A stretch of DNA of 64,000 nt, from positions 6,526,973 to 6,590,972 of the forward strand of contig NZ_CP117430.1 in the NCBI RefSeq assembly GCF_030687395.1. Direction: 5' to 3'. This document shows positions 1 through 64,000 of the stretch, one piece after another. A program made the translations under genes and the position numbers. Source of the DNA: Pseudomonas wuhanensis. GTDB lineage: Bacteria > Pseudomonadota > Gammaproteobacteria > Pseudomonadales > Pseudomonadaceae. The notes under the pieces were generated by a model, which made no database searches, was not told the DNA's origin, and was given only the letters and a program-made list of their open reading frames with translations. Position 1 is the stretch's first letter. Every line of letters begins with the position of its first letter.

Positions 1-357
1 GAAAACAACTTCATTGAAGCGGCCCGCAACCACTTCCAGTCCCTGCAACAACACTGGGACGCCAACGAAATGGACAAGATCGCCGAGTTCGTGACTCCAC
101 AACTGCTGGAGTTCCTCAAGCGCGAACGTGCCGACCTGGGCGACGGCTTCCAGTCGACCTACATCGATAACCTCCAGGTACAACTGGATGGCGTTGATGA
201 CCGTGCGGACAAGACCATCGCCACCCTGACCTTCAGCGGCGTGTCGAAGTCCTCGCGCTTCGACCAGGGCGAAGTGTTCAGCGAAAGCTGGAACATGGAA
301 CGTCTACAGGGCGAAAACCAGCCTTGGCTGGTGGCCGGTATCCGCCAGAACGGCTGA
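1..357 (+). CDS. Tim44-like domain protein, C-terminal part
   Basis: The frame is open from the first base and has no start here, so only the last 118 residues are present; the gene begins outside the window. The segment reads as an amphipathic helix followed by a beta-rich half ending in WLVAGIRQNG, which resembles the C-terminal Tim44-like domain of small Pseudomonas inner-membrane proteins. No catalytic motif is visible. A strong terminator follows about 30 bases after the stop, so it ends its own transcript. The family call is from general resemblance, not a search; the exact function in bacteria is unclear. Confidence 0.7.
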   Translation, partial: ENNFIEAARNHFQSLQQHWDANEMDKIAEFVTPQLLEFLKRERADLGDGFQSTYIDNLQVQLDGVDDRADKTIATLTFSGVSKSSRFDQGEVFSESWNMERLQGENQPWLVAGIRQNG

Positions 358-386
358 TCACTTCCCGCGTTTCACCTGTTGTAATA

Positions 387-413
387 AAACCCCGGCCTCG
401 GCCGGGGTTTTCT
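387..413 (+). terminator. Rho-independent terminator after the Tim44-like gene
   Basis: The stem AAAACCCCGGCC / GGCCGGGGTTTT closes over a TCG triloop and runs directly into a T-rich stretch. It separates the Tim44-like gene from the next one. Confidence 0.85.
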
Positions 414-493
414 ATTTCGCGGTTGCATCTATAGCGAGCTACTGTATAAACCGCCCCAACTAAACCGCGCCATCAAGCAAGAGGATCCCGGAC

Positions 494-901
494 GTGGAAG
501 AAATCATCGAACAACTGCGTGAAGCCAACGAACCGGTACCGGTCCCCTTGGAGTTACCCGACGAAGATCAGATTGTGGAAATCGAAGAACAACTGTTCAT
601 CGACATCCCGTTCGTCTTCAGAGAATTTTTGCTGACCGTCAGCGATGTGGTCTACGGCAGCCTGGAGCCGGTGACTGTCACCGACCCGCAGTCCCACACC
701 TACCTGCCGGACGTTGCCGCCAACGCCTGGGATGCTGGCGTCGATCGCAGCATGATTCCGATCTGCCAGGACGGTGACAATTACTACCTGGTCGAAGAAG
801 ACGGCACCGTGGTGCTGTGGCTGGCCGAGGAAGAATTGCTTGCCGAAGAAACCTGGGAATCGGTCTGGCACTGGGCGCGGGACGTCTGGCTGGAAAGCTG
901 A
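494..901 (+). CDS. SMI1/KNR4 (SUKH) family protein
   Basis: 135 residues, very acidic, with no signal peptide or membrane segment, so probably cytoplasmic. The order of features fits the SMI1/KNR4 (SUKH) fold: an N-terminal helix, the stretch IDIPFVFREFLLTVSD around residues 37-52, a central beta region with IPICQDGDNYYLVEEDG (about 88-104), and a C-terminal tryptophan-rich helix. SUKH proteins often act as immunity proteins against toxins, but some are housekeeping; no toxin gene is adjacent, so immunity is not supported here. The start is GTG at 494, with GAGGA eight bases upstream; no ATG fits better. Confidence 0.75.
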   Translation: MEEIIEQLREANEPVPVPLELPDEDQIVEIEEQLFIDIPFVFREFLLTVSDVVYGSLEPVTVTDPQSHTYLPDVAANAWDAGVDRSMIPICQDGDNYYLVEEDGTVVLWLAEEELLAEETWESVWHWARDVWLES

Positions 902-923
902 TCCGTCCTGATGCATTGCGTGG

Positions 924-2687
924 TCAATGCCCGGACGAGTCCTTGTGATTGTCCAGCGTTTCCAGTAAGGCCACCTGCATCCGCGTATGCACGCGAATGA
1001 ACCAGCGCCAGAGCAGCGCCGCCACCGCGGCCGCGACTATGACGATCAGCACCAGCAACTTGTTGGTCGGCAGAATACTGGCCGACAAGGCTGCCAGCAG
1101 CAGGAAAATCACTAACAGCGAGAGTATCGGGATCACTTCGGCGATCACCCGACGCACTCGCTGCGTGTGGCGGCCAGCCATTTCCGGCTTCACGCCCATC
1201 TCTGCCAGCAACATCGACAGTGCCTTGAGCTTGCGATAGGCGGCGATCAGGAACGGCAGCGACAACAGCAACGCCCCGCCCCAGATCAATGCTTTCTGCC
1301 AGCTCGGATCGCTGATCCAGTCCTGCAGGTAAACGGACATGCGCTCGGCGAAGAACGCGCCTGAGAGAAAGATCGCAGTCACCAACGCCAGATTGACCCC
1401 TACCTGCAATAGAATCCGCCGAATCATCGACGCCAACAGTGCGCCCTCGCCCTGAGGCTGAATGCTGCGCAGCCATTCGCCATACATCCCCAGCACACGA
1501 CCCAGACGCTGCGGCATCACCGCAGCAAGCTTGATCGACAGCGGATCGGCCGCGCGAATCAGATACGGCGTCAACAGCGTGGTGATCACCGAGACGGCCA
1601 CCGCCACTGGATAAAGGAAGTTGCTGGTGACCTGCAGCGTCATGCCCAGCGCCGCGATGATGAAGGAGAATTCGCCAATCTGTGAAAGCCCCATCCCCAC
1701 GCGCAGTGAGGTGCGTCCGTCATTACCGGCGATAAAGGCACCGAGGCCGCAGGACAACATCTTGCCCAGCACCACAGCCACGGTGATCACCGCGATCGGC
1801 CAGGCGTATTGCAGCAGGATCGTCGGGTCGAGCATCAGGCCGATGGCGACGAAGAAAATCGCACTGAACAAGTCGCGAACCGGCTCGATCAACTGCTCGA
1901 TTTTCAGCAGTTGCCGCGATTCGGCCATGATCGCGCCGATCAGGAACGCGCCGAGGACCATGCTGTATTCAAGTTTGACCACTAGCAGACAGAAGCCGAA
2001 ACACAGGCCCAGCACGGTGATCAGCAACATCTCGTTGCTCTCGAATTTAGCCACGTAAGCCAGCAGTCGCGGCACCAGCAAAATGCCAATAACCAGTGCG
2101 ACAATCATAAACAGTGAAAGCTTTCCGACCGTGGAAAACACTTCGCCGGAACTGACCGTGCCGCTGACCGCGATGCTCGACAGCAACGCGATGATGCCGA
2201 TGCCGAGGATGTCTTCGACGATCAGTACGCCGAAGATCAGCTGCGCAAAACGCTCATTCTTCATCTTCAGGTCGTTGAGCGCCTTAACGATGATGGTGGT
2301 CGAGGAAATCGCCAGGATCGCACCGAGGAACAGCGAATCCATGGTATTCCACTCGAACCAGCGGCCGATTTCATAGCCGATCCAGATCATCAGGACGATT
2401 TCCAGGAACGCTGCGATGAACGCTGTGGCGCCGACCTTGAACAGCTTGCGCAGGCTGAACTCCAGGCCCAGGCAGAACATCAGGAAAATCACCCCGAGCT
2501 CGGCGAGGGTTTTAATGGTTGCTTCGTCGTGGATCAGGCTGAACGGCGGCGTGTGCGGGCCGATGATGAAGCCGGCGACGATGTAGCCAAGCACCACCGG
2601 TTGTTTGAGACGATGAAAGAGCACGGTCACCACCCCTGCGATCAACATGATCACTGCCAGATCCTGAATGAAACTGATGGCGTGCAT
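924..2687 (-). CDS. CPA2-family cation:proton antiporter
   Basis: 587-residue polytopic inner-membrane protein. The N-terminal ~390 residues are a Na+/H+ exchanger domain of the monovalent cation:proton antiporter-2 (KefB/YbaL) type, with characteristic stretches GYIVAGFIIGPHTPP, FCLGLEFSLR and FLIGAIMAES. Unlike KefB/KefC, the C-terminal part carries no Rossmann (RCK/TrkA-N) nucleotide-binding domain; instead it has three or more extra hydrophobic helices (about residues 425-560) and a short cytoplasmic tail. Gating by NAD(H) or glutathione, as in KefC, is therefore not expected. The substrate (K+ or Na+) cannot be read from sequence. The start is ATG with AAGGAG about nine bases upstream; the gene is monocistronic and divergent from the thioesterase. 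Confidence 0.88.
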   Translation of the reverse strand: MHAISFIQDLAVIMLIAGVVTVLFHRLKQPVVLGYIVAGFIIGPHTPPFSLIHDEATIKTLAELGVIFLMFCLGLEFSLRKLFKVGATAFIAAFLEIVLMIWIGYEIGRWFEWNTMDSLFLGAILAISSTTIIVKALNDLKMKNERFAQLIFGVLIVEDILGIGIIALLSSIAVSGTVSSGEVFSTVGKLSLFMIVALVIGILLVPRLLAYVAKFESNEMLLITVLGLCFGFCLLVVKLEYSMVLGAFLIGAIMAESRQLLKIEQLIEPVRDLFSAIFFVAIGLMLDPTILLQYAWPIAVITVAVVLGKMLSCGLGAFIAGNDGRTSLRVGMGLSQIGEFSFIIAALGMTLQVTSNFLYPVAVAVSVITTLLTPYLIRAADPLSIKLAAVMPQRLGRVLGMYGEWLRSIQPQGEGALLASMIRRILLQVGVNLALVTAIFLSGAFFAERMSVYLQDWISDPSWQKALIWGGALLLSLPFLIAAYRKLKALSMLLAEMGVKPEMAGRHTQRVRRVIAEVIPILSLLVIFLLLAALSASILPTNKLLVLIVIVAAAVAALLWRWFIRVHTRMQVALLETLDNHKDSSGH

Positions 2688-2884
2688 GGTGTGTGGCTCC
2701 TTGGGGTGGGCTTTTGAAGGGTAACATCGCGACTTCCGGCGGGAAGAGGGTGCAATATATGGAAACAGATCGATTCGGGCGTGACGGCGGCCCCCCGCCC
2801 GGCGTCCCGATAACTGTTGGTTTGAAAATCAAGCACCCACAGAGGTGTAACCCTGAAATCCTGCCTTGAACCCGTGAGTACGTT

Positions 2885-3367
2885 ATGGAACCCGGAAACG
2901 CCCAGCTGTCGATGACGGTATTGATGACCCCCGACATGGCCAACTTCTCTGGCAATGTCCACGGCGGCACCCTGCTCAAATACCTCGATGAAGTGGCCTA
3001 CGCTTGCGCCAGCCGGTACGCCGGCCGCTATGTAGTGACCCTGTCGGTGGATCAGGTGATTTTCCGCGAACCGATTCACGTCGGTGAACTGGTGACCTTT
3101 CTGGCCTCGGTCAACTACACCGGCAACACCTCGATGGAGGTGGGCATCAAGGTCGTGACCGAGAACATCCGCGAGCGCTCGGTGCGTCACACCAACAGCT
3201 GCTTCTTCACCATGGTCGCGGTGGATGACCAGCGCAAACCGGCCGCAGTCCCGCCGCTGCAACCGCAGAACAGTGAAGACAAGCGTCGTTACATGCAGGC
3301 CCAGCAGCGTCGGCAGATTCGTCAGGAACTGGAAAAGCGTTATCAGGACATCAAGGGCGACGCCTGA
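2885..3367 (+). CDS. acyl-CoA thioesterase, YciA-like hotdog fold
   Basis: 160-residue cytoplasmic hotdog-fold thioesterase that would hydrolyse acyl-CoA to free acid and CoA. The family signature is clear: GNVHGGTLLKYLDEVAYACASR (residues about 20-41, with the catalytic Asp in LDE), followed by the beta strands VTLSVDQVIFREPIHVGELV. The C-terminal 40 residues are charged and helical (QAQQRRQIRQELEKRYQ), an extension seen in BACH/YciA relatives. No Shine-Dalgarno is obvious before the ATG at 2885. It is divergent from the antiporter and followed by a REP pair. Confidence 0.88.
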   Translation: MEPGNAQLSMTVLMTPDMANFSGNVHGGTLLKYLDEVAYACASRYAGRYVVTLSVDQVIFREPIHVGELVTFLASVNYTGNTSMEVGIKVVTENIRERSVRHTNSCFFTMVAVDDQRKPAAVPPLQPQNSEDKRRYMQAQQRRQIRQELEKRYQDIKGDA

Positions 3368-3405
3368 GCTGTTCAGTCAGTTTGACGGTGGTCATTGAAT
3401 CGTCT

Positions 3406-3496
3406 TCGCGAGCAAGCCCGCTCCCACAATAGATTTTCAGCGCACACAATTTTCGTGTACGACAGAGAACTCGTGTGGGAGCGGGTTTGCTCGCGA
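3406..3496. repeat. REP inverted pair
   Basis: Two REP units face each other: TCGCGAGCAAGCCCGCTCCC at 3406-3425 and its near reverse complement at 3474-3496. About 45 bases lie between them. Such pairs (REPINs) are spread extragenically in P. fluorescens-group genomes; this one fills the gap between the convergent thioesterase and pdxY genes. Confidence 0.85.
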
Positions 3497-3514
3497 ATGG
3501 GGTCGACGCGAAGC

Positions 3515-4387
3515 TCAGAGGCTGATCGCTGTCGCCTCGAACCGCACCCGCGGATGGGCGATCCGGTCCTGCGCCCGCACCAGTTCCAGCTCATAGCTGG
3601 CGCAAGCCTGGGTTTCCAGCAGCACTTCATGCACCGCCGCCGCGGTGAATTCGAAGGCGCTCACCAGATTGTCACCCTGCAGCACACGCGCCAGGAACAA
3701 CCCGGCAGTCAGATCGCCAACGCCCACCGGCTGACGCGGAAACGCCAGCAGCGGCCGACGCAGGTGCCAGCTGCCTTCAGTGGTCACCAGCAACATCTCG
3801 AAGCCCTCCGCCGGTTTGCCGGGATAGTCCAGATGCTTGACCAGCACCGCCTTCGGGCCGCGCGCCAACAGCGCGCGAGCCATCGCCAGGCAATCGAACA
3901 ACGACTGCGCCTTGTGCCCCGAGAAACTGTTCAGCTCCAACTGGTTCGGGCACATGAAGTCGGCCATTGCCGCCGCCTCTTCCAGCAGAAAATCGCTGAC
4001 CTCAGCTGGGACGGTGCAGCCCTTCTCCGGATGACCCATCACCGGGTCGCAGAGGTACAGCGCTTTGGGATTGATCGATTTGATTCGTTCCACGCCCGCG
4101 AGTATCGCCCGGCCCTGAGCCGCGCTGCCGAGGTAGCCAGACAACACGGCGTCGCAATTACCCAGCTCGCCGATCGCCGCGATTCCTTCTACCAATTCCG
4201 GAATCTGATGCGGGGCCAGCACCTCTCCGGCCCACTGGCCATATTGCGTGTGGTTGGAGAACTGCACGGTATTGAGCGGCCACACGTTCACCCCGACCCG
4301 CTGCATCGGGAAAACCGCGGCGCTGTTGCCAGCGTGGCCGAACACCACGTGGGACTGGATGGCGAGCACATGGGGCGTACGTTTCAT
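3515..4387 (-). CDS. pdxY: pyridoxal kinase PdxY
   Basis: 290-residue ribokinase-fold kinase that phosphorylates pyridoxal to pyridoxal 5'-phosphate in the vitamin B6 salvage pathway. The N terminus ([17 protein letters not shown]) and the conserved [10 protein letters not shown] segment bind substrate; the C-terminal signature [14 protein letters not shown] (about residues 218-231) holds the catalytic Asp and anion hole. Length equals that of E. coli PdxY (287), and the FSNHTQYG motif favours PdxY over PdxK. It starts at ATG 4387 and is divergent from the DUF3301 gene. Confidence 0.93.
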
Positions 4388-4504
4388 GCGGTGAGTTTTC
4401 CGTCAAACGATTGAAATTCAAGCCGCGCAGTATGCGACTAAACGCAGCCTGTACGACAGACCGGCGACACAGTTAAGCTGGCACTATCTTGTTGGAGCAC
4501 CCTG

Positions 4505-4921
4505 TTGATGCTGACCCTCGGAAATATCTTTGTGCTGATGCTGCTCGCCACCGGTGGCGCGTGGTTGTGGCACAACCACGGCTTGCGCGAACGCGCGCTG
4601 GAGCGGGTCATACAGCATTGCGCCAAGCTGCGAATCGAGCTACTGGACGGCAACGTAGCCTTGAAGAAGATCGCCTTTATTAAAGACGCCAATGGCCGTC
4701 GGCGCCTGGCCCGTGTGTATAACTTCGAATTCACCGTGACTGGCGAGACCCGCCATACCGGCACCATCATCCAGTTCGGCGCCCATAGCGCACAGATCGA
4801 GCTCGCGCCCTACCCGATGCCGTTCGACGACACACCGCCGGTGGTTGATATCGCGAAGCCCAGAGCCGAGGTGATTGAATTGAGTCAGTGGCGGCAAGAG
4901 CACACCAAGTGGCGTCCTTGA
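4505..4921 (+). CDS. DUF3301 domain protein
   Basis: 138 residues. A single N-terminal membrane segment (about residues 4-22, LGNIFVLMLLATGGAWLWHNHG) is followed by a cytoplasmic beta-rich domain with the DUF3301 core RVYNFEFTVTGETRHTG. It probably sits at the inner membrane with its C terminus inside. No enzymatic motif is visible and the function is unknown. Two ATGs in a row (4505 and 4508) are possible starts. It stands alone between pdxY and a REP pair. Confidence 0.75.
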   Translation: MMLTLGNIFVLMLLATGGAWLWHNHGLRERALERVIQHCAKLRIELLDGNVALKKIAFIKDANGRRRLARVYNFEFTVTGETRHTGTIIQFGAHSAQIELAPYPMPFDDTPPVVDIAKPRAEVIELSQWRQEHTKWRP

Positions 4922-4947
4922 GTCGGGTGTCAGTCTGTTAAAACCAA

Positions 4948-5010
4948 TCGCGGGCAAGCTCGCTCCCACAAGGTTCACACTGCACCTGTGGGAGCGGGCT
5001 TGCCCGCGAT
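4948..5010. repeat. REP inverted pair
   Basis: Units TCGCGGGCAAGCTCGCTCCC (4948-4967) and TGTGGGAGCGGGCTTGCCCG (4987-5006) face each other across a short loop. This is a variant with GCGGGCAAG instead of GCGAGCAAG. It lies between convergent genes. Confidence 0.85.
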
Positions 5011-5048
5011 GAGGCCTTCAAAAACCGCACAAAAACTCGCTAATTTGC

Positions 5049-6011
5049 CTAGGTGCGGCACCTCGCCAAACCTTCCTGCAGTTCTTGGACAGCCTGCAGC
5101 TCACTGAAAATCAACTCGATACGCGAATCCCGACGCCATTCGCTGGCTTGCCAATCCAGTACCGAGTTATCCACCGCATTCGCCGACACCCACCCCTCAA
5201 CACTGTGGATAACCAGCTTCGCCCGCCGCCATTCAAGGCGCTCAAGCCACTCCCCGATCAATACGGAGTCGAATACCTGACTCGGATGCCACCGCCATCC
5301 AACGCTCCAGCCACCCTCCTGCGCCTGACTCAAGCAAATCGGCAACGTCGAATCGGTCCAGATGGCCGGCATCTGCGCCAATCCCTTGGGCACGACAAGG
5401 TTATCCACACCCCCGACAGCCTGAGCCCCGAGCCCCGGCAACTCACTCAACGGCAAGACCGCTTGCTGCGTCCAGTACAAGGGGCGCACCGGCAACTGTG
5501 CGGCGATTCGCTGGCGATCACTGTCGTCGAGGTCTTCGGCCTTGTTCAGCAACAGCAACCCGGCACTGTTCAAGGCTTGCTGTTGCGCCTCAGGCAGCGG
5601 TTTTCCCGCCGCGAGCGCTTGCGCGTCCAAAACCAGCACGCACGGCTGCACCGCCAGGACGCCTTGCCACGGGGGCTCACTCAATTGGCTGAGCAATTGC
5701 GCCGGATGTCCTAGCCCCGAGGGTTCAATGAACAGTCGATCCGGTCGTGCCTTGCGCAGCAATCGCCCGAGGCCGATCTGAAACGGTGCACCATTGACGC
5801 AACACAAACAGCCCCCGGCCACTTCCCCCAGTGCGATACCATCGGCGTCCTGGGTCAACAGCGCGGCATCCAGGCCGATCTGGCCGAACTCGTTGATCAG
5901 CACCGCCCAGCGCTCACCCGCGGGCCGTTGCGCCAGCAGGTGCTTGATCAGGCTGGTCTTGCCGGCCCCCAACGGGCCGGCAATGACGTGGGTGGGAATG
6001 TTGTGCAACAT
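5049..6011 (-). CDS. COG0523 (CobW/P47K) GTPase, putative metal chaperone
   Basis: 320-residue G3E-family GTPase. Visible motifs: Walker A GPLGAGKTS at residues 12-20, the metal-binding CxCC motif in GGCLCCVNG, EPSGLGHP as the switch region and NKAED for guanine recognition, followed by a CobW C-terminal domain ending in LARCRT. COG0523 proteins deliver or insert metals; a zinc link is inferred from the neighbouring Zur-type genes. It is shorter and more divergent than ZigA at 7050-8258. The ATG at 6011 was chosen because an upstream open extension overlaps the divergent secreted-protein gene and has no family similarity. No Zur-like dyad was seen in the 27-base divergent gap. Confidence 0.85.
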   Translation of the reverse strand: MLHNIPTHVIAGPLGAGKTSLIKHLLAQRPAGERWAVLINEFGQIGLDAALLTQDADGIALGEVAGGCLCCVNGAPFQIGLGRLLRKARPDRLFIEPSGLGHPAQLLSQLSEPPWQGVLAVQPCVLVLDAQALAAGKPLPEAQQQALNSAGLLLLNKAEDLDDSDRQRIAAQLPVRPLYWTQQAVLPLSELPGLGAQAVGGVDNLVVPKGLAQMPAIWTDSTLPICLSQAQEGGWSVGWRWHPSQVFDSVLIGEWLERLEWRRAKLVIHSVEGWVSANAVDNSVLDWQASEWRRDSRIELIFSELQAVQELQEGLARCRT

Positions 6012-6038
6012 TGTCGAGGTTTTCTGAGGAGGTAAAGA

Positions 6039-6395
6039 ATGCGGTTGATGGGATGGTCGTTGCTTCTGGCGCTCACATCGGGCGACGCGCTGGCCCAGGC
6101 CTGCGTGGTGCACAGCACGGCTGAGCGGCTCGACGTGAAGGTTTGTCAGCAAAACCGCAACATCCCGGAAAAACTGTTCGCCGACGGATTCTGCCAGCCG
6201 AATCTGCCGGGGCAGAAAGTCGAGGTGCAGTACGTCGATCAATGCCCTACTGGCGCGTTCGGGGTGTGCAGCAACGCTCAAGTCGCCAATATGCCTTACC
6301 GGCAGGATATTCACTATTACGGCGTGGCCACCGATGCGGCGTATTTGAAGCCGTTTTGCGAAGCCCAGAGCCAGGGAACCTGGCTCAAACCTTGA
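6039..6395 (+). CDS. secreted cysteine-containing protein of unknown function
   Basis: 118 residues with a Sec signal peptide (hydrophobic residues 5-14, likely cleavage after ALAQ-A at about 20). The mature part has six Cys (ACVVHS, VCQQN, FCQPN, QCPTG, VCSN, FCEA), suggesting disulfides in the periplasm. A good Shine-Dalgarno (GAGGAGGT) precedes the ATG. It is divergent from the CobW-like gene with only 27 bases between and convergent with the DUF1826 gene, five bases away. I do not recognise a named family. Its place inside the zinc island suggests a role in metal handling, which is inference only. Confidence 0.75.
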   Translation: MRLMGWSLLLALTSGDALAQACVVHSTAERLDVKVCQQNRNIPEKLFADGFCQPNLPGQKVEVQYVDQCPTGAFGVCSNAQVANMPYRQDIHYYGVATDAAYLKPFCEAQSQGTWLKP

Positions 6396-6399
6396 GCCA

Positions 6400-7050
6400 C
6401 TAACTCAGCCAGTCCAGGGTCAGAATCAAACGACGCTCGCCCGGCGCCGGCTGCGGCGAGCGGTGGATCAAACCGAAGCCTTCGTTGCCGTGCCACTTCT
6501 CCCCTTTAAGCAGCGCCACTTCGCCACTGGTGATCTGCTGAATCAGCGAATCGTCCTGCGGTTCGGCCTCAGGTTTGCCTAATTGCCGACGATCCATCGC
6601 CCCTTCTTTCAGCCACTGGCTGCCGATACCTGCATAGGTGGTGATCAACCGCACCGGCACATGATCGACGTGGAAACGCGGGCACATGGCTTTATCCAGA
6701 ACCCGCAGGCGTAGGCCGATACGCTGGGCGCCCAACAAGCAGGCGAAAGCGCTGACCAGCCAGGAAACATCAGCGATAAAGCCTTCGTAGCCCTCAAGGT
6801 CACTGAAGCCTGAGGCTAAACCGTGGAGATTGGGTTCGGCGTCATCGCTGGGCATTTCCAGGGACAGCGACTCAGCCAGCGGCTCGTTCAGGGACAACAA
6901 CAAACGACCGAAATCGGCAATGTGTGCCGGGAGTTGGCGTTGCCAGAGGGCGAGGTTCACGCCGTCGTCCAGAATCCCGGTCAGCGCTTTTGGCGTATCA
7001 CCTTGAACCTGGCGAATGACCGGTCGCAGCTTCAGACTGGGCGCCAGCAT
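6400..7050 (-). CDS. DUF1826 domain protein
   Basis: 216-residue soluble protein matching DUF1826, a family found beside COG0523 GTPases in zinc-regulated loci. The segment CPRFHVDHVPVRLITTYAGIGSQWL (about residues 134-158), with closely spaced Cys and His, and the later WHGNEGFGLIHRSP resemble the double-stranded beta-helix iron/metal proteins that use HxD...H, so a metal-binding or oxygenase role is possible but unproven. The ATG at 7050 overlaps the ZigA stop as TGATG, which implies translational coupling. It is the last gene of dksA2-zigA-DUF1826. Confidence 0.82.
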   Translation of the reverse strand: MLAPSLKLRPVIRQVQGDTPKALTGILDDGVNLALWQRQLPAHIADFGRLLLSLNEPLAESLSLEMPSDDAEPNLHGLASGFSDLEGYEGFIADVSWLVSAFACLLGAQRIGLRLRVLDKAMCPRFHVDHVPVRLITTYAGIGSQWLKEGAMDRRQLGKPEAEPQDDSLIQQITSGEVALLKGEKWHGNEGFGLIHRSPQPAPGERRLILTLDWLS

Positions 7051-8258
7051 CAAGCAGCCGCCTCTTCATGCCAAGGACCAAACGGATCGGGCAATAACTG
7101 CCAGCCCTCGACACCCAAGGCCATTTCAGCATCCGTCAGCAGGCAGTTATCTAGCTCGACGGTGAGTTGCGCGAAGTCGATGTTTTGGCCGATGAACACC
7201 AGTTCCTGGCGGCAGTCGCCGGTGGTGGTCGTCCAGTTTTCCATGATCCCGGCGGTGCTTTCTTCATCTTGCGGCCACTGGTTTTTCGGCACGAAACGCC
7301 ACCAGCGTCCGGCAAAACCGTGACGCATCAAGCCGCCGGCCTGGGACCAGCTACCAGCGTCCCGGTGTTTGCTGGCCAGCCAGAAATAGCCCTTGGAACG
7401 CAGTAGTTTGCCGTTCACCCACGGACGATCGATAAAGTTGAAGAAGCGTTGCGGATGAAACGGTCGCCGTGCCCGATAAGCCGTGGAGGCGATACCGTAT
7501 TCCTCGGTTTCCGGCACGTGTTCACCGCGCAGTTCCTGTAACCATCCCGGCGCCTGAGCGGCCTTTTCGAAGTCGAAGCGACCAGTGTTGAGAATCTTCT
7601 TGAGCGGTACTTCGCCCATGACCATCGGAATGATTTCAGCCTGGGAATTGAGCCGTTCGAGGATCGCGATCAACTCCTGGCGCTCGCTACTGCTGATCAA
7701 ATCGATCTTGCTGATTAGAATCACGTCGGCGAATTCGATCTGCTCGATCAACAGGTCGGTGATCGAGCGTTCGTCCTCCTCTCCCAGGGTTTCGCCACGG
7801 GACGCAAGGCTTTCGGCGGCCTGATAGTCGAGCAGGAAGTTCATGCCGTCGACCACGGTGACCATAGTGTCGAGCCGCGCGATGTCCGCCAGGCTCTGCC
7901 CTTCTTCATCGCGAAACGTGAAGGTTTCCGCCACGGGCAGCGGCTCGGAAATGCCCGTGGACTCGATCAGCAGATAATCGAAACGACCATCCTTGGCGAG
8001 TTTGCTGACTTCTTCGAGCAAGTCTTCTCGCAAGGTGCAGCAGATGCAGCCGTTACTCATTTCCACGAGTTTTTCTTCGGCACGGTTCAGGCTGACATCG
8101 CGTTGGACTTCGCTGCCATCGATATTGATTTCACTCATGTCGTTGACGATCACTGCGACCCGCAAATTATCGCGATTACGTAGTACGTAATTAAGAAGTG
8201 TACTTTTTCCGGCGCCGAGAAAGCCCGACAGGACGGTCACAGGGAGACGATTGGGCAT
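7050..8258 (-). CDS. zigA: zinc-responsive GTP-binding protein ZigA
   Basis: 402-residue COG0523 GTPase of the ZigA subgroup. Motifs: Walker [14 protein letters not shown] (about residues 9-21), CxCC in [12 protein letters not shown] (about 71-82), [13 protein letters not shown] for guanine recognition, and a long CobW_C domain (about 260-385) with the WFIR-like core. Family members are induced by zinc starvation and act as zinc metallochaperones. The ATG at 8258 has GAGGA in the right place; the longer open frame upstream lies over dksA2 and was discarded. It is 28 bases downstream of dksA2 and coupled to DUF1826, and probably controlled by the Zur box at 8724-8738. Confidence 0.92.
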
Positions 8259-8286
8259 CAGGTATTCCTCATCAGGATGTGGCCGG

Positions 8287-8691
8287 TCAAATCGCCCGTT
8301 GATGGCGTTCGCGCAGCTCTTCACGTTCTTTGGCTTCAATGCACAGAGTGGCGGTGGGTCGCAGCAGCAGGCGCTTGAGGCCGATCGGTTCACCGGTTTC
8401 GCGGCACCAGCCGTACTCGCCGCGAGCCAGGTGTTCGAGGGCTTCGTCGATCTTGTCCAGGAGCTTCTTTTCCCGCTCCAGCAGGCGCAGTTGCCACTGG
8501 CGCTGTTCTTCGGCGCTGCCGATGTCGGCGGGATCGCTGTGGGGTTCCTGCTCACGCAACGCGTCGAACTCGCCGGCAATGCGCTCCTGCAGCTCGCTGC
8601 GCTGAGCCAGTAGCAGCTCGCGAAAGAAGCCTTGCTGGGCGTCGCTCATGTAAGCGGCGGCGGGTTGAGCGAGGAGTTCTTGTTCAGTCAT
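8287..8691 (-). CDS. dksA2: zinc-independent DksA paralogue (DksA2)
   Basis: 134-residue RNA polymerase secondary-channel factor of the DksA/TraR family: N-terminal helix, long coiled coil (about residues 20-90) with tip residues [10 protein letters not shown], and a C-terminal zinc-finger remnant. Normal DksA has four Cys; here the positions are C96, T99, C117 and A120, so the finger cannot bind zinc normally. This is the substitution pattern of P. aeruginosa DksA2, which replaces DksA when zinc is scarce. First gene of the minus-strand transcript starting at the Zur box 33 bases upstream of its ATG (8724-8738). Confidence 0.92.
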
Positions 8692-8723
8692 GGCGATGGA
8701 TCATCAGAGCGGGTGTATTTTTA

Positions 8724-8738
8724 TGTTATAGTATAACA
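8724..8738. promoter_or_regulatory. Zur operator in the dksA2 / secreted-protein divergent gap
   Basis: TGTTATAGTATAACA is a perfect inverted repeat around one base and matches the core GTTATANTATAAC of gamma-proteobacterial Zur boxes. It lies 33 bases upstream of dksA2 and 80 upstream of the secreted-protein gene, so it can control both directions. Confidence 0.85.
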
Positions 8739-8818
8739 ATACAATTAAGCCACTCCCCTCTTGCTCGCCACTACAAAGGGCACGATGCTTTAACCCGTCC
8801 GCCCCTTTGAGAAATGCC

Positions 8819-9196
8819 ATGGGAAACGCCCTGAAATTCTCGCTGTTGAGCCTTTCGCTGCTGATCGCGGTCGATGCCTGGGGACAAATTCCGAGCCTGG
8901 CCAACTGCACCCGTAGCGCCAATCTGCTGGCCTGCGTAGATCCCGACGGCAATGCCTACAGCGTTAACACCGTCGGTAGCACGATCTATCTGCGCGGCTT
9001 CGAAGTGGCCGGCAAACGCTATTGGGCGCAAACCAACAGCCGCTATGGGCAACTGACGTTCTTCACGGGCATCGCGTCCGATGGCGAAGCCTGGGTCGGC
9101 TACAACCGCCGGGTTGGCTGGACAACCATCAATCGGTTTTCCAGCTCCGGCGGCAGCAGCGGCAAGTTCACGTGTAGCCGGATGACCGGCTGCTAG
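8819..9196 (+). CDS. small secreted protein, probably zinc-regulated
   Basis: 125 residues with a Sec signal peptide (residues 6-18 hydrophobic, likely cleavage near AWG-Q). The mature part has four Cys (NCTRS, LACVD, FTCSR, TGC at the very end) and is Gly/Ser/Tyr-rich, so a small disulfide-bonded periplasmic or exported protein is likely. I do not recognise the family. The ATG at 8819 is preferred over the TTG at 8807 because it gives a cleaner signal peptide. It is divergent from dksA2 across the Zur box and overlaps the amidase convergently by four bases at the stop codons. Confidence 0.72.
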   Translation: MGNALKFSLLSLSLLIAVDAWGQIPSLANCTRSANLLACVDPDGNAYSVNTVGSTIYLRGFEVAGKRYWAQTNSRYGQLTFFTGIASDGEAWVGYNRRVGWTTINRFSSSGGSSGKFTCSRMTGC

Positions 9197-10401
9197 GCCT
9201 GCGCCTTTTTCTGTTCCTGCTGCCAGGCGATATAGCTGTTCATCGGTGGGTTCTTCTGAAAATAGCGCTGCAAACCTTCGAATAAACCATCCGCCACGGC
9301 TTGCTGATGGCGGGCAGTCACCAGTCGCTGGCTGTCGCGGGCGTTCGAGATAAAGCCGGTTTCCACCAGAATCGACGGCACATCCGGCGACTTCAACACA
9401 GCGAATCCTGCTTGTTCCACGCGCTTCTGATGCAGCGTGGTGATGCCCGCCAGGCTGCCGAGCACCGTGCTGCCCAGCTGCAAACTGGCGGCGATGGTGG
9501 CGTTCATCGACATGTCGAGAATTACCCCGGCGAGCATCGGATCCTTGTCCTTGAGATTGAGCAGGCTGGTGGCGCCCAGCAGGTCTGCACCGTTCTCCCG
9601 TTGCGCCATGAAGCGCGCCGTGGCCGAGGTCGCGCCACCTTCGGACAGGCAGTACACCGACGCACCTGAAGCGGTCAGACGCGGCGCTGCATCGGCATGA
9701 ACCGAGATGAACATGTCGGCCTTGTGCTTGCGGGCAATCTCCACGCGCTTGCGCAGCGGGACGAAGAAGTCGTCGTTGCGCACCAGTTTCACGTCGAAGC
9801 CCTTCTCGCGCTTCAGTCGCTTGGCCAGCAATTGGGCGATCGACAGCACCACGTCTTTTTCCCGCTCGCCTTTGGCACCGACCGCGCCCGGGTCTTTGCC
9901 GCCGTGACCAGGGTCGACCACCACGATGATGTCGCGCTTGGGGTGAGCCTTGTCGGTGACGGGTTCAGGTTTTTCCGACGGCACCGCCGCGATATGCAGC
10001 GGCGCAGCGCTCTTCAGATCGAGCACCAATCGGTGCCCCTGCCCGTCCTGGGGCGGCAGCAGGAAACTGTTGAGCTGCACCGGGCCGCTGAGGTCGAGGA
10101 CGATCCGCGTATCGCCCTGGCCGAAATGTCCGGAGCGAATTGAGCGAATCACCGTGTTGCTGAGTGCCAACTGACTGAAGTCGCCACTGTGATTGGCGCC
10201 ACTCAGATCGATGATCAGCCGCTCCGGAGCGCTCAGGGAAAACGTCTTGTATTGCACCGGCCCGCTCAGATCGAACACCAGTCGCAGCTTGTCGTCCGAA
10301 CGCCACAGTCGTGTATTGCGAATTTGCGTGGCCGATGCCCCAAAAGGTAACGCGAAGGCCGCGCTGGCCAGAATCAGGTTGAGCAAGTGACGTCTGTGCA
10401 T
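9193..10401 (-). CDS. N-acetylmuramoyl-L-alanine amidase, AmiC type
   Basis: 402-residue periplasmic amidase that cleaves the amide between MurNAc and the stem peptide of peptidoglycan, usually at the septum. The start MHRRHLLNLILAS looks like a Tat signal; an AMIN domain follows (about residues 28-130), then Amidase_3 (about 160-385) with zinc ligands in DPGHGGKDPGA and SVHADA and the catalytic Glu in VETGFISN, all retained. It is thus a second amidase that still needs zinc. It starts 40 bases from the bidirectional Zur box, as does the amiA paralogue in the equivalent P. aeruginosa cluster. Confidence 0.9.
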   Translation of the reverse strand: MHRRHLLNLILASAAFALPFGASATQIRNTRLWRSDDKLRLVFDLSGPVQYKTFSLSAPERLIIDLSGANHSGDFSQLALSNTVIRSIRSGHFGQGDTRIVLDLSGPVQLNSFLLPPQDGQGHRLVLDLKSAAPLHIAAVPSEKPEPVTDKAHPKRDIIVVVDPGHGGKDPGAVGAKGEREKDVVLSIAQLLAKRLKREKGFDVKLVRNDDFFVPLRKRVEIARKHKADMFISVHADAAPRLTASGASVYCLSEGGATSATARFMAQRENGADLLGATSLLNLKDKDPMLAGVILDMSMNATIAASLQLGSTVLGSLAGITTLHQKRVEQAGFAVLKSPDVPSILVETGFISNARDSQRLVTARHQQAVADGLFEGLQRYFQKNPPMNSYIAWQQEQKKAQA

Positions 10402-10441
10402 GATGAAAGCTCGTTCACGAAAAAGGCATCGTCGATTTGAT

Positions 10442-10456
10442 TGTTATAATATAACA
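10442..10456. promoter_or_regulatory. Zur operator in the amidase / folE2 divergent gap
   Basis: TGTTATAATATAACA is a perfect 15-base palindrome with the Zur core. It sits in a 74-base gap between the divergent amidase and folE2 genes, 20-40 bases from each start, well placed to repress both transcripts when zinc is sufficient. Confidence 0.9.
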
Positions 10457-10475
10457 TGCCAAATCAACTCCCACG

Positions 10476-11384
10476 ATGGACCTGCTCATGAACGCGCTGA
10501 CTCTGCCGGATATCGCCGCGCAGGCCTCACGCCAAGCCCTGCCACTCGATTGGGTGGGCATGTGCGGCATTGCTCTTCCTGTTTTATTCGATGGCCAGCG
10601 ACTGAGCGCAAAGGTCGACGCTGGCGTTAGCCTCGACGATGGAGAGGCGCGCGGCATCCATATGTCGCGGCTGTATCTGGCGTTGGAAATGCTTGAGCAG
10701 GAAAACCTTTCGCCCGCGTTATTGCGGCGAGTCTTGCAGAGTTTTCTTGAGACCCATGAAGGGCTTTCCCATAACGCTTACCTGAAAATTCACACCGAAC
10801 TATTGCTCAAAAGACCTGCGCTTATCAGTCCGCTAGCCGGTTGGAAAACTTATCCGGTGAGCATCGAAGCCAGTTTGAAAAACACGATGTTCCACGTGGA
10901 ACTAAAAATCGACGTTCCTTATTCCTCAACCTGCCCGTGCTCAGCAGCACTTTCGCGGCAGTTGATTCAGCAACAATTCGTTGATGACTTTGCCAACAAG
11001 TCGCTGCAACACGCCGACGTTCTGGCTTGGCTCGGCTCCACGAAAGGAATCGTCGCCACGCCGCATAGCCAACGCAGCAATGCGCAATTGCAGCTGCGAC
11101 TGGACGACTATCTGGATGACCTGCCGCTGATCGCCACGATCAACGATGCCGAAGCAGCCCTCGGCACTGCCGTGCAAACCGCCGTGAAACGCGCCGACGA
11201 ACAAGCCTTCGCCCTCGCCAACGGCCAGAACCTGATGTTCTGCGAAGACGCCGCCCGACGCTTGAACCTGGCCCTGAAACGCTCACCGGGCATCAACGCC
11301 TTTCACGTGCGAGTCGTTCACGCCGAAAGTCTTCACGCCCACGATGCTGTCGCCGAAAGTCGCTGGAATTGGGAGGTCGCATGA
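10476..11384 (+). CDS. folE2: GTP cyclohydrolase FolE2 (type IB)
   Basis: 302-residue GTP cyclohydrolase IB, making 7,8-dihydroneopterin triphosphate for folate. Unlike FolE, type IB accepts metals other than zinc, so it backs up folate synthesis in zinc starvation. The family core is visible: DWVGMCGIALP near residues 25-35, the SHNAYLKI segment, the catalytic Cys region YSSTCPCSAALSRQ (about 149-162) and the C-terminal HAHDAVAE. A second ATG at 10488 (MNALTLPD) is an equally good start. First gene of a seven-gene operon behind the Zur box; a parS-type site lies inside at 10888-10903. Confidence 0.93.
   Translation: MDLLMNALTLPDIAAQASRQALPLDWVGMCGIALPVLFDGQRLSAKVDAGVSLDDGEARGIHMSRLYLALEMLEQENLSPALLRRVLQSFLETHEGLSHNAYLKIHTELLLKRPALISPLAGWKTYPVSIEASLKNTMFHVELKIDVPYSSTCPCSAALSRQLIQQQFVDDFANKSLQHADVLAWLGSTKGIVATPHSQRSNAQLQLRLDDYLDDLPLIATINDAEAALGTAVQTAVKRADEQAFALANGQNLMFCEDAARRLNLALKRSPGINAFHVRVVHAESLHAHDAVAESRWNWEVA
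10888..10903. other. parS: parS-type ParB binding site
   Basis: TGTTCCACGTGGAACT matches the bacterial parS consensus, with a perfect central palindrome GTTCCACGTGGAAC. It lies within folE2 and is identical, including the flanking TAAA, to the site at 23109-23124. ParA and ParB are encoded at 54.7-56.4 kb. Confidence 0.88.
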
Positions 11385-12049
11385 TCCAATGCCAAGCGTT
11401 GCGCTGGGGTGCACCCGGTCAACCGCTCACTCCGTCGATGGATTTCCAGTTACCCAAAGGAAGTCTGACCGCCGTCATCGGTGCCAACGGATCGGGTAAA
11501 AGCAGTCTGCTGAAAGTCATCGCCGGTCTGCAAAAGCCATTGACCGGCAAAGTCATCATTGATGTTCCACGCAAAGGCGGCCTTTCGTTCCTGCCTCAGC
11601 AACAACACCTGGACCGGCAATTCCCCATCAGTCTGCAAGAGTTGGTGGCCGCGGGTTTCTGGGGCAACAAGCAAGCTCCGGAAATTCGCAGCCAGCGCCT
11701 CAAGTCTGCGCTGGAAGACTGGTGCCTGACCGGCCTGGAACATCGCCCCTTGATGGCCCTCTCCGGAGGCGAATTGCAGCGTGCCCTGCTCGCCCGGTTG
11801 AGTCTCGCCGAAGCGCCTTTGTTGTTGCTCGACGAACCCCACGCCGCGCTCGACGAACTCGGCCAGGCGCTGCTCTGGAAACACATCCACGCTTGGCATG
11901 CCGAAGGCCGAACCTTGGTCGTTGTGTGTCATGACTTGGCCGCCGTGCGCCAACACATCCCACATGCCCTATTGATCAAAAGCAGCGGCTGCGTCCTCGG
12001 TCTCAGTACCGATCTGATTCGCCAACAGCCCCAGACGCAGGTGGCTTGA
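11381..12049 (+). CDS. metal (zinc-type) ABC transporter ATP-binding protein
   Basis: 222-residue ABC ATPase of the ZnuC/AztA group. Motifs: Walker A GANGSGKSS (about residues 34-42), Q-loop in FLPQQQHLD, signature LSGGELQRALLARL, Walker B LLLLDEP with the D-loop AALD, and the switch His in VVCHD. The ATG at 11381 overlaps the folE2 stop as ATGA and has GGGAGG six bases upstream, so translation is coupled. It would energise the permease next door. The short C terminus lacks the extra domain of E. coli ZnuC. Confidence 0.9.
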   Translation: MIQCQALRWGAPGQPLTPSMDFQLPKGSLTAVIGANGSGKSSLLKVIAGLQKPLTGKVIIDVPRKGGLSFLPQQQHLDRQFPISLQELVAAGFWGNKQAPEIRSQRLKSALEDWCLTGLEHRPLMALSGGELQRALLARLSLAEAPLLLLDEPHAALDELGQALLWKHIHAWHAEGRTLVVVCHDLAAVRQHIPHALLIKSSGCVLGLSTDLIRQQPQTQVA

Positions 12050-12915
12050 TGATCGCTGCCGCTCAGCTTTGGCAACCGTTCCACGAATTCGTATTCATGC
12101 GCCGGGCGTTGCTTGGTGGTCTCGTTCTGGCATGCAGCACCGCTCCGCTTGGGGTGTTTCTGATCCTGCGGCGCATGAGCCTGATCGGCGACGCGGTGGC
12201 TCACGGCATCTTGCCCGGTGCCGCATTGGGCTTCTGGTTTGCCGGGTTGAGTCTGCCCGCGTTGACCATCGGTGGCCTCGGCGCTGGCCTGAGCATGGCC
12301 GGACTGGCCGCCTGGATCACCCGGCGCACCGGCCTGCGGGAAGACGCGAGCCTGGCCGCGATCTACCCGATATCGCTGGCCAGCGGCGTGCTGATCCTCG
12401 GCATCGCCGGCAAGCGTCTGGACCTGTTGCACCTTCTGTTTGGCTCCGCACTGGCGGTCGACGGGCCGACTTTGACCGGCATGATTTGGGTTTCAGGCTT
12501 CAGCCTGATCGCCATGGCCCTCATCTACAAACCCCTGTTGCTGGACACCCTCGACCCGCTCTTTCTGCAAACCGTTAGCCGCCTCGGGCCTCTGGCTCAC
12601 GGGGTATTTCTGACGTTGGTGGTGCTGAACCTGGTGATCGGTTTCCAGGCAATCGGCGCGTTGATGGTGGTCGGTTTGATGATGTTGCCGGCCGCGGCTT
12701 CTCGCTTCTGGAGCCGCCGCTTGCCGGTACTGATCGCGATCGCCGCGCTGCTCGGCTGCCTTTCGGTCTGGCTTGGTTTACTGCTGTCGTTCTACTACTC
12801 GCTGCCCAGCGGCCCGGCGATCGTGCTGGTGGCTGGCGCTTTATATCTGCTGTCCGTGGTGTTCGGTCCGGTGCACGGTTTGCTACGCCGCCCGCCTTTG
12901 CTCACATCCCAATGA
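12049..12915 (+). CDS. metal ABC transporter permease
   Basis: 288-residue inner-membrane permease of the ABC-3 (ZnuB/AztB) family with about eight hydrophobic segments. Recognisable stretches are PLGVFLILRRMSLIGDAVAHGILPGAALGF (in two parts, about residues 26-60) and the conserved VVGLMMLPAAASRFW near 205-220. The ATG overlaps the preceding stop as TGATG. It would form the channel for the metal delivered by the binding protein encoded next. Confidence 0.9.
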   Translation: MIAAAQLWQPFHEFVFMRRALLGGLVLACSTAPLGVFLILRRMSLIGDAVAHGILPGAALGFWFAGLSLPALTIGGLGAGLSMAGLAAWITRRTGLREDASLAAIYPISLASGVLILGIAGKRLDLLHLLFGSALAVDGPTLTGMIWVSGFSLIAMALIYKPLLLDTLDPLFLQTVSRLGPLAHGVFLTLVVLNLVIGFQAIGALMVVGLMMLPAAASRFWSRRLPVLIAIAALLGCLSVWLGLLLSFYYSLPSGPAIVLVAGALYLLSVVFGPVHGLLRRPPLLTSQ

Positions 12916-12926
12916 GGTGTTACCCG

Positions 12927-13802
12927 ATGCGCGCTTTACTCGTGCTGTTCAGTTTGATGCTGTCGATGTCGGTGTCTGCCGCGGAAAAACTCCAGGTAGT
13001 CACCAGCTTCAGCATCCTCGCCGACATGACTCATCAGGTCGGCGGCGACCATATTCAGATCACCAACATGGTCGGCCCGGACGCCGATGCCCATACTTAC
13101 GAGCCGACTCCGGACGATGCCAAGGCATTGCTCAAGGCCAGACTGATCATCAAGAACGGGCTAGGTTTCGAGCCATGGCTGGACCGTCTGGTGACCAGCA
13201 CCGAGACCAAAGCTGCAGTCATCAGCGCCAGCCATGGTGTCATTCCACGCTCGCTGGATGAAGACGGCGAAACCATTCCCGACCCACACGCCTGGCACAA
13301 CCTGGCGAACACCGAGCTGTACATCAGCAACATCACCAAAGCGCTGATCGCCGCCGACCCGGCCAACCAAACCGACTACGAACACAACAGCCAGGCCTAC
13401 CTGAAAAAGATCTACGCCTTGCTCGCCGTAGCCAAAGCCAAGCTCGGCTCGCTGCCGCCGGGTAATCGCAAAATCGTGACCTCCCATGACGCCTTCGGCT
13501 ATCTCGGTCAGGCTTACGGCATCGACTTCATGGCGCCACAAGGACTGTCCACCGAACGCGAACCGTCGGCCGCCGAAGTCGCTGCGCTGATCACGCAAAT
13601 CCGTCAGGCCAAGGTCAAAGCGGTGTTCATGGAAAACATCAAGGACGCGCGCCTGCTCAAGCAAATCGCCGATGAAAGCGGTGCGCATATCGGCGGCACG
13701 CTGTACTCCGATGCCCTCGCGGCGACCGGCCCGGCCAGCACGTTCGCCGGGTTGTTCGAATACAACCTCAACACCTTGTATGAGGCGTTGAGCAAACCAT
13801 GA
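12927..13802 (+). CDS. metal ABC transporter substrate-binding protein
   Basis: 291-residue periplasmic cluster A-I binding protein (ZnuA/AztC group). Sec signal peptide residues 1-18 (cleavage after VSA-A). Candidate ligands: His in DADAHTYEPTP, His in DPHAWHNLAN, His in SHDAFGYLG, and Glu/Asp in STEREPS and YSDALA. It lacks the long His/Asp-rich loop of ZnuA, like AztC-type proteins. The ATG at 12927 was preferred to 12912 because TGAGGTG lies just upstream and the signal peptide then starts correctly. With the two genes before it, it makes a complete zinc importer, probably additional to ZnuABC elsewhere. Confidence 0.9.
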   Translation: MRALLVLFSLMLSMSVSAAEKLQVVTSFSILADMTHQVGGDHIQITNMVGPDADAHTYEPTPDDAKALLKARLIIKNGLGFEPWLDRLVTSTETKAAVISASHGVIPRSLDEDGETIPDPHAWHNLANTELYISNITKALIAADPANQTDYEHNSQAYLKKIYALLAVAKAKLGSLPPGNRKIVTSHDAFGYLGQAYGIDFMAPQGLSTEREPSAAEVAALITQIRQAKVKAVFMENIKDARLLKQIADESGAHIGGTLYSDALAATGPASTFAGLFEYNLNTLYEALSKP

Positions 13803-14359
13803 TCCGCAAGAATCCTTCAGGCGATCTGCCGTCGATTGCAGAGTCGGCGTACGTGGATAAAACCGCCATCATCTGCGGCAAAGTGGTGATCGGCGAGAAC
13901 GTGTTCGTCGGTCCGTACGCGGTCATTCGCGCCGATGAAGTGGATGACTCGGGCGAGATGGAAGCGATCACCATCGGTGCCAATTCGAACATCCAGGACG
14001 GCGTGGTGATTCACTCCAAGTCCGGCGCGGCGGTGACCATCGGCGAGTTCAGCTCCATCGCCCACCGCTCCATCGTGCACGGCCCCTGCACCGTCGGTAA
14101 CCGCGTGTTCATCGGGTTCAACAGCGTGCTGTTCAACTGCGCCGTGGGCGATGGTTGCGTGGTGCGGCACAACTCGGTGGTCGACGGTCGTGACTTGCCC
14201 GAAGCCTTCTACGTACCCTCCACCACGCGCATCGGCCCCAACACTGACCTGTCGCAGTTCCCACCGGTGAGCGTCAGCGCCTCGGAATTTTCCGAGGACG
14301 TGGCGCGCACCAACGTCGATCTGGTGCGGGGCTACAAAGCCCTGCAAAACGAGTTCTGA
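13799..14359 (+). CDS. gamma-carbonic anhydrase family protein
   Basis: 186-residue left-handed beta-helix (hexapeptide repeat) protein with the three metal-ligand His of gamma-class carbonic anhydrases: GVVIHSK (about 74), and SIAHRSIVHGP (about 92 and 97). Gamma-class enzymes can use iron or cobalt in place of zinc, so this probably covers CO2/bicarbonate interconversion when zinc-dependent anhydrases fail. The hexapeptide repeats run from about 20 to 150. The ATG overlaps the binding-protein stop as ATGA. A transferase with the same fold cannot be excluded, but the His triad argues against it. Confidence 0.87.
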   Translation: MIRKNPSGDLPSIAESAYVDKTAIICGKVVIGENVFVGPYAVIRADEVDDSGEMEAITIGANSNIQDGVVIHSKSGAAVTIGEFSSIAHRSIVHGPCTVGNRVFIGFNSVLFNCAVGDGCVVRHNSVVDGRDLPEAFYVPSTTRIGPNTDLSQFPPVSVSASEFSEDVARTNVDLVRGYKALQNEF

Positions 14360-14361
14360 CC

Positions 14362-15699
14362 ATGAGCAGCGTGCTGATTCGCAACGCCCGGCTGGTCAAT
14401 GAAGGTCGTGAATTCGACGGTGATTTGCTGGTAAGCCACGGTCGCATCGTCAAGATCGCCAGCAGTATCGAAGGTGAAACGGCCACCGTGGAAATCGACG
14501 CCAACGGCCAATGGCTACTGCCGGGCATGATCGATGATCAGGTGCATTTCCGCGATCCCGGAGCGCCGGACAAAGGCAGTTTCCATACCGAATCGAGGGC
14601 AGCTGTAGCCGGCGGCATCACCAGCTTCATGGACATGCCCAACACCTCCCCGGCCACCCTGACCCTCGCCGCGCTGGCCGACAAGAAGCGCCGAGCAGCG
14701 ACCAGCTCAGTGGCCAATTACGGTTTTCATTTCGGCGTGAGCAATGACAATCTCGACACCGTCGCCGCGCTCAATCCTAGCGAGGTGGCCGGGGTCAAAG
14801 TGTTCATGGGCGCCTCCACCGGCAACATGCTGGTGGACAACCCACGGATACTCGAGCGGCTCTTCGCCGAAGTGCCGACCATTTTGTTGGCTCACTGCGA
14901 ACACACGCCCAGCATCGAAGCCAATGCCGCGAGCCTGCGAGAACTGTTTGGCGAGCACCTGCCGCCCGCCGCCCATCCGCTGATCCGCAACGCCGAAGCG
15001 TGCTTTCGATCCTCCTCGATGGCCGTCGATCTGGCCCGGCGACACGGCACTCGCTTGCATGTTTTGCATCTGACTACCGCCCGCGAACTGGCGCTGTTCG
15101 AAGACAAGCCGCTGGCACAGAAACACATCACTGCCGAAGTCTGTCTGCACCACTTGCTGTTCGACGACCGCGACTACCCGAGCCTCGGCAACCTGATCAA
15201 ATGCAACCCGGCGATCAAGACCCGGGCCGACCGCGACGCCTTGCGCAACGCATTGTTGAGCAATCGACTGGATGTGATCGGCAGCGATCACGCGCCTCAT
15301 ACCTGGGCCGAAAAACAACGGCCCTATAGCCAAGCGCCGTCCGGCTTGCCGTTGGTGCAACACACCCTGCCCGCGTTGCTGGAGCTGGTGGCCGATGAGG
15401 TCTTGCCGATCACTACCCTTGTGGCCAAGACCAGTCACCGGGTCGCCGATCTGTTTGCCATCCCCGACCGCGGCTACCTGCGCGAAGGCTATTGGGCCGA
15501 CCTGGTGTTGATCAAACCCGAGCCCGATGGCGTTGCGGTTTCCCGGCAACCCATCCTCTCGCAATGCGGCTGGACGCCCTTCACCCACCATCGTTTTCGC
15601 CACAGCGTCAGCACCACGGTCGTGTCGGGGCAAATTGCCTGGCACAACCAACGTCTTAATGACAGCTGCCAGGGTTTAGCCCTACGGTTTATGCGCTAG
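14362..15699 (+). CDS. dihydroorotase paralogue (PyrC2/PyrQ type)
   Basis: 445-residue amidohydrolase-fold dihydroorotase, closing the pyrimidine ring (carbamoyl aspartate to dihydroorotate). Motifs: IDDQVHFRDPG (about 57-67), where the usual H-x-H is Q-x-H; VKVFMGAS with the Lys that is normally carboxylated; AHCEH; HVLHLTT; and GSDHAPH near 305. The Q at the first metal position matches a known dihydroorotase subclass and suggests a mononuclear, zinc-sparing site. It lies two bases after the carbonic anhydrase gene, within the Zur-driven operon. Confidence 0.88.
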   Translation: MSSVLIRNARLVNEGREFDGDLLVSHGRIVKIASSIEGETATVEIDANGQWLLPGMIDDQVHFRDPGAPDKGSFHTESRAAVAGGITSFMDMPNTSPATLTLAALADKKRRAATSSVANYGFHFGVSNDNLDTVAALNPSEVAGVKVFMGASTGNMLVDNPRILERLFAEVPTILLAHCEHTPSIEANAASLRELFGEHLPPAAHPLIRNAEACFRSSSMAVDLARRHGTRLHVLHLTTARELALFEDKPLAQKHITAEVCLHHLLFDDRDYPSLGNLIKCNPAIKTRADRDALRNALLSNRLDVIGSDHAPHTWAEKQRPYSQAPSGLPLVQHTLPALLELVADEVLPITTLVAKTSHRVADLFAIPDRGYLREGYWADLVLIKPEPDGVAVSRQPILSQCGWTPFTHHRFRHSVSTTVVSGQIAWHNQRLNDSCQGLALRFMR

Positions 15700-15733
15700 C
15701 GCGCGTTATCGAAAACATTCGAGAACACCGATC

Positions 15734-16612
15734 ATGATCCACATCACCCTACCCGATGGTTCATTGCGTGAGTACGATCAGCCGCTGACTGTGTATGAAG
15801 TCGCTGCAACTATCAGTCTCGGGTTGGCCAACGCGGCGGTGGCCGGTCGAGTCGACGGCGTGTTGGTGGACTGTGGATTCCTCATCGAGGGCGATGCCCG
15901 GGTCAGTATCGTCACGCCCCAGGAGCCCGATGGTCTGGAGATTCTTCGGCGTTCCTGCGCGCTGATGCTGGCCATGGCCGTCAAACAACTCCATCCGAAC
16001 GCGCAGTTGCGGGCCGGATCGTCGCTGGGTGATGGCTTCTTTTATGAGTTTGCTTTCCAGCGCTCCTTGACTCTGGCCGAGCTGCCCCTGATTGAAGCGC
16101 GCATGCATGCACTGGCGGCGACCAACCATTCGATCCGTCCAACTGAACGGTTATCGCTGTATCGCTTGGGGGATTTTGAAAGTTTCGCTGCAGGCCCGCA
16201 TGTTCCCACCACCAAGGTGTTACAAGCCTTCGCTCTGGACCATATCAGCGGCACGTCGCAGCAACGGATCTACGGCACGTGCTGGTCCAGCCAACAGGAG
16301 CTGGACAACTGGCGAGCACCGCCGCAGGTGATGGTCGTGAACATCGATGAGCGTCAGACCGCTTATGCACACTCGGTGACCGAGACGCTGCGCCGCCGCG
16401 GACTGCGGGCCAACTCGGACCTGCGTAACGAAAAAATCAGCCACAAGATTCGCCAGCACAGCCGGAAAGTGCCGTATCTGTTGGTGGTGGGAGAGAAGGA
16501 AAAGGAAGGCAGGTTTGTCAGTATTCGCAGCAGCAGCGGAGAGGACTTCGGGGAGAAAGGGATTGAAGCGGTGTGTGAATTGTTGAATCCGCCCAAGACT
16601 GGAGGCGTCTGA
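15734..16612 (+). CDS. threonyl-tRNA synthetase-like protein without catalytic core
   Basis: 292 residues that align along ThrRS at both ends but skip the middle. Residues 1-60 are a TGS domain (MIHITLPDGSLREYD). About 61-190 is an editing-domain relic: the HxxxH of ThrRS is replaced (SCALMLAMAVKQL), and the CRGPH cysteine is Ala (FAAGPHVP). At about 192-200 the text passes from IYGTCWSSQQELDNW directly into APPQVMVVNIDERQ, the start of the anticodon-binding domain (about 197-290, with ADLRNEKI-type NSDLRNEKISHKIRQH). The zinc-binding class II catalytic core is absent, so it cannot charge tRNA. Last gene of the Zur operon, 34 bases after pyrC2. Confidence 0.88.
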   Translation: MIHITLPDGSLREYDQPLTVYEVAATISLGLANAAVAGRVDGVLVDCGFLIEGDARVSIVTPQEPDGLEILRRSCALMLAMAVKQLHPNAQLRAGSSLGDGFFYEFAFQRSLTLAELPLIEARMHALAATNHSIRPTERLSLYRLGDFESFAAGPHVPTTKVLQAFALDHISGTSQQRIYGTCWSSQQELDNWRAPPQVMVVNIDERQTAYAHSVTETLRRRGLRANSDLRNEKISHKIRQHSRKVPYLLVVGEKEKEGRFVSIRSSSGEDFGEKGIEAVCELLNPPKTGGV

Positions 16613-16623
16613 GCGAATGCCTT

Positions 16624-16686
16624 CGCGAGCAGGCTCGCTCCCACAGGGATCGCGATGACCTTGTGGGAGCGAGCCTGCTCGCGATG
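16624..16686. repeat. REP inverted pair
   Basis: TCGCGAGCAGGCTCGCTCCC (16624-16643) and TGTGGGAGCGAGCCTGCTCG (16662-16681) form an inverted pair between the convergent ThrRS-like and DUF3617 genes. It may also act as the operon's 3' end. Confidence 0.85.
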
Positions 16687-16689
16687 CTT

Positions 16690-17211
16690 TTAGGCCCTTG
16701 GCTTCACTGTGCCGCAATCCTGTCCCAGCCATACAGCGCGAGTATCGAGGCTACCCTTCTGCTGAATGCCGGTGGCGTTGAAGGTGCCATTGACCTTAGT
16801 GGTGAACTCGCGATCGCTGAGGAATGTGGCGACCCCCGCACCTTGCGCTTTCGGACAGCTGAAACGGAATTTCCACTGGTTACCGGTACGCTCGGTGATT
16901 TCCTGCTTGCAGCCCGATTGTGGGTCCGTCAGTGGAATGTTGTCGGTCTTCACTTGCTCAGGCGTCAGGCAAGCCCGAATCCCTTTGCCGCCCATGGTGA
17001 TGCCCTGCTTTTCCAGCATCGCCCGCTGTTCCGGGGTGATCTGGTTCTGTATCTGGCCGAGGATCAGCTGCAGATCCGGCAGGTTCTGGTCATCGACTTT
17101 CATGTTGCTTGAGGTCAATTCCCACAAACCCGGTTGCAGCATTTGCGCCTGAGCAGCCACAGGAAGTGCCAAACCAAACGCAATGGCCAAACCCAGCAGA
17201 CGAACGTTCAT
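16690..17211 (-). CDS. DUF3617 periplasmic protein
   Basis: 173 residues with a Sec signal peptide (MNVRLLGLAIAFGLALPVAA, cleavage near AQA-Q) and the DUF3617 pattern: QPGLWELTSSN near the mature N terminus, a Gln/Met-rich helical section, ACLTPEQ, and paired Cys (ACL, GCKQ, FSCP, DCG) that may form disulfides. Function is unknown; it is a common small periplasmic protein in pseudomonads. The ATG at 17211 has AGGAG seven bases upstream; an ATG 18 bases earlier gives an unnatural extension. Confidence 0.82.
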   Translation of the reverse strand: MNVRLLGLAIAFGLALPVAAQAQMLQPGLWELTSSNMKVDDQNLPDLQLILGQIQNQITPEQRAMLEKQGITMGGKGIRACLTPEQVKTDNIPLTDPQSGCKQEITERTGNQWKFRFSCPKAQGAGVATFLSDREFTTKVNGTFNATGIQQKGSLDTRAVWLGQDCGTVKPRA

Positions 17212-17343
17212 CGAGTAACTCCTGATCATTAGTGGCCGTTAGACGTCAGGCACGGGCTTCGGTTCATGGGCCAATTAAATAGCGACATTCTGCCCGGAAC
17301 ATGGTCTGTTAAGCATTGAATCTTCAGGAGCAAGGCAGCCCCC

Positions 17344-18783
17344 ATGGATTATTTTGGACCGCATGTTTTCGGTTACCTCATCGCTCTGCTGCACGCGCTG
17401 GGCTCGATTGCCGCCATCCATGCCGTATTGACCGTTCGGACCGCTCAGGGCTCGATCGCCTGGGCTCTGTCACTGCTGTTCATTCCCTACCTCACGCTTA
17501 TCCCTTATCTGGTCTTCGGCCGCAGCACCTTCGATGGTTACATCAAGGCCCGGCGGCAAGCCAACGAGGAAATGCGCAAGGCAATCTCTGAGCTGAACTG
17601 GCGCCCCTGGGTAGAAGAGGCGCTGGCTGCTCGCGCCTCCAGCGCCTACGCGTCTTTGAGGGCCATGCCGAAACTGGGACGCATGCCGTGTCTGGCCAAC
17701 AACGAAGTCCGCTTGCTGATCGACGGCCAAGCCACCTTCGAGGCGATTTTCGACGCCATCAGCAACGCCCGGCAAGCGGTGCTGATCCAGTTCTTCATCA
17801 TCCACGACGACCGCCTCGGCCAACGCCTGCACACCTTGTTGACGAAGAAAGCTGCCGAAGGCGTGGCGATATACCTGCTCTACGACCGCATCGGCAGCCA
17901 CTCCCTGCCCCACAGTTACGTTCAACCGTTGCGCGATGCCGGCATCGAGGTCAAAGCCTTCGCCACCCGCAGCGGTTGGCTCAACCGCTTTCAGGTCAAT
18001 TTCCGTAACCACCGCAAGATCGTCGTGGTCGACGGAATAGTGGGTTTTGTCGGCGGGCTCAACGTCGGCGACGAATACATGGGCGAGAAACCACCCCTTG
18101 CGCCATGGCGTGACACCCACGTACTAGTGCACGGGCCAGTGGTGGCCTGCATGCAGGAATCCTTTGCCGAAGACTGGTTCTGGGCGGCCCGTTCACTGCC
18201 GCCATTGATCCTGCCGGAGGTTTATCCGGATGACGGCGTGCTCTGCCAATTGCTGGCCACCGGCCCGGCGGATTCCTACGAAACCTGTTCGCTATTCTTC
18301 GTCGAAGCCATCCATGCGGCGACGGAACGGGTGTGGATCACCACCCCTTATTTCATCCCCGACGAAGCGGTGTTCGCCGCGTTGCGACTGGCAGTATTGC
18401 GTGGCGTGGATGTACGGATTTTGTTGCCGTCGCGGCCGGATCACCGGATCGTCTACGCTGCTTCCAGCCTTTACGCCTTCGAAGCGGTACGTGCTGGCGT
18501 GCGTCTGTTCCGTTACCAGCCGGGGTTTATGCATCAGAAAGTGGTGCTGATCGACAGCGAGATCAGCGCCATTGGCAGCGCCAATATGGACAACCGTTCT
18601 TTCCGGCTGAATTTCGAAGTGATGTTGCTGACGGTCGACAGCGTATTTGCCGCCGAAGTGGAACAGATGCTCAACGATGACTTTGCCCAGGCTCACGAAA
18701 TCGCCAAAGAAGAAAGCCGGGAGACCCACCGCCTGCAACAGGTCGGCATGCGGATCGCCCGGCTTATTTCGCCGATTCTTTAA
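17344..18783 (+). CDS. clsA: cardiolipin synthase ClsA
   Basis: 479-residue inner-membrane phospholipase D-family enzyme that condenses two phosphatidylglycerols into cardiolipin and glycerol. Two N-terminal membrane segments (about 8-28 and 37-57) precede two HKD motifs: [19 protein letters not shown] (about 219-237) and [21 protein letters not shown] (about 397-417, in one stretch). Length and layout match E. coli ClsA (486). Its 3' end overlaps the CFA-type gene convergently by four bases. Confidence 0.94.
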
Positions 18784-19967
18784 GGGTTGTAAATGTCATC
18801 GCGGGTCCATGGCAGTTCATGGCTGCCATCGGGATGGGCTTTCACCGCGAGGATTTGATGCAGGTTGATCCAGCCTCTGGCGAACGCATAGGCGCATCCC
18901 GCCAGATACAACCGCCAGATCCGTAGTGCCTGCTCCGGTACCAGTTTGGCGGCGGCTTCCAGATTGTCTTCCAGGCGTTCGCTCCAGTGGTCCAGGGTTC
19001 GCGCGTAATGCAGGCGCAGGCTCTCGACATCGACGATCTCCAGCCCCGCTTCGCTGATCTCGGCCGAGATCATCGCCAGGTGCGGCAGTTCGCCGTTGGG
19101 GAACACGTACTTCTCAATGAATTCACCGGCACCCCGCCCAACCGGACGACCATCGGTGTGCTTGGCGGTGATCCCGTGGTTCATCACCAGGCCACCCTCT
19201 TTCACCGCGCCGAACAAGGTTTTGCAGTACTCGGCAAGATTCGCATGGCCAACGTGTTCGAACATGCCGACGCTGACCACCTTGTCGAAGCGACCGTCCT
19301 GAGGCAAATCGCGGTAGTCGAGCAGTTGCAGTTCGATCTGATCCTCCAGGCCTTCGGCTCTCACCCGTTCGCGGGCCAGTTCCAATTGCTCCTTACTGAG
19401 CGTGATCCCGAACACCTTCGCGCCGAACTCCCGAGCCGCATACCGCGCCAACCCGCCCCAGCCGCAACCGACATCCAGCAGATATTCGCCTGGTTGCAAC
19501 CGCAGCTTGCGGCACAAGTGGCGAAACTTGGCTTGTTGGGCTTGCTCGAGGGTTTCACTGCCGGTCTCGAAATAGGCGCAGGAATACGCCATGTCGCTGT
19601 CGAGCCACAGTTGGTAAAACGCATTGGAGAGGTCGTAATGGTAGGAGATGGCCTTGGCATCGGTTTCTTTGTCATGAACCGTGCGCACCGGTTGCCCATC
19701 TTCGTCTTCATTGATCAGCGCCTGACTCCATTCATCGCAGACACGAATCACGTCGCTGATAGAACCTTCCAGCTCTAGCTTGCCTTCGACAAACGCCGCC
19801 CCCAACGCGTCGAGGCTGGGATGGGTGAACTGGGTAACCATGTGGGGGTCCTTGACCACAATAGTGACGCTGGGCGTCGGCCCCAGATTGAACTCATGGC
19901 CGTCCCAGAGTCGCAAGCGAAGCGGTAATTGCAGGTTCTGTAAGGCCGGTGGAAGTTGCGCGAGCAT
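18780..19967 (-). CDS. cyclopropane-fatty-acyl-phospholipid synthase family methyltransferase
   Basis: 395-residue SAM-dependent methyltransferase. An N-terminal CFA lipid-binding domain (about 1-95) precedes the Rossmann methyltransferase with motif [17 protein letters not shown] (about 165-180) and the CFA-type signatures [27 protein letters not shown] (in parts, about 107-133) and GMFEHVGH with the catalytic Glu. It would add a methylene across double bonds of unsaturated acyl chains in membrane phospholipids. Pseudomonads carry more than one paralogue, so cfaA/cfaB cannot be decided here. Confidence 0.87.
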
Positions 19968-20027
19968 GAAAAGTCCCCCTTGTTTCAGACGTCAAATCTG
20001 AGGGTAGACCATCCTTGAAAAATAGCA

Positions 20028-20051
20028 GGCTATCGAATTAATAGCCTTTTT
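20028..20051. other. weak hairpin between the P-type ATPase and CFA-type genes
   Basis: GGCTAT / ATAGCC with a 7-base loop, T-rich on both sides. It could end the P-type ATPase operon (minus strand), but the stem is only six pairs. Nothing else is seen in the 199-base gap except the CFA-type gene's leader. Confidence 0.3.
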
Positions 20052-20166
20052 CTATTCCCGGTGTTGCCTGCCACACTGAAACCATCCAACGGGCGATCGT
20101 TGAAAATGATCGCCTTACCCTAGATGACTACAAATCCGGCACACAGTTCTGAAAAGTTGTAGACGC

Positions 20167-22077
20167 TCACACCTCATCCTTAAGCTTGAGTAGGGGTTCC
20201 TCAAAGCGTAGCAAACGTCCGGCATTACCGAGCACTAATAACGTGCTCAAGTTATGCAACAAGGCGGCAATCATCGCCCCTGCCGCGCCAAGCCAGCCGA
20301 ATGCGGCGAACGCGACGATGGCCAGGGTCCAGCCCAACCCGATGATCACGTTGACCTGCAAGGTCTGGCGGCATTGGCGACTCAAGCGCACGCAGGTTCC
20401 GAGCCGGCGCAGGTCGCTACCGATCAGTACGATATCGGCCGAGGCCAGCGCGATGTCCGCACCGCCTGCGCCCATGGCCACGCCGACCACACCGGCCTTG
20501 AGCGCCAGGGAATCGTTGATGCCGTCTCCCACCACCATCGGCCGGAATCCGCTGCCGATTTCTTTCAGCACACGATTGAGTTTGTCCTCGGGCAAGGCCT
20601 GGGCTTCGACATCGCTGATACCCACATCCCGGGCCAGCGTATGCGCAACGCTTTGCCGATCCCCGGTGAGCAACAACTGACGACCCAAACCCAGCTCACG
20701 CAATTCGCTCAGGGCAAACCGCGCCTCAGGTTTGATACTGTCAGCGAGCAACAGCCAGGCGAGAAATTCACCGTTGAGTGCCAGCCCCGCAATCGGGCCG
20801 TCGTGTTCGGGAACCGCGGATGTAGCGATGCCTAATTGCGCGAACAGCTCCCGACGACCGAGGGCCGCCTCGCCCTGCTCGGTCATCGCCACTACACCCA
20901 GCCCCTGACGCTCGTGAATATCGGAGAGCAACAGAAAGTGTTCCTGAGTGACCAACCCGGCCAAGGCACGGCTGACCGGGTGGCTGCTGGCGGAACCGAG
21001 GCTGGCGGCGAGTTTCAATACGTGACTGCGATCCTCCAGCGGGCTGTCGATGGACTGCAGGCGCAAGGTGCCGAACGTCAGGGTTCCGGTCTTGTCGACC
21101 ACCAACGACGTCAAGTCAGCCAACTCTTCGAGGAACGCCGAGCTGCGAATCAGAATCCCGTGCCGAGCCGCCACCGCCACCCCGGCAATGGCCGTGGCCG
21201 GTGCGGACAACACCAACGCACAAGGGCAAGCCGCCACCAACACTGCGAGCATCGCTTGCGCGTCGTTGGTTATGAACCAGGTCACGGCCGCCAGCAACAA
21301 CACCAGCACCATGTAGCTGCCGGCGTAGCGTTCGAGCAAACGCGTTATCGGAGGTTTGGAACGTTCGGCGCTTTGCATCAGCGCGATGACTTTACCCAGG
21401 GTCGATTCCTGCCCCGTGCGGGTCACTTCGATGCGCAGCAGGCCATCAAGATTGATCGCCCCGCCGAACACCGGCATGCCCACGCCGGCTTCTATTGGCA
21501 CCGACTCACCGGTGATTGACGCGGTGTCGAGGCTTGCCTGACCGGACAATACCCGGCCATCCGCCGGCACTCGATCACCGGCACGCACCTCCACAAGGTC
21601 GCCAGCCCTGAGTGTGCCGTTGTCGACTTCAACCACGGAACCGTCAGCCTGAATCTTGCGTGCATGGCTGCGAGTCAGTTTGCCGAGGGCATGAATCGCT
21701 TCCTGGGAACCGATCACGCTGCGCTCCTCCAGCACGTGACCGAAGATCATGATGATCGGCAGCAGAGCCGCAGTGAGCAGATCGCCTGTCGCCCAGGCGC
21801 CGATCATGGCCAGGGCAATCAACTGATCGGTGATCCCGTGCAGGCTCGGATAACGCAGGCTGTACCACGCCGAACGCATGACCGGCACGGCCACCAGCAA
21901 GGAGGCAAAACCCAGCAGCAATTGGCTGACACCGGTCTGCTCCGGCGATAACCAGCGCCAGATCAGGCCCAGCGCAAGCAACCCCAGCGCAAGCATGGCC
22001 AGGGTCAACTGGCGCGCGGCGCTACGTTGTTCAGCCGAGGAAAGCATGCTCGGCGCGGCGGCGGTTTGGGCGGTCAT
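20167..22077 (-). CDS. heavy-metal P1B-type ATPase
   Basis: 636-residue metal pump. Motifs in order: actuator loop ITGES (about 190), the transmembrane metal site AACPCALVLS (about 285), phosphorylation site VVDKTGTLTF with the catalytic Asp (about 329), hinge GDGINDSLAL (about 520). No N-terminal heavy-metal-associated (CxxC) domain is present. The last helix reads HNLSTLLVLGNAGRLL, not the Asp-containing form of ZntA, so the metal is uncertain (zinc, cadmium or cobalt). The ATG overlaps the preceding SPFH gene's stop as ATGA. Last gene of a four-gene operon headed by a Zur-like dyad. Confidence 0.9.
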   Translation of the reverse strand: MTAQTAAAPSMLSSAEQRSAARQLTLAMLALGLLALGLIWRWLSPEQTGVSQLLLGFASLLVAVPVMRSAWYSLRYPSLHGITDQLIALAMIGAWATGDLLTAALLPIIMIFGHVLEERSVIGSQEAIHALGKLTRSHARKIQADGSVVEVDNGTLRAGDLVEVRAGDRVPADGRVLSGQASLDTASITGESVPIEAGVGMPVFGGAINLDGLLRIEVTRTGQESTLGKVIALMQSAERSKPPITRLLERYAGSYMVLVLLLAAVTWFITNDAQAMLAVLVAACPCALVLSAPATAIAGVAVAARHGILIRSSAFLEELADLTSLVVDKTGTLTFGTLRLQSIDSPLEDRSHVLKLAASLGSASSHPVSRALAGLVTQEHFLLLSDIHERQGLGVVAMTEQGEAALGRRELFAQLGIATSAVPEHDGPIAGLALNGEFLAWLLLADSIKPEARFALSELRELGLGRQLLLTGDRQSVAHTLARDVGISDVEAQALPEDKLNRVLKEIGSGFRPMVVGDGINDSLALKAGVVGVAMGAGGADIALASADIVLIGSDLRRLGTCVRLSRQCRQTLQVNVIIGLGWTLAIVAFAAFGWLGAAGAMIAALLHNLSTLLVLGNAGRLLRFEEPLLKLKDEV

Positions 22078-23132
22078 TGCGCTGCTCCCTGAATGATCAG
22101 GCGGGAATCGTCTTTCGGATCAACCGTGGTCACCGAGCCGGCTTGCCCGAGAATCTTCGGCATCCGTTCACGGTAAATACGCAGCAGCATTTGCGGGTCG
22201 GTGCCCTGCTGTTGCGCCTTGGCCAAACTCAGCACCGTGGCGGTGTCGGCAGAGGCTTTAGCCAAGCGTTCGCTGGCTTGGGCGTGAGCCACTTGCAGCG
22301 TGCGGTCGGCTTGTTCATTGGCGCTCTGAGTCAGCTTCTCGGCTTCAGTGCGCGCGTTGGCCACGGCTTTGTCGGCCTGCTGGCTGGCGGTTAATACTGC
22401 GTTGAACGCATTCACCGCCGGAGCGGGCAGACTCGATTGCACATCGACCCGCTCCACTTCGATGCCCAACCCCTGCCCGGTCGCCGTCAGTTCGGCCAAG
22501 CGTTGATTGATGCCCCGCACCAGATCGCCGCGTAGACGTTCGCGGCGCTCAGCGGCCTGATTGTCGGCACCGATCAGTTCCGGTCGCGCCACCAGAATGG
22601 TGTCCAGATCTCGTGCGGCAGTGAGCGCCACCGCGCTGCGGGTCACCAGCCGATCTAGGGCCGGCAGCACATGCTCAGCCTGAAGAACAAAGGCATAGGG
22701 CTCGGTGACTTTGTAGAACACCCGCACATCCAGTTGCACCACCCCTGCATCACCGGTCAACAAATAGCCGGAGCCGGCGAGCGCATCGCTGATGGGTGTG
22801 GCGAAACTCGCCACTCTATCCGCCTGCAATGCAGCATCCGTGCGCAGCAGATTTTCCACCCGACGCTCGATCACCCGATCCGCTGCCGGCAACAAGATTA
22901 CCTGCTCAAACGGGCGCGGCCATGCCAACAGCAAACCGGCATTTTGAATGCGATCCAGTGCGCCGAAGTGCAGCACCACGGCACGATTTTGCGGGTCGAT
23001 TTGCCGCACATTGGAGAATGCCCAAGCCAAAGCAGCCAACACGGTCACGGCGTATAGCGCCAAAAAAGCCAAGCGCCCGGCCTGAATCCAGGGACTGCTC
23101 AACTCATGTGTTCCACGTGGAACTAAACTCAT
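22074..23132 (-). CDS. SPFH/band 7 protein, HflK-like
   Basis: 352 residues. One membrane segment (about 19-42) is followed by a periplasmic or cytoplasmic-face SPFH domain (about 45-230, QIDPQNRAVVLHFGALDR) and a long Ala/Glu/Gln coiled coil (about 235-310) typical of HflK/HflC, stomatins and flotillins. These proteins form large membrane rings that scaffold proteases or transporters. Overlaps both neighbours by four bases (ATGA). A parS-type site lies at its start (23109-23124). It is unlike the hflKC pair normally next to hflX, so it is a separate paralogue. Confidence 0.85.
   Translation of the reverse strand: MSLVPRGTHELSSPWIQAGRLAFLALYAVTVLAALAWAFSNVRQIDPQNRAVVLHFGALDRIQNAGLLLAWPRPFEQVILLPAADRVIERRVENLLRTDAALQADRVASFATPISDALAGSGYLLTGDAGVVQLDVRVFYKVTEPYAFVLQAEHVLPALDRLVTRSAVALTAARDLDTILVARPELIGADNQAAERRERLRGDLVRGINQRLAELTATGQGLGIEVERVDVQSSLPAPAVNAFNAVLTASQQADKAVANARTEAEKLTQSANEQADRTLQVAHAQASERLAKASADTATVLSLAKAQQQGTDPQMLLRIYRERMPKILGQAGSVTTVDPKDDSRLIIQGAAQ
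23109..23124. other. parS: parS-type ParB binding site
   Basis: TGTTCCACGTGGAACT, identical to the site at 10888-10903 including the following AAA. It covers the first codons of the HflK-like gene and constrains their sequence. Confidence 0.88.
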
Positions 23133-24178
23133 GGCTGCGACCCGGACTTGTTATCGAGCGTCGGCGGACCGTCAACCAACACCCGGAACGGTGCCGCATC
23201 GGTGCGCAAAATCAGTTTGGTACCCGGCGTGACGATGGTGCCCAAGGTGTCGAGAGAGCGCAGCAAGTTATAGAGCTGCGGCGAACCGGCGTAGGCACGG
23301 CCATAAATCTGAGCGGCTTCGACGCGGGATTGGGCTTCAATGTCCGCGGCTTTCACTGTCGCATCGGCTTGCACGATTCGCGCATCACGCTCGGCCGCGG
23401 AGCGAATTTGCGCAGCTTCACGCTTGCCGATGGCCGTGCGCTCAGTGGCGATGGTTTCACGCTCGGCGCGCATACGATCGACAGTCGCGGTGAGCGTCAC
23501 CGACGGCAGGGTCAAACGCTCGATGCCGACTTGCAGCACTCGCACGCCATAAGTGGTGAGCAACTGCTGATCGATCTGCTGACGCAGCTGCGCTTCAAAA
23601 TCGGCGATGCGCACTTGGTTGGCATCGGTGTTCACCAGGTTGGCCAGATCGAAACTGCTGGCGGTGGTTTCCAGCGCCGAGCCGACAAAAGTGCGAATCT
23701 GCCGCGCGGCTTCATCCGGCTGGTTCTGCACGGCGCGCATAAAGCGTTGCACGTTGTCCGGATCACCCTGCACCTGCCAGGCCACGTAGGCTTGCACAAT
23801 GATGCGCAGACCATCGCGCGTGCCCACATCCTGCAAACCGCTGGAAGTTGTGCGCAGGCGCAGATCTACCGGAATCGCCGCCTCGAACGGTGCCGGCCAG
23901 CGCCAGCCAAGACCGGGTTCCAGCAACACCCGCGATGGATTACCGAAGCGAGTGATGACCGTGGCCTCTCCCGAACGCACTTGCACCAGGCTCGCCGCCG
24001 CAATGGCAAACGCCATCAGTAGCGCCGCCCAACCCATTCGCCGCCACGGGAAAGGGCCAGCTTCGTGTGGATCACCGTGGTGATGATGGTGATGGCCGTG
24101 GTGATGCCCGCCATGGCCGTGATCATGGCCGGCGTGATCATCGTGATCGCGATTGTGTGTAGGCTTCGGCTGGCTCAA
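23129..24178 (-). CDS. SPFH/HflC-like protein with His-rich N terminus
   Basis: 349 residues. The N-terminal 40 residues contain about 17 His (HDDHAGHDHGHGGHHHGH, then HHHHHHGDPHE), then a membrane segment (about 50-67), an SPFH domain (about 70-245, VRSGEATVITRFGNPSRV) and a C-terminal coiled coil with HflC-like QIYGRAYAGSPQLYNLLRSLDTL. The His tail lies before the first membrane segment and looks like a zinc/nickel buffer. The start is TTG at 24178, overlapping the upstream stop; AGGAG seven bases upstream supports it. The next ATG would remove the His region. Confidence 0.83.
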   Translation of the reverse strand: MSQPKPTHNRDHDDHAGHDHGHGGHHHGHHHHHHGDPHEAGPFPWRRMGWAALLMAFAIAAASLVQVRSGEATVITRFGNPSRVLLEPGLGWRWPAPFEAAIPVDLRLRTTSSGLQDVGTRDGLRIIVQAYVAWQVQGDPDNVQRFMRAVQNQPDEAARQIRTFVGSALETTASSFDLANLVNTDANQVRIADFEAQLRQQIDQQLLTTYGVRVLQVGIERLTLPSVTLTATVDRMRAERETIATERTAIGKREAAQIRSAAERDARIVQADATVKAADIEAQSRVEAAQIYGRAYAGSPQLYNLLRSLDTLGTIVTPGTKLILRTDAAPFRVLVDGPPTLDNKSGSQP

Positions 24179-26139
24179 TGGACGGCTCCTGGCTGAACGG
24201 TATTACGCGCCGGCGCAGGGTCAGCCGGCAGCGTGAAAGTACGTAGGTCGATGGTCGGCGCATTGCTGCTGCCGCCCAGACGATGATCGAGAACCAGCAG
24301 CTTGGCGTTGGCCAAACCTTGAGTCAGTTGACTGAGGTATTGCTCCAGCACGAAGGCCTGGCCGGCGCTGGAGTAAGCCTTTTGCTCGGCGGCAAATTTC
24401 AGGTCGGCAGCCTGAGCGGTCGAGTTGATTTCATGAGCACTGGCCGTGGCTTGATCGTGAGCGATACTGGCTTGCAATTGCGCTTGGTTGGTCGCCTCCG
24501 CCGCAGCACCGCGCTCACGGGAAATCAATGCCTGAGCACCAATCTGCGCCGCTTGCACGCCGTGATAAGCGTTGGCCGCCCCCGCTGGCGGGTGGATGGC
24601 TTCAACCACCGTGGCCAGAATTTCCACGCCGCTGTCGAGTTTTTGCAGGTCAGCCTGCACGGCGCGGCCGATCTCTTCGGCGAGCCCTACCCTGTCCTCG
24701 CCGAGCAAACCATCGAGCGTTCGCGAGGCGAAGTCGTGGACCAGAATCCGGCTAGCGGTGCTGCGGATCAACGTTGGTACGTCGGCGCTGTTGTAAGTCG
24801 CGGCCAGCGCCGCCTGATCACTCAAGCCGATGCGATAGACGAAGCGCACGTCCATGTTGACGATCTGGAAGCTCTGTTTGTCAGCGCGGCGGCTGGCGAT
24901 GACCTGGGATTTGTCGTTCACATGGCTGGCGTCCCACAAGCGATTGGCAATCGCTGGTGCGGGGCCTTCAGCTGGTTCGGTCGCGACCGGTGCCGATGTT
25001 TCGCCCACGCTGGTGGCCAACTCGTGGACCACACCGTTTTCGACGCTCAGCACGCGACCCAGCGGCCATGGCAAACCGGCGTGCAAACCAGGACCGAAAA
25101 CTTCTACCGGTTTGCCAAAGCGCTCATAGATACCGCGCCCTTGCAGCGCAATTTCGTGAATGCCGGTGAGCGACCAACCGATGATTACCACCACCACCAG
25201 CACCGGCAAAAACGCCCGACGCATGTAGGTGAAGGCCCAGATTTGTCGCAGGTCGATACCGAAGCGGTTGTGCAGTTCGTGCTGCAATGCGAGCAATGGT
25301 TGCGGCGGCCAGCGCAGCATGTCGGCGACGAAGCTTCGCGCCAGCAAGGCTGGTTCCAACTGTTCACGACGAGGACTGAACAGCGACAACACGGCCCGCA
25401 GCAGCAACTCGATGGCGACCAGCCCCGGCAGCAAGCCGATCAGTACCGCCAGACGCACCGGCCAGACCGATGTTTCGCTGCCGAACAACAAACACAGGGC
25501 GCTGAGCACCAGGCAACTAATCGCGACCCGCGTCAGCTGCGCCAACGGCTCCGCTTCGGGCCATTGGGCGATATTTTCCTGCGCCAGTTGCCGCTCCAGC
25601 ACCAGCAAACCAAAAGCCAGCAGCAACGATAGCGCGGCGCCGACACTGGCCGACAACCCTAACGCGGCGGGCGGCAAGGTCAGATTCCAGACTTGCTCGA
25701 TGCTGTACAACGTCAACAACGCCCAGCCGCCAAGCCAAAGCGTCGGGGCACCGATCTGCCCCAGCAAGCGCAACCAACGCTGGCTGATCCGGTCCAGCAA
25801 CCGCTCATACCAGCCTTCAGCGGCAACGACTTCCTCGGCGACAACCACCGGCACTAACACAGCCGGATTCATCGCCCGTGCGCGCCATAGCGTCACCCAC
25901 CAGGCCGATTGCAGGCCGGCGACCAGCACCAGCAAACCCGCGCTCTGATTGACCAACAACGCCGGCCAAAGCGACTGCGGCGCAAACAGTCCGACAAAAA
26001 ACGCCAGTACCAATCCTGTTGCCGCCAAGGCCCCGAAACCGATAGCGAATTGCCGCAATCGACGTCCTTGAACGACTGCCTGCTGAAAGCGCGGCAGCCC
26101 TGTTATCTGTGCTCCATCGCCATCGAGATCGATTTGCAT
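24175..26139 (-). CDS. polytopic SPFH/HflK-like protein
   Basis: 654 residues. Unusually, the SPFH domain (about 345-560, starting GRGIYERFGKPVEVFGPGLHAGLP) is preceded by about seven membrane helices in the first 340 residues; ordinary HflK has one. The C terminus is an Ala/Gln-rich coiled coil. First gene of a four-gene overlapping operon (SPFH, SPFH with His tail, SPFH, P1B ATPase). Its ATG lies 24 bases from a Zur-like dyad. A membrane platform for the metal pump is a reasonable inference; no direct function is known to me. Confidence 0.82.
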   Translation of the reverse strand: MQIDLDGDGAQITGLPRFQQAVVQGRRLRQFAIGFGALAATGLVLAFFVGLFAPQSLWPALLVNQSAGLLVLVAGLQSAWWVTLWRARAMNPAVLVPVVVAEEVVAAEGWYERLLDRISQRWLRLLGQIGAPTLWLGGWALLTLYSIEQVWNLTLPPAALGLSASVGAALSLLLAFGLLVLERQLAQENIAQWPEAEPLAQLTRVAISCLVLSALCLLFGSETSVWPVRLAVLIGLLPGLVAIELLLRAVLSLFSPRREQLEPALLARSFVADMLRWPPQPLLALQHELHNRFGIDLRQIWAFTYMRRAFLPVLVVVVIIGWSLTGIHEIALQGRGIYERFGKPVEVFGPGLHAGLPWPLGRVLSVENGVVHELATSVGETSAPVATEPAEGPAPAIANRLWDASHVNDKSQVIASRRADKQSFQIVNMDVRFVYRIGLSDQAALAATYNSADVPTLIRSTASRILVHDFASRTLDGLLGEDRVGLAEEIGRAVQADLQKLDSGVEILATVVEAIHPPAGAANAYHGVQAAQIGAQALISRERGAAAEATNQAQLQASIAHDQATASAHEINSTAQAADLKFAAEQKAYSSAGQAFVLEQYLSQLTQGLANAKLLVLDHRLGGSSNAPTIDLRTFTLPADPAPARNTVQPGAVH

Positions 26140-26162
26140 ACCATCTCAGCCTCACATCGCAA

Positions 26163-26181
26163 TTCGTTACGATATAACGAA
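26163..26181. promoter_or_regulatory. Zur-like dyad upstream of the SPFH-ATPase operon
   Basis: TTCGTTA-CGATA-TAACGAA is a 7+7 inverted repeat. Its inner core GTTA-N5-TAAC has exactly the spacing of the two strong Zur boxes (GTTATANTATAAC), but the spacer and outer bases differ, so affinity may be lower. It starts 24 bases upstream of the first SPFH gene. Confidence 0.55.
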
Positions 26182-26340
26182 AGTAGTGAAATTTTCGTGC
26201 TAAATCGTTCTATCTAAAAGCACCAAACCTGTCGCCAGGCTGAAGCCTTGACCGAAATGGTTCGAAACGCACATATTACGTTCGTAATTTTATCGAAGAC
26301 TAACTTTATCGATCCCACCCCTTTCACCAGGAGTACCACT

Positions 26341-27741
26341 ATGAGCACCTATGACGTCGTGATTCTGGGCGCAGGCCCCGGCGGTTATAACGCAGCGATC
26401 CGCGCCGGCCAGCTGGGCCTGAAAGCGGCGTGCGTGGAAGGCCGCGCCACTCTGGGCGGGACCTGCCTGAATGTCGGCTGCATGCCGTCCAAGGCGCTGC
26501 TGCATGCCTCCGAACTCTACGACGCGGCCATGGGGGCGGAATTCGCCAACTTGGGGATTGAGGTCAAACCCGTCCTCAACCTTGCTCAAATGATGAAGCA
26601 GAAGGATGAAAGCGTTACCGGGCTGACCAAAGGCATCGAGTTTCTGTTTCGCAAAAACAAAGTCGACTGGATCAAGGGCTGGGGCCACATCGACGGCCCG
26701 GGCAAAGTCACGGTGACCGACAGCCAGGGCGCCAAGACCGAGCTGAGCACCAAGGACATCGTTATCGCCACCGGTTCCGAACCCACTCCCCTGCCCGGCG
26801 TGGACATCGATAACAAACGCATCCTCGACTCCACGGGCGCGCTGTCGCTGAGCGAAGTGCCGAAACACCTGGTGGTGATCGGGGCCGGGGTGATCGGCCT
26901 GGAGCTGGGTTCGGTATGGCGGCGCCTGGGTGCTCAGGTGACGGTGGTCGAATTTCTTGATCGGATCTGCCCCGGTGTGGATGGCGAAGCGGGCAAGAGC
27001 CTTCAGCGCTCATTGAGCAAGCAAGGCATCCGCTTCAAGTTGAGCTCGAAAGTCACCAGCGCCACGACGTCGGCGAGCGGTGTTCAGCTCAGCGTCGAAC
27101 CGGCCGCGGGTGGCACCGCCGAGTTGCTTGAAGCCGATTACGTGTTGGTGGCCATTGGTCGGCGCCCTTACACCCAAGGCCTGGGACTGGAAAACGTCGG
27201 TCTTGCCACGGACAAACGCGGCATGCTCGCCAATCAGGGCCACCGCACCGAGGCCGCTGGCGTCTGGGTGATCGGTGATGTCACGTCGGGGCCGATGCTC
27301 GCCCACAAGGCCGAGGACGAAGCCATGGCCTGCATCGAGCAGATCGTCGGCAAGGCCGGCGAGGTCAATTACAACCTGATCCCCAGCGTGATCTACACCA
27401 AACCGGAGCTGGCCAGCGTCGGCAAGACCGAAGAACAGCTGAAGGCCGAAGGTCGCGCCTATAAAGTCGGCAAATTTCCCTTCACCGCCAACAGCCGGGC
27501 GAAAATCAACCATGAAACCGAAGGCTTCGCCAAAGTATTGGCCGATGAGCGCACCGACGAAGTCCTCGGCGTGCACCTTGTGGGCCCGAGCGTCAGTGAA
27601 ATGATTGGCGAATATTGCGTGGCCATGGAGTTCAGCGCCTCGGCCGAAGACATCGCCCTGACCTGTCATCCACACCCGACCCGCTCCGAGGCATTGCGCC
27701 AGGCGGCAATGGATGTGGAGGGGATGGCGACGCAGATGTAG
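26341..27741 (+). CDS. lpd: dihydrolipoyl dehydrogenase
   Basis: 466-residue FAD-dependent E3 enzyme that reoxidises dihydrolipoamide in 2-oxo acid dehydrogenase complexes or glycine cleavage. Motifs: FAD site VVILGAGPGGYNAAIRAGQL, redox disulfide GGTCLNVGCMPSKALL (Cys about 45 and 50), NAD site VVIGAGVIGLELGSVW, second FAD site GVWVIGDV, and the catalytic HPHPTRSE near the C terminus. The ATG at 26341 has CAGGAGT nine bases upstream; the longer open frame to 26248 is not needed. No E1 or E2 genes are nearby, as for the orphan Lpd3 of P. aeruginosa. Confidence 0.92.
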   Translation: MSTYDVVILGAGPGGYNAAIRAGQLGLKAACVEGRATLGGTCLNVGCMPSKALLHASELYDAAMGAEFANLGIEVKPVLNLAQMMKQKDESVTGLTKGIEFLFRKNKVDWIKGWGHIDGPGKVTVTDSQGAKTELSTKDIVIATGSEPTPLPGVDIDNKRILDSTGALSLSEVPKHLVVIGAGVIGLELGSVWRRLGAQVTVVEFLDRICPGVDGEAGKSLQRSLSKQGIRFKLSSKVTSATTSASGVQLSVEPAAGGTAELLEADYVLVAIGRRPYTQGLGLENVGLATDKRGMLANQGHRTEAAGVWVIGDVTSGPMLAHKAEDEAMACIEQIVGKAGEVNYNLIPSVIYTKPELASVGKTEEQLKAEGRAYKVGKFPFTANSRAKINHETEGFAKVLADERTDEVLGVHLVGPSVSEMIGEYCVAMEFSASAEDIALTCHPHPTRSEALRQAAMDVEGMATQM

Positions 27742-27774
27742 GGCCGATGATTTGGCGATGACTGAACTGACGCT

Positions 27775-27866
27775 TTCGCGAGCAAGCCCGCGCCCACAGT
27801 AGATCTTCAGTGAACACAGGTTCTGTGTTCGACAATGATCGAATGTGGGAGCGGGCTTGCTCGCGA
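27775..27866. repeat. REP inverted pair
   Basis: TCGCGAGCAAGCCCGCGCCC (27776-27795) and TGTGGGAGCGGGCTTGCTCG (27844-27863) face each other between the convergent lpd and Lrp-type genes. The central part resembles that of the pair at 3406-3496. Confidence 0.85.
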
Positions 27867-27881
27867 ATGGGTCGACTCGGT

Positions 27882-28355
27882 CTAAAGCGGCAAATGCTCC
27901 AACGGCAATGCCCCCGGCGTCTTCACCGTGTGAATCGCAAAGTTGCTGCGGATGTCGCTCACACCCGGCAATTTCAGCAGTCGCCCGGTGAGAAAACGGT
28001 CATAGGCGCGCAAATCCGGCACCACCACTTGCAGCAGAAAATCCGACTCTCCTGACACCAGGAACGCCGAAATCACCTCAGGCAATGCCGTCACGGCCAA
28101 GCGAAACGCTTCCGCCTGTTCATCGTTGTGTCGTTCGACTTTGACCCCGACAAACACCGTCAGCCCAAGGCCCACTTCATCTCTATCCAGATTGGCCTGA
28201 TAGCCGCGAATCACTCCCGCTTCTTCCAGCATCCGTACCCGACGCAAACAGGGCGAGGCGGACAAACCGATTTCGTCAGCCAATTGCACGTTGCTCAGGC
28301 GACCGTCCCGTTGCAGCGCCGCGAGAATCTTGCGGTCGTAGGCGTCCAGTTTCAT
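27882..28355 (-). CDS. Lrp/AsnC family transcriptional regulator
   Basis: 157-residue feast/famine regulator. N-terminal winged HTH (about 1-60: LDAYDRKILAALQRDGRLS, then LADEIGLSASPCLRRVRMLEEAG), then the ligand-binding RAM domain (about 66-145) with GESDFLLQVVVPDL. It probably senses an amino acid. It is divergent from a LysE-family exporter gene, and such regulators commonly control the adjacent exporter. Confidence 0.9.
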   Translation of the reverse strand: MKLDAYDRKILAALQRDGRLSNVQLADEIGLSASPCLRRVRMLEEAGVIRGYQANLDRDEVGLGLTVFVGVKVERHNDEQAEAFRLAVTALPEVISAFLVSGESDFLLQVVVPDLRAYDRFLTGRLLKLPGVSDIRSNFAIHTVKTPGALPLEHLPL

Positions 28356-28398
28356 GGTTTGGCAGATCCCGATGGTTCGATCGTCACAAAATGGCAGG

Positions 28399-31266
28399 TT
28401 ATGCCAAATATGGAAGCTTTAGAAGCTGACTACGCAACCACCTGCCCTGCTCTTCAGCCATAGACTGATCCGACCAAATCGACAACGAATGGGGTGCAAC
28501 ATGGCAGGTCTCTGGCTGTTTTTCATGGCGCTGGCGGTGGTGTACCTGTTGCCCGGCCCAGACATGATTCTGCTGTTGCAGACCGGCGCGCGTCAGGGCA
28601 AAAGCGCGGCACTGGCCACGGCGTTGGGGCTGGGCATCGCGCGTGGTTGTCATGTGGCCTTGGCCGCGTTGGGTTTGGCGGCGCTGTTCAAGACGGCACC
28701 CTGGACTTTCGACGTGGTGCGCCTGGTCGGGGCCGCGTACCTGCTGTGGATCGGCATTCAGTGCCTGCGAAGCACGATGCTGCCGAGCTTGAACGGTACA
28801 GGCGCAACCACCGAAAAACCGCATTGGCGCGAGGCGATCCTGCGCGGTTTGCTGACCAATCTGCTCAACCCCAAGGCGCTGCTGTTTTGCTCGGTGCTGT
28901 TGCCACAATTTATTGAGCCGCACGCCGGGCCAGTGCTCGCGCAATTTGCAACGCTGGGCATGATGCTGGTCGGTGTCGGGTTGTTGTTCGACAGCGCCTA
29001 CGCGCTGGTCGGCGCCGCACTGGGCCGCTGGCTGCAACGCAGTCCATCGGCCCAGAGGGTGCAGCAGTGGTTGTTCGGCAGCCTGCTGATCGGCTTCGCG
29101 GTGCGGCTGACCTTTGTGCAGCAGGGTTGAGGGTAATCGCGCTCTACGACGGCGGCGACTGATCAGCAGTAAAGCCGCCGCCGTGATCGCCACAATAGCG
29201 CCTACTTGCACCGGTTTCTTGTAAGGCCGCAGCGTCGAACGCGTAGCATCAGTAGCCTGGGTGACATAACGCTTGCTGGCGTTTTCAAAGTCGGGATAAG
29301 GGCATTGGTGACCGAAGTTCTCCGCCCAATCCACGTATGGCCCTTCTTTCACATACCGTTGATAGAACGCACGTTCTTCTTCAACGCTGGTGTTCCACCC
29401 CGCCGCCGCACACAACACTGCCGCAAAAGCCTGGCTGGTATGAGGCAGATTATCGGCAGCACGACTGGCCAAATCCGTTGCGACATAACGATAGTGATAG
29501 CGCTGATCGGGTTGAGCGGCGTTGGCTTGCTGACGCAGGACTTCATCTTCAGCCACTAACGGGCCGACCTTTAGCTCACGGCTCTCAAGGCTGTAATTAC
29601 CGCCGAACGTGGCGTAATCCGGCGCCATTTCATAGCCGAGAAGCTCCATGCCCCATTGGCGTGCCGTCGATGCGGCATTGAACAACGCCGCGGCACGTTT
29701 GGTCGGCCACCAGGCAGCGTCCGCATCCTGACGATACTGACCATACGCCTTGGCCTTGTTCTGCAGTTCAACGTTGTCGAAGTAAGCCGGGGCTTCGTCA
29801 TAGCGCCCTTCACGCAGCAGACGCCGCCCGAGCAAATTGCGCAGGTTCGCGGCTACCGACAACGGCACATAATTGTCGCGATCCTGTTGGCTGAGCGGCG
29901 GCGGTGCCGGCACCTGAGTGTCGACGTACTGCTTGAGTTCATCGAGGGTCAGCACCCGCTCGGCCACGGTGGCCGCGTCGTACCAGTAAATGCTTTGGCT
30001 GCGATAGAGCTGATCAAAGGCTTGCAGATAATCGCCGCGTTGCAGGGCCAGGATCGCGCTTTCGCCGTCGACCCGGCACTTGGGCTGGAGCGTTTCATAA
30101 TCCCAATCCGGGGTCCGGCGATCGCCCCAGGATTCATTCTGCGGGAACGCTTGGGCGGCCTTGGCATAGGCCGCCGCGGCAGCGTTTTTGTCGCCATCAC
30201 GCAACGCCAGTTTCGCCCGCAGCCACCACGCGAGGCCGCCGTCTCCGGCCTGTTCGAGGAAAGCTTTGGCGCTGGCGTAATCGCCCTGTTGATAATTCAC
30301 TGCCGCCAGGCGATCAGCATTATCCAGGCTGCCACGGGTGCTGGTTTGCAGCAGTTTGATCAGTTTCTGTTCGCTGGGCGGTTGATCACCGAATGACCAG
30401 CCCTGTCGGCTGATCAAGGAGGCCGTCACCAATTGCTGTACCCGTTTGCCCTTGAGCAATCGGGCCAATTGATCGTCAGGCATCGCCGCCAGATCGGTCA
30501 TCAGCCACTTCAGCGAGCTGTACCCCACCGCCGAACCATGGAGGTTTTGCGTGGCGTAGAGTTCGATGGCGTTGTCCCAGTCGCCGGCGGTGCGGGCCAC
30601 TCGCGCTTCTTCGCCGAGGCTGGCAACACCCAATTCCAACGGGTCGCTGAAGCCGTCGATACTCAGCTGACGAGTCTTTTCGAAGGCTTTGCGCGATTGA
30701 GCCAGCAGGTCCGGGCCGGCATCTGCCTCTGAACTCATGGCAAACAGTGCCCGGCCCAACGAGTACGCCGCCCAGGTGCTGCGAAACGCCCGTTGATCCG
30801 CCGGCAGCGCCAGCACTTTCTGAAAGTATTCGGCGGCCAGGCCATGATCACCGGCGTTGAACGCCACAGCACCCGCCAGATAGAGCGAGTGCTCGGCCGG
30901 CAGGCTCGCGCCTTGCTCTTCAACCTGTTGGGCATCGGTCAGGCTACGCAGCTGTTGCACTAGTGCTTGCTGTTCAGGCGTCAACCCGGCCTGTTCGGCA
31001 GTGTTACGCTGATCGGAGTAATCGGGCGCATCGCCGTAGCCGTCATCCGGATTATGGGTGGCCGCCGTGACGTTCTTCAGGCCCGCGATAGCATGCCCGA
31101 GGCGACTGATCTCAAAATTGAAGTTGCCTTCCGGCAGCTCAGCCAGCGACTGGCCACGGTTGTCCAGCAGGCGCATGGGAAAGTCCGGCCCGCAGGCCAG
31201 CGCCGAACCCAACGGCAGGCTGAGGCTCAGGCAAAGCACATGGCGGGGCCAGTTACGGGTGAACAT
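28399..31266 (-). CDS. secreted, membrane-anchored TPR-like protein; 3' end uncertain
   Basis: Frame of 955 residues, of which roughly the first 710 form a coherent protein. Signal peptide 1-24 (cleavage near ALA-C), a long helical repeat region with TPR-like pairs (AGAVAFNAGDHGLAAEYFQKVLAL; RGDYLQAFDQLYRS; REGRYDEAPAYFDN) and, near 690-705, a hydrophobic anchor VGAIVAITAAALLLIS followed by RRRRRA. The following ~245 residues are a Gln/His/Arg-rich antisense reading of the LysE gene with no stop, so the natural end is probably near 29130. ATG 31266 has AAGGAGG at good spacing. Overlaps the DUF3142 gene by 14 bases. Function unknown. Confidence 0.65.
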   Translation of the reverse strand: MFTRNWPRHVLCLSLSLPLGSALACGPDFPMRLLDNRGQSLAELPEGNFNFEISRLGHAIAGLKNVTAATHNPDDGYGDAPDYSDQRNTAEQAGLTPEQQALVQQLRSLTDAQQVEEQGASLPAEHSLYLAGAVAFNAGDHGLAAEYFQKVLALPADQRAFRSTWAAYSLGRALFAMSSEADAGPDLLAQSRKAFEKTRQLSIDGFSDPLELGVASLGEEARVARTAGDWDNAIELYATQNLHGSAVGYSSLKWLMTDLAAMPDDQLARLLKGKRVQQLVTASLISRQGWSFGDQPPSEQKLIKLLQTSTRGSLDNADRLAAVNYQQGDYASAKAFLEQAGDGGLAWWLRAKLALRDGDKNAAAAAYAKAAQAFPQNESWGDRRTPDWDYETLQPKCRVDGESAILALQRGDYLQAFDQLYRSQSIYWYDAATVAERVLTLDELKQYVDTQVPAPPPLSQQDRDNYVPLSVAANLRNLLGRRLLREGRYDEAPAYFDNVELQNKAKAYGQYRQDADAAWWPTKRAAALFNAASTARQWGMELLGYEMAPDYATFGGNYSLESRELKVGPLVAEDEVLRQQANAAQPDQRYHYRYVATDLASRAADNLPHTSQAFAAVLCAAAGWNTSVEEERAFYQRYVKEGPYVDWAENFGHQCPYPDFENASKRYVTQATDATRSTLRPYKKPVQVGAIVAITAAALLLISRRRRRARLPSTLLHKGQPHREADQQAAEQPLLHPLGRWTALQPAAQCGADQRVGAVEQQPDTDQHHAQRCKLREHWPGVRLNKLWQQHRAKQQRLGVEQIGQQTAQDRLAPMRFFGGCACTVQARQHRASQALNADPQQVRGPDQAHHVESPGCRLEQRRQTQRGQGHMTTTRDAQPQRRGQCRAFALTRAGLQQQNHVWAGQQVHHRQRHEKQPETCHVAPHSLSIWSDQSMAEEQGRWLRSQLLKLPYLA
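28501..29130 (+). CDS. LysE/RhtB family amino acid exporter
   Basis: 209-residue inner-membrane protein with about six hydrophobic segments and the family signature YLLPGPDMILLLQTGARQGKSA (in parts, near residues 13-35) and RGLLTNLLNPKALLFCSVLLPQF in two parts (about 118-140). It would export an amino acid or homoserine-lactone-type substrate, probably under control of the divergent Lrp-type regulator. The ATG at 28501 was chosen; one at 28489 adds only MGCN. Its whole length is also open on the opposite strand (see 28399-31266). Confidence 0.87.
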   Translation: MAGLWLFFMALAVVYLLPGPDMILLLQTGARQGKSAALATALGLGIARGCHVALAALGLAALFKTAPWTFDVVRLVGAAYLLWIGIQCLRSTMLPSLNGTGATTEKPHWREAILRGLLTNLLNPKALLFCSVLLPQFIEPHAGPVLAQFATLGMMLVGVGLLFDSAYALVGAALGRWLQRSPSAQRVQQWLFGSLLIGFAVRLTFVQQG

Positions 31267-32446
31267 TCGAACCTCCTTGATCAATAGTTGCGCAGCGTGC
31301 CCAACCGATGGCGCGCTGCCCGCCGGCCGGGATTCGCCCCTCGCGCAGGCGGGTGAAGGTAAGCAGATCCGGGCGTTGTTGCAATGCATAACCGGCCAAT
31401 GCATCGGCGCCATCGCAGCCCTGCACCGCCAGTGTCAGGCGTTCGGGCCAGGCGCTATCGAGGTTGCCTTGGTTGCTGACGCTGATGTCATAGAGGCCGT
31501 CCTGCGCCGAGAGCTTCAGCCCCACGCGGCTGTCGAGCGTATCGCCACGCGCCACCGCGATTAGCGTCGTCAGGCTCCAGGCCCTGCGATCATTGGCCAG
31601 CGGCAGGCGAAACCAGATCAGCCCGGCCAGATGAGCCGGCGGATCGGCGCGTAACTCGGCGCCGAGTTTGCTCAGTTGCAGCGGATCCGCCATTAGCTCC
31701 CGGCGCTTGCCGCCTCGCTCGATGGGCACTTCACTTTCCACCACCGGCGCGCCACTGGCCCCTGGCAACAACGCCACGCCATAAGCCGGCAGCGCCAGAT
31801 AAAACGGTTTCGACGTGATACGGCTCCAGGCCTTGGCCCATTGCCGTGCCTGATTCGGATCGAACAGCCCACGCCGTGGATCGCTCACCGCGTGCACCTG
31901 CAATACGCTGCTGTCGACCGTCGCCAGCAGCGCCGGCAATTCTGGGCTGTCGAGCCAGGCCGGCAACGCGGTGATGCTCAGTGGCAAGGAGGTTGGCAGA
32001 ACAGCGCGTAAATGCGTGAGAAATTCGCGGTAGGCCGGTAGCCGGGCGTTGCCCGCATCGTGGTCGATTTCCACGCCGGAGAGGATCAGCCCCTGCCCTT
32101 GCCAATCGCTGAGCACCTGCTGGATGTGCGCCGTGACCTCGCCCTGATCCAGTCCCTTGAGCTGGCCATCCAGACGAATCACTGCAATCAGCGGCCGGCC
32201 ATCACGCTTGAGCAGCGCCGGATCGATCCGCGCCCGGCTCCAGCCGGCCTGCGGAAACGCCTGCAAGGCCAGTACTCGTAAGGTCGAAAAATCGGCACGG
32301 CTGTCGCGCAGCGCGGCGTCATGGGCCTGCGTCCATTGCCGTTGCCAGACATAGAGTTGCTGATCGAGCGGCGTCGCGTCCGGTTGCTTGCAACCGTTGA
32401 GCAACACCGCCGCCAGCAAAACGATCAAGCGCGTGAAATAAACCAT
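31253..32446 (-). CDS. DUF3142 lipoprotein
   Basis: 397 residues with a lipoprotein signal (hydrophobic core then LLNGC, Cys at about 19), so anchored in a membrane facing the periplasm. The rest matches DUF3142, a predicted TIM-barrel of the glycoside-hydrolase-like superfamily: VEIDHDAGNARLPAYREFL (about 127-145) and LALPAYGVALLP. The ATG at 32446 gives the correct lipobox position; an upstream extension does not. It is coupled to the TPR-like gene by a 14-base overlap, so the two probably work together at the cell envelope. Confidence 0.82.
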   Translation of the reverse strand: MVYFTRLIVLLAAVLLNGCKQPDATPLDQQLYVWQRQWTQAHDAALRDSRADFSTLRVLALQAFPQAGWSRARIDPALLKRDGRPLIAVIRLDGQLKGLDQGEVTAHIQQVLSDWQGQGLILSGVEIDHDAGNARLPAYREFLTHLRAVLPTSLPLSITALPAWLDSPELPALLATVDSSVLQVHAVSDPRRGLFDPNQARQWAKAWSRITSKPFYLALPAYGVALLPGASGAPVVESEVPIERGGKRRELMADPLQLSKLGAELRADPPAHLAGLIWFRLPLANDRRAWSLTTLIAVARGDTLDSRVGLKLSAQDGLYDISVSNQGNLDSAWPERLTLAVQGCDGADALAGYALQQRPDLLTFTRLREGRIPAGGQRAIGWARCATIDQGGSNVHP

Positions 32447-32471
32447 GAAAAACCTTATCCCTGAAATGCAA

Positions 32472-32493
32472 AAAGGGCCTCTCAAGGCCCTTT
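32472..32493 (-). terminator. Rho-independent terminator after the DUF6124 gene
   Basis: AAAGGGCCTTGAGAGGCCCTTT on the minus strand, followed by TTGCATT. It separates the DUF6124-like gene from the DUF3142 gene. The plus-strand side also ends in TTTG, but no plus-strand gene precedes it. Confidence 0.75.
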
Positions 32494-32577
32494 GTCGCTC
32501 TGCTCGCTACCCTACTCAGCCATTGGCTTGCGGGCAATGATCACCTGATTTTTCGCCATTACCGCTCCCACATCAAA

Positions 32578-32955
32578 TCAGCTGTGTGGCGCAGGTTTTG
32601 GTATGGCGACGTTATCCAGCATCCGGTTCACCGCCAGTTCCGCCAGCATGACGATCTGTTGAATCGCCATCGCCGTATGCCGGTGCGGCCCTTCCAGATA
32701 CCCCGCAAAGTCACTCGCCATCACACTGGCCTGGGCCAACGACTCACAGGTGTGGGCCAACAGGTCTTCGTCTTTGATATCCGGCGCAACCATAAACATC
32801 GTGCTCGGCTTGCGGGCGACCGGTGCTTTGAGGGCCGAGGGGTTGAGGTAGTGATCGAGCGCGCGCTCGGCGGCTTCGTTGAGCTTTTTTGAATTGGGGG
32901 ATTCGTAGGGGGAAACGTCGTCGGTTTCCGGGGGATTCGGTGTGGCTTTGAACAT
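32578..32955 (-). CDS. DUF6124/DUF3077-like protein
   Basis: 125-residue cytoplasmic protein of a small family common in pseudomonads and often present in many copies. The N terminus MFKATPNPPETDDVSPYES and the C-terminal helical half (ESLAQASVMASDFAGYL, then HTAMAIQQIVMLAELAVNRMLD in two parts) are typical. No catalytic motif is seen; function unknown. Monocistronic, with its own terminator. Confidence 0.78.
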   Translation of the reverse strand: MFKATPNPPETDDVSPYESPNSKKLNEAAERALDHYLNPSALKAPVARKPSTMFMVAPDIKDEDLLAHTCESLAQASVMASDFAGYLEGPHRHTAMAIQQIVMLAELAVNRMLDNVAIPKPAPHS

Positions 32956-33386
32956 GGTGAAACTCCATTCGAGAACTGGAGTTCGCCAACACTGCGACCA
33001 AGCAGAAGGGTGGCGAACCGTACGCGGGTTGGTCGACCAGGGAATGGAACCCGGCAGGGCCTAAGCCCTCCCACGCACAGCTCGCCATGAAGCAAGCACA
33101 AAAGTGCGCCATTCTAAACCTGAGCGACCAAACCCGATCACTGAATTTGCAGTGACTCCCAAAGCCTATCCCTCGGACTTCTGATACGAAAACCGCTAGA
33201 ACTTGTCGGATTTGTCCTTCAGAACAGCCAAATTTGTAGGATGTTCGCAAATATTTTCAGGCCAGCCGAGATCGAATGTGGGAGCGGGCTTGCTCGCGAA
33301 GGCTGTTTAACATTCAACGTGGAAGTTGTCTGAGACACCGCTTTCGCGAGTAAGCCACAGGGGATTTTCTGTGTTGTCTGGTTCAG
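32956..33386. other. 431-base gap with one REP unit
   Basis: No gene is supported. It holds the DUF6124 leader, a REP unit TGTGGGAGCGGGCTTGCTCG at 33278-33297 and a degenerate partner (TTTCGCGAGTAAGCCACAGG) at about 33341-33360. Two short open frames here are low-quality readings on the minus strand. Confidence 0.6.
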
Positions 33387-35417
33387 TTACAGATCCAGCA
33401 CCAACGGCTGCGAACCCTGCGCCGGCACCGCACAACAAATCAGCACCTCTCCCGCATCGGGAACCTCCGCCGGAGGCTGTGGATAATTCACCTCTCCGCT
33501 GATCAACCGGGTTTTGCAGGTCCCGCAGGAACCCCCGCGGCAACTGAATTCCGGGCGCAGGCCACGGCTTTCCGCCAACTCCAGCAAACTGCCGCCGTCC
33601 GGCTGCCAACGCGCCTCTTTCGCCGAGCGCTGGAACACGACGGGCACCGAAACGGTGGCGGCCGGTAATTGCTCGATGACCACCGCGCCCGGGTCCGGCT
33701 TGCGACGCAGTGTGGACGGGCCAAAGGTTTCGGCATGAATCCTTGAATCAGGGACATCCAGATCCCTCAGGCTGTCGTAAAGCCCTTGGGTAAAACCTCC
33801 CGGACCGCACAGGACAAAATCCACCTGGTCGTAGTCCTCCACCTCAAGAATGGTCTTGAGCAAGTCGGCGTCGATGCGCCCTGTCAGGTCGTAATCTTCA
33901 CCCTCACGGGCATCGGACTCCGGCTGACTGAGCAAACGCAGCACACGCACCCCATCACCGAGGCCGTCGAGCAAGCGATCCAGCTCAGGACGAAACGGTT
34001 GATCGGCCAAGGTCCGCGAGCTCTGGAAGAACCACACAGGACGGATGCGCCGCGTACGCAGGCCTTGATAAACCACCTCACGCAGCATCGACAGCAGCGG
34101 CGTGATCCCCACGCCGGCGGCCAATAACACCAGCGGCCGACGCTCATTCGGCACCACGGTGAAATGCCCTTGAGGCGAGCGGGCTTCAAGCACATCGCCG
34201 ACACGAATTTGCTCATGCAGGTGCGAGGACACCAGGCCTTCACGCTTCACGCTGATGCGGAAAAAGTCATCGGATGGCGCGCTCGACAGGCTGTACGTGC
34301 GGATGTGCACATCGCCGGCGATGTTGAACCGCAAGGGCAAATGTTGCCCGGCTTGAAACACTGGCAACCCGGCGCCATCGGCAGGCTCCAGATAGATCGA
34401 ACGGATGTTGTGGCTCTCCTGCTCGATGCGCATCACTCGCAGCGGCCGCCAGTGATCCCCCAGCGCCTGGGCTTGCAGGCGTGCGTTCGCCTGCGCCCAG
34501 GTGCCGGTCAGCAAACTGGTGGGCGACACACCGTCAAAGCGCCAACGCAAGGCCAGCGCCGCAGGCCGACGCACCACGCGCTCAACCTCGAAAGTCCACA
34601 GCCGCTCGGCCCCTTGAAAGGCTTCGATCTGCGGGCCTTCGAGGATGACTTGCGTGCGACCGCTGAGGTGCAGCAGGTCGCCCGAATCGAAATCGATGAA
34701 CAGCAAACCGGCCCGAGGGTTGATCAGCAGGTTGCCCAAGGTATTGAAGAACAGGTTGCCGGCGAAGTCCGGGATGGTCAGGCGATTGCCTTCTATCTGG
34801 ACGAAACCGGCCTGGCCGCCCCGATGAGAAACGTCCACCGAGCGTTGGCCATCGACGTCCACATAGCTGGCGACAAAGAAGGTATCGGCGCTGGTAATCA
34901 TGGCTTTGGCCGCGTCATCCAGCCCATTGAGATGCTGCGCGATACGGGTCTCCGGATCCGCCAATGGCACCGAGCGAAACTGGCGCAATTGAATGTATTG
35001 CGGGCAATTGCCGAAGGATTGCTCCACCGTCACCTCGAAGCCGCTTGCCGTTACAGCGCCGACTCGACCATTGAGGCGGTTGCGACGTCGGGTGTGCAGT
35101 TCGATACCGAGCAGACCGATCGCCGCCCCGTCTTGCAGTTGTGCAGGGTCGTCGCGGCCGGGCAGGCTACCGAGCTGCAACAGCGCGGGCTCGGGGGATT
35201 TCGCAAAGCCCGGCGCCCCTTCAAGAATACTGGCCCAAGGGTTGCCGTCAGCATCCACCGCGCCGTACAGCATGAACGGCAGTTGCTGATAGAACGTACG
35301 GTGCTGGTCCGGCATCTCGCCGCGAATCACCCTACGACCCAATGCGTCCATTCGTTCGACGACACCTACATGAGCCTGCAATTGTTTCTCGCCTGCGTGC
35401 CAAGGTGAACGTTCCAT
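33387..35417 (-). CDS. fusion of PNPOx-like flavin domain and ferredoxin-NAD(P) reductase with 2Fe-2S domain
   Basis: 676 residues in three parts. About 1-300 is a split-barrel pyridoxamine-5'-phosphate oxidase-like domain (GNLLINPRAGLLFIDFDSGDLL). About 315-560 is an FAD/NAD(P)-binding reductase with RTYSLSSAP and GVGITPLLSML. The C-terminal ~85 residues form a plant-type 2Fe-2S ferredoxin domain with CRGGSCGTCKTRL and the last Cys in LICCAVP. Electrons would pass NAD(P)H-FAD-2Fe-2S. The ATG at 35417 has GGGGAG nine bases upstream. Adjacent to a GST gene on the same strand, which suggests a detoxification role; the substrate is unknown. Confidence 0.87.
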   Translation of the reverse strand: MERSPWHAGEKQLQAHVGVVERMDALGRRVIRGEMPDQHRTFYQQLPFMLYGAVDADGNPWASILEGAPGFAKSPEPALLQLGSLPGRDDPAQLQDGAAIGLLGIELHTRRRNRLNGRVGAVTASGFEVTVEQSFGNCPQYIQLRQFRSVPLADPETRIAQHLNGLDDAAKAMITSADTFFVASYVDVDGQRSVDVSHRGGQAGFVQIEGNRLTIPDFAGNLFFNTLGNLLINPRAGLLFIDFDSGDLLHLSGRTQVILEGPQIEAFQGAERLWTFEVERVVRRPAALALRWRFDGVSPTSLLTGTWAQANARLQAQALGDHWRPLRVMRIEQESHNIRSIYLEPADGAGLPVFQAGQHLPLRFNIAGDVHIRTYSLSSAPSDDFFRISVKREGLVSSHLHEQIRVGDVLEARSPQGHFTVVPNERRPLVLLAAGVGITPLLSMLREVVYQGLRTRRIRPVWFFQSSRTLADQPFRPELDRLLDGLGDGVRVLRLLSQPESDAREGEDYDLTGRIDADLLKTILEVEDYDQVDFVLCGPGGFTQGLYDSLRDLDVPDSRIHAETFGPSTLRRKPDPGAVVIEQLPAATVSVPVVFQRSAKEARWQPDGGSLLELAESRGLRPEFSCRGGSCGTCKTRLISGEVNYPQPPAEVPDAGEVLICCAVPAQGSQPLVLDL

Positions 35418-35480
35418 AACGGCTTCTCCCCTGCGCTCATTGCGCAATAAGAATGGCTCGACCGAATCGGGCCGTGAGCA

Positions 35481-36107
35481 TCAGGCAGTTTTTTGCAAAC
35501 CGGCGACGGTGCGCGGCATGCCGACAAACCCTGGCAAGGCTTCAATGCGCGCCAGCCAGGCGCGGATGTTGGCGTAGTCATCCAGCGACACATTGCCTTC
35601 CGGTGCGTGGGCGATGTAGCTGTACGCGGCGATATCGGCAATGGTCGGCTCGCTGCCGGCCAGATAGGACGTTGCGCCCAATTCCTGATCGATCACTTTG
35701 AGCCAGGTGTGGGAAAAAGCGATCACCTCTTCAGCGTTGTAAGGCGCACCAAACACAGTGATTAGCCTTGCCCTGCCAGGGCCAAAGGCAATCGGCCCGG
35801 CGGCGACCGACAACCAGCGCTGAACCTTGGCTGCACCGACCGGATCGGTTGGCAGCCAGCGACCGTTGCCGTATTTGCGCGCAAGGTAAACCAGGATCGC
35901 GTTGGAGTCGGCCAGCACCATGCCTTGATCATCAATCACCGGAATCTGGCCGAACGGGTTGAGCGCAAGAAAGTCCGCTTGCTTGTGTGCGCCCTTGGCC
36001 AGATCGACGAAGATCAGCTCGGTCGGCAGTTGCAACAACGACAGCATCAGCTCTACACGGTGAGCATGGCCGGAACGGGGAAAGTTGTAGAGTTTGATGG
36101 CTTGCAT
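35481..36107 (-). CDS. glutathione S-transferase
   Basis: 208-residue GST: thioredoxin-fold N domain ([22 protein letters not shown], with FPRSGH as the active-site loop; then [11 protein letters not shown] with the conserved cis-Pro and [12 protein letters not shown]) and an all-helical C domain (about 90-200, with [19 protein letters not shown]). It would conjugate glutathione to electrophiles. It lies 63 bases upstream of the PNPOx-reductase gene on the same strand and next to a LysR gene. Confidence 0.9.
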
Positions 36108-36234
36108 GGTCGACTCCGCTGGGTAGTGGCGCTATCCAGGAAAGGATCGGCGCCGATGGGAGCTATCTTCCATCCCCAGCCAAAACAACAGAATAACCAG
36201 CAAACGCAATCCATTATTTCAGCCAGTGCAATAA

Positions 36235-37137
36235 CTAACCCTGCAGGGCCGGGTGTTCACGCAGTACGTTCACCGCGAAGTCCACAAAACTGCGAACCCG
36301 CACCGGGGCTTTGCGCCCACCCTGGTAGACCACATGAATGGGCAATGGCGGCAGTTCGAAGTCAGCCAGAACGATTTCCAGCTCACCCGAGGCGACCTTG
36401 CTCGCCACCTGATACGACAGGATTCGGGTCAACCCCAGTCCCATGGCGGCGGCAGTGATCGCCGCTTGATTGGCGGAGACCACCAGACGTGGCTCCGGAC
36501 GAACACTGATCGGCTCTCCCGCTTCAAGGAACGGCCAGCTTCTGGGCTGCCCGATGGACGAGGTGGCGATGATCGGGGCACGGCTCAAATCCGCAGGATG
36601 CCGAGGCCGGCCATGGTCGCTCAGGAATCCAGGGGAAGCGCAGATCACCCGCCGCACCTCGCCCACGCGAATTGCATGTTGATTGCTGTCAGGCAACTCA
36701 CCGATGCGCACAGCCACATCGATGCCCTCCTCGACCATGCTCACCACACGATCGACCAGTACAGCGTTGATACTGACTTCAGGGAACTGAGTCAGATAAC
36801 CGACCATGAGCGGCGTGACGAACAAATCGCCGAACAATACTGGTGCCGTGATCGTCAGTTGCCCACGGGGCTGGGCATGGCTTCCGGCTGCCGAATCCTC
36901 GGCTTCCTGCACTTCGGCGAGAATTCTCCGACAGTCCTCCAGATAACGCTGACCCGCCTCGCTCAAATGCACGCTGCGGGTGGTGCGCGTCAGCAACTGG
37001 GTGCCGATGCGTTTCTCCAGCGCCGCCACCGCGCGGGTGACGCTGGCCGCCGACATCCCCAAACGCCGCGCCGCCGCCGAGAAGCCTTGCTCCTGAGCGA
37101 CTGCGGCGAAGACCTGCATTTCCTGGAAGCGGTCCAT
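36235..37137 (-). CDS. LysR family transcriptional regulator
   Basis: 300 residues: N-terminal winged HTH (about 1-60, FAAVAQEQGFSAAARRLGMS then ASVTRAVAALEKRIGTQLL) and a two-lobed effector domain (about 90-295). This is the CrgA/DmlR-like branch, which starts MDRFQEMQVF. It is on the same strand as the GST and reductase genes with a 127-base gap, so it may regulate them, but no operator could be seen. Confidence 0.9.
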   Translation of the reverse strand: MDRFQEMQVFAAVAQEQGFSAAARRLGMSAASVTRAVAALEKRIGTQLLTRTTRSVHLSEAGQRYLEDCRRILAEVQEAEDSAAGSHAQPRGQLTITAPVLFGDLFVTPLMVGYLTQFPEVSINAVLVDRVVSMVEEGIDVAVRIGELPDSNQHAIRVGEVRRVICASPGFLSDHGRPRHPADLSRAPIIATSSIGQPRSWPFLEAGEPISVRPEPRLVVSANQAAITAAAMGLGLTRILSYQVASKVASGELEIVLADFELPPLPIHVVYQGGRKAPVRVRSFVDFAVNVLREHPALQG

Positions 37138-37296
37138 GGATTAACTCCTGAGCACTGAAAAACGCGAGGCCGACAGTTCCCGATTGGACCTGGATATCGC
37201 TGGAAGAGGATGAGCCGTGCAGTTTTACTGGCATTCTGATTATTGTGACGTATAACCCTGAACGTTCACGCTTTCAATTGCTGAGACCGTATCCAG

Positions 37297-37920
37297 ATGC
37301 CCTCCATCTACCAACTTAAACCCGCCTTTCAGAATCTGTTGCGACCGCTGGTTCAGCGATTGTTCGATAACGGCACCACCGCCAATCAAATCACCGTGCT
37401 GGCCGGCGTCATTTCGGTCGTGACGGGCGTCGGGATTGCCTGTTTCGCCAATCACCTGTGGATATTTCTGCTGATTCCCGTGTGGATGATCCTGCGGATG
37501 GCGCTGAACGCCATCGACGGCATGCTGGCCCGGGAATTCGGCCAGCAGTCGCGCCTCGGCGCCTACCTGAATGAACTGTGCGATATCGTGGCCGACAGCG
37601 CGCTGATCCTGCCTTTTGCCCTGATTCCCGGCGTGAGTGTGTTGATTGTGCTGTTGGTCACGCTGCTGGCATTGTTCAGCGAGTACAGTGGCGTCCTCGG
37701 GCCGATGATAGGCGCCTCGCGGCGTTACGACGGCCCGATGGGCAAGAGTGATCGCGCGTTTGTACTGGGCGTCTTGGCCACCGGCATTGCCATCGGCTGG
37801 ATCAACGCGTTGTGGATTAACATTGTGTTTGCGGTGGTCGCCGTACTGCTGGCTTACACCTTGGTCAACCGGGTCCGTCTGGGCCTGAAAGAAGTGCAGG
37901 AAAACGCTCCCTCGGCATAA
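37297..37920 (+). CDS. CDP-alcohol phosphatidyltransferase (YnbA-like)
   Basis: 207-residue inner-membrane enzyme. The CDP-OH-P transferase motif is complete: DGMLAREFGQQSRLGAYLNELCD, read as DG-x2-AR-x8-G-x3-(N)E-x3-D around residues 69-95, with about five membrane segments. It would transfer a phosphatidyl group from CDP-diacylglycerol to an alcohol that cannot be named from sequence. First gene of a six-gene operon that matches E. coli ynbABCD in content. Confidence 0.88.
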   Translation: MPSIYQLKPAFQNLLRPLVQRLFDNGTTANQITVLAGVISVVTGVGIACFANHLWIFLLIPVWMILRMALNAIDGMLAREFGQQSRLGAYLNELCDIVADSALILPFALIPGVSVLIVLLVTLLALFSEYSGVLGPMIGASRRYDGPMGKSDRAFVLGVLATGIAIGWINALWINIVFAVVAVLLAYTLVNRVRLGLKEVQENAPSA

Positions 37921-37959
37921 GGCCTCAGCGTAAGGCTCCCCAAGCATAAGGAAAGTGCA

Positions 37960-39717
37960 ATGCGTGAAACTCAGAGTCAGACCTTCACTACCCACGACGG
38001 CGTTGAACTGTTCTACCGTCATTGGCCAGCCACGGCGGGTAACCCTGGCGAACCGCGCAAGGCTGTGCTGCTGTTTCATCGCGGCCATGAACACTCGGGG
38101 CGTATCGCCCACCTGGTGGATGAGCTGGACCTGCCAGCGTTCGACTTCTTTGCCTGGGACGCGCGCGGCCATGGTCAGTCGCCGGGCGCTCGCGGTGACA
38201 GCCCGAGTTTCGCCACCAGCGTGCGTGACGTGCAGACCTTTTGCGATCACCTGAACGCGACCCACCAGATCGACGAAGAGAACATGGCCGTGATCGCCCA
38301 GAGCGTCGGCGCGGTGATTGCCTCGACCTGGGTCCACGACTATGCACCGCGCATCCGCTCGTTGGTGCTTGCGTCGCCCGCCTTCAAGGTCAAGCTCTAC
38401 GTACCTTTCGCCCGTCCGGGCCTGGCGCTGATGCGCAAGTTTCGCGGCAACTTTTTCGTCAACAGCTACGTCAAGGCCAAGTTCCTCAGCCACGACCCGG
38501 AACGCGTCGCCTCCTACGACAGCGATCCGCTGATCACCAAGGCGATTTCAGTGAATGTGCTGCTCGGCTTGTATGAAGCCGCCGACCGTGTGGTGGCCGA
38601 TGCGCAGGCGATTCAAGTGCCGACCCAATTGCTGATTTCCGGCTCGGATTTTGTGGTCCACCGCAAACCCCAGGAACAGTTTTTCGAACGCCTGGGCAGC
38701 CTGAAAAAAGAAAAACACATCCTCCCGGGCTTCTTCCACGACACGCTTGGGGAACGTGATCGCGCCGTGGCCATCGCCAGCGCCAAACGCTTTATCCTGC
38801 AAAACTTTGAATACCCGCTGGACCGGGCCTCGTTGCTCGATGCCGACAAAATCGGCCTGACCTGCGCCGAATCCGAATCCCTCGCCGCCCCGCTGCCGCA
38901 CAACTCGTTGCGTGACCTGTACTGGCGCATGACCCGCGCCAGCATGCGCCTGGGCAGCCGGCTGTCTGACGGGGTGAAGCTGGGCTTCGACACCGGTTTC
39001 GATTCCGGCAGCACCTTGGACTATGTGTACCGCAACCAGCCCACCGGTAAGGGCGGGCTCGGGCGGATGATTGATCAGAACTACCTGAACTCCATCGGCT
39101 GGCGCGGTATTCGCCAGCGCAAACTCAACGTCGAAGAGTTGCTGCGCCTGACCATGGCCAAACTGCGCGAAGAAGGCCGACCGGTGCGCATCGTCGACAT
39201 CGCCGCCGGTCACGGCCGCTACATTCTCGAAGCCTTGCAAGGTGTCAGCCCGCTACCGGAATCGATACTGTTGCGCGATTACAGCGACATCAATGTCCGT
39301 GACGGTGGTGCGCTGATTCGCGATAAGGGCCTTGGAGACATCGCGCAGTTCGTGAAAGGCGACGCGTTCGACCGCGCCGACCTGGCGGCACTGAACCCAA
39401 AGCCGACACTGGCGGTGGTGTCCGGGTTGTATGAACTGTTTGCCGACAATGCACTGGTCGGCGGCTCTCTGGCGGGCCTGGCCGAGGCCGTGGAGCCCGG
39501 TGGCTATCTGGTCTACACCGGTCAGCCCTGGCACCCGCAGCTGGAACTGATCGCCCGCGCCCTCACCAGTCACCGTCAAGGCCAGGCGTGGGTGATGCGT
39601 CGGCGCAGCCAGGCAGAAATGGATCAACTGGTGGAAGCAGCGGGTTTTCGCAAAATCACCCAGCGAGTGGATGAATGGGGGATCTTCACCGTGTCCCTCG
39701 CGCAACGGGTGCAATGA
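37960..39717 (+). CDS. alpha/beta hydrolase - SAM methyltransferase fusion (YnbC-like)
   Basis: 585 residues. The first ~310 are a serine hydrolase of the monoglyceride-lipase type (oxyanion region LFHRGHEHSGR; nucleophile in IAQSVGAV instead of the usual GxSxG, so Ser about 112). The last ~260 are a class I methyltransferase with motif I IVDIAAGHGRYILEAL (about 412-427). Both act on the same kind of lipid in the inferred pathway. It overlaps the next gene by four bases (ATGA). Confidence 0.87.
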   Translation: MRETQSQTFTTHDGVELFYRHWPATAGNPGEPRKAVLLFHRGHEHSGRIAHLVDELDLPAFDFFAWDARGHGQSPGARGDSPSFATSVRDVQTFCDHLNATHQIDEENMAVIAQSVGAVIASTWVHDYAPRIRSLVLASPAFKVKLYVPFARPGLALMRKFRGNFFVNSYVKAKFLSHDPERVASYDSDPLITKAISVNVLLGLYEAADRVVADAQAIQVPTQLLISGSDFVVHRKPQEQFFERLGSLKKEKHILPGFFHDTLGERDRAVAIASAKRFILQNFEYPLDRASLLDADKIGLTCAESESLAAPLPHNSLRDLYWRMTRASMRLGSRLSDGVKLGFDTGFDSGSTLDYVYRNQPTGKGGLGRMIDQNYLNSIGWRGIRQRKLNVEELLRLTMAKLREEGRPVRIVDIAAGHGRYILEALQGVSPLPESILLRDYSDINVRDGGALIRDKGLGDIAQFVKGDAFDRADLAALNPKPTLAVVSGLYELFADNALVGGSLAGLAEAVEPGGYLVYTGQPWHPQLELIARALTSHRQGQAWVMRRRSQAEMDQLVEAAGFRKITQRVDEWGIFTVSLAQRVQ

Positions 39718-41024
39718 TGGGGGCTGCCCCGAGAGAGCCGGGTCTGCTGAAACCCGCCGTGCTCTGGTTGCTGGTGCTGGCGCCGCTGTTTTTTGCCAGT
39801 TACGGCTTTGCCACGTGGGTCACGGCCCAGCGCAGCGATGTCGGCACCTTCGTTTTCGATTGGGAAACCGCCATGCCCTTCTGGGCCTGGACCATCGTCC
39901 CCTACTGGACGATTGATCTGCTGTACGGTTTTTCGCTGCTGCTGCCCGATAGTCGCCATGAACTCAAGCGCCACGCCTTGCGCCTGCTGAGTGCGCAAGT
40001 GATCTCGATCAGTTGTTTCCTGTTATGGCCGCTGCGCTTCACCTTCGAACGGCCTGAACTGGACGGGGTGTTCGGCTGGCTGTTCGCAGTGCTGGCCGGG
40101 TTCGACAAGCCGTTCAATCAGGCGCCATCGCTGCACATCGCCCTGCTGGTGATTTTGTGGGTCATGTACCAACGGCACTCTCAAGGGCTATGGCGCTGGC
40201 TGGTGCACGGTTGGTTCGCATTGATCGGGATTTCGGTGCTGACCACTTATCAACATCACTTTATCGACTTACCCACAGGCGCCCTCGCCGGCTTGCTGTG
40301 CGTGTGGTTGTGGCCGCTGGATCGGCCCAGCCCCTTGAGTAGCCTGCGGTTGGCCAAGGATCCGAAACGCTGGCGCCTGGCCCTGCGTTATGGCATCGGT
40401 GCGGCGATATTCGCCATTCCAGCCTTTGGCCTGGGCGGCGGATGGCTGTGGCTGATCTGGCCTGCCGTGGCGTTGCTGTTGGTGGCGATCAACTACATGC
40501 TGCTGGACGCCGCCGGGTTTCAGAAACGCGCCGACGGCCGCCTTAGCCCGGCCGCCCGTTGGTTATTTGCGCCTTACGTGGCAGCGGCGTGGATCAACTC
40601 ACGGCTTTGGACCCGCAAGCATCCGCAGCCCAATGAAGTTGTGGATAACGTTTGGCTCGGCAGGCTTCCCGACGCTGATCAGTTGGCGCCGTTCAACGCT
40701 GTGGTTGATCTATGCGCCGAGCTGCCGCTCAACCCGAGAGGCCGCGCCTATCAAAACGTTCCAATACTCGACCTGACCGCGCCCAGCGCTGAGCAATGTC
40801 TCGCCGCCGCCCAGGCTATTGAACACCTGCGCCACCAAGGTCCACTACTGGTCTGCTGCGCTTTGGGCTATTCGCGCAGCGCCACCGCTATCGCAGCCTG
40901 GTTGCTGCACAGCGGTCGAGCGGCCACTGTCGATGCCGCCGTGGCGATGATCCAGGCCGCACGTCCGCAAGTGGTGCTGCATTCGGCCCATCGCCTAGCC
41001 CTGGAGAACGCCTATGCCGGGTGA
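39714..41024 (+). CDS. PAP2 - dual-specificity phosphatase fusion (YnbD-like)
   Basis: 436 residues. About 1-290 is a polytopic PAP2-like lipid phosphatase region (PSLHIALLVILWVM and YQHHFIDLPTG, the His-containing motifs). About 300-436 is a dual-specificity phosphatase domain with CX5R in CCALGYSRSATAIAAWLL (Cys about 382), preceded by VWLGRLPDADQL. It would dephosphorylate a lipid intermediate. The ATG at 39714 overlaps the previous stop. Confidence 0.88.
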   Translation: MMGAAPREPGLLKPAVLWLLVLAPLFFASYGFATWVTAQRSDVGTFVFDWETAMPFWAWTIVPYWTIDLLYGFSLLLPDSRHELKRHALRLLSAQVISISCFLLWPLRFTFERPELDGVFGWLFAVLAGFDKPFNQAPSLHIALLVILWVMYQRHSQGLWRWLVHGWFALIGISVLTTYQHHFIDLPTGALAGLLCVWLWPLDRPSPLSSLRLAKDPKRWRLALRYGIGAAIFAIPAFGLGGGWLWLIWPAVALLLVAINYMLLDAAGFQKRADGRLSPAARWLFAPYVAAAWINSRLWTRKHPQPNEVVDNVWLGRLPDADQLAPFNAVVDLCAELPLNPRGRAYQNVPILDLTAPSAEQCLAAAQAIEHLRHQGPLLVCCALGYSRSATAIAAWLLHSGRAATVDAAVAMIQAARPQVVLHSAHRLALENAYAG

Positions 41025-41469
41025 TATGGAACTGCACGTGGTCGCCAGCCTGCTGCGCCGGGGCCGCACCCTCGATCAGTTATCCACAGGACTGACCTTG
41101 CTGGGTGTATTGTTCGGCCTGCTGCAACTGCTGCTGATCACCCCGACTGCGCCGTTCTTGATCCTCAGCGCCTGGCTGATCATCCTTGGGCTATGGCAAA
41201 AATACTGGGCGCTGCGGGTGGCCTTCGACGCTGACCTGTTTACTCTGATGGCCCGCGACACTGACGCTTTGTCAGACCGCACTCAAGCTCTCGACCAGGC
41301 CCTGCAAAACCTCGGCCTGCAACCGGCCACCCGTGCCGGCCGGCCCTGGATCGAACGTCAGCGCGGGGGGCTTAAACTGCTGCGCAAACAGGCTGTCCTG
41401 CTGGCCGCCCAAGTGCTGCCACCATTGGCTGTCATTCTGGCCAGCCCTTGGCTGCCCTTCGCTGGATAA
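41014..41469 (+). CDS. small membrane protein of the lipid operon
   Basis: 151 residues with two close membrane segments (about 24-60, LSTGLTLLGVLFGLLQLLLI then FLILSAWLIILGLW) and a hydrophobic C-terminal segment (about 125-148). Charged helices lie between. It overlaps the phosphatase gene by 11 bases, so it is translated from the same message. I do not recognise a family. It is not part of E. coli ynbABCD. Confidence 0.75.
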   Translation: MPGDMELHVVASLLRRGRTLDQLSTGLTLLGVLFGLLQLLLITPTAPFLILSAWLIILGLWQKYWALRVAFDADLFTLMARDTDALSDRTQALDQALQNLGLQPATRAGRPWIERQRGGLKLLRKQAVLLAAQVLPPLAVILASPWLPFAG

Positions 41470-41480
41470 GGAAATCGTTA

Positions 41481-42101
41481 ATGTTCGAACCTGTGGTTGC
41501 CTTCCTCATCACCTCCATGGCCCGAACCGTTACTGGCGCCCGCAGCCTGTGGATGGGTTGCGCGCCGGAACCCGTGCAGCGCATTTATTTTGCCAACCAC
41601 AGCAGCCACGGCGACTTCGTGCTGCTCTGGGCCTCGCTCCCTTCCGCCCTGCGCAAACTTACGCGACCGGTGGCCGGCAGCGACTACTGGAACAAGAGTG
41701 CCTTACGCCGGTACATCATCAGCCGGGTGTTCAACGGCGTGCTGATCGACCGCGAGCGCAAGGACCCTGTGGATAACCCGTTGCAACCCATGCTCGACGC
41801 CCTGCAGAAGGGTGATTCATTAATCATCTTTCCCGAAGGCACGCGCAATCCGGAAGAGGGTTTGCTGCCGTTCAAAAGCGGCTTGTACCACTTGGCAAAA
41901 AGTTACCCACAGGCCCAGGTGATTCCGGTGTGGATCGCCAACCTCAACCGGGTCATGCCCAAGGGCCGAGTACTGCCACTGCCGCTGCTGTGTACCACCA
42001 GTTTCGGCGCGCCCCTGCAACTGACTGAAGGCGAGAGCAAAGAGCAGTTCCTTTCACGCAGCCGCGACGCACTGCTGGCCCTCGCCCCGGAGCATTCCTG
42101 A
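41481..42101 (+). CDS. lysophospholipid acyltransferase (PlsC-like)
   Basis: 206-residue acyltransferase with the HX4D motif in ANHSSHGDFVLLW (about 40-46) and the substrate motif IIFPEGTRNPEEG (about 115-127). It would transfer an acyl chain to a lysolipid. The ATG at 41481 follows AAGGA and is preferred over the open frame at 41448. Membrane association is likely through the N-terminal hydrophobic stretch. Confidence 0.88.
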   Translation: MFEPVVAFLITSMARTVTGARSLWMGCAPEPVQRIYFANHSSHGDFVLLWASLPSALRKLTRPVAGSDYWNKSALRRYIISRVFNGVLIDRERKDPVDNPLQPMLDALQKGDSLIIFPEGTRNPEEGLLPFKSGLYHLAKSYPQAQVIPVWIANLNRVMPKGRVLPLPLLCTTSFGAPLQLTEGESKEQFLSRSRDALLALAPEHS

Positions 42102-42102
42102 C

Positions 42103-43035
42103 ATGGATAGACAAACCCTGATGCTATTCGGCGGGATCGGCATGATCCTGGTGCTGGCCTCACTGATTGGCCTGATCCTCAAACTGCGCACCCGGGGCAC
42201 GCCCAATGCAGTCATCGAAAACCTCAACGCCCGCATCAACGCTTGGTGGGTGATGGTGGTGGTGATCGGCATCGCTTTTTGGCTGGGCACCGGCGCGGTG
42301 ATCCTGCTGTTTTACGCGGTATCGTTCTATGCGCTACGCGAATTCCTCACCCTCATGCCCACCCGACGCAGCGACTACCCGGCGCTGGTGGCAGCGTTTT
42401 ACCTGGCATTGCCGCTGCAATATCTGCTGATCTATTCCGATTGGTACGGACTATTCTCGATCTTCATTCCGGTGTACGTGTTTTTGCTGCTGCCGATCCT
42501 TGCGTCTCTCGGCGGCGACAGCACGCACTTCCTCGAGCGGGCGTCGAAAGTGCAATGGGGCTTGATGATCGCAGTGTTCTGCGTGTCGTTCGTGCCCGCC
42601 CTGCTGACCCTGGACATCGTCGGTTATGAAGGCCGCAACCTCCTGCTGATCGCGTATCTGGTGATCGTGGTGCAACTGTCGGACGTGCTGCAGTACGTAT
42701 GCGGCAAATTGTTCGGCAAACACAAAATCGCGCCCACTCTATCGCCGTCGAAAACCGTTGAAGGCTTTGTCGGTGGCGTTTTGCTGTCCTCGCTGATTGG
42801 CGCAGCCTTGTGGTGGACCACACCATTCAGCCCGTGGCAGTCGTTCATGATTGCACTGCTGATCAACCTGCTGGGCTTTGCCGGCGGCATCGTGATGTCG
42901 GCAATCAAGCGTGATCGCGGCGTGAAGGATTGGGGGCACATGATCGAAGGCCATGGCGGGATGCTGGATCGACTGGATTCAGTGTGTTTTGCGGCGCCAA
43001 TCTTCTTTCATCTTGTGCGGTATTGGTGGACTTGA
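42103..43035 (+). CDS. CdsA-like phosphatidate cytidylyltransferase (YnbB-like)
   Basis: 310-residue polytopic enzyme (about eight membrane segments) that would make CDP-diacylglycerol from phosphatidate and CTP. The C-terminal family signature is intact: SPSKTVEGFVGG (about 209-220) and KRDRGVKDWGHMIEGHGGML with DRLDS (about 267-292). It is a paralogue, not the essential cdsA (which lies with dxr/uppS elsewhere). Last gene of the operon; a strong terminator follows. Confidence 0.9.
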   Translation: MDRQTLMLFGGIGMILVLASLIGLILKLRTRGTPNAVIENLNARINAWWVMVVVIGIAFWLGTGAVILLFYAVSFYALREFLTLMPTRRSDYPALVAAFYLALPLQYLLIYSDWYGLFSIFIPVYVFLLLPILASLGGDSTHFLERASKVQWGLMIAVFCVSFVPALLTLDIVGYEGRNLLLIAYLVIVVQLSDVLQYVCGKLFGKHKIAPTLSPSKTVEGFVGGVLLSSLIGAALWWTTPFSPWQSFMIALLINLLGFAGGIVMSAIKRDRGVKDWGHMIEGHGGMLDRLDSVCFAAPIFFHLVRYWWT

Positions 43036-43057
43036 AATAGCTGACCTTTCTCAAAAA

Positions 43058-43087
43058 AAAAGACCGCAGCCAAAACTGCGGTCTTTT
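43058..43087. terminator. bidirectional terminator between the lipid operon and glmS
   Basis: Stem AAAAGACCGCAG / CTGCGGTCTTTT (12 pairs) with a six-base loop, A-rich on the left and T-rich on the right, so it serves both convergent transcripts. Confidence 0.93.
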
Positions 43088-43109
43088 GATTTCATCGCTT
43101 GTGGATAAC

Positions 43110-44942
43110 TTATTCCACCGTCACCGACTTTGCCAAGTTACGCGGCTGGTCAACGTCAGTGCCTTTCAACACGGCAACGTAGTACGAGAGCAGCTGCAAC
43201 GGAATGGTGTAGAGAATCGGCGACAGGATGTCGTGGATGTGCGGCATCTGGACGACATGAGTGCCTTCGCCATTGGTCATGCCGGCCTGCTCGTCGGCGA
43301 AGACGATCAGCTCACCGCCACGGGCGCGGACTTCCTGGAGGTTGGACTTCAGCTTCTCCAGCAACTCGTTGTTGGGCGCCACGGTGACTACGGGCATGTC
43401 GTTATCCACAAGCGCCAACGGGCCATGTTTCAGTTCGCCCGCCGGATAGGCTTCGGCGTGGATGTAGGAGATTTCCTTGAGTTTGAGCGCCCCTTCCATC
43501 GCCACCGGGAATTGCGCACCGCGACCGAGGAACAGCGTGTGGTTCTTTTCGGCGAACAGCTCGGCGATTTTCTCCACAGTGCTGTCCATGGCCAGGGCTT
43601 CACCCAAACGGGTCGGCAGGCGACGCAGTTCTTCGACCAGTGTGGCTTCGACACCTTCGGCCAACGTACCGCGAACCTGACCCAGCGACAGGGTCAGCAA
43701 CAGCAGGCCAACCAGTTGAGTGGTGAAGGCTTTGGTCGAGGCCACGCCGATTTCACGACCGGCTTGAGTCAGCAGGGTCAGGTCCGATTCACGCACCAGG
43801 GAGCTGATGCCGACGTTGCAGATTGCCAGGCTGGCGAGGAATCCCAGTTCCTTGGCATTGCGCAGCGCGGCCAACGTGTCGGCGGTTTCACCTGACTGGG
43901 AGATGCTCACGAACAGGGTGTCCGGCTGCACCACCACCTTGCGATAGCGGAATTCGCTGGCGACTTCGACCTGACACGGGATGCCAGCCAGTTCTTCGAG
44001 CCAGTAACGGGCAACCATGCCGGCGTGATAGCTGGTGCCGCAGGCGACGATCTGTACATTGCGCACCTTGGCGAACAGCTCGGCGGCTTCTGGACCGAAT
44101 GCCTCGACCAGCACCTGGTTATGACTCAGCCGACCTTCGAGGGTGCGCTGCACTACGACCGGTTGCTCGTGAATTTCCTTGAGCATGTAATGGCGGAATT
44201 CGCCCTTATCAGCGGCTTCGGCCCCATCACGGTACTGAACGCTTTCACGCTCGACGAGTGCACCGTTGATGTCCCAGATCTGCACGCTATCGCGGCGAAT
44301 TTCGGCGATATCGCCTTCTTCCAGGTACATGAAGCGGTCTGTGACCTGGCGCAGGGCCAATTGGTCGGAGGCCAGGAAGTTTTCACCCAGGCCCAGACCG
44401 ATCACCAGCGGGCTACCACTGCGGGCCGCCACCAGGCGATCCGGTTGAAGGGCGCTGATCACCGCCAGGCCGTAAGCACCGTGCAGCTCTTGCACGGTCG
44501 CTTTCAGGGCTACTGTCAGGTCGGGTTGCAGCTTGAGTTTTTCGTGCAGCAAATGCGCGATGACTTCAGTGTCGGTGTCCGATGTGAACACGTGGCCCAA
44601 AGCCTGGAGTTGCTCGCGCAGGGCTTCATGGTTCTCGATGATGCCGTTGTGCACCACCGCCAGATCGCCAGAAAAATGCGGGTGAGCATTGCGTTCACAC
44701 GGCGCGCCGTGAGTCGCCCAGCGGGTGTGGGCAATGCCCAGACGGCCGACCAGCGGCTCTTCGATCAGCGCTTGTTCCAGTTCGCTGACCTTGCCCGGAC
44801 GACGCGTGCGCAAGAGTTTTTCATCGTTGGTGTACACCGCCACACCGGCGCTGTCATAGCCACGGTATTCCAGACGCTTGAGGCCTTCGAGCAGGATGGC
44901 GGTAATGTTACGTTCTGCGACTGCGCCGACAATTCCACACAT
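43110..44942 (-). CDS. glmS: glutamine-fructose-6-phosphate aminotransferase GlmS
   Basis: 610 residues. Makes glucosamine-6-phosphate from fructose-6-phosphate and glutamine, the entry step to peptidoglycan and LPS sugars. N-terminal class II glutaminase with catalytic Cys2 ([10 protein letters not shown]), domain to about 240; two SIS domains follow ([16 protein letters not shown] near 300; [20 protein letters not shown] near 465); C terminus ends NLAKSVTVE. It starts one base after the glmR stop, so no room exists for a glmS ribozyme leader. Confidence 0.97.
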
Positions 44943-44943
44943 G

Positions 44944-45720
44944 CTAGTTCTCCTGACTGACGGCGGCGCAGATCAAATTGATGCCGCGGGCCTGAATCTG
45001 ATCGCGTGCCGCAAGTGGCAGGCGATCATCGGTGATGAGGGTATGGACGCTGCTCCACGGCAGCTCCAGATTGGGAATTTTGCGACCGATCTTGTCGGCC
45101 TCGACCATCACGATCACTTCGCGGGCAACCTCGGCCATGACACGGCTCAAGCCCAGCAATTCATTGAAGGTGGTGGTCCCGCGCACCAGATCGATGCCAT
45201 CGGCACCGATAAATAGCTGATCAAAGTCATATGAGCGTAGTACTTGCTCGGCCACCTGACCCTGGAAGGACTCGGAATGCGGGTCCCACGTCCCCCCGGT
45301 CATCAGCAGCACCGGCTCGTGCTCGAGTTCGCTCAAGGCGTTGGCGACATGCAGGGAATTGGTCATCACCACCAGACCCGGTTGCTGGCCGAGTTCCGGG
45401 ATCATCGCGGCGGTGGTACTGCCGCTATCGATGATGATCCGCGCATGCTCGCGGATCCGCGTGACGGCGGCGCGGGCAATGGCCTGCTTGTATTTGGAAA
45501 CCGGTTGGCCAAGGTCGGCGACCAGCTCCTGAGGCATGGTGACTGCCCCGCCATAACGACGCAGCAATAGACCGTTGCTTTCAAGCGCTGCCAAGTCCTT
45601 GCGAATCGTAACTTCCGAGGTTTCGAAGCGCTTGGCGAGCTCATCCACACTGACTTCCCCCTGCTCATTGAGCAGGGCGAGGATGTTGTGGCGGCGTTGG
45701 GGAGTGTTGCGCTTTGACAT
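44944..45720 (-). CDS. glmR: DeoR-family regulator GlmR
   Basis: 258 residues. DeoR-type HTH (about 6-60: [20 protein letters not shown] then [20 protein letters not shown]), followed by the DeoRC sugar-phosphate sensor domain (about 75-240, [23 protein letters not shown]). It matches the regulator between glmU and glmS in P. aeruginosa. The ATG at 45720 ([10 protein letters not shown]) is the family start; an open frame 42 bases longer is not supported. It is one base from glmS, so co-transcribed and likely to control amino-sugar synthesis. Confidence 0.9.
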
Positions 45721-45820
45721 GGCTTGGTAAGTTTCGATTCGAAAGATAACGTAAGCAATCAAAACCTATTAGCGAAACTTCGTCAAGCCGGAACAAGAAA
45801 AATTACCTGTGGATAAAAGC

Positions 45821-45883
45821 ATCGCGGGCAAGCCCGCTCCCACAGGTCCAACAAAACCTTGTGGGAGCGGGCTTGCCCGCGAT
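45821..45883. repeat. REP inverted pair
   Basis: ATCGCGGGCAAGCCCGCTCC (45821-45840) and TGTGGGAGCGGGCTTGCCCG (45860-45879) form a close, near-perfect inverted pair between the minus-strand genes glmU and glmR. Two DnaA boxes flank it (45808-45816 and 45927-45935). Confidence 0.87.
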
Positions 45884-45936
45884 TACAATCGATCAGGCTG
45901 TGAATAACTAAAACCTGACCAACTTTTGTGGATAAC

Positions 45937-47304
45937 TCAGCTCTTCTTGACCTTCTCCGGCCGCTTCCAGCCATCGATGTTCTTCTGTCGAGCCCGACCC
46001 ACGGCCAACTGAGCCTTATCCACATTCTGGGTAATGGTCGAACCGGCTGCCGTGGTCGCACCCGCGGAGATATCCACAGGCGCCACCAACGAGTTGTTGG
46101 AACCAATGAATACATCTTCGCCCAACACGGTTTTCCACTTGTTCGCGCCATCGTAGTTACAGGTGATGGTGCCAGCGCCGATGTTGGTACGCGCACCGAT
46201 CTCGGCGTCGCCCAGATACGTCAGGTGACCGGCCTTGGCGCCCTCGCCCATATGGGCGTTCTTCAGCTCAACGAAGTTACCCACATGCGCGCGAGCTTCC
46301 AGCACCGTGCCCGGACGCAAACGAGCGAACGGGCCGGCATCGCTGCCTTCACCGAGTATCGCGCCTTCGATATGGCTGTTGGCTTTAATCACCACGCCTT
46401 TGCGCAGGGTGCTGTCCTTGATCACGCAGTTCGGACCGATCACCACGTCGTCCTCGATAACCACTTTGCCTTCGAGGATCACGTTGATGTCGATCAGCAC
46501 ATCGCGGCCGACGCTAACCTCACCTCGCACATCGAAACGTGCCGGATCGCGCAGGGTCACGCCATGAGCCATCAAACGACGAGCGGCGCGCAGCTGATAG
46601 TGACGTTCAAGCTCGGCCAGTTGCTTGCGATCGTTGGCACCCTGCACTTCCATGGTGTCATGGGGGTGTTCGGTAGCCACCACCAGACCATCGCTGACTG
46701 CCATGGCGATTACATCAGTCAGGTAGTACTCGCCCTGGGCATTGTTGTTGGAGAGCCGGCTCATCCAGCCCCCCAAGTGCTCGAAAGGCAGCGCGAGAAT
46801 ACCGGTATTGCCTTCGGTGATCGCACGTTCGGCTTCGTTGGCGTCTTTCTGCTCGACGATGGCGCTGACGTTGCCAGCGGCATCACGGACGATGCGGCCG
46901 TAACCGGTCGGGTCATCCAGCTCGACCGTCAGCAGGCCCAATTGCCGCGGCGCAGCGTGCTTGAGCAGACGTTTCAGGGTTTCGACTTCGATCAACGGTA
47001 CATCGCCGTACAGAATCAGCACGGTGTGAGACTTGATGAACGGTACAGCCTGGGCCACCGCATGTCCGGTACCCAGCTGTTGATCCTGCAGGACGAAATT
47101 CAGGTCATCGGCCGCCAGACGCTCGCGCACCGCTTCGGCACCATGGCCAATCACCACATGGATGCGTTGTGGATCAAGTTGCCGGGCCGTGTCGATAACA
47201 TGGCCAAGCATTGAGTTACCGGCAACCGGGTGCAGAACTTTCGGCAAGGCCGAACGCATGCGCGTGCCTTGGCCGGCAGCGAGGATAACGATTTCAAGAG
47301 ACAT
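45937..47304 (-). CDS. glmU: bifunctional GlmU
   Basis: 455 residues. Converts glucosamine-1-phosphate to UDP-N-acetylglucosamine in two steps. N-terminal uridyltransferase (about 1-228) with the nucleotide loop [15 protein letters not shown] and LYGDVPLI; C-terminal left-handed beta-helix acetyltransferase (about 250-440) with hexapeptide repeats and [12 protein letters not shown] near 380. The C terminus is basic. It lies downstream of atpC but behind a terminator, so it has its own promoter. Confidence 0.97.
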
Positions 47305-47363
47305 GACAGGCTACTAATCCTGGGGGTCAGCGGCTGCGACCGGGTGATAAAAGTCGGAAAAGA

Positions 47364-47391
47364 AAAAAGGGTAGCCGAGGCTACCCTTTTT
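47364..47391 (-). terminator. terminator of the atp operon
   Basis: Minus-strand stem AAAAAGGGTAGCC / GGCTACCCTTTTT with a short TC(G) loop, followed by a T-run (TTTTTCTTTTCC). It lies 30 bases after atpC. Confidence 0.93.
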
Positions 47392-47420
47392 AATCAATCA
47401 CACAATAAGTCGATGGCCAA

Positions 47421-47846
47421 TTAGTGGCCAAACTTCTTGCGGATCTGCTGGACGGTGCGCAGCTGAGCTGCAGCCTCGGCCAGGCGTGCGGCAGCAGAAC
47501 CGTAGTCGAATTCCGCGCCCCGCTCATGCAAGGCCTTCTCGGCAGCCTTAACGGCTTCCTGAGCGGAGGCTTCGTCCAGGTCGGCAGCACGTTGCACGGT
47601 GTCGGCAAGAACCTTGACCATGTTCGGCTGAACCTCGAGGAAACCGCCGGAGATGTAATACACCTCCTCTTCCCCGCCCTGCTTGACCAGGCGGATCGGG
47701 CCCGGCTTGAGATTAGTGATCAACGGCGCGTGACCCAGAGCGATACCAAGATCACCCAGTGCACCGTGCGCAATCACCATCTCGACCAGACCGGAAAAGA
47801 TTTCCCCTTCCGCGCTGACGATATCGCAATGGACTGTCATAGCCAT
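47421..47846 (-). CDS. atpC: ATP synthase epsilon subunit
   Basis: 141-residue F1 central-stalk subunit. N-terminal beta-sandwich ([21 protein letters not shown], then [14 protein letters not shown]) and C-terminal inhibitory helical hairpin (about 90-138). Last gene of the operon; separated from atpD by a GCAA-loop hairpin. Confidence 0.96.
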
Positions 47847-47868
47847 CTGATTGCCTCAACCTAAATTA

Positions 47869-47886
47869 GCGCCCGTTGCCGGGCGC
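47869..47886 (-). other. intercistronic hairpin atpD/atpC
   Basis: mRNA-strand stem GCGCCCG / CGGGCGC with GCAA tetraloop (GNRA class). It fills the 45-base gap just after the atpD stop. No T-run, so not a terminator. Confidence 0.75.
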
Positions 47887-47891
47887 CGGGA

Positions 47892-49298
<1,407 letters not shown>

Positions 49299-50159
49299 TT
49301 AAACCGCGGCAGCGCCGCCGACGATTTCCGAGATCTCTTGGGTGATCGCAGCCTGACGCGCCTTGTTGTAGACCAGCTGCAAATCGCTGATCAAATCACC
49401 GGCGTTGTCGGTAGCGTTCTTCATCGCGATCATCCGCGCAGCTTGTTCAGCCGCGTTGTTCTCGACCACCGCCTGGTAGACCTGCGACTCCACGTAACGG
49501 ACCATCAAGCCGTCAAGCAGCTCTTTGGCGTCCGGTTCGTACAGATAATCCCAGTGGTGCTTGAGTTCTTGATCCGGGGTTGCCACCAGTGGAATCAACT
49601 GCTCCACGGTAGGCTGTTGCGTCATGGTGTTGATGAACTTGTTGGACACCACGGACAGGCGGTCAATACGGCCGTCCAGGTAGGCATCCAGCATCACCTT
49701 GACGCTGCCGATCAGGTCATTGATCGACGGCTCTTCACCCAGGTGGCTGATAGCTGCAACGACGTTACCGCCGAAGTTGCGGAAGAAAGCCGCACCCTTG
49801 CTACCAACGACACACAGATCAATCTCGACGCCGTTATCGCGGTTTACCGCCATGTCCTTGACCAGGGCCTTGAACAGGTTGGTGTTCAAGCCACCACACA
49901 GACCACGGTCACTGCTCACCACGACGTAACCGACACGTTTTACTTCACGGTCGATCATGAACGGGTGGCGATATTCCGGGTTGGCGTTGGCCAGATGGCC
50001 AATAACCTGGCGGATGCGCTCCGCGTAAGGACGGCTAGCAGCCATGCGCATTTGTGCCTTGCGCATTTTGCTGACCGCCACTTTTTCCATGGCGCTGGTA
50101 ATCTTTTGCGTGCTTTTGATGCTCGCAATCTTACTGCGAATCTCTTTTGCGCCTGCCAT
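49299..50159 (-). CDS. atpG: ATP synthase gamma subunit
   Basis: 286-residue rotor stalk: N-terminal helix [20 protein letters not shown], and C-terminal helix ending in [21 protein letters not shown]; the central Rossmann-like part carries [15 protein letters not shown]. Gap of 27 bases to atpD without a hairpin. Confidence 0.97.
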
Positions 50160-50180
50160 GTAACACCTATCAGGTTAGCA

Positions 50181-50204
50181 AGCGGGAGCCTTGCGGCTCC
50201 CGCT
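50181..50204 (-). other. intercistronic hairpin atpA/atpG
   Basis: Perfect 10-pair stem AGCGGGAGCC / GGCTCCCGCT with GCAA tetraloop on the mRNA strand. It fills most of the 50-base gap. No T-run follows, so it is not a terminator. Confidence 0.85.
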
Positions 50205-50209
50205 GCGGC

Positions 50210-51754
50210 TTACCAGGTTTGGGTGGCCTTGAACTTCTCGATACCGGCTTTCATGCCAGCGTCGATTTCGTCATTGAAGTCACCCTTCACGTTGATCTTC
50301 GCCATCAAGTCGGCGTGATCGCGGTTGAAGAAAGCAATCAGCGCTTGTTCGAAGCTGCCGATCTTGGCGATTTCAACGTCAGTCAGGAACCCACGCTCAG
50401 CGGCATACAGCGACAGCGCCATGTCAGCGATCGACATTGGTGCGTATTGCTTCTGCTTCATCAGCTCGGTAACGCGCTGACCATGCTCAAGTTGCTTACG
50501 GGTCGCTTCGTCCAGGTCAGAAGCGAACTGGGCGAATGCCGCCAGTTCACGGTACTGAGCCAGAGCGGTACGGATACCACCGGAGAGCTTCTTGATGATC
50601 TTGGTCTGAGCGGCACCACCCACACGGGATACCGAAACACCGGCGTTCACAGCAGGACGGATCCCGGAGTTGAACATGGCCGATTCCAGGAAGATCTGAC
50701 CGTCGGTGATGGAAATCACGTTGGTCGGAACGAACGCGGAAACGTCGCCAGCCTGGGTTTCGATGATCGGCAGTGCGGTCAGGGAACCGGTTTTGCCGGT
50801 CACTGCGCCGTTGGTGAACTTCTCTACGTACTCTTCCGAAACGCGGGATGCGCGCTCCAGCAGACGGGAGTGGAGATAGAACACGTCGCCTGGGTAAGCT
50901 TCACGGCCTGGTGGACGACGCAGCAGCAGGGAAATCTGGCGGTAAGCCACTGCTTGCTTGGACAGATCGTCATAAACGATCAGCGCGTCTTCACCGCGGT
51001 CGCGGAAGAATTCACCCATGGTGCAACCGGAGTACGGTGCCAGGAATTGCAGCGCAGGAGATTCCGAAGCACTGGCAGCCACGATGATCGTGTTGGCCAG
51101 AGCGCCGTTTTCTTCCAGCTTGCGAACCACGTTGGCGATGGTCGATTGCTTCTGACCGATTGCTACGTAGACGCAGAAAATGCCGCTGTCTTTCTGGTTG
51201 ATGATCGCGTCGATCGCCAGAGCGGTTTTACCGATCTGACGGTCACCGATGATCAGCTCACGCTGGCCACGGCCGACAGGGATCATGGCATCGACAGCCT
51301 TGTAGCCAGTCTGTACAGGCTGGTCTACCGACTTACGCCAGATCACGCCTGGAGCAACTTTCTCGACCGCGTCGGTCTGTGTGTTGCCCAGTGGACCTTT
51401 GCCGTCAACAGGGTTACCCAATGCGTCGACGACGCGACCCAGCAGTTCCTTACCAACCGGAACTTCGAGGATGCGGCCAGTGCACTTGGCGCTCATGCCT
51501 TCAGCCAGAGACTGGTAAGCACCCAATACAACGGCACCTACAGAGTCTTGCTCCAGGTTGAGAGCCATACCGAAGACGCCGCCCGGAAACTCGATCATCT
51601 CGCCGTACATAACGTCGGCCAGACCGTGAATCCGCACGATACCGTCAGATACGCTGACGACAGTGCCTTCGTTACGGGCTTGGGAGGTCACATCGAGCTT
51701 GTCGATGCGGCCCTTGATAATTTCACTTATTTCGGAAGGATTGAGTTGCTGCAT
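50210..51754 (-). CDS. atpA: ATP synthase alpha subunit
   Basis: 514-residue non-catalytic F1 subunit: [15 protein letters not shown] terminus, nucleotide site [13 protein letters not shown] (about 170-182), [25 protein letters not shown] in parts, and [15 protein letters not shown] signature [20 protein letters not shown]. Full length. 21 bases after atpH. Confidence 0.98.
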
Positions 51755-51775
51755 TGCTCTGCTGCCCCTTCAAAC

Positions 51776-52312
51776 TCAAGATTTCAATGCTTCGGCAAGG
51801 TTCGCGAGTTTGCCGCGAACCGAGCCATCGATAACCAGGTCGCCGGCGCGGATGACAATGCCCCCAATCAGGGATTTGTCTTCCTCGACTTGCAGGCGCA
51901 CTTCCCGGTTGAGTCGTGCACTGAGAACCTTGGCGAGTTTGTCTTGCTGTTCTTGGTTCAATGCAAAAGCACTGGTCACTTCAACGTCTACCGACTTCTC
52001 TTGTTCAGCCTTGTACAGGTCGAACAGAGCGGATATCTCCGGCAAAAGCGGGAGACGGTCGTTTTCGGCAACGACGTGAATGAAGTTCTGTGCCTTGGCA
52101 TCAAACTTGTCGCCGCACACGTCGATAAACGTGGCGGCCTTGTTTGCGCTCGTCAGTCGCGGGGCCTTGAGCACGCGCTGCATGGTGTCGTCTTGCGACA
52201 CTGCTGCAGCCAGGCCGAGCATGGCTGACCAAGAGGCCAGTTGCTGGTGGGCCTGGGCGTGCTCGAAGGCTGCCTTAGCGTAAGGTCGGGCCAACGTGGT
52301 CAATTCTGCCAT
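51776..52312 (-). CDS. atpH: ATP synthase delta subunit
   Basis: 178 residues; peripheral stalk (OSCP homologue) linking F1 to b. Helical N domain ([17 protein letters not shown]) and C-terminal signature [22 protein letters not shown]. Start ATG 52312; 12 bases separate it from atpF. Confidence 0.97.
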
Positions 52313-52324
52313 GATCGCCCTCGC

Positions 52325-52795
52325 TTAAATTTCAGCAGCCAGTTTGTTTACCAGCTCCGCGTGCGCGTTTTGATCGATTGTGGCACCCAGGATCTTCTCG
52401 GCGCCGCCGACAGCCAGTGCACCCAGTTGGGCACGCAGCGCGTCTTTGACACTGTTCAGTTCCTGCTCGATCTCGGCCTGAGCCTGAACCTTCACACGGT
52501 CAGCGTCGATACGGGCTTTTTCAACAGCCTCTTCAACGATCTGGTTACCGCGCTTCTTGGCTTGCTCAATGATTTCGGCTGCCTGAGCTTTCGCTTCGCG
52601 CAGTTGTTGACCCGCTTTATCTTGGGCCAACTCCAGGTCGCGAGCTGCTCGGGCGGCAGCGTCCAGTCCATCCGCGATCTTCTTCTGACGTTCGTGCAAA
52701 GCCGCGATGACCGGAGGCCATACGAACTTCATGCAAAAAAGTACAAAAATTAAGAACGCAACGGACTGGCCAATCAGGGTTGCATTAATGTTCAC
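52325..52795 (-). CDS. atpF: ATP synthase b subunit
   Basis: 156 residues: one membrane segment (about 5-27) and a long charged coiled coil of the peripheral stalk. The GTG at 52795 gives (M)[13 protein letters not shown], the usual N terminus in pseudomonads, with GAGGTG seven bases upstream. An ATG 33 bases earlier adds residues that lie outside the family alignment. Confidence 0.95.
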
Positions 52796-52827
52796 GCCAA
52801 CACCTCGCTCGTTCGTTGCACAACACA

Positions 52828-53124
<297 letters not shown>

Positions 53125-53196
53125 TTACGTCGTATGGTTTAGGTTTTTTAGATTTTAAAGCGGTAAAACAAATCGTTTCATAGCCCTGTTCGGGCA

Positions 53197-53218
53197 CCCA
53201 CCCGTGTTACCGGGTGGG
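53197..53218 (-). other. hairpin in the atpB/atpE gap
   Basis: Eight-pair GC-rich stem CCCACCCG / CGGGTGGG with GTAACA loop on the mRNA strand, inside the 133-base gap after the atpB stop. It is followed by A/T-rich leader sequence up to atpE. Probably an mRNA stability or translation element. Confidence 0.75.
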
Positions 53219-53242
53219 ACATCAGACTAGTCGAGACTGGTC

Positions 53243-54536
<1,294 letters not shown>

Positions 54537-54613
54537 CTCTTTCGCTCCCCAATGGTCGGCTGCCAGAACTCAATAACCTGGCATAATTTGTGCCGACAAA
54601 ATGCGCGCAGAGT

Positions 54614-54635
54614 ATAGGGGCGGTTCTGCCCCTAT
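54614..54635. other. hairpin between parB and atpI
   Basis: ATAGGGGC / GCCCCTAT, eight pairs with a six-base loop, in the gap that must also hold the atp promoter. On the minus strand no T-run follows, so a terminator for parB is possible but weak. Confidence 0.4.
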
Positions 54636-54684
54636 TCAACTGTCAGGTAGTGATTTCCGGCTTCACGCTACATGAGGAATTGTT

Positions 54685-55557
54685 TCAGCGGATGTGTGCG
54701 AGCACACCTTGAAGCTCATCAAGAGAGTTGTAGCCGATCACCAACTGCCCCTTACCCTTCTTTCCGTGGCGGATCTGCACCGCAGAGCCTAGGCGCTCGG
54801 CCAGACGCTGCTCGAGTCGGGCGATATCCGGGTCCGGTTTTGCAGGTTCCACAGGCTCCGGCTTGCCACTCAACCACTGGCGAACCAGTGCTTCAGTCTG
54901 GCGCACAGTCAGCCCTCGTGCGACAACATGTCGCGCCCCTTCAACTTGTTGATTTTCCGGCAAACCGAGCAAGGCACGGGCATGACCCATTTCCAGGTCG
55001 CCGTGAGACAGCATGGTTTTGATCACTTCCGGCAGCGCAATCAGACGCAACAGGTTGGCGACGGTGACGCGGGACTTACCCACAGCCTCGGCCACTTGTT
55101 GCTGAGTCAGCTGGAATTCCTGCTGCAAACGCTGCAAGGCCACCGCTTCTTCGATCGGATTGAGGTCTTCGCGCTGGATATTCTCGATCAGCGCCATCGC
55201 GATGGCGGTTTCATCCGGCACATCACGAACCATCGCCGGGATGGTTTCCTGGCCAGCCTGCTGGCTGGCACGCCAGCGGCGTTCGCCGGCGATGATTTCG
55301 AAGCGCCCGCTGCCGATCGGGCGAACCACGATCGGCTGCATCACGCCCTGGGCCCTGATCGACTGCGCCAGCTCTTCCAGCGCCTGAGGATCCATGTCCC
55401 GACGCGGCTGGTATTTGCCACGCTGAATCAGGTCCAGGGGCAGGTGCTGCAGCTCACGCTGATCGGCCTGTACCGCTTGCTCTTCCAGCGAGCTGACAGT
55501 CGGACCACTCAGCAGTGCATCCAGTCCACGTCCGAGACCTCGTTTCTTGACGGCCAT
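54685..55557 (-). CDS. parB: chromosome partitioning protein ParB
   Basis: 290-residue CTP-dependent clamp that loads on parS and spreads. N-terminal CTP-binding domain with GERRWRASQQAG (about 90-101), central HTH (about 140-165, QLTQQQVAEAVGKSRVTVANLL in parts), C-terminal dimerisation domain. Starts MAVKKRGLGRGLDALL, the ParA-stimulating N terminus. Nine bases from parA. Confidence 0.97.
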   Translation of the reverse strand: MAVKKRGLGRGLDALLSGPTVSSLEEQAVQADQRELQHLPLDLIQRGKYQPRRDMDPQALEELAQSIRAQGVMQPIVVRPIGSGRFEIIAGERRWRASQQAGQETIPAMVRDVPDETAIAMALIENIQREDLNPIEEAVALQRLQQEFQLTQQQVAEAVGKSRVTVANLLRLIALPEVIKTMLSHGDLEMGHARALLGLPENQQVEGARHVVARGLTVRQTEALVRQWLSGKPEPVEPAKPDPDIARLEQRLAERLGSAVQIRHGKKGKGQLVIGYNSLDELQGVLAHIR

Positions 55558-55566
55558 GGGGATTCC

Positions 55567-56364
55567 TTAAGTTGCCTGAGCAGCGGCGGTGCGTGAGTTT
55601 TTGCGCTGACGGCGAACCATCTCGCCAGCCAATGCCAGATAGGCAATCGCGCCCCGCGATGATTTGTCGTACGCCAGCGCCGGCATGCCATAGCTTGGCG
55701 CTTCGGCCAGACGGATGTTGCGCGGAATCACGGTGTCGTAGAGCTGATCGCCAAAGTGTTCCTTGAGCTGCGCCGAGACGTCGTTCATCAGGCTCAGGCG
55801 CGGGTCGTACATGGTCCGCAACAAGCCTTCGACTTTCAGGTTCGGGTTCAGCAGTTCGGCAATGCGCTTGATGTTATCCACAAGGTCGCTCAGCCCTTCG
55901 AGCGCGAAGTACTCGCACTGCATGGGGATAATCACCCCGTCGGCGGCAACCAGCGCGTTGAGCGTCAACATCGACAGCGACGGCGGGCAGTCGATCAAAA
56001 TGTAATCGTAGTTTTCACGGATCGGCGCCAACGCACTGCGCAGACGACTTTCCTTCATCTGCATTTCCAGCAGAACGACTTCGGCCGCGGTCAGGTCGCG
56101 GTTGGCCGGCAGCAATTGATAACCGCCGTGCTCGGAATAGTGCATAGCCTGGGCCAGATCGCATTCGCCTATCAGCAGGTCGTAGACCGAGTTTTCCAGG
56201 CCGTGTTTATCCACACCGCTACCCATGGTGGCGTTGCCCTGTGGATCGAGATCGATCAACAGCACCCGACGCTTGGTAGCGACCAGGGAAGCTGCGAGGT
56301 TGATGCAGGTGGTGGTCTTGCCCACACCACCCTTTTGGTTCGCTATCGCGAATACCTTAGCCAT
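55567..56364 (-). CDS. parA: chromosome partitioning ATPase ParA
   Basis: 265 residues. Deviant Walker A KGGVGKTTT (residues 10-18) and DCPPSLSMLTLNAL; a nucleoid-bound ATPase that pulls ParB-parS complexes. The ATG at 56364 gives the standard MAKVFAIANQKGG start; the TTG six codons earlier does not. Co-transcribed with rsmG and parB. Confidence 0.97.
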   Translation of the reverse strand: MAKVFAIANQKGGVGKTTTCINLAASLVATKRRVLLIDLDPQGNATMGSGVDKHGLENSVYDLLIGECDLAQAMHYSEHGGYQLLPANRDLTAAEVVLLEMQMKESRLRSALAPIRENYDYILIDCPPSLSMLTLNALVAADGVIIPMQCEYFALEGLSDLVDNIKRIAELLNPNLKVEGLLRTMYDPRLSLMNDVSAQLKEHFGDQLYDTVIPRNIRLAEAPSYGMPALAYDKSSRGAIAYLALAGEMVRRQRKNSRTAAAQAT

Positions 56365-56382
56365 TCTTGCTTGTGTTCCCAA

Positions 56383-57027
56383 TCATGCCGTGCGGCGCAG
56401 TATCAGCAGATGGCGTTGGCCTTGGCAACCGGGTACGGCCAGGGCGTGTTCGCTATCGAGGTGGAAGTCTGCCGGCAATGCTACCAGCTCATCGGCGGGA
56501 TGAACGCCCTTCATTGCCAGCCAACGTGTTTCGGCGTCGCCCAAATGGCGAGTCCAGTTGCTGAAGTTCTCCATGCTGCTGAACGCACGGGAAATGATCC
56601 CGTTGAATGGCAGTTCAGGCTGGAAGGCTTCGACGCGACTGTGGATAACTTGCAGGTTATCCAGTTTGAGTTCGAGTTTGACCTGGGTCAGGAAGCGGGT
56701 TTTCTTGCCGTTGCTGTCCAGGCAGGTCACTTGCGACTCGGGAAACAGGATCGCCAGGGGAATCCCTGGCATGCCGCCACCACTGCCCACATCCAGCCAA
56801 CGGCCGTTTTCGATGAAGGACATAACGCTCAGGCTGTCGAGCAAATGCCGTGAAACCATTTCGTCCGGATCACGCACTGCCGTGAGGTTGTAGGCCTTGT
56901 TCCATTTTATCAACAGGGCCAGATAACCCAGCAGCTGTGCATGCTGGGCTTCCGTCAGGCTGACACCGAGCTGGCGAGCACCTGTGGATAACTCTTCGGC
57001 GTGTTGCGAGGTGACCAACGAACTCAA
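56383..57027 (-). CDS. rsmG: 16S rRNA (guanine-N7) methyltransferase RsmG
   Basis: 214-residue SAM methyltransferase for G527 of 16S rRNA. Motif [19 protein letters not shown] (about 77-94) and [10 protein letters not shown] are typical. Four-base overlap with mnmG (ATGA) makes them translationally coupled. Confidence 0.96.
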
Positions 57028-58925
57028 GCGCTTTGCTCCAACTGACGGCCCGCGCCGCGTTTTTTCAAATGAATCATCAACAGCGAAATCGCTGCCGGGG
57101 TTACGCCCGGAATACGCGACGCCTGGCCCAGGGTCTCTGGACGGGTCGAGCCGAGCTTGCTCTGGATCTCTTTCGAGAGACCGGAGATGTTCGTGTAATC
57201 GATATCCACAGGCAGTTTGGTGTCTTCGCTGGCCCGCAGACGTGCGATTTCATCCTGTTGGCGATCGATGTAACCGGCGTATTTGGTCTTGATTTCGACC
57301 TGTTCGGCGACCTGTGGATCTTCTGCGCCCCCACCTGTCACGGCGATCAGACCAGCGTAGTCGATTTCCGGACGGCTCAGCAGGTTGAGCAAATTGTATT
57401 CGTGGGTCAGCGGCGTACCGAACGTCTCGGAAATCGCATCGCCCTGCTCGGTGCCTGGGCGAACCCAGGTACTTTTCAGGCGTTGCTCTTCCAGATCGAT
57501 GCTTTCGCGCTTCTTGCAGAACGCTGCCCAACGCACGTCATCCACCAGACCCAATTCGCGACCTTTTTCGGTCAAACGCAGGTCGGCGTTGTCTTCGCGC
57601 AGGATCAAACGGTATTCGGCGCGGGACGTGAACATCCGATACGGTTCCTGGGTACCCAGGGTAATCAGGTCATCGACCAAAACGCCGATGTACGCCTCGT
57701 CGCGACGCGGGCACCAGGCATCTTTGCCCTGAGCGAGCAGTGCGGCGTTGGCTCCAGCCAGCAAACCCTGGGCGCCGGCTTCTTCGTAACCGGTGGTGCC
57801 GTTGATTTGCCCGGCGAAGAACAGACCGCCGATCACTTTGGTTTCCAGGCTGTACTTCAGGTCACGCGGGTCGAAGTAGTCGTACTCGATGGCGTAGCCC
57901 GGGCGAACGATGTGTGCGTTTTCCATGCCGCGGATCGATTGCACGATTTGCAATTGCACATCGAACGGCAAGGATGTGGATATCCCGTTCGGGTACAGCT
58001 CGTGGGTGGTCAAACCTTCCGGTTCGATGAAGACCTGGTGGCTTTCCTTGTCGGCAAAACGGTGGATTTTGTCTTCGATCGACGGGCAATAACGCGGACC
58101 GATGCCTTCAATCAAGCCTGCATCGGAATACATTGGCGAACGGTCGAGGTTCGCGGCAATGATTTCGTGGGTCCGCGAATTGGTGTGGGTAATCCAGCAG
58201 CTGACCTGTTTCGGATGCTGCTCTTTGGACCCCATGAACGACATCACCGGAATCGGCGTATCCCCTGCCTGCTCGGTCATTACCGAAAAATCCACAGTGC
58301 GACCGTCGATACGCGGTGGTGTACCGGTTTTCAGGCGACCGACCCGCAACGGCAGTTCGCGCAGGCGATGAGCCAGCGCAATCGACGGCGGATCACCGGC
58401 GCGACCGCCGGAATAATTCTGCATGCCGATGTGGATAAGTCCGCCGAGGAAGGTACCAGTGGTCAACACCACGGAATCTGCGAAGAAACGCAGGCCCATT
58501 TGGGTGACAACACCGCGCACTTGTTCCTGTTCGACGATGAGGTCGTCAGCAGCTTGTTGAAATATCCACAGGTTCGGCTGGTTTTCCAACGCTTCGCGGA
58601 CAGCGGCCTTGTACAGAACCCGATCTGCCTGAGCGCGGGTTGCACGCACGGCGGGGCCTTTGCGGCTGTTCAATACGCGAAACTGGATACCACCTTTATC
58701 GGTAGCCATGGCCATCGCGCCGCCCAGGGCATCGATTTCTTTAACCAAATGGCTTTTACCAATCCCGCCAATGGCTGGGTTGCAACTCATGGCACCGAGG
58801 GTTTCCACGTTATGCGTCAGCAACAGGGTTTTTGCCCCCATACGTGCTGACGCCAGTGCTGCCTCGGTACCGGCATGACCGCCGCCGATGACGATGACTT
58901 CAAAACGGGAAGGGAAATCCACCAC
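57024..58925 (-). CDS. mnmG: tRNA uridine-5-carboxymethylaminomethyl synthase MnmG (GidA)
   Basis: 633-residue FAD protein that, with MnmE, modifies U34 of several tRNAs. FAD site [21 protein letters not shown] (in parts, near 9-28), then [21 protein letters not shown] and the C-terminal helical domain ending in LEQSA. The start is GTG at 58925, giving (M)[14 protein letters not shown] as in other pseudomonads; the preceding open frame reads over the origin-like gap and is not supported. Confidence 0.97.
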
Positions 58926-59473
58926 GCACCTCGTGCCTGCTTCAGTCAGGTAATCCGGAAATAGTTTGAGCTCAGGTTTTTGGACCTGGTCGGCAAGTAT
59001 AGGGACTTCGCCCTTCCTAAAGAACCCTTTGCACAAAATTTAACCAGCTGTGGAGAAGTCGAGGTTATAGAAATTAAAAAGAGAGAAATTTATTAAATCT
59101 TTGTTTTTATGTTTATTTCTACTGAGCCACCTTTCTGTGGATAGATTTATACAGCCCTTTATTTTCAATATGTACAGAGATTCAAAACCCTGTGGTCATA
59201 TGCCAAGGAGGCCATTGGATAACCGGTTTAAGCCTGTGGATGAAAGGGGTGGTTATCCACAGAGGTGGTTATCTTCAGTTTCCAAGCCTTGTTATCAACT
59301 GCCCTTAGCGGCACTTATTCACAGGGCTTAATCCACAGAAAAGCCGCCGAATGAGCAAATCCCGGGCAAGGGAAATCCGCTCAAGCGAAGAATCTGCTCG
59401 GCACTGGGGAAAAATTTCAGAAAAGGAGAGAACAGACAGGCCCGAATGGCCTGTCTGTGAACTGCGGAAGGGA
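58926..59473. other. DnaA-box-rich non-coding gap (candidate second origin)
   Basis: 548 bases, no gene; the central part (about 59060-59180) is A/T-rich. DnaA boxes: perfect TTATCCACA at 59253-59261; one-mismatch boxes at 59136-59144, 59235-59243, 59315-59323 (TTATTCACA) and 59329-59337. A second replication-competent origin between mnmG and mnmE has been reported for P. putida and P. aeruginosa. Confidence 0.6.
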
Positions 59474-60844
59474 CTATTTACCGATACAGAAGCTGGAAAA
59501 GATCCTTCCCAGCAGATCATCGGAGCTGAATGCGCCGGTGATTTCGCCCAAAGACTGCTGCGCCTGCCGCAAATCTTCGGCCAATAGCTCACCAGCACCC
59601 GCTAACGTCAGCTGCGCACGGCCATGCTCTAGGGACGCACTCGCATGACGCAGTGCCTCCAGGTGACGCCTGCGTGCACTGAAGCTGCTTTCGGAGGTCT
59701 GTTCGTAACCCATGCACGCCTTGAGATGCTCGCGTAACAGTTCAAGCCCCATACCGGCGGATTTGGCACTGAGACTGATTGTGACATGGCCATCATCACT
59801 GACCTCCAGGGCAATCGCTTCCCCCGTCAGGTCAGCCTTGTTGCGGATAAGGGTAACTTTTGCCGGATCCGGACGTATTTCAAGAAATTCAGGCCACAAG
59901 GCAAAGGGATCAAGGGCCTCGGGAGCCGTGGCGTCAACCACCAGCAGTACCCGATCTGCTTCACCAATGGCTTTTAATGCCCGTTCGACACCAATTTTTT
60001 CCACCTGATCATCGGTATCGCGCAGGCCGGCAGTGTCGACCACGTGCAACGGCATGCCATCGATGTGGATATGTTCGCGAAGAATGTCCCGGGTAGTGCC
60101 GGCAATCTCGGTCACGATCGCGGCTTCACGTCCGGCCAAGGCATTCAGCAGGCTGGACTTGCCGGCATTCGGCCGACCGGCGATGACCACGGTCATGCCA
60201 TCGCGCAGCAAAGCCCCTTGGCCAGCTTCACGCAGCACTGTGGATAATTCGTCGCGCACTTTGTCGAGCATGCTCAGCACGTGGCCATCGGCAAGGAAGT
60301 CGATTTCTTCTTCGGGGAAGTCGATGGCTGCTTCGACGTAAATGCGCAGGCCTATCAGTTGCTCGGTGAGGTTATGTACACGCTGGGAAAACGCACCCTG
60401 TAACGAACGCAGGGCATTTCGTGCCGCCTGTGCAGAACTTGCCTCGATCAAGTCGGCAATGGCTTCGGCCTGAGCCAGATCGAGCTTGTCGTTGAGGAAG
60501 GCGCGCTCGCTGAATTCACCCGGCCGGGCCAGACGACAGCCCAGTTCCAGGCAACGCTTGAGCAGCATATCCAGAACGATTGGCCCGCCGTGGCCCTGCA
60601 GCTCAAGCACATCTTCGCCGGTGAACGAGTTCGGTCCGGGGAAATATAGCGCGATGCCTTCGTCCAGCACCTCTTCGTTTGCACTGAGGAACGGGCCGTA
60701 ATGGGCAAACCGCGGTTTCAGTTCGCGACCGCTGATGGCTTTGGCCGCCAGACTCGCCAGCGGCCCAGAAATACGGACGATGCCCACACCGCCGCGACCT
60801 TGAGCGGTGGCGACGGCCGCGATGGTTTCACGAGGAACGCTCAT
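59474..60844 (-). CDS. mnmE: tRNA modification GTPase MnmE (TrmE)
   Basis: 456 residues. N-terminal folate-binding domain ([20 protein letters not shown] in parts), helical domain with embedded G domain: Walker [15 protein letters not shown] (about 224-237), [15 protein letters not shown]-terminal CIGK zinc-free motif FCIGK. Works with MnmG. ATG 60844 has GGAT nearby; the upstream ATG six codons earlier was rejected. Confidence 0.96.
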
Positions 60845-60876
60845 AAACCGGTATCCAGACAAAAGTGACAGATAGC

Positions 60877-60901
60877 AAAACGCCCCACTAGGGGGCGTTT
60901 T
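60877..60901 (-). terminator. terminator downstream of yidC
   Basis: Minus-strand AAAACGCCCC / GGGGCGTTTT with CTAGT loop, followed by TTTGC. It lies between yidC and mnmE, in the 79-base gap; a DnaA box (60908-60916) overlaps the gap. Confidence 0.85.
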
Positions 60902-60923
60902 GAGTGGTTATCCACAGAGTAAG

Positions 60924-62612
60924 TTACGCCTCGGCTTTTTTGGTAGCCGCTTCGATCTTACGCGTGATGTACCACTGTTGTGCGATGGACAGCACGTTGT
61001 TCACAACCCAGTACAGCACCAGACCTGCCGGGAACCACAGGAAGAAGAAGGTGAAGATGATTGGCATCATTTTCATGACCTTCGCCTGCATCGGATCCGG
61101 AGGAGTCGGGTTCAACTGCTGCTGGATAAACATGGTTGCGCCCATGATGATCGGCAGAATGAAGAACGGATCCTTGATCGACAGGTCAGTAATCCACAGC
61201 ATGAACGGCGCCTGGCGCATTTCCACGCTTTCCAGCAGAACCCAGTACAGCGAAAGGAAAACCGGCATCTGCACCAGGATTGGCAAGCAGCCACCCAGCG
61301 GATTGATCTTCTCTTTCTTGTACAGCTCCATCATGGCTTGCGACATTTTCTGCCGGTCGTCGCCATGTTGCTCTTTCAGCGCGGCCAGTTTCGGTGCCAC
61401 TGCACGCATGCGCGCCATGGATTTGTAGCTGGCAGCCGACAGTGGGAAGAAAATCCCCTTGATCAGCATGGTCAGGAAGATGATCGACCAACCCCAGTTA
61501 CCGACCAGCGCGTGGATATGTTGCAGCAACCAGAAGATTGGTTGGGCAATGAACCACAGAATGCCGTAGTCGACGGTCAGTTCCAGACCTGGGGACAACT
61601 CTTTCAGCACAGCCTGGCTTTTCGGACCGGCGTACAGAACGGCGCTGGTTTCAGCTTTCGCACCCGGTGCGACAGTCATTGCCGGGGCGGTGTAGCCAAT
61701 GATGTAGTTGCCTTTGCTGTCTTTACGGGTCTGGACGATGTTGTTTTCGCCCTTGACCGGAATCCACGCAGTCACGAAGTAGTGCTGCAACCAGGCAACC
61801 CAACCACCGGTGACGGTTTCTTTCAGCTGAGCCTTGTCCATGTCGCTCATCGACACTTTCTTGTACGGCTCGTTACTTGTCCACAGGGCGGCGCCCAGGT
61901 AAGTCGCGGTGCCGGTGGCGGTGCTGGAAGAAGGATCGGAGCTGGCATCACGCTTCAGTTGCGCGAACATTGCACCGGACCAGGGCTGAGCGCTCTGGTT
62001 GTCGATCAGGTAGGAAACGGTAACGTCATACAGGCCACGTTTCAGCGTGAAACGCTTGATGTAGTTGACGCCGTCCTTGCTGAACTTCAGGTCCGCGACC
62101 AATTGGTCTTGACCGTCAGCCAGTTGATAAATCTTCTTCTCGGAGGAATAAACCGGACGACCGGCAGGACTTGCGTCCGGACCGTTGGTGCCGATCAGGC
62201 CACTCTGAGCCAGATAAGTCCGCTCGTTGCCGTTATCAAACAGCTGGAATGGAATTTCCGGGTGGTCCTGGCGACGTGGATACAGCGGCAACGTCAACTG
62301 GGCAACATCGCCACCTTGTGGATCGATTGCCAGGTTGAGCACATCCGTTTTGATCTGGATGAGGTCTTTGCTTGCAGCTACTGGTGTTTCAGCAGGTGCA
62401 GTTGCACTGGTATCGCTTGCGGCGCGTGGAATGTCGTCACTGACAGAAGCATTATTGCCAGTCGCCGTATCCGGTAGGCCCGGTGCGGTAGTACTGGAAG
62501 CAACATTCTGAGTCGGCAGGGCAGCCTGGCCATAGTCCTGGTTCCATTTAAGGACCATAACGTAGGACACGATTGCCAGGGCGACGATCAGGATCGTGCG
62601 TTTGATATCCAT
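60924..62612 (-). CDS. yidC: membrane protein insertase YidC
   Basis: 562 residues. N-terminal membrane segment (about 4-22), large periplasmic P1 domain (about 60-340) and five C-terminal membrane helices with conserved Arg in ISFLTMLIKG-type WSIIFLTMLIKGIFFPLS, and KEINPLGGCLPILVQMP-type KINPLGGCLPILVQMPVF. It inserts and folds membrane proteins, including the ATP synthase c subunit. Two bases separate it from yidD. Confidence 0.97.
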   Translation of the reverse strand: MDIKRTILIVALAIVSYVMVLKWNQDYGQAALPTQNVASSTTAPGLPDTATGNNASVSDDIPRAASDTSATAPAETPVAASKDLIQIKTDVLNLAIDPQGGDVAQLTLPLYPRRQDHPEIPFQLFDNGNERTYLAQSGLIGTNGPDASPAGRPVYSSEKKIYQLADGQDQLVADLKFSKDGVNYIKRFTLKRGLYDVTVSYLIDNQSAQPWSGAMFAQLKRDASSDPSSSTATGTATYLGAALWTSNEPYKKVSMSDMDKAQLKETVTGGWVAWLQHYFVTAWIPVKGENNIVQTRKDSKGNYIIGYTAPAMTVAPGAKAETSAVLYAGPKSQAVLKELSPGLELTVDYGILWFIAQPIFWLLQHIHALVGNWGWSIIFLTMLIKGIFFPLSAASYKSMARMRAVAPKLAALKEQHGDDRQKMSQAMMELYKKEKINPLGGCLPILVQMPVFLSLYWVLLESVEMRQAPFMLWITDLSIKDPFFILPIIMGATMFIQQQLNPTPPDPMQAKVMKMMPIIFTFFFLWFPAGLVLYWVVNNVLSIAQQWYITRKIEAATKKAEA

Positions 62613-62614
62613 GA

Positions 62615-62860
62615 TTACTCGGCCATCGAAGAAGAACGGGAGGTAGGGATAGATGGAACCGGGTCATAACCACCGGGATTCCACGGATGACAGCGACCTA
62701 AACGACGAAAGGTCAGCCAGCCACCGCGCAGAAGGCCATGATTTTCTATGGCTTCATACGCGTAGCAGGAACAACTGGGGTAGAAACGACAGTGACTGGC
62801 CATCATGGGACTGATGGCATAGCGATAAAACTGGATCGGAACGAGCGCCAGTTTACGCAT
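62615..62860 (-). CDS. yidD: membrane protein insertion efficiency factor YidD
   Basis: 81 residues with the diagnostic [15 protein letters not shown] (about 25-39) and YDPVPSI near the C terminus. Small inner-surface amphipathic protein that assists YidC. Overlaps rnpA by eight bases. Confidence 0.93.
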
Positions 62861-63254
62861 CGGGACTGTCTACCCCTACAGTTTCGGTTTTGACTGCTGG
62901 TACCGGCTTGCTGCGTGCCAGACGTTTCCAGAGTTTGTCGAAATGCTGAATCAATTCGGGGCTTTCTACGTCACCCAAACCTTTGCGCGCGACGATAACA
63001 ATGTCCCAACCGACCAGTAAATCCTGGTTCAGGCGAAACGATTCGCGCATCAGACGTTTGAGGCGATTGCGCTCGACGGAGAGCTTTACGCTCTTTTTCC
63101 CGATAACCAGCCCGAGACGGGGGTGATCAAGATCGTTATTGCGCGCAAGGAGCAGGAGATTTTTCCCCGGAACCTTGCCGGTAGGGGAGTCAAAGACTGC
63201 CTTGAAATGCCGGGGAGTAAGCAGACGCTTTTCCCGACTGAAGTCCTGACTCAC
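62853..63254 (-). CDS. rnpA: ribonuclease P protein component RnpA
   Basis: 133-residue basic protein subunit of RNase P that binds the catalytic RNA and the 5' leader of pre-tRNA. The RNR motif [16 protein letters not shown] is at about 53-68. GTG start at 63254 ([14 protein letters not shown]), 16 bases after rpmH; other pseudomonads carry ATG-GTG here. The upstream open frame is a shifted reading of rpmH. Confidence 0.92.
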
Positions 63255-63270
63255 CTCCAGTGCCGGATTA

Positions 63271-63405
63271 TCAAACTGCCAGACGCGCACGACCTTTGGC
63301 GCGACGACGCGACAGGACGGCACGACCGTTCTTGGTAGCCATGCGAGCACGGAAACCGTGGGTACGAGCGCGTTTGATAGTGCTTGGTTGGAAAGTACGT
63401 TTCAT
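63271..63405 (-). CDS. rpmH: 50S ribosomal protein L34
   Basis: 44 residues, [18 protein letters not shown] through to a basic end AKGRARLAV. The sequence is nearly invariant across bacteria; most copies end in K-R-L-x-V where this has A-R-L-A-V. First gene of rpmH-rnpA-yidD-yidC, transcribed leftward from the origin region. Confidence 0.97.
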
Positions 63406-63973
63406 TGTCGTGTTACCTGGTTCGTCCACAACGGGCCGGAATGGCCCCCGTTTTAAGAGACCGGGGATTCTAGAGAAAGCAAGCCTCTAGGTCAATTTCC
63501 AACCAGCGTTTCCTTATAAATAGATCTCCAGACGATTTGCTCGCCCGAAGGTCGTTCGCTAGATATAGAAATAAAGAAGGGAATTATTTAAAGCTTTTCT
63601 GTAAAGCTTATAAAAGCTAGGGGCACGATCATCTGTGGATAACTACCTTAAGCCCTTCTAAACCGTGATGTACAGAGAATGACAACTACAGTGGAAAACA
63701 GTGATCAGCCTGTGCTGCGCTGTCGGATAAGCTGTGTGTGGAAAGGCTAGTTATCCACAGGCAGGTTATCCACCGAGTTTCGCCCCCGCTTGTCCAGTGC
63801 CCTCATGGGCGGTTATCCACAGAGCTTATGCACATACCGTTGGTCTTCTTTTCGGGGGTTAACGCATTGATAAATCATGCCCTGTGCGCAACCTGCATGT
63901 GGATAAGTGGACGTCTGGTCGCTACAATGACCGCTTGTTTTTGCCTCACCGGCTTTCAACTTAGGGGATATCC
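63406..63973. other. oriC: chromosomal replication origin oriC
   Basis: 568 bases between rpmH and dnaA. A/T-rich part at about 63500-63620. DnaA boxes: 63634-63642 (minus), 63751-63759, 63813-63821, 63898-63906 (minus), all perfect; one-mismatch boxes at 63766-63774 and 63826-63834. Contains the divergent promoters of rpmH and dnaA. Confidence 0.92.
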
Positions 63974-64000
63974 GTGTCAGTGGAACTTTGGCAGCAGTGC
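63974..64000 (+). CDS. dnaA: chromosomal replication initiator DnaA, first nine codons
   Basis: GTG start at 63974 with AGGGGA six bases upstream; the nine visible residues (M)SVELWQQC match the N terminus of Pseudomonas DnaA. The gene runs out of the window. Confidence 0.95.

Follow-up and report, generated by a model that had tools for sequence, protein, structure and literature searches.

We found that three SPFH protein genes and the gene of an HmtA-type P1B ATPase in Pseudomonas wuhanensis constitute one genetic unit, a conclusion that is well supported by their order and joint occurrence in other bacteria. The interpretation that we favor, and which we hold to have about an even chance of being correct, is that the pump and a dedicated HflK/HflC-like assembly of the three SPFH proteins (K1, C and K2) work as a single inner-membrane unit during zinc shortage, with His tails that would buffer cytosolic metal. 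The locus itself is a member of a known cluster; what is new is its reading as a module that is a variant of the known SPFH partnerships.

In the window, the whole 64,000-nt stretch of DNA that we analysed, the four genes lie on the minus strand in the order K1-C-K2-ATPase and overlap by exactly 4 bp at all three junctions, just as an earlier note made from the sequence had claimed. K1 (24175-26139) is a 654-aa multi-helix SPFH protein of the HflK side and of the PA2439 type, identified by its ORF, Band_7 domain, tree position and structural model. C (23129-24178, with a TTG start) is a 349-aa HflC-like protein of the PA2438 type and K2 (22074-23132) a 352-aa HflK-like protein of the PA2437 type, both identified by ORF, Band_7 domain and matches to solved structures. 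The last gene (20167-22077; ORF, Pfam and TIGR evidence) encodes the ATPase, which has 636 residues and no separate N-terminal metal-binding domain. The earlier assignment of three proteins to the SPFH superfamily is borne out by Pfam Band_7 matches in K1 (E 3.8e-19, 69.8 bits), C (E 2e-31, 109.8 bits) and K2 (E 2.5e-18, 67.2 bits), all above the Pfam cut-off of 23.6 bits.

The main rival of our interpretation sees in the SPFH trio a form of HflK/C for zinc starvation, with FtsH as the protein that it modulates and the pump as merely a neighbor under the same promoter. FtsH is itself a zinc protease, two papers point to a link with FtsH (PMC9431628; PMC11761036), and K1, C and K2 do resemble HflK/HflC in sequence, including the sequences of the HflC/HflK structures. 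The trio shares with HflK/HflC-FtsH of Escherichia coli the presence of SPFH proteins of both the HflK and the HflC side, and a model of C contains a tail, one transmembrane helix, an SPFH part and a long helix, albeit at low confidence (mean pLDDT 57.6) and of a quality too poor for a fold search. However, there are three proteins in the window, one with a multi-helix membrane domain, their partner gene encodes a P1B ATPase rather than FtsH, and their scores against the TIGR01933/TIGR01932 profiles fall short of the cut-offs, that for HflC being missed by C (92.6 vs 134.4 bits) and that for HflK by both K2 (92.1) and K1 (55.3 vs 159.4 bits). The same genome has a separate, ordinary HflK and HflC that pass these NCBIfam cut-offs (377.6 > 159.4 and 286.6 > 134.4 bits). 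In a tree, the K1 proteins of Pseudomonas, of a Rhizobium-type copy and of two copies from another gammaproteobacterial family group in a single clade, as do the C and the K2 proteins (SH-aLRT 99-100). K1 and K2 are placed on the HflK side, and C groups together with HflC and a stomatin-like protein, with the placement of the long outgroup branches being unsure. Another known arrangement is that of QmcA (YbbK)-YbbJ and the other SPFH-NfeD operons, in which SPFH genes also share an operon with a dedicated membrane partner. That partner is described as NfeD (PMC2636767), whereas Pfam listed no NfeD family for K1, C, K2 or the ATPase.

The fidelity with which K1 accompanies the pump also counts against the FtsH explanation. 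K1 and the ATPase, searched separately, gave identical lists of genomes: 88 of 149 in the genus, 11 of 398 in the phylum and four of 79 in a further family (some genomes being common to several sets). At the cut-offs applied (1e-30 or 1e-25 for K1, 1e-140 for the ATPase, with scoring limited to the top 3 to 8 candidates of each genome in the genus and phylum searches) there was no genome with only K1 or only the ATPase, and K1 was never found without this clade of pumps. The clade is sharply set off, because the weakest listed ATPase match has an E value of 2.6e-242 against the cut-off of 1e-140. The distribution is patchy, with 61 of the 149 genus genomes having no match, the genome of origin being the sole K1 match among 274 genomes of the class (with the same limit on candidates), and K1 being matched, among 81 genomes of the family of genome G254, in G254 only. 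A strain-specific oddity can nevertheless be rejected: the cassette is widespread though patchy, and the four genes co-occur in Pseudomonas, in other groups and on plasmids. The earlier note had named absence of such co-occurrence outside this strain among the things that would refute it, and on this point it is clearly not refuted.

All 117 loci holding the four genes, a number that includes several overlapping stretches, have them in the order K1-C-K2-ATPase; leaving out the short duplicate loci L163-L186, we distinguished 111 distinct sets, the window included. K1 also matched ten plasmid records, seven from Rhizobium and one each from Klebsiella, Paraburkholderia and Burkholderia. Of five that we inspected, one carries no annotation and the other four have the same four genes in the same order, with two of them typed as conjugative. 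K1 therefore travels with the pump on plasmids, and no ftsH is listed in the four annotated 15-kb stretches around the cassette. Given both the resemblances and this linkage, we regard the FtsH explanation as rather unlikely. Retention of the same four genes side by side, in several bacterial groups as well as on plasmids, suggests a pump with its own scaffold. Co-occurrence in an operon is also to be expected from joint inheritance and transfer. Across 109 sets the four proteins have pairwise distances that correlate at 0.94-0.97, a level for which shared species history alone could suffice.

The correspondence of the window operon to the hmtA (PA2435) cluster PA2439-PA2434 of Pseudomonas aeruginosa extends to the SPFH trio and the ATPase by position and product names, and we followed it through locus L187, which stands in for PAO1. 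The C protein of L187 shares 95.5% identity, over 312 residues, with a protein named as P. aeruginosa (P0202), and the locus is identical to the window at 58% of residues in K1, 84% in C, 69% in K2 and 81% in the ATPase. An ATPase of this identity behind the same SPFH trio is what we take as the orthologue of HmtA (PA2435). The two loci differ in that K2 and the ATPase of L187 are separated by about 600 bp, which contain a 162-aa ORF, a DUF4946 gene follows, and the L187 pump has a His run of its own, whereas the window pump has none and the window genes overlap by 4 bp.

A response of this operon to zinc and Zur had been put forward in the earlier note, and for P. aeruginosa it stands, albeit not as a new claim, because it has been published for PA2439-PA2434 (PMC4542158; PMC8531726; PMC11761036; PMC9431628), and the hmtA mRNA data conflict with it. 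For instance, PA2434, PA2435 and PA2437-PA2439 are reported as 5.6- to 14.4-fold up in a znuA mutant, with a predicted Zur site that is weak (PMC4542158), and purified Zur is reported to shift the PA2439 promoter in the presence of zinc (PMC8531726). The PA2435 and PA2437-2439 proteins are described as higher without zinc, which according to the authors was significant for PA2438 (by one method) and PA2439 (PMC11761036), PA2437-2439 as slightly up (log2 0.6-0.8) under N-acetylcysteine (PMC9431628), and HmtA as up with calprotectin (PMC8557868). On the other side, hmtA mRNA is reported to be low, without repression on addition of zinc (PMC8531726). For Zur binding, hmtA is singled out as the exception in a review (PMC10393844), which contradicts the EMSA on the PA2439 promoter (PMC8531726). 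Could the gap of about 600 bp in L187 have uncoupled hmtA from the SPFH genes? Such uncoupling could account for the discrepant zinc responses of P. aeruginosa; tight coupling would be expected in the window, because its genes overlap.

The Zur-like dyad of the window (26163..26181) has the core GTTACGATATAAC at 26166-26178, which reads GTTATATCGTAAC on the minus strand, with the 5′ end of GTTATATCGTAAC 39 bp upstream of the K1 ATG. The GTTA-N5-TAAC core that the dyad had been said to keep is indeed there, and the pattern occurs three times in the window against 0.07 expected. Perfect boxes of the Zur type lie before a dksA2-like gene (8725..8737) and between an amidase and a folE2-like gene (10443..10455; the folE2 label is our own reading). 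Over the 6.59-Mb genome the pattern occurs at 20 places and is rare rather than enriched, because a reversed control pattern is more frequent, at 95. The dyad before K1 is a promoter palindrome of the Zur type with one mismatch to GTTATANNATAAC, and the genome has 11 places that differ from that sequence at one position at most, including those at the K1 operon, dksA2, amidase/folE2 and a ZrgA-family zinc-uptake gene (Pfam PF10986). These four adjoin genes whose P. aeruginosa counterparts are members of the zinc-starvation response; at the other seven no zinc-related gene was seen among the translated starts. The dyad is also asymmetric, as one half fits the consensus and the other has CG in place of the expected TA.

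The box is conserved. Among 128 distinct upstream regions there are 108 that show the strict core no more than 250 bp from K1 (one locus of 140, being too short, was left out of the count), and its distance from K1 ranges from 39 to 110 bp. This supports the Zur-box side of the earlier proposal. Of the 20 regions without the strict core, 16 match 9 or 10 of the 12 consensus positions, three match 8 and one matches 6. The five inner box positions, which played no part in the selection, average about 1.6 bits vs 0.7 for the flanks. By core counts and shuffles, a chance dyad is rejected for most Pseudomonas copies and for three of the four copies of the f14 family. The box is borderline in L199 and in four tested Pseudomonas copies without the strict core (L126, L127, L132 and L187), where 2.6-7.4% of shuffles attain the best score, and unsupported in L128, L200, L201, L202, L203 and L204, where 31-97% do. 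Shuffled sequences did as well as the box of the Klebsiella, Paraburkholderia and Burkholderia copies, of two Rhizobium plasmid copies and of a Rhizobium-type genome. A single promoter-like site, on the plus strand, came out of a sigma-70 scan, with none on the minus strand near the dyad. Control of the window operon by zinc is likely.

In the ATPase, Pfam lists only the E1-E2_ATPase and Hydrolase domains, in agreement with the earlier statement that it is without a metal-binding N domain of its own. It belongs with the P1B ATPases by profile, passing TIGR01525 (518.3 vs 346.25 bits) and TIGR01512, and by its CPX and DKTGT motifs. The metal motif CPC (residues 284-286; 21220..21228, minus strand) is present in 111/111 sets and DKTGT in 111/114. 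The last helix carries HNLST (residues 608-612; 20242..20256), aligned with ADTGAT of ZntA 4umv and HEGST of 7qbz; HN.ST is found there in 109 of 111 pumps, and the remaining two sequences end before the motif. The pump thus shares the P1B profile, CPC and DKTGT with the ATPases of the ZntA and 7qbz type, CPC and DKTGT also being present in 4umv, but differs in having HN.ST in the last helix, in CPC where 7qbz has SPC, and in having no separate N-terminal metal-binding domain.

In which direction does this pump move metal? HmtA is reported in reviews to import Zn and Cu (PMC8456098; PMC10393844), and one of these asks for confirmation of import (PMC10393844). If the pump instead exports, as most P1B ATPases are described as doing (PMC8456098; PMC10393844), the unit would clear the wrong metal or feed periplasmic metalloproteins in zinc shortage, with the His tails delivering cytosolic metal. 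Its best solved matches are indeed named as a cadmium-translocating (7qbz) and a zinc-transporting ATPase (4umv). The reported import by HmtA and the induction by zinc shortage both argue against export, which we consider distinctly unlikely.

The N-terminal tail of C (residues 1-43; 24050..24178, minus strand) precedes the single predicted transmembrane helix and is His-rich as had been claimed, although it has 16 His rather than about 17. An Arg-Arg pair stands directly before that helix, and the SPFH part of HflC is described as periplasmic (PMC2636767); from the positive-inside rule and the orientation of HflC we infer that the tail is cytosolic. Tails of at least 6 His are present on C in 110 of 111 distinct sets. 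Because a His run was part of the C patterns that yielded 80 loci, and a C query yielded 11 stretches, the 22 sets drawn by K1 provide the fairer test, and 21 of them have the tail. The sole exception is L199, whose pump tail has 4 His, so that every one of the 111 sets has some His-bearing tail, mostly on C. The suggestion that the tail supplies what the pump lacks fared less well: although nearly all cassettes (110 of 111) have the tail, at least 4 His also precede the first helix in 29 of 111 pumps (59 have none), and as a replacement for a lost pump domain the tail therefore holds only in part. Overall, the earlier interpretation is supported in part, its raft-like platform for a metal pump being a hypothesis.

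If pump and SPFH proteins do form one unit, its operation might be as follows. With zinc plentiful, Zur would repress the operon. In zinc shortage K1, C and K2 would co-assemble beside or around the pump, in the way that HflK/C is described as assembling around FtsH (PMC13220708). Metal would then be held next to the cytosolic mouth of the pump by the cytosolic His tail of C, and in some cases by that of the pump itself; in the event of import, which is what has been reported for HmtA, the tail would receive zinc. That the SPFH proteins form a lipid microdomain organizing several envelope proteins, with a link to the pump that is regulatory only, would suit general SPFH biology and an operon belonging to a wider zinc-starvation response, but we consider it highly improbable given the linkage to one pump clade without exception in the genomes examined.

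K1 had been described as a seven-helix SPFH protein, and its predicted structure does have seven long helices up to the SPFH part (21-52, 58-90, 131-150, 162-186, 196-218, 226-252 and 297-325, of which the last is modelled less confidently) and, in addition, a shorter one at 110-129. The predicted fold of the membrane domain (residues 18-258; 25366..26088, minus strand) resembles that of the CDF zinc transporters YiiP, ZnT1 and ZnT3, a likeness confined to the structure model. CDF was absent among the 25 of 37 Pfam families listed for 65 K1 members at E up to 10, and a PDB profile search with the membrane domain, also at E up to 10, gave one unrelated match and no CDF. CDF transporters have a conserved metal site of Asp and His in helices 2 and 5. 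Among 65 sequences the K1 helices have no Asp or His at 90% conservation. We therefore retain a tentative resemblance of predicted fold, homology to CDF being unsupported by the sequence searches. The domain is weakly conserved: the Rhizobium-type, f14-family, Klebsiella and Burkholderia copies share 23-29% identity with that of the window, and the one from Klebsiella is shortened.

A bolder version of the favored interpretation, which we offer tentatively and with some doubt, is a self-contained, mobile pump in a cage: three dedicated SPFH proteins, one of them a CDF-fold/SPFH chimera, would enclose the P1B ATPase and create a local compartment for the handling of zinc, with His tails at its cytosolic mouth. 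If true, the client of this SPFH assembly would be a metal pump, in place of a protease or NfeD. The literature that we searched, which lay mostly outside the subscription journals, yielded no paper describing a pump held in an SPFH assembly. SPFH cages are widespread and few of their bacterial clients are known, and a trio never seen apart from one metal pump provides a clean case in which to ask “Do SPFH cages organize transporters?” An affirmative answer would recast three P. aeruginosa zinc-starvation proteins now labelled as FtsH modulators, and the matter is relevant to the debate on whether HmtA imports zinc and by what means. The surroundings of the cassette in Paraburkholderia also speak for the favored interpretation, with a zinc ABC transporter operon about 3.5 kb away; a PCu(A)C gene is 0.7 kb away.

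A zinc-starvation island occupies window positions 7050-16612, about 10 kb away from the four-gene SPFH/ATPase operon, and comprises genes for a CobW-like GTPase, dksA2, an amidase, folE2, an ABC transporter with ZnuA, a hexapeptide-repeat protein, a dihydroorotase-like amidohydrolase and a ThrRS-like protein; the names CobW and folE2 are our own reading of the genes. Two perfect Zur-type boxes (GTTA-N5-TAAC core) lie within the island, at 8725-8737 and 10443-10455. The ThrRS-like protein (15734-16612) has TGS, SAD (a weak match) and anticodon-binding domains, and a domain search of the protein gave no match to a synthetase catalytic domain. Elsewhere, a near-consensus Zur-type box was found upstream of a zinc uptake gene of the ZrgA family (locus L208, G000:762047-762059).

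The cassette, the same four genes, is also present in other genomes. One that is P. aeruginosa-like holds it at L187, where an ORF of 162 aa (9981-10469), for which Pfam gave no match, separates the gene for K2, an SPFH protein, from that for the ATPase, and a DUF4946 gene (12477-13022) follows the latter. At L131 (genome G034, oriented 8113-10070), the multi-helix SPFH protein K1 is apparently encoded in two overlapping frames with a break near residue 332, which falls between the SPFH part and the membrane domain; the break may be genuine or an error of sequencing.

Cassette copies were also observed on plasmids of Klebsiella aerogenes (L201) and Burkholderia ubonensis (L203), both typed as conjugative, and on a Paraburkholderia sprentiae plasmid (L202), where an operon encoding a zinc ABC transporter lies nearby, as does the gene for a PCu(A)C copper chaperone.
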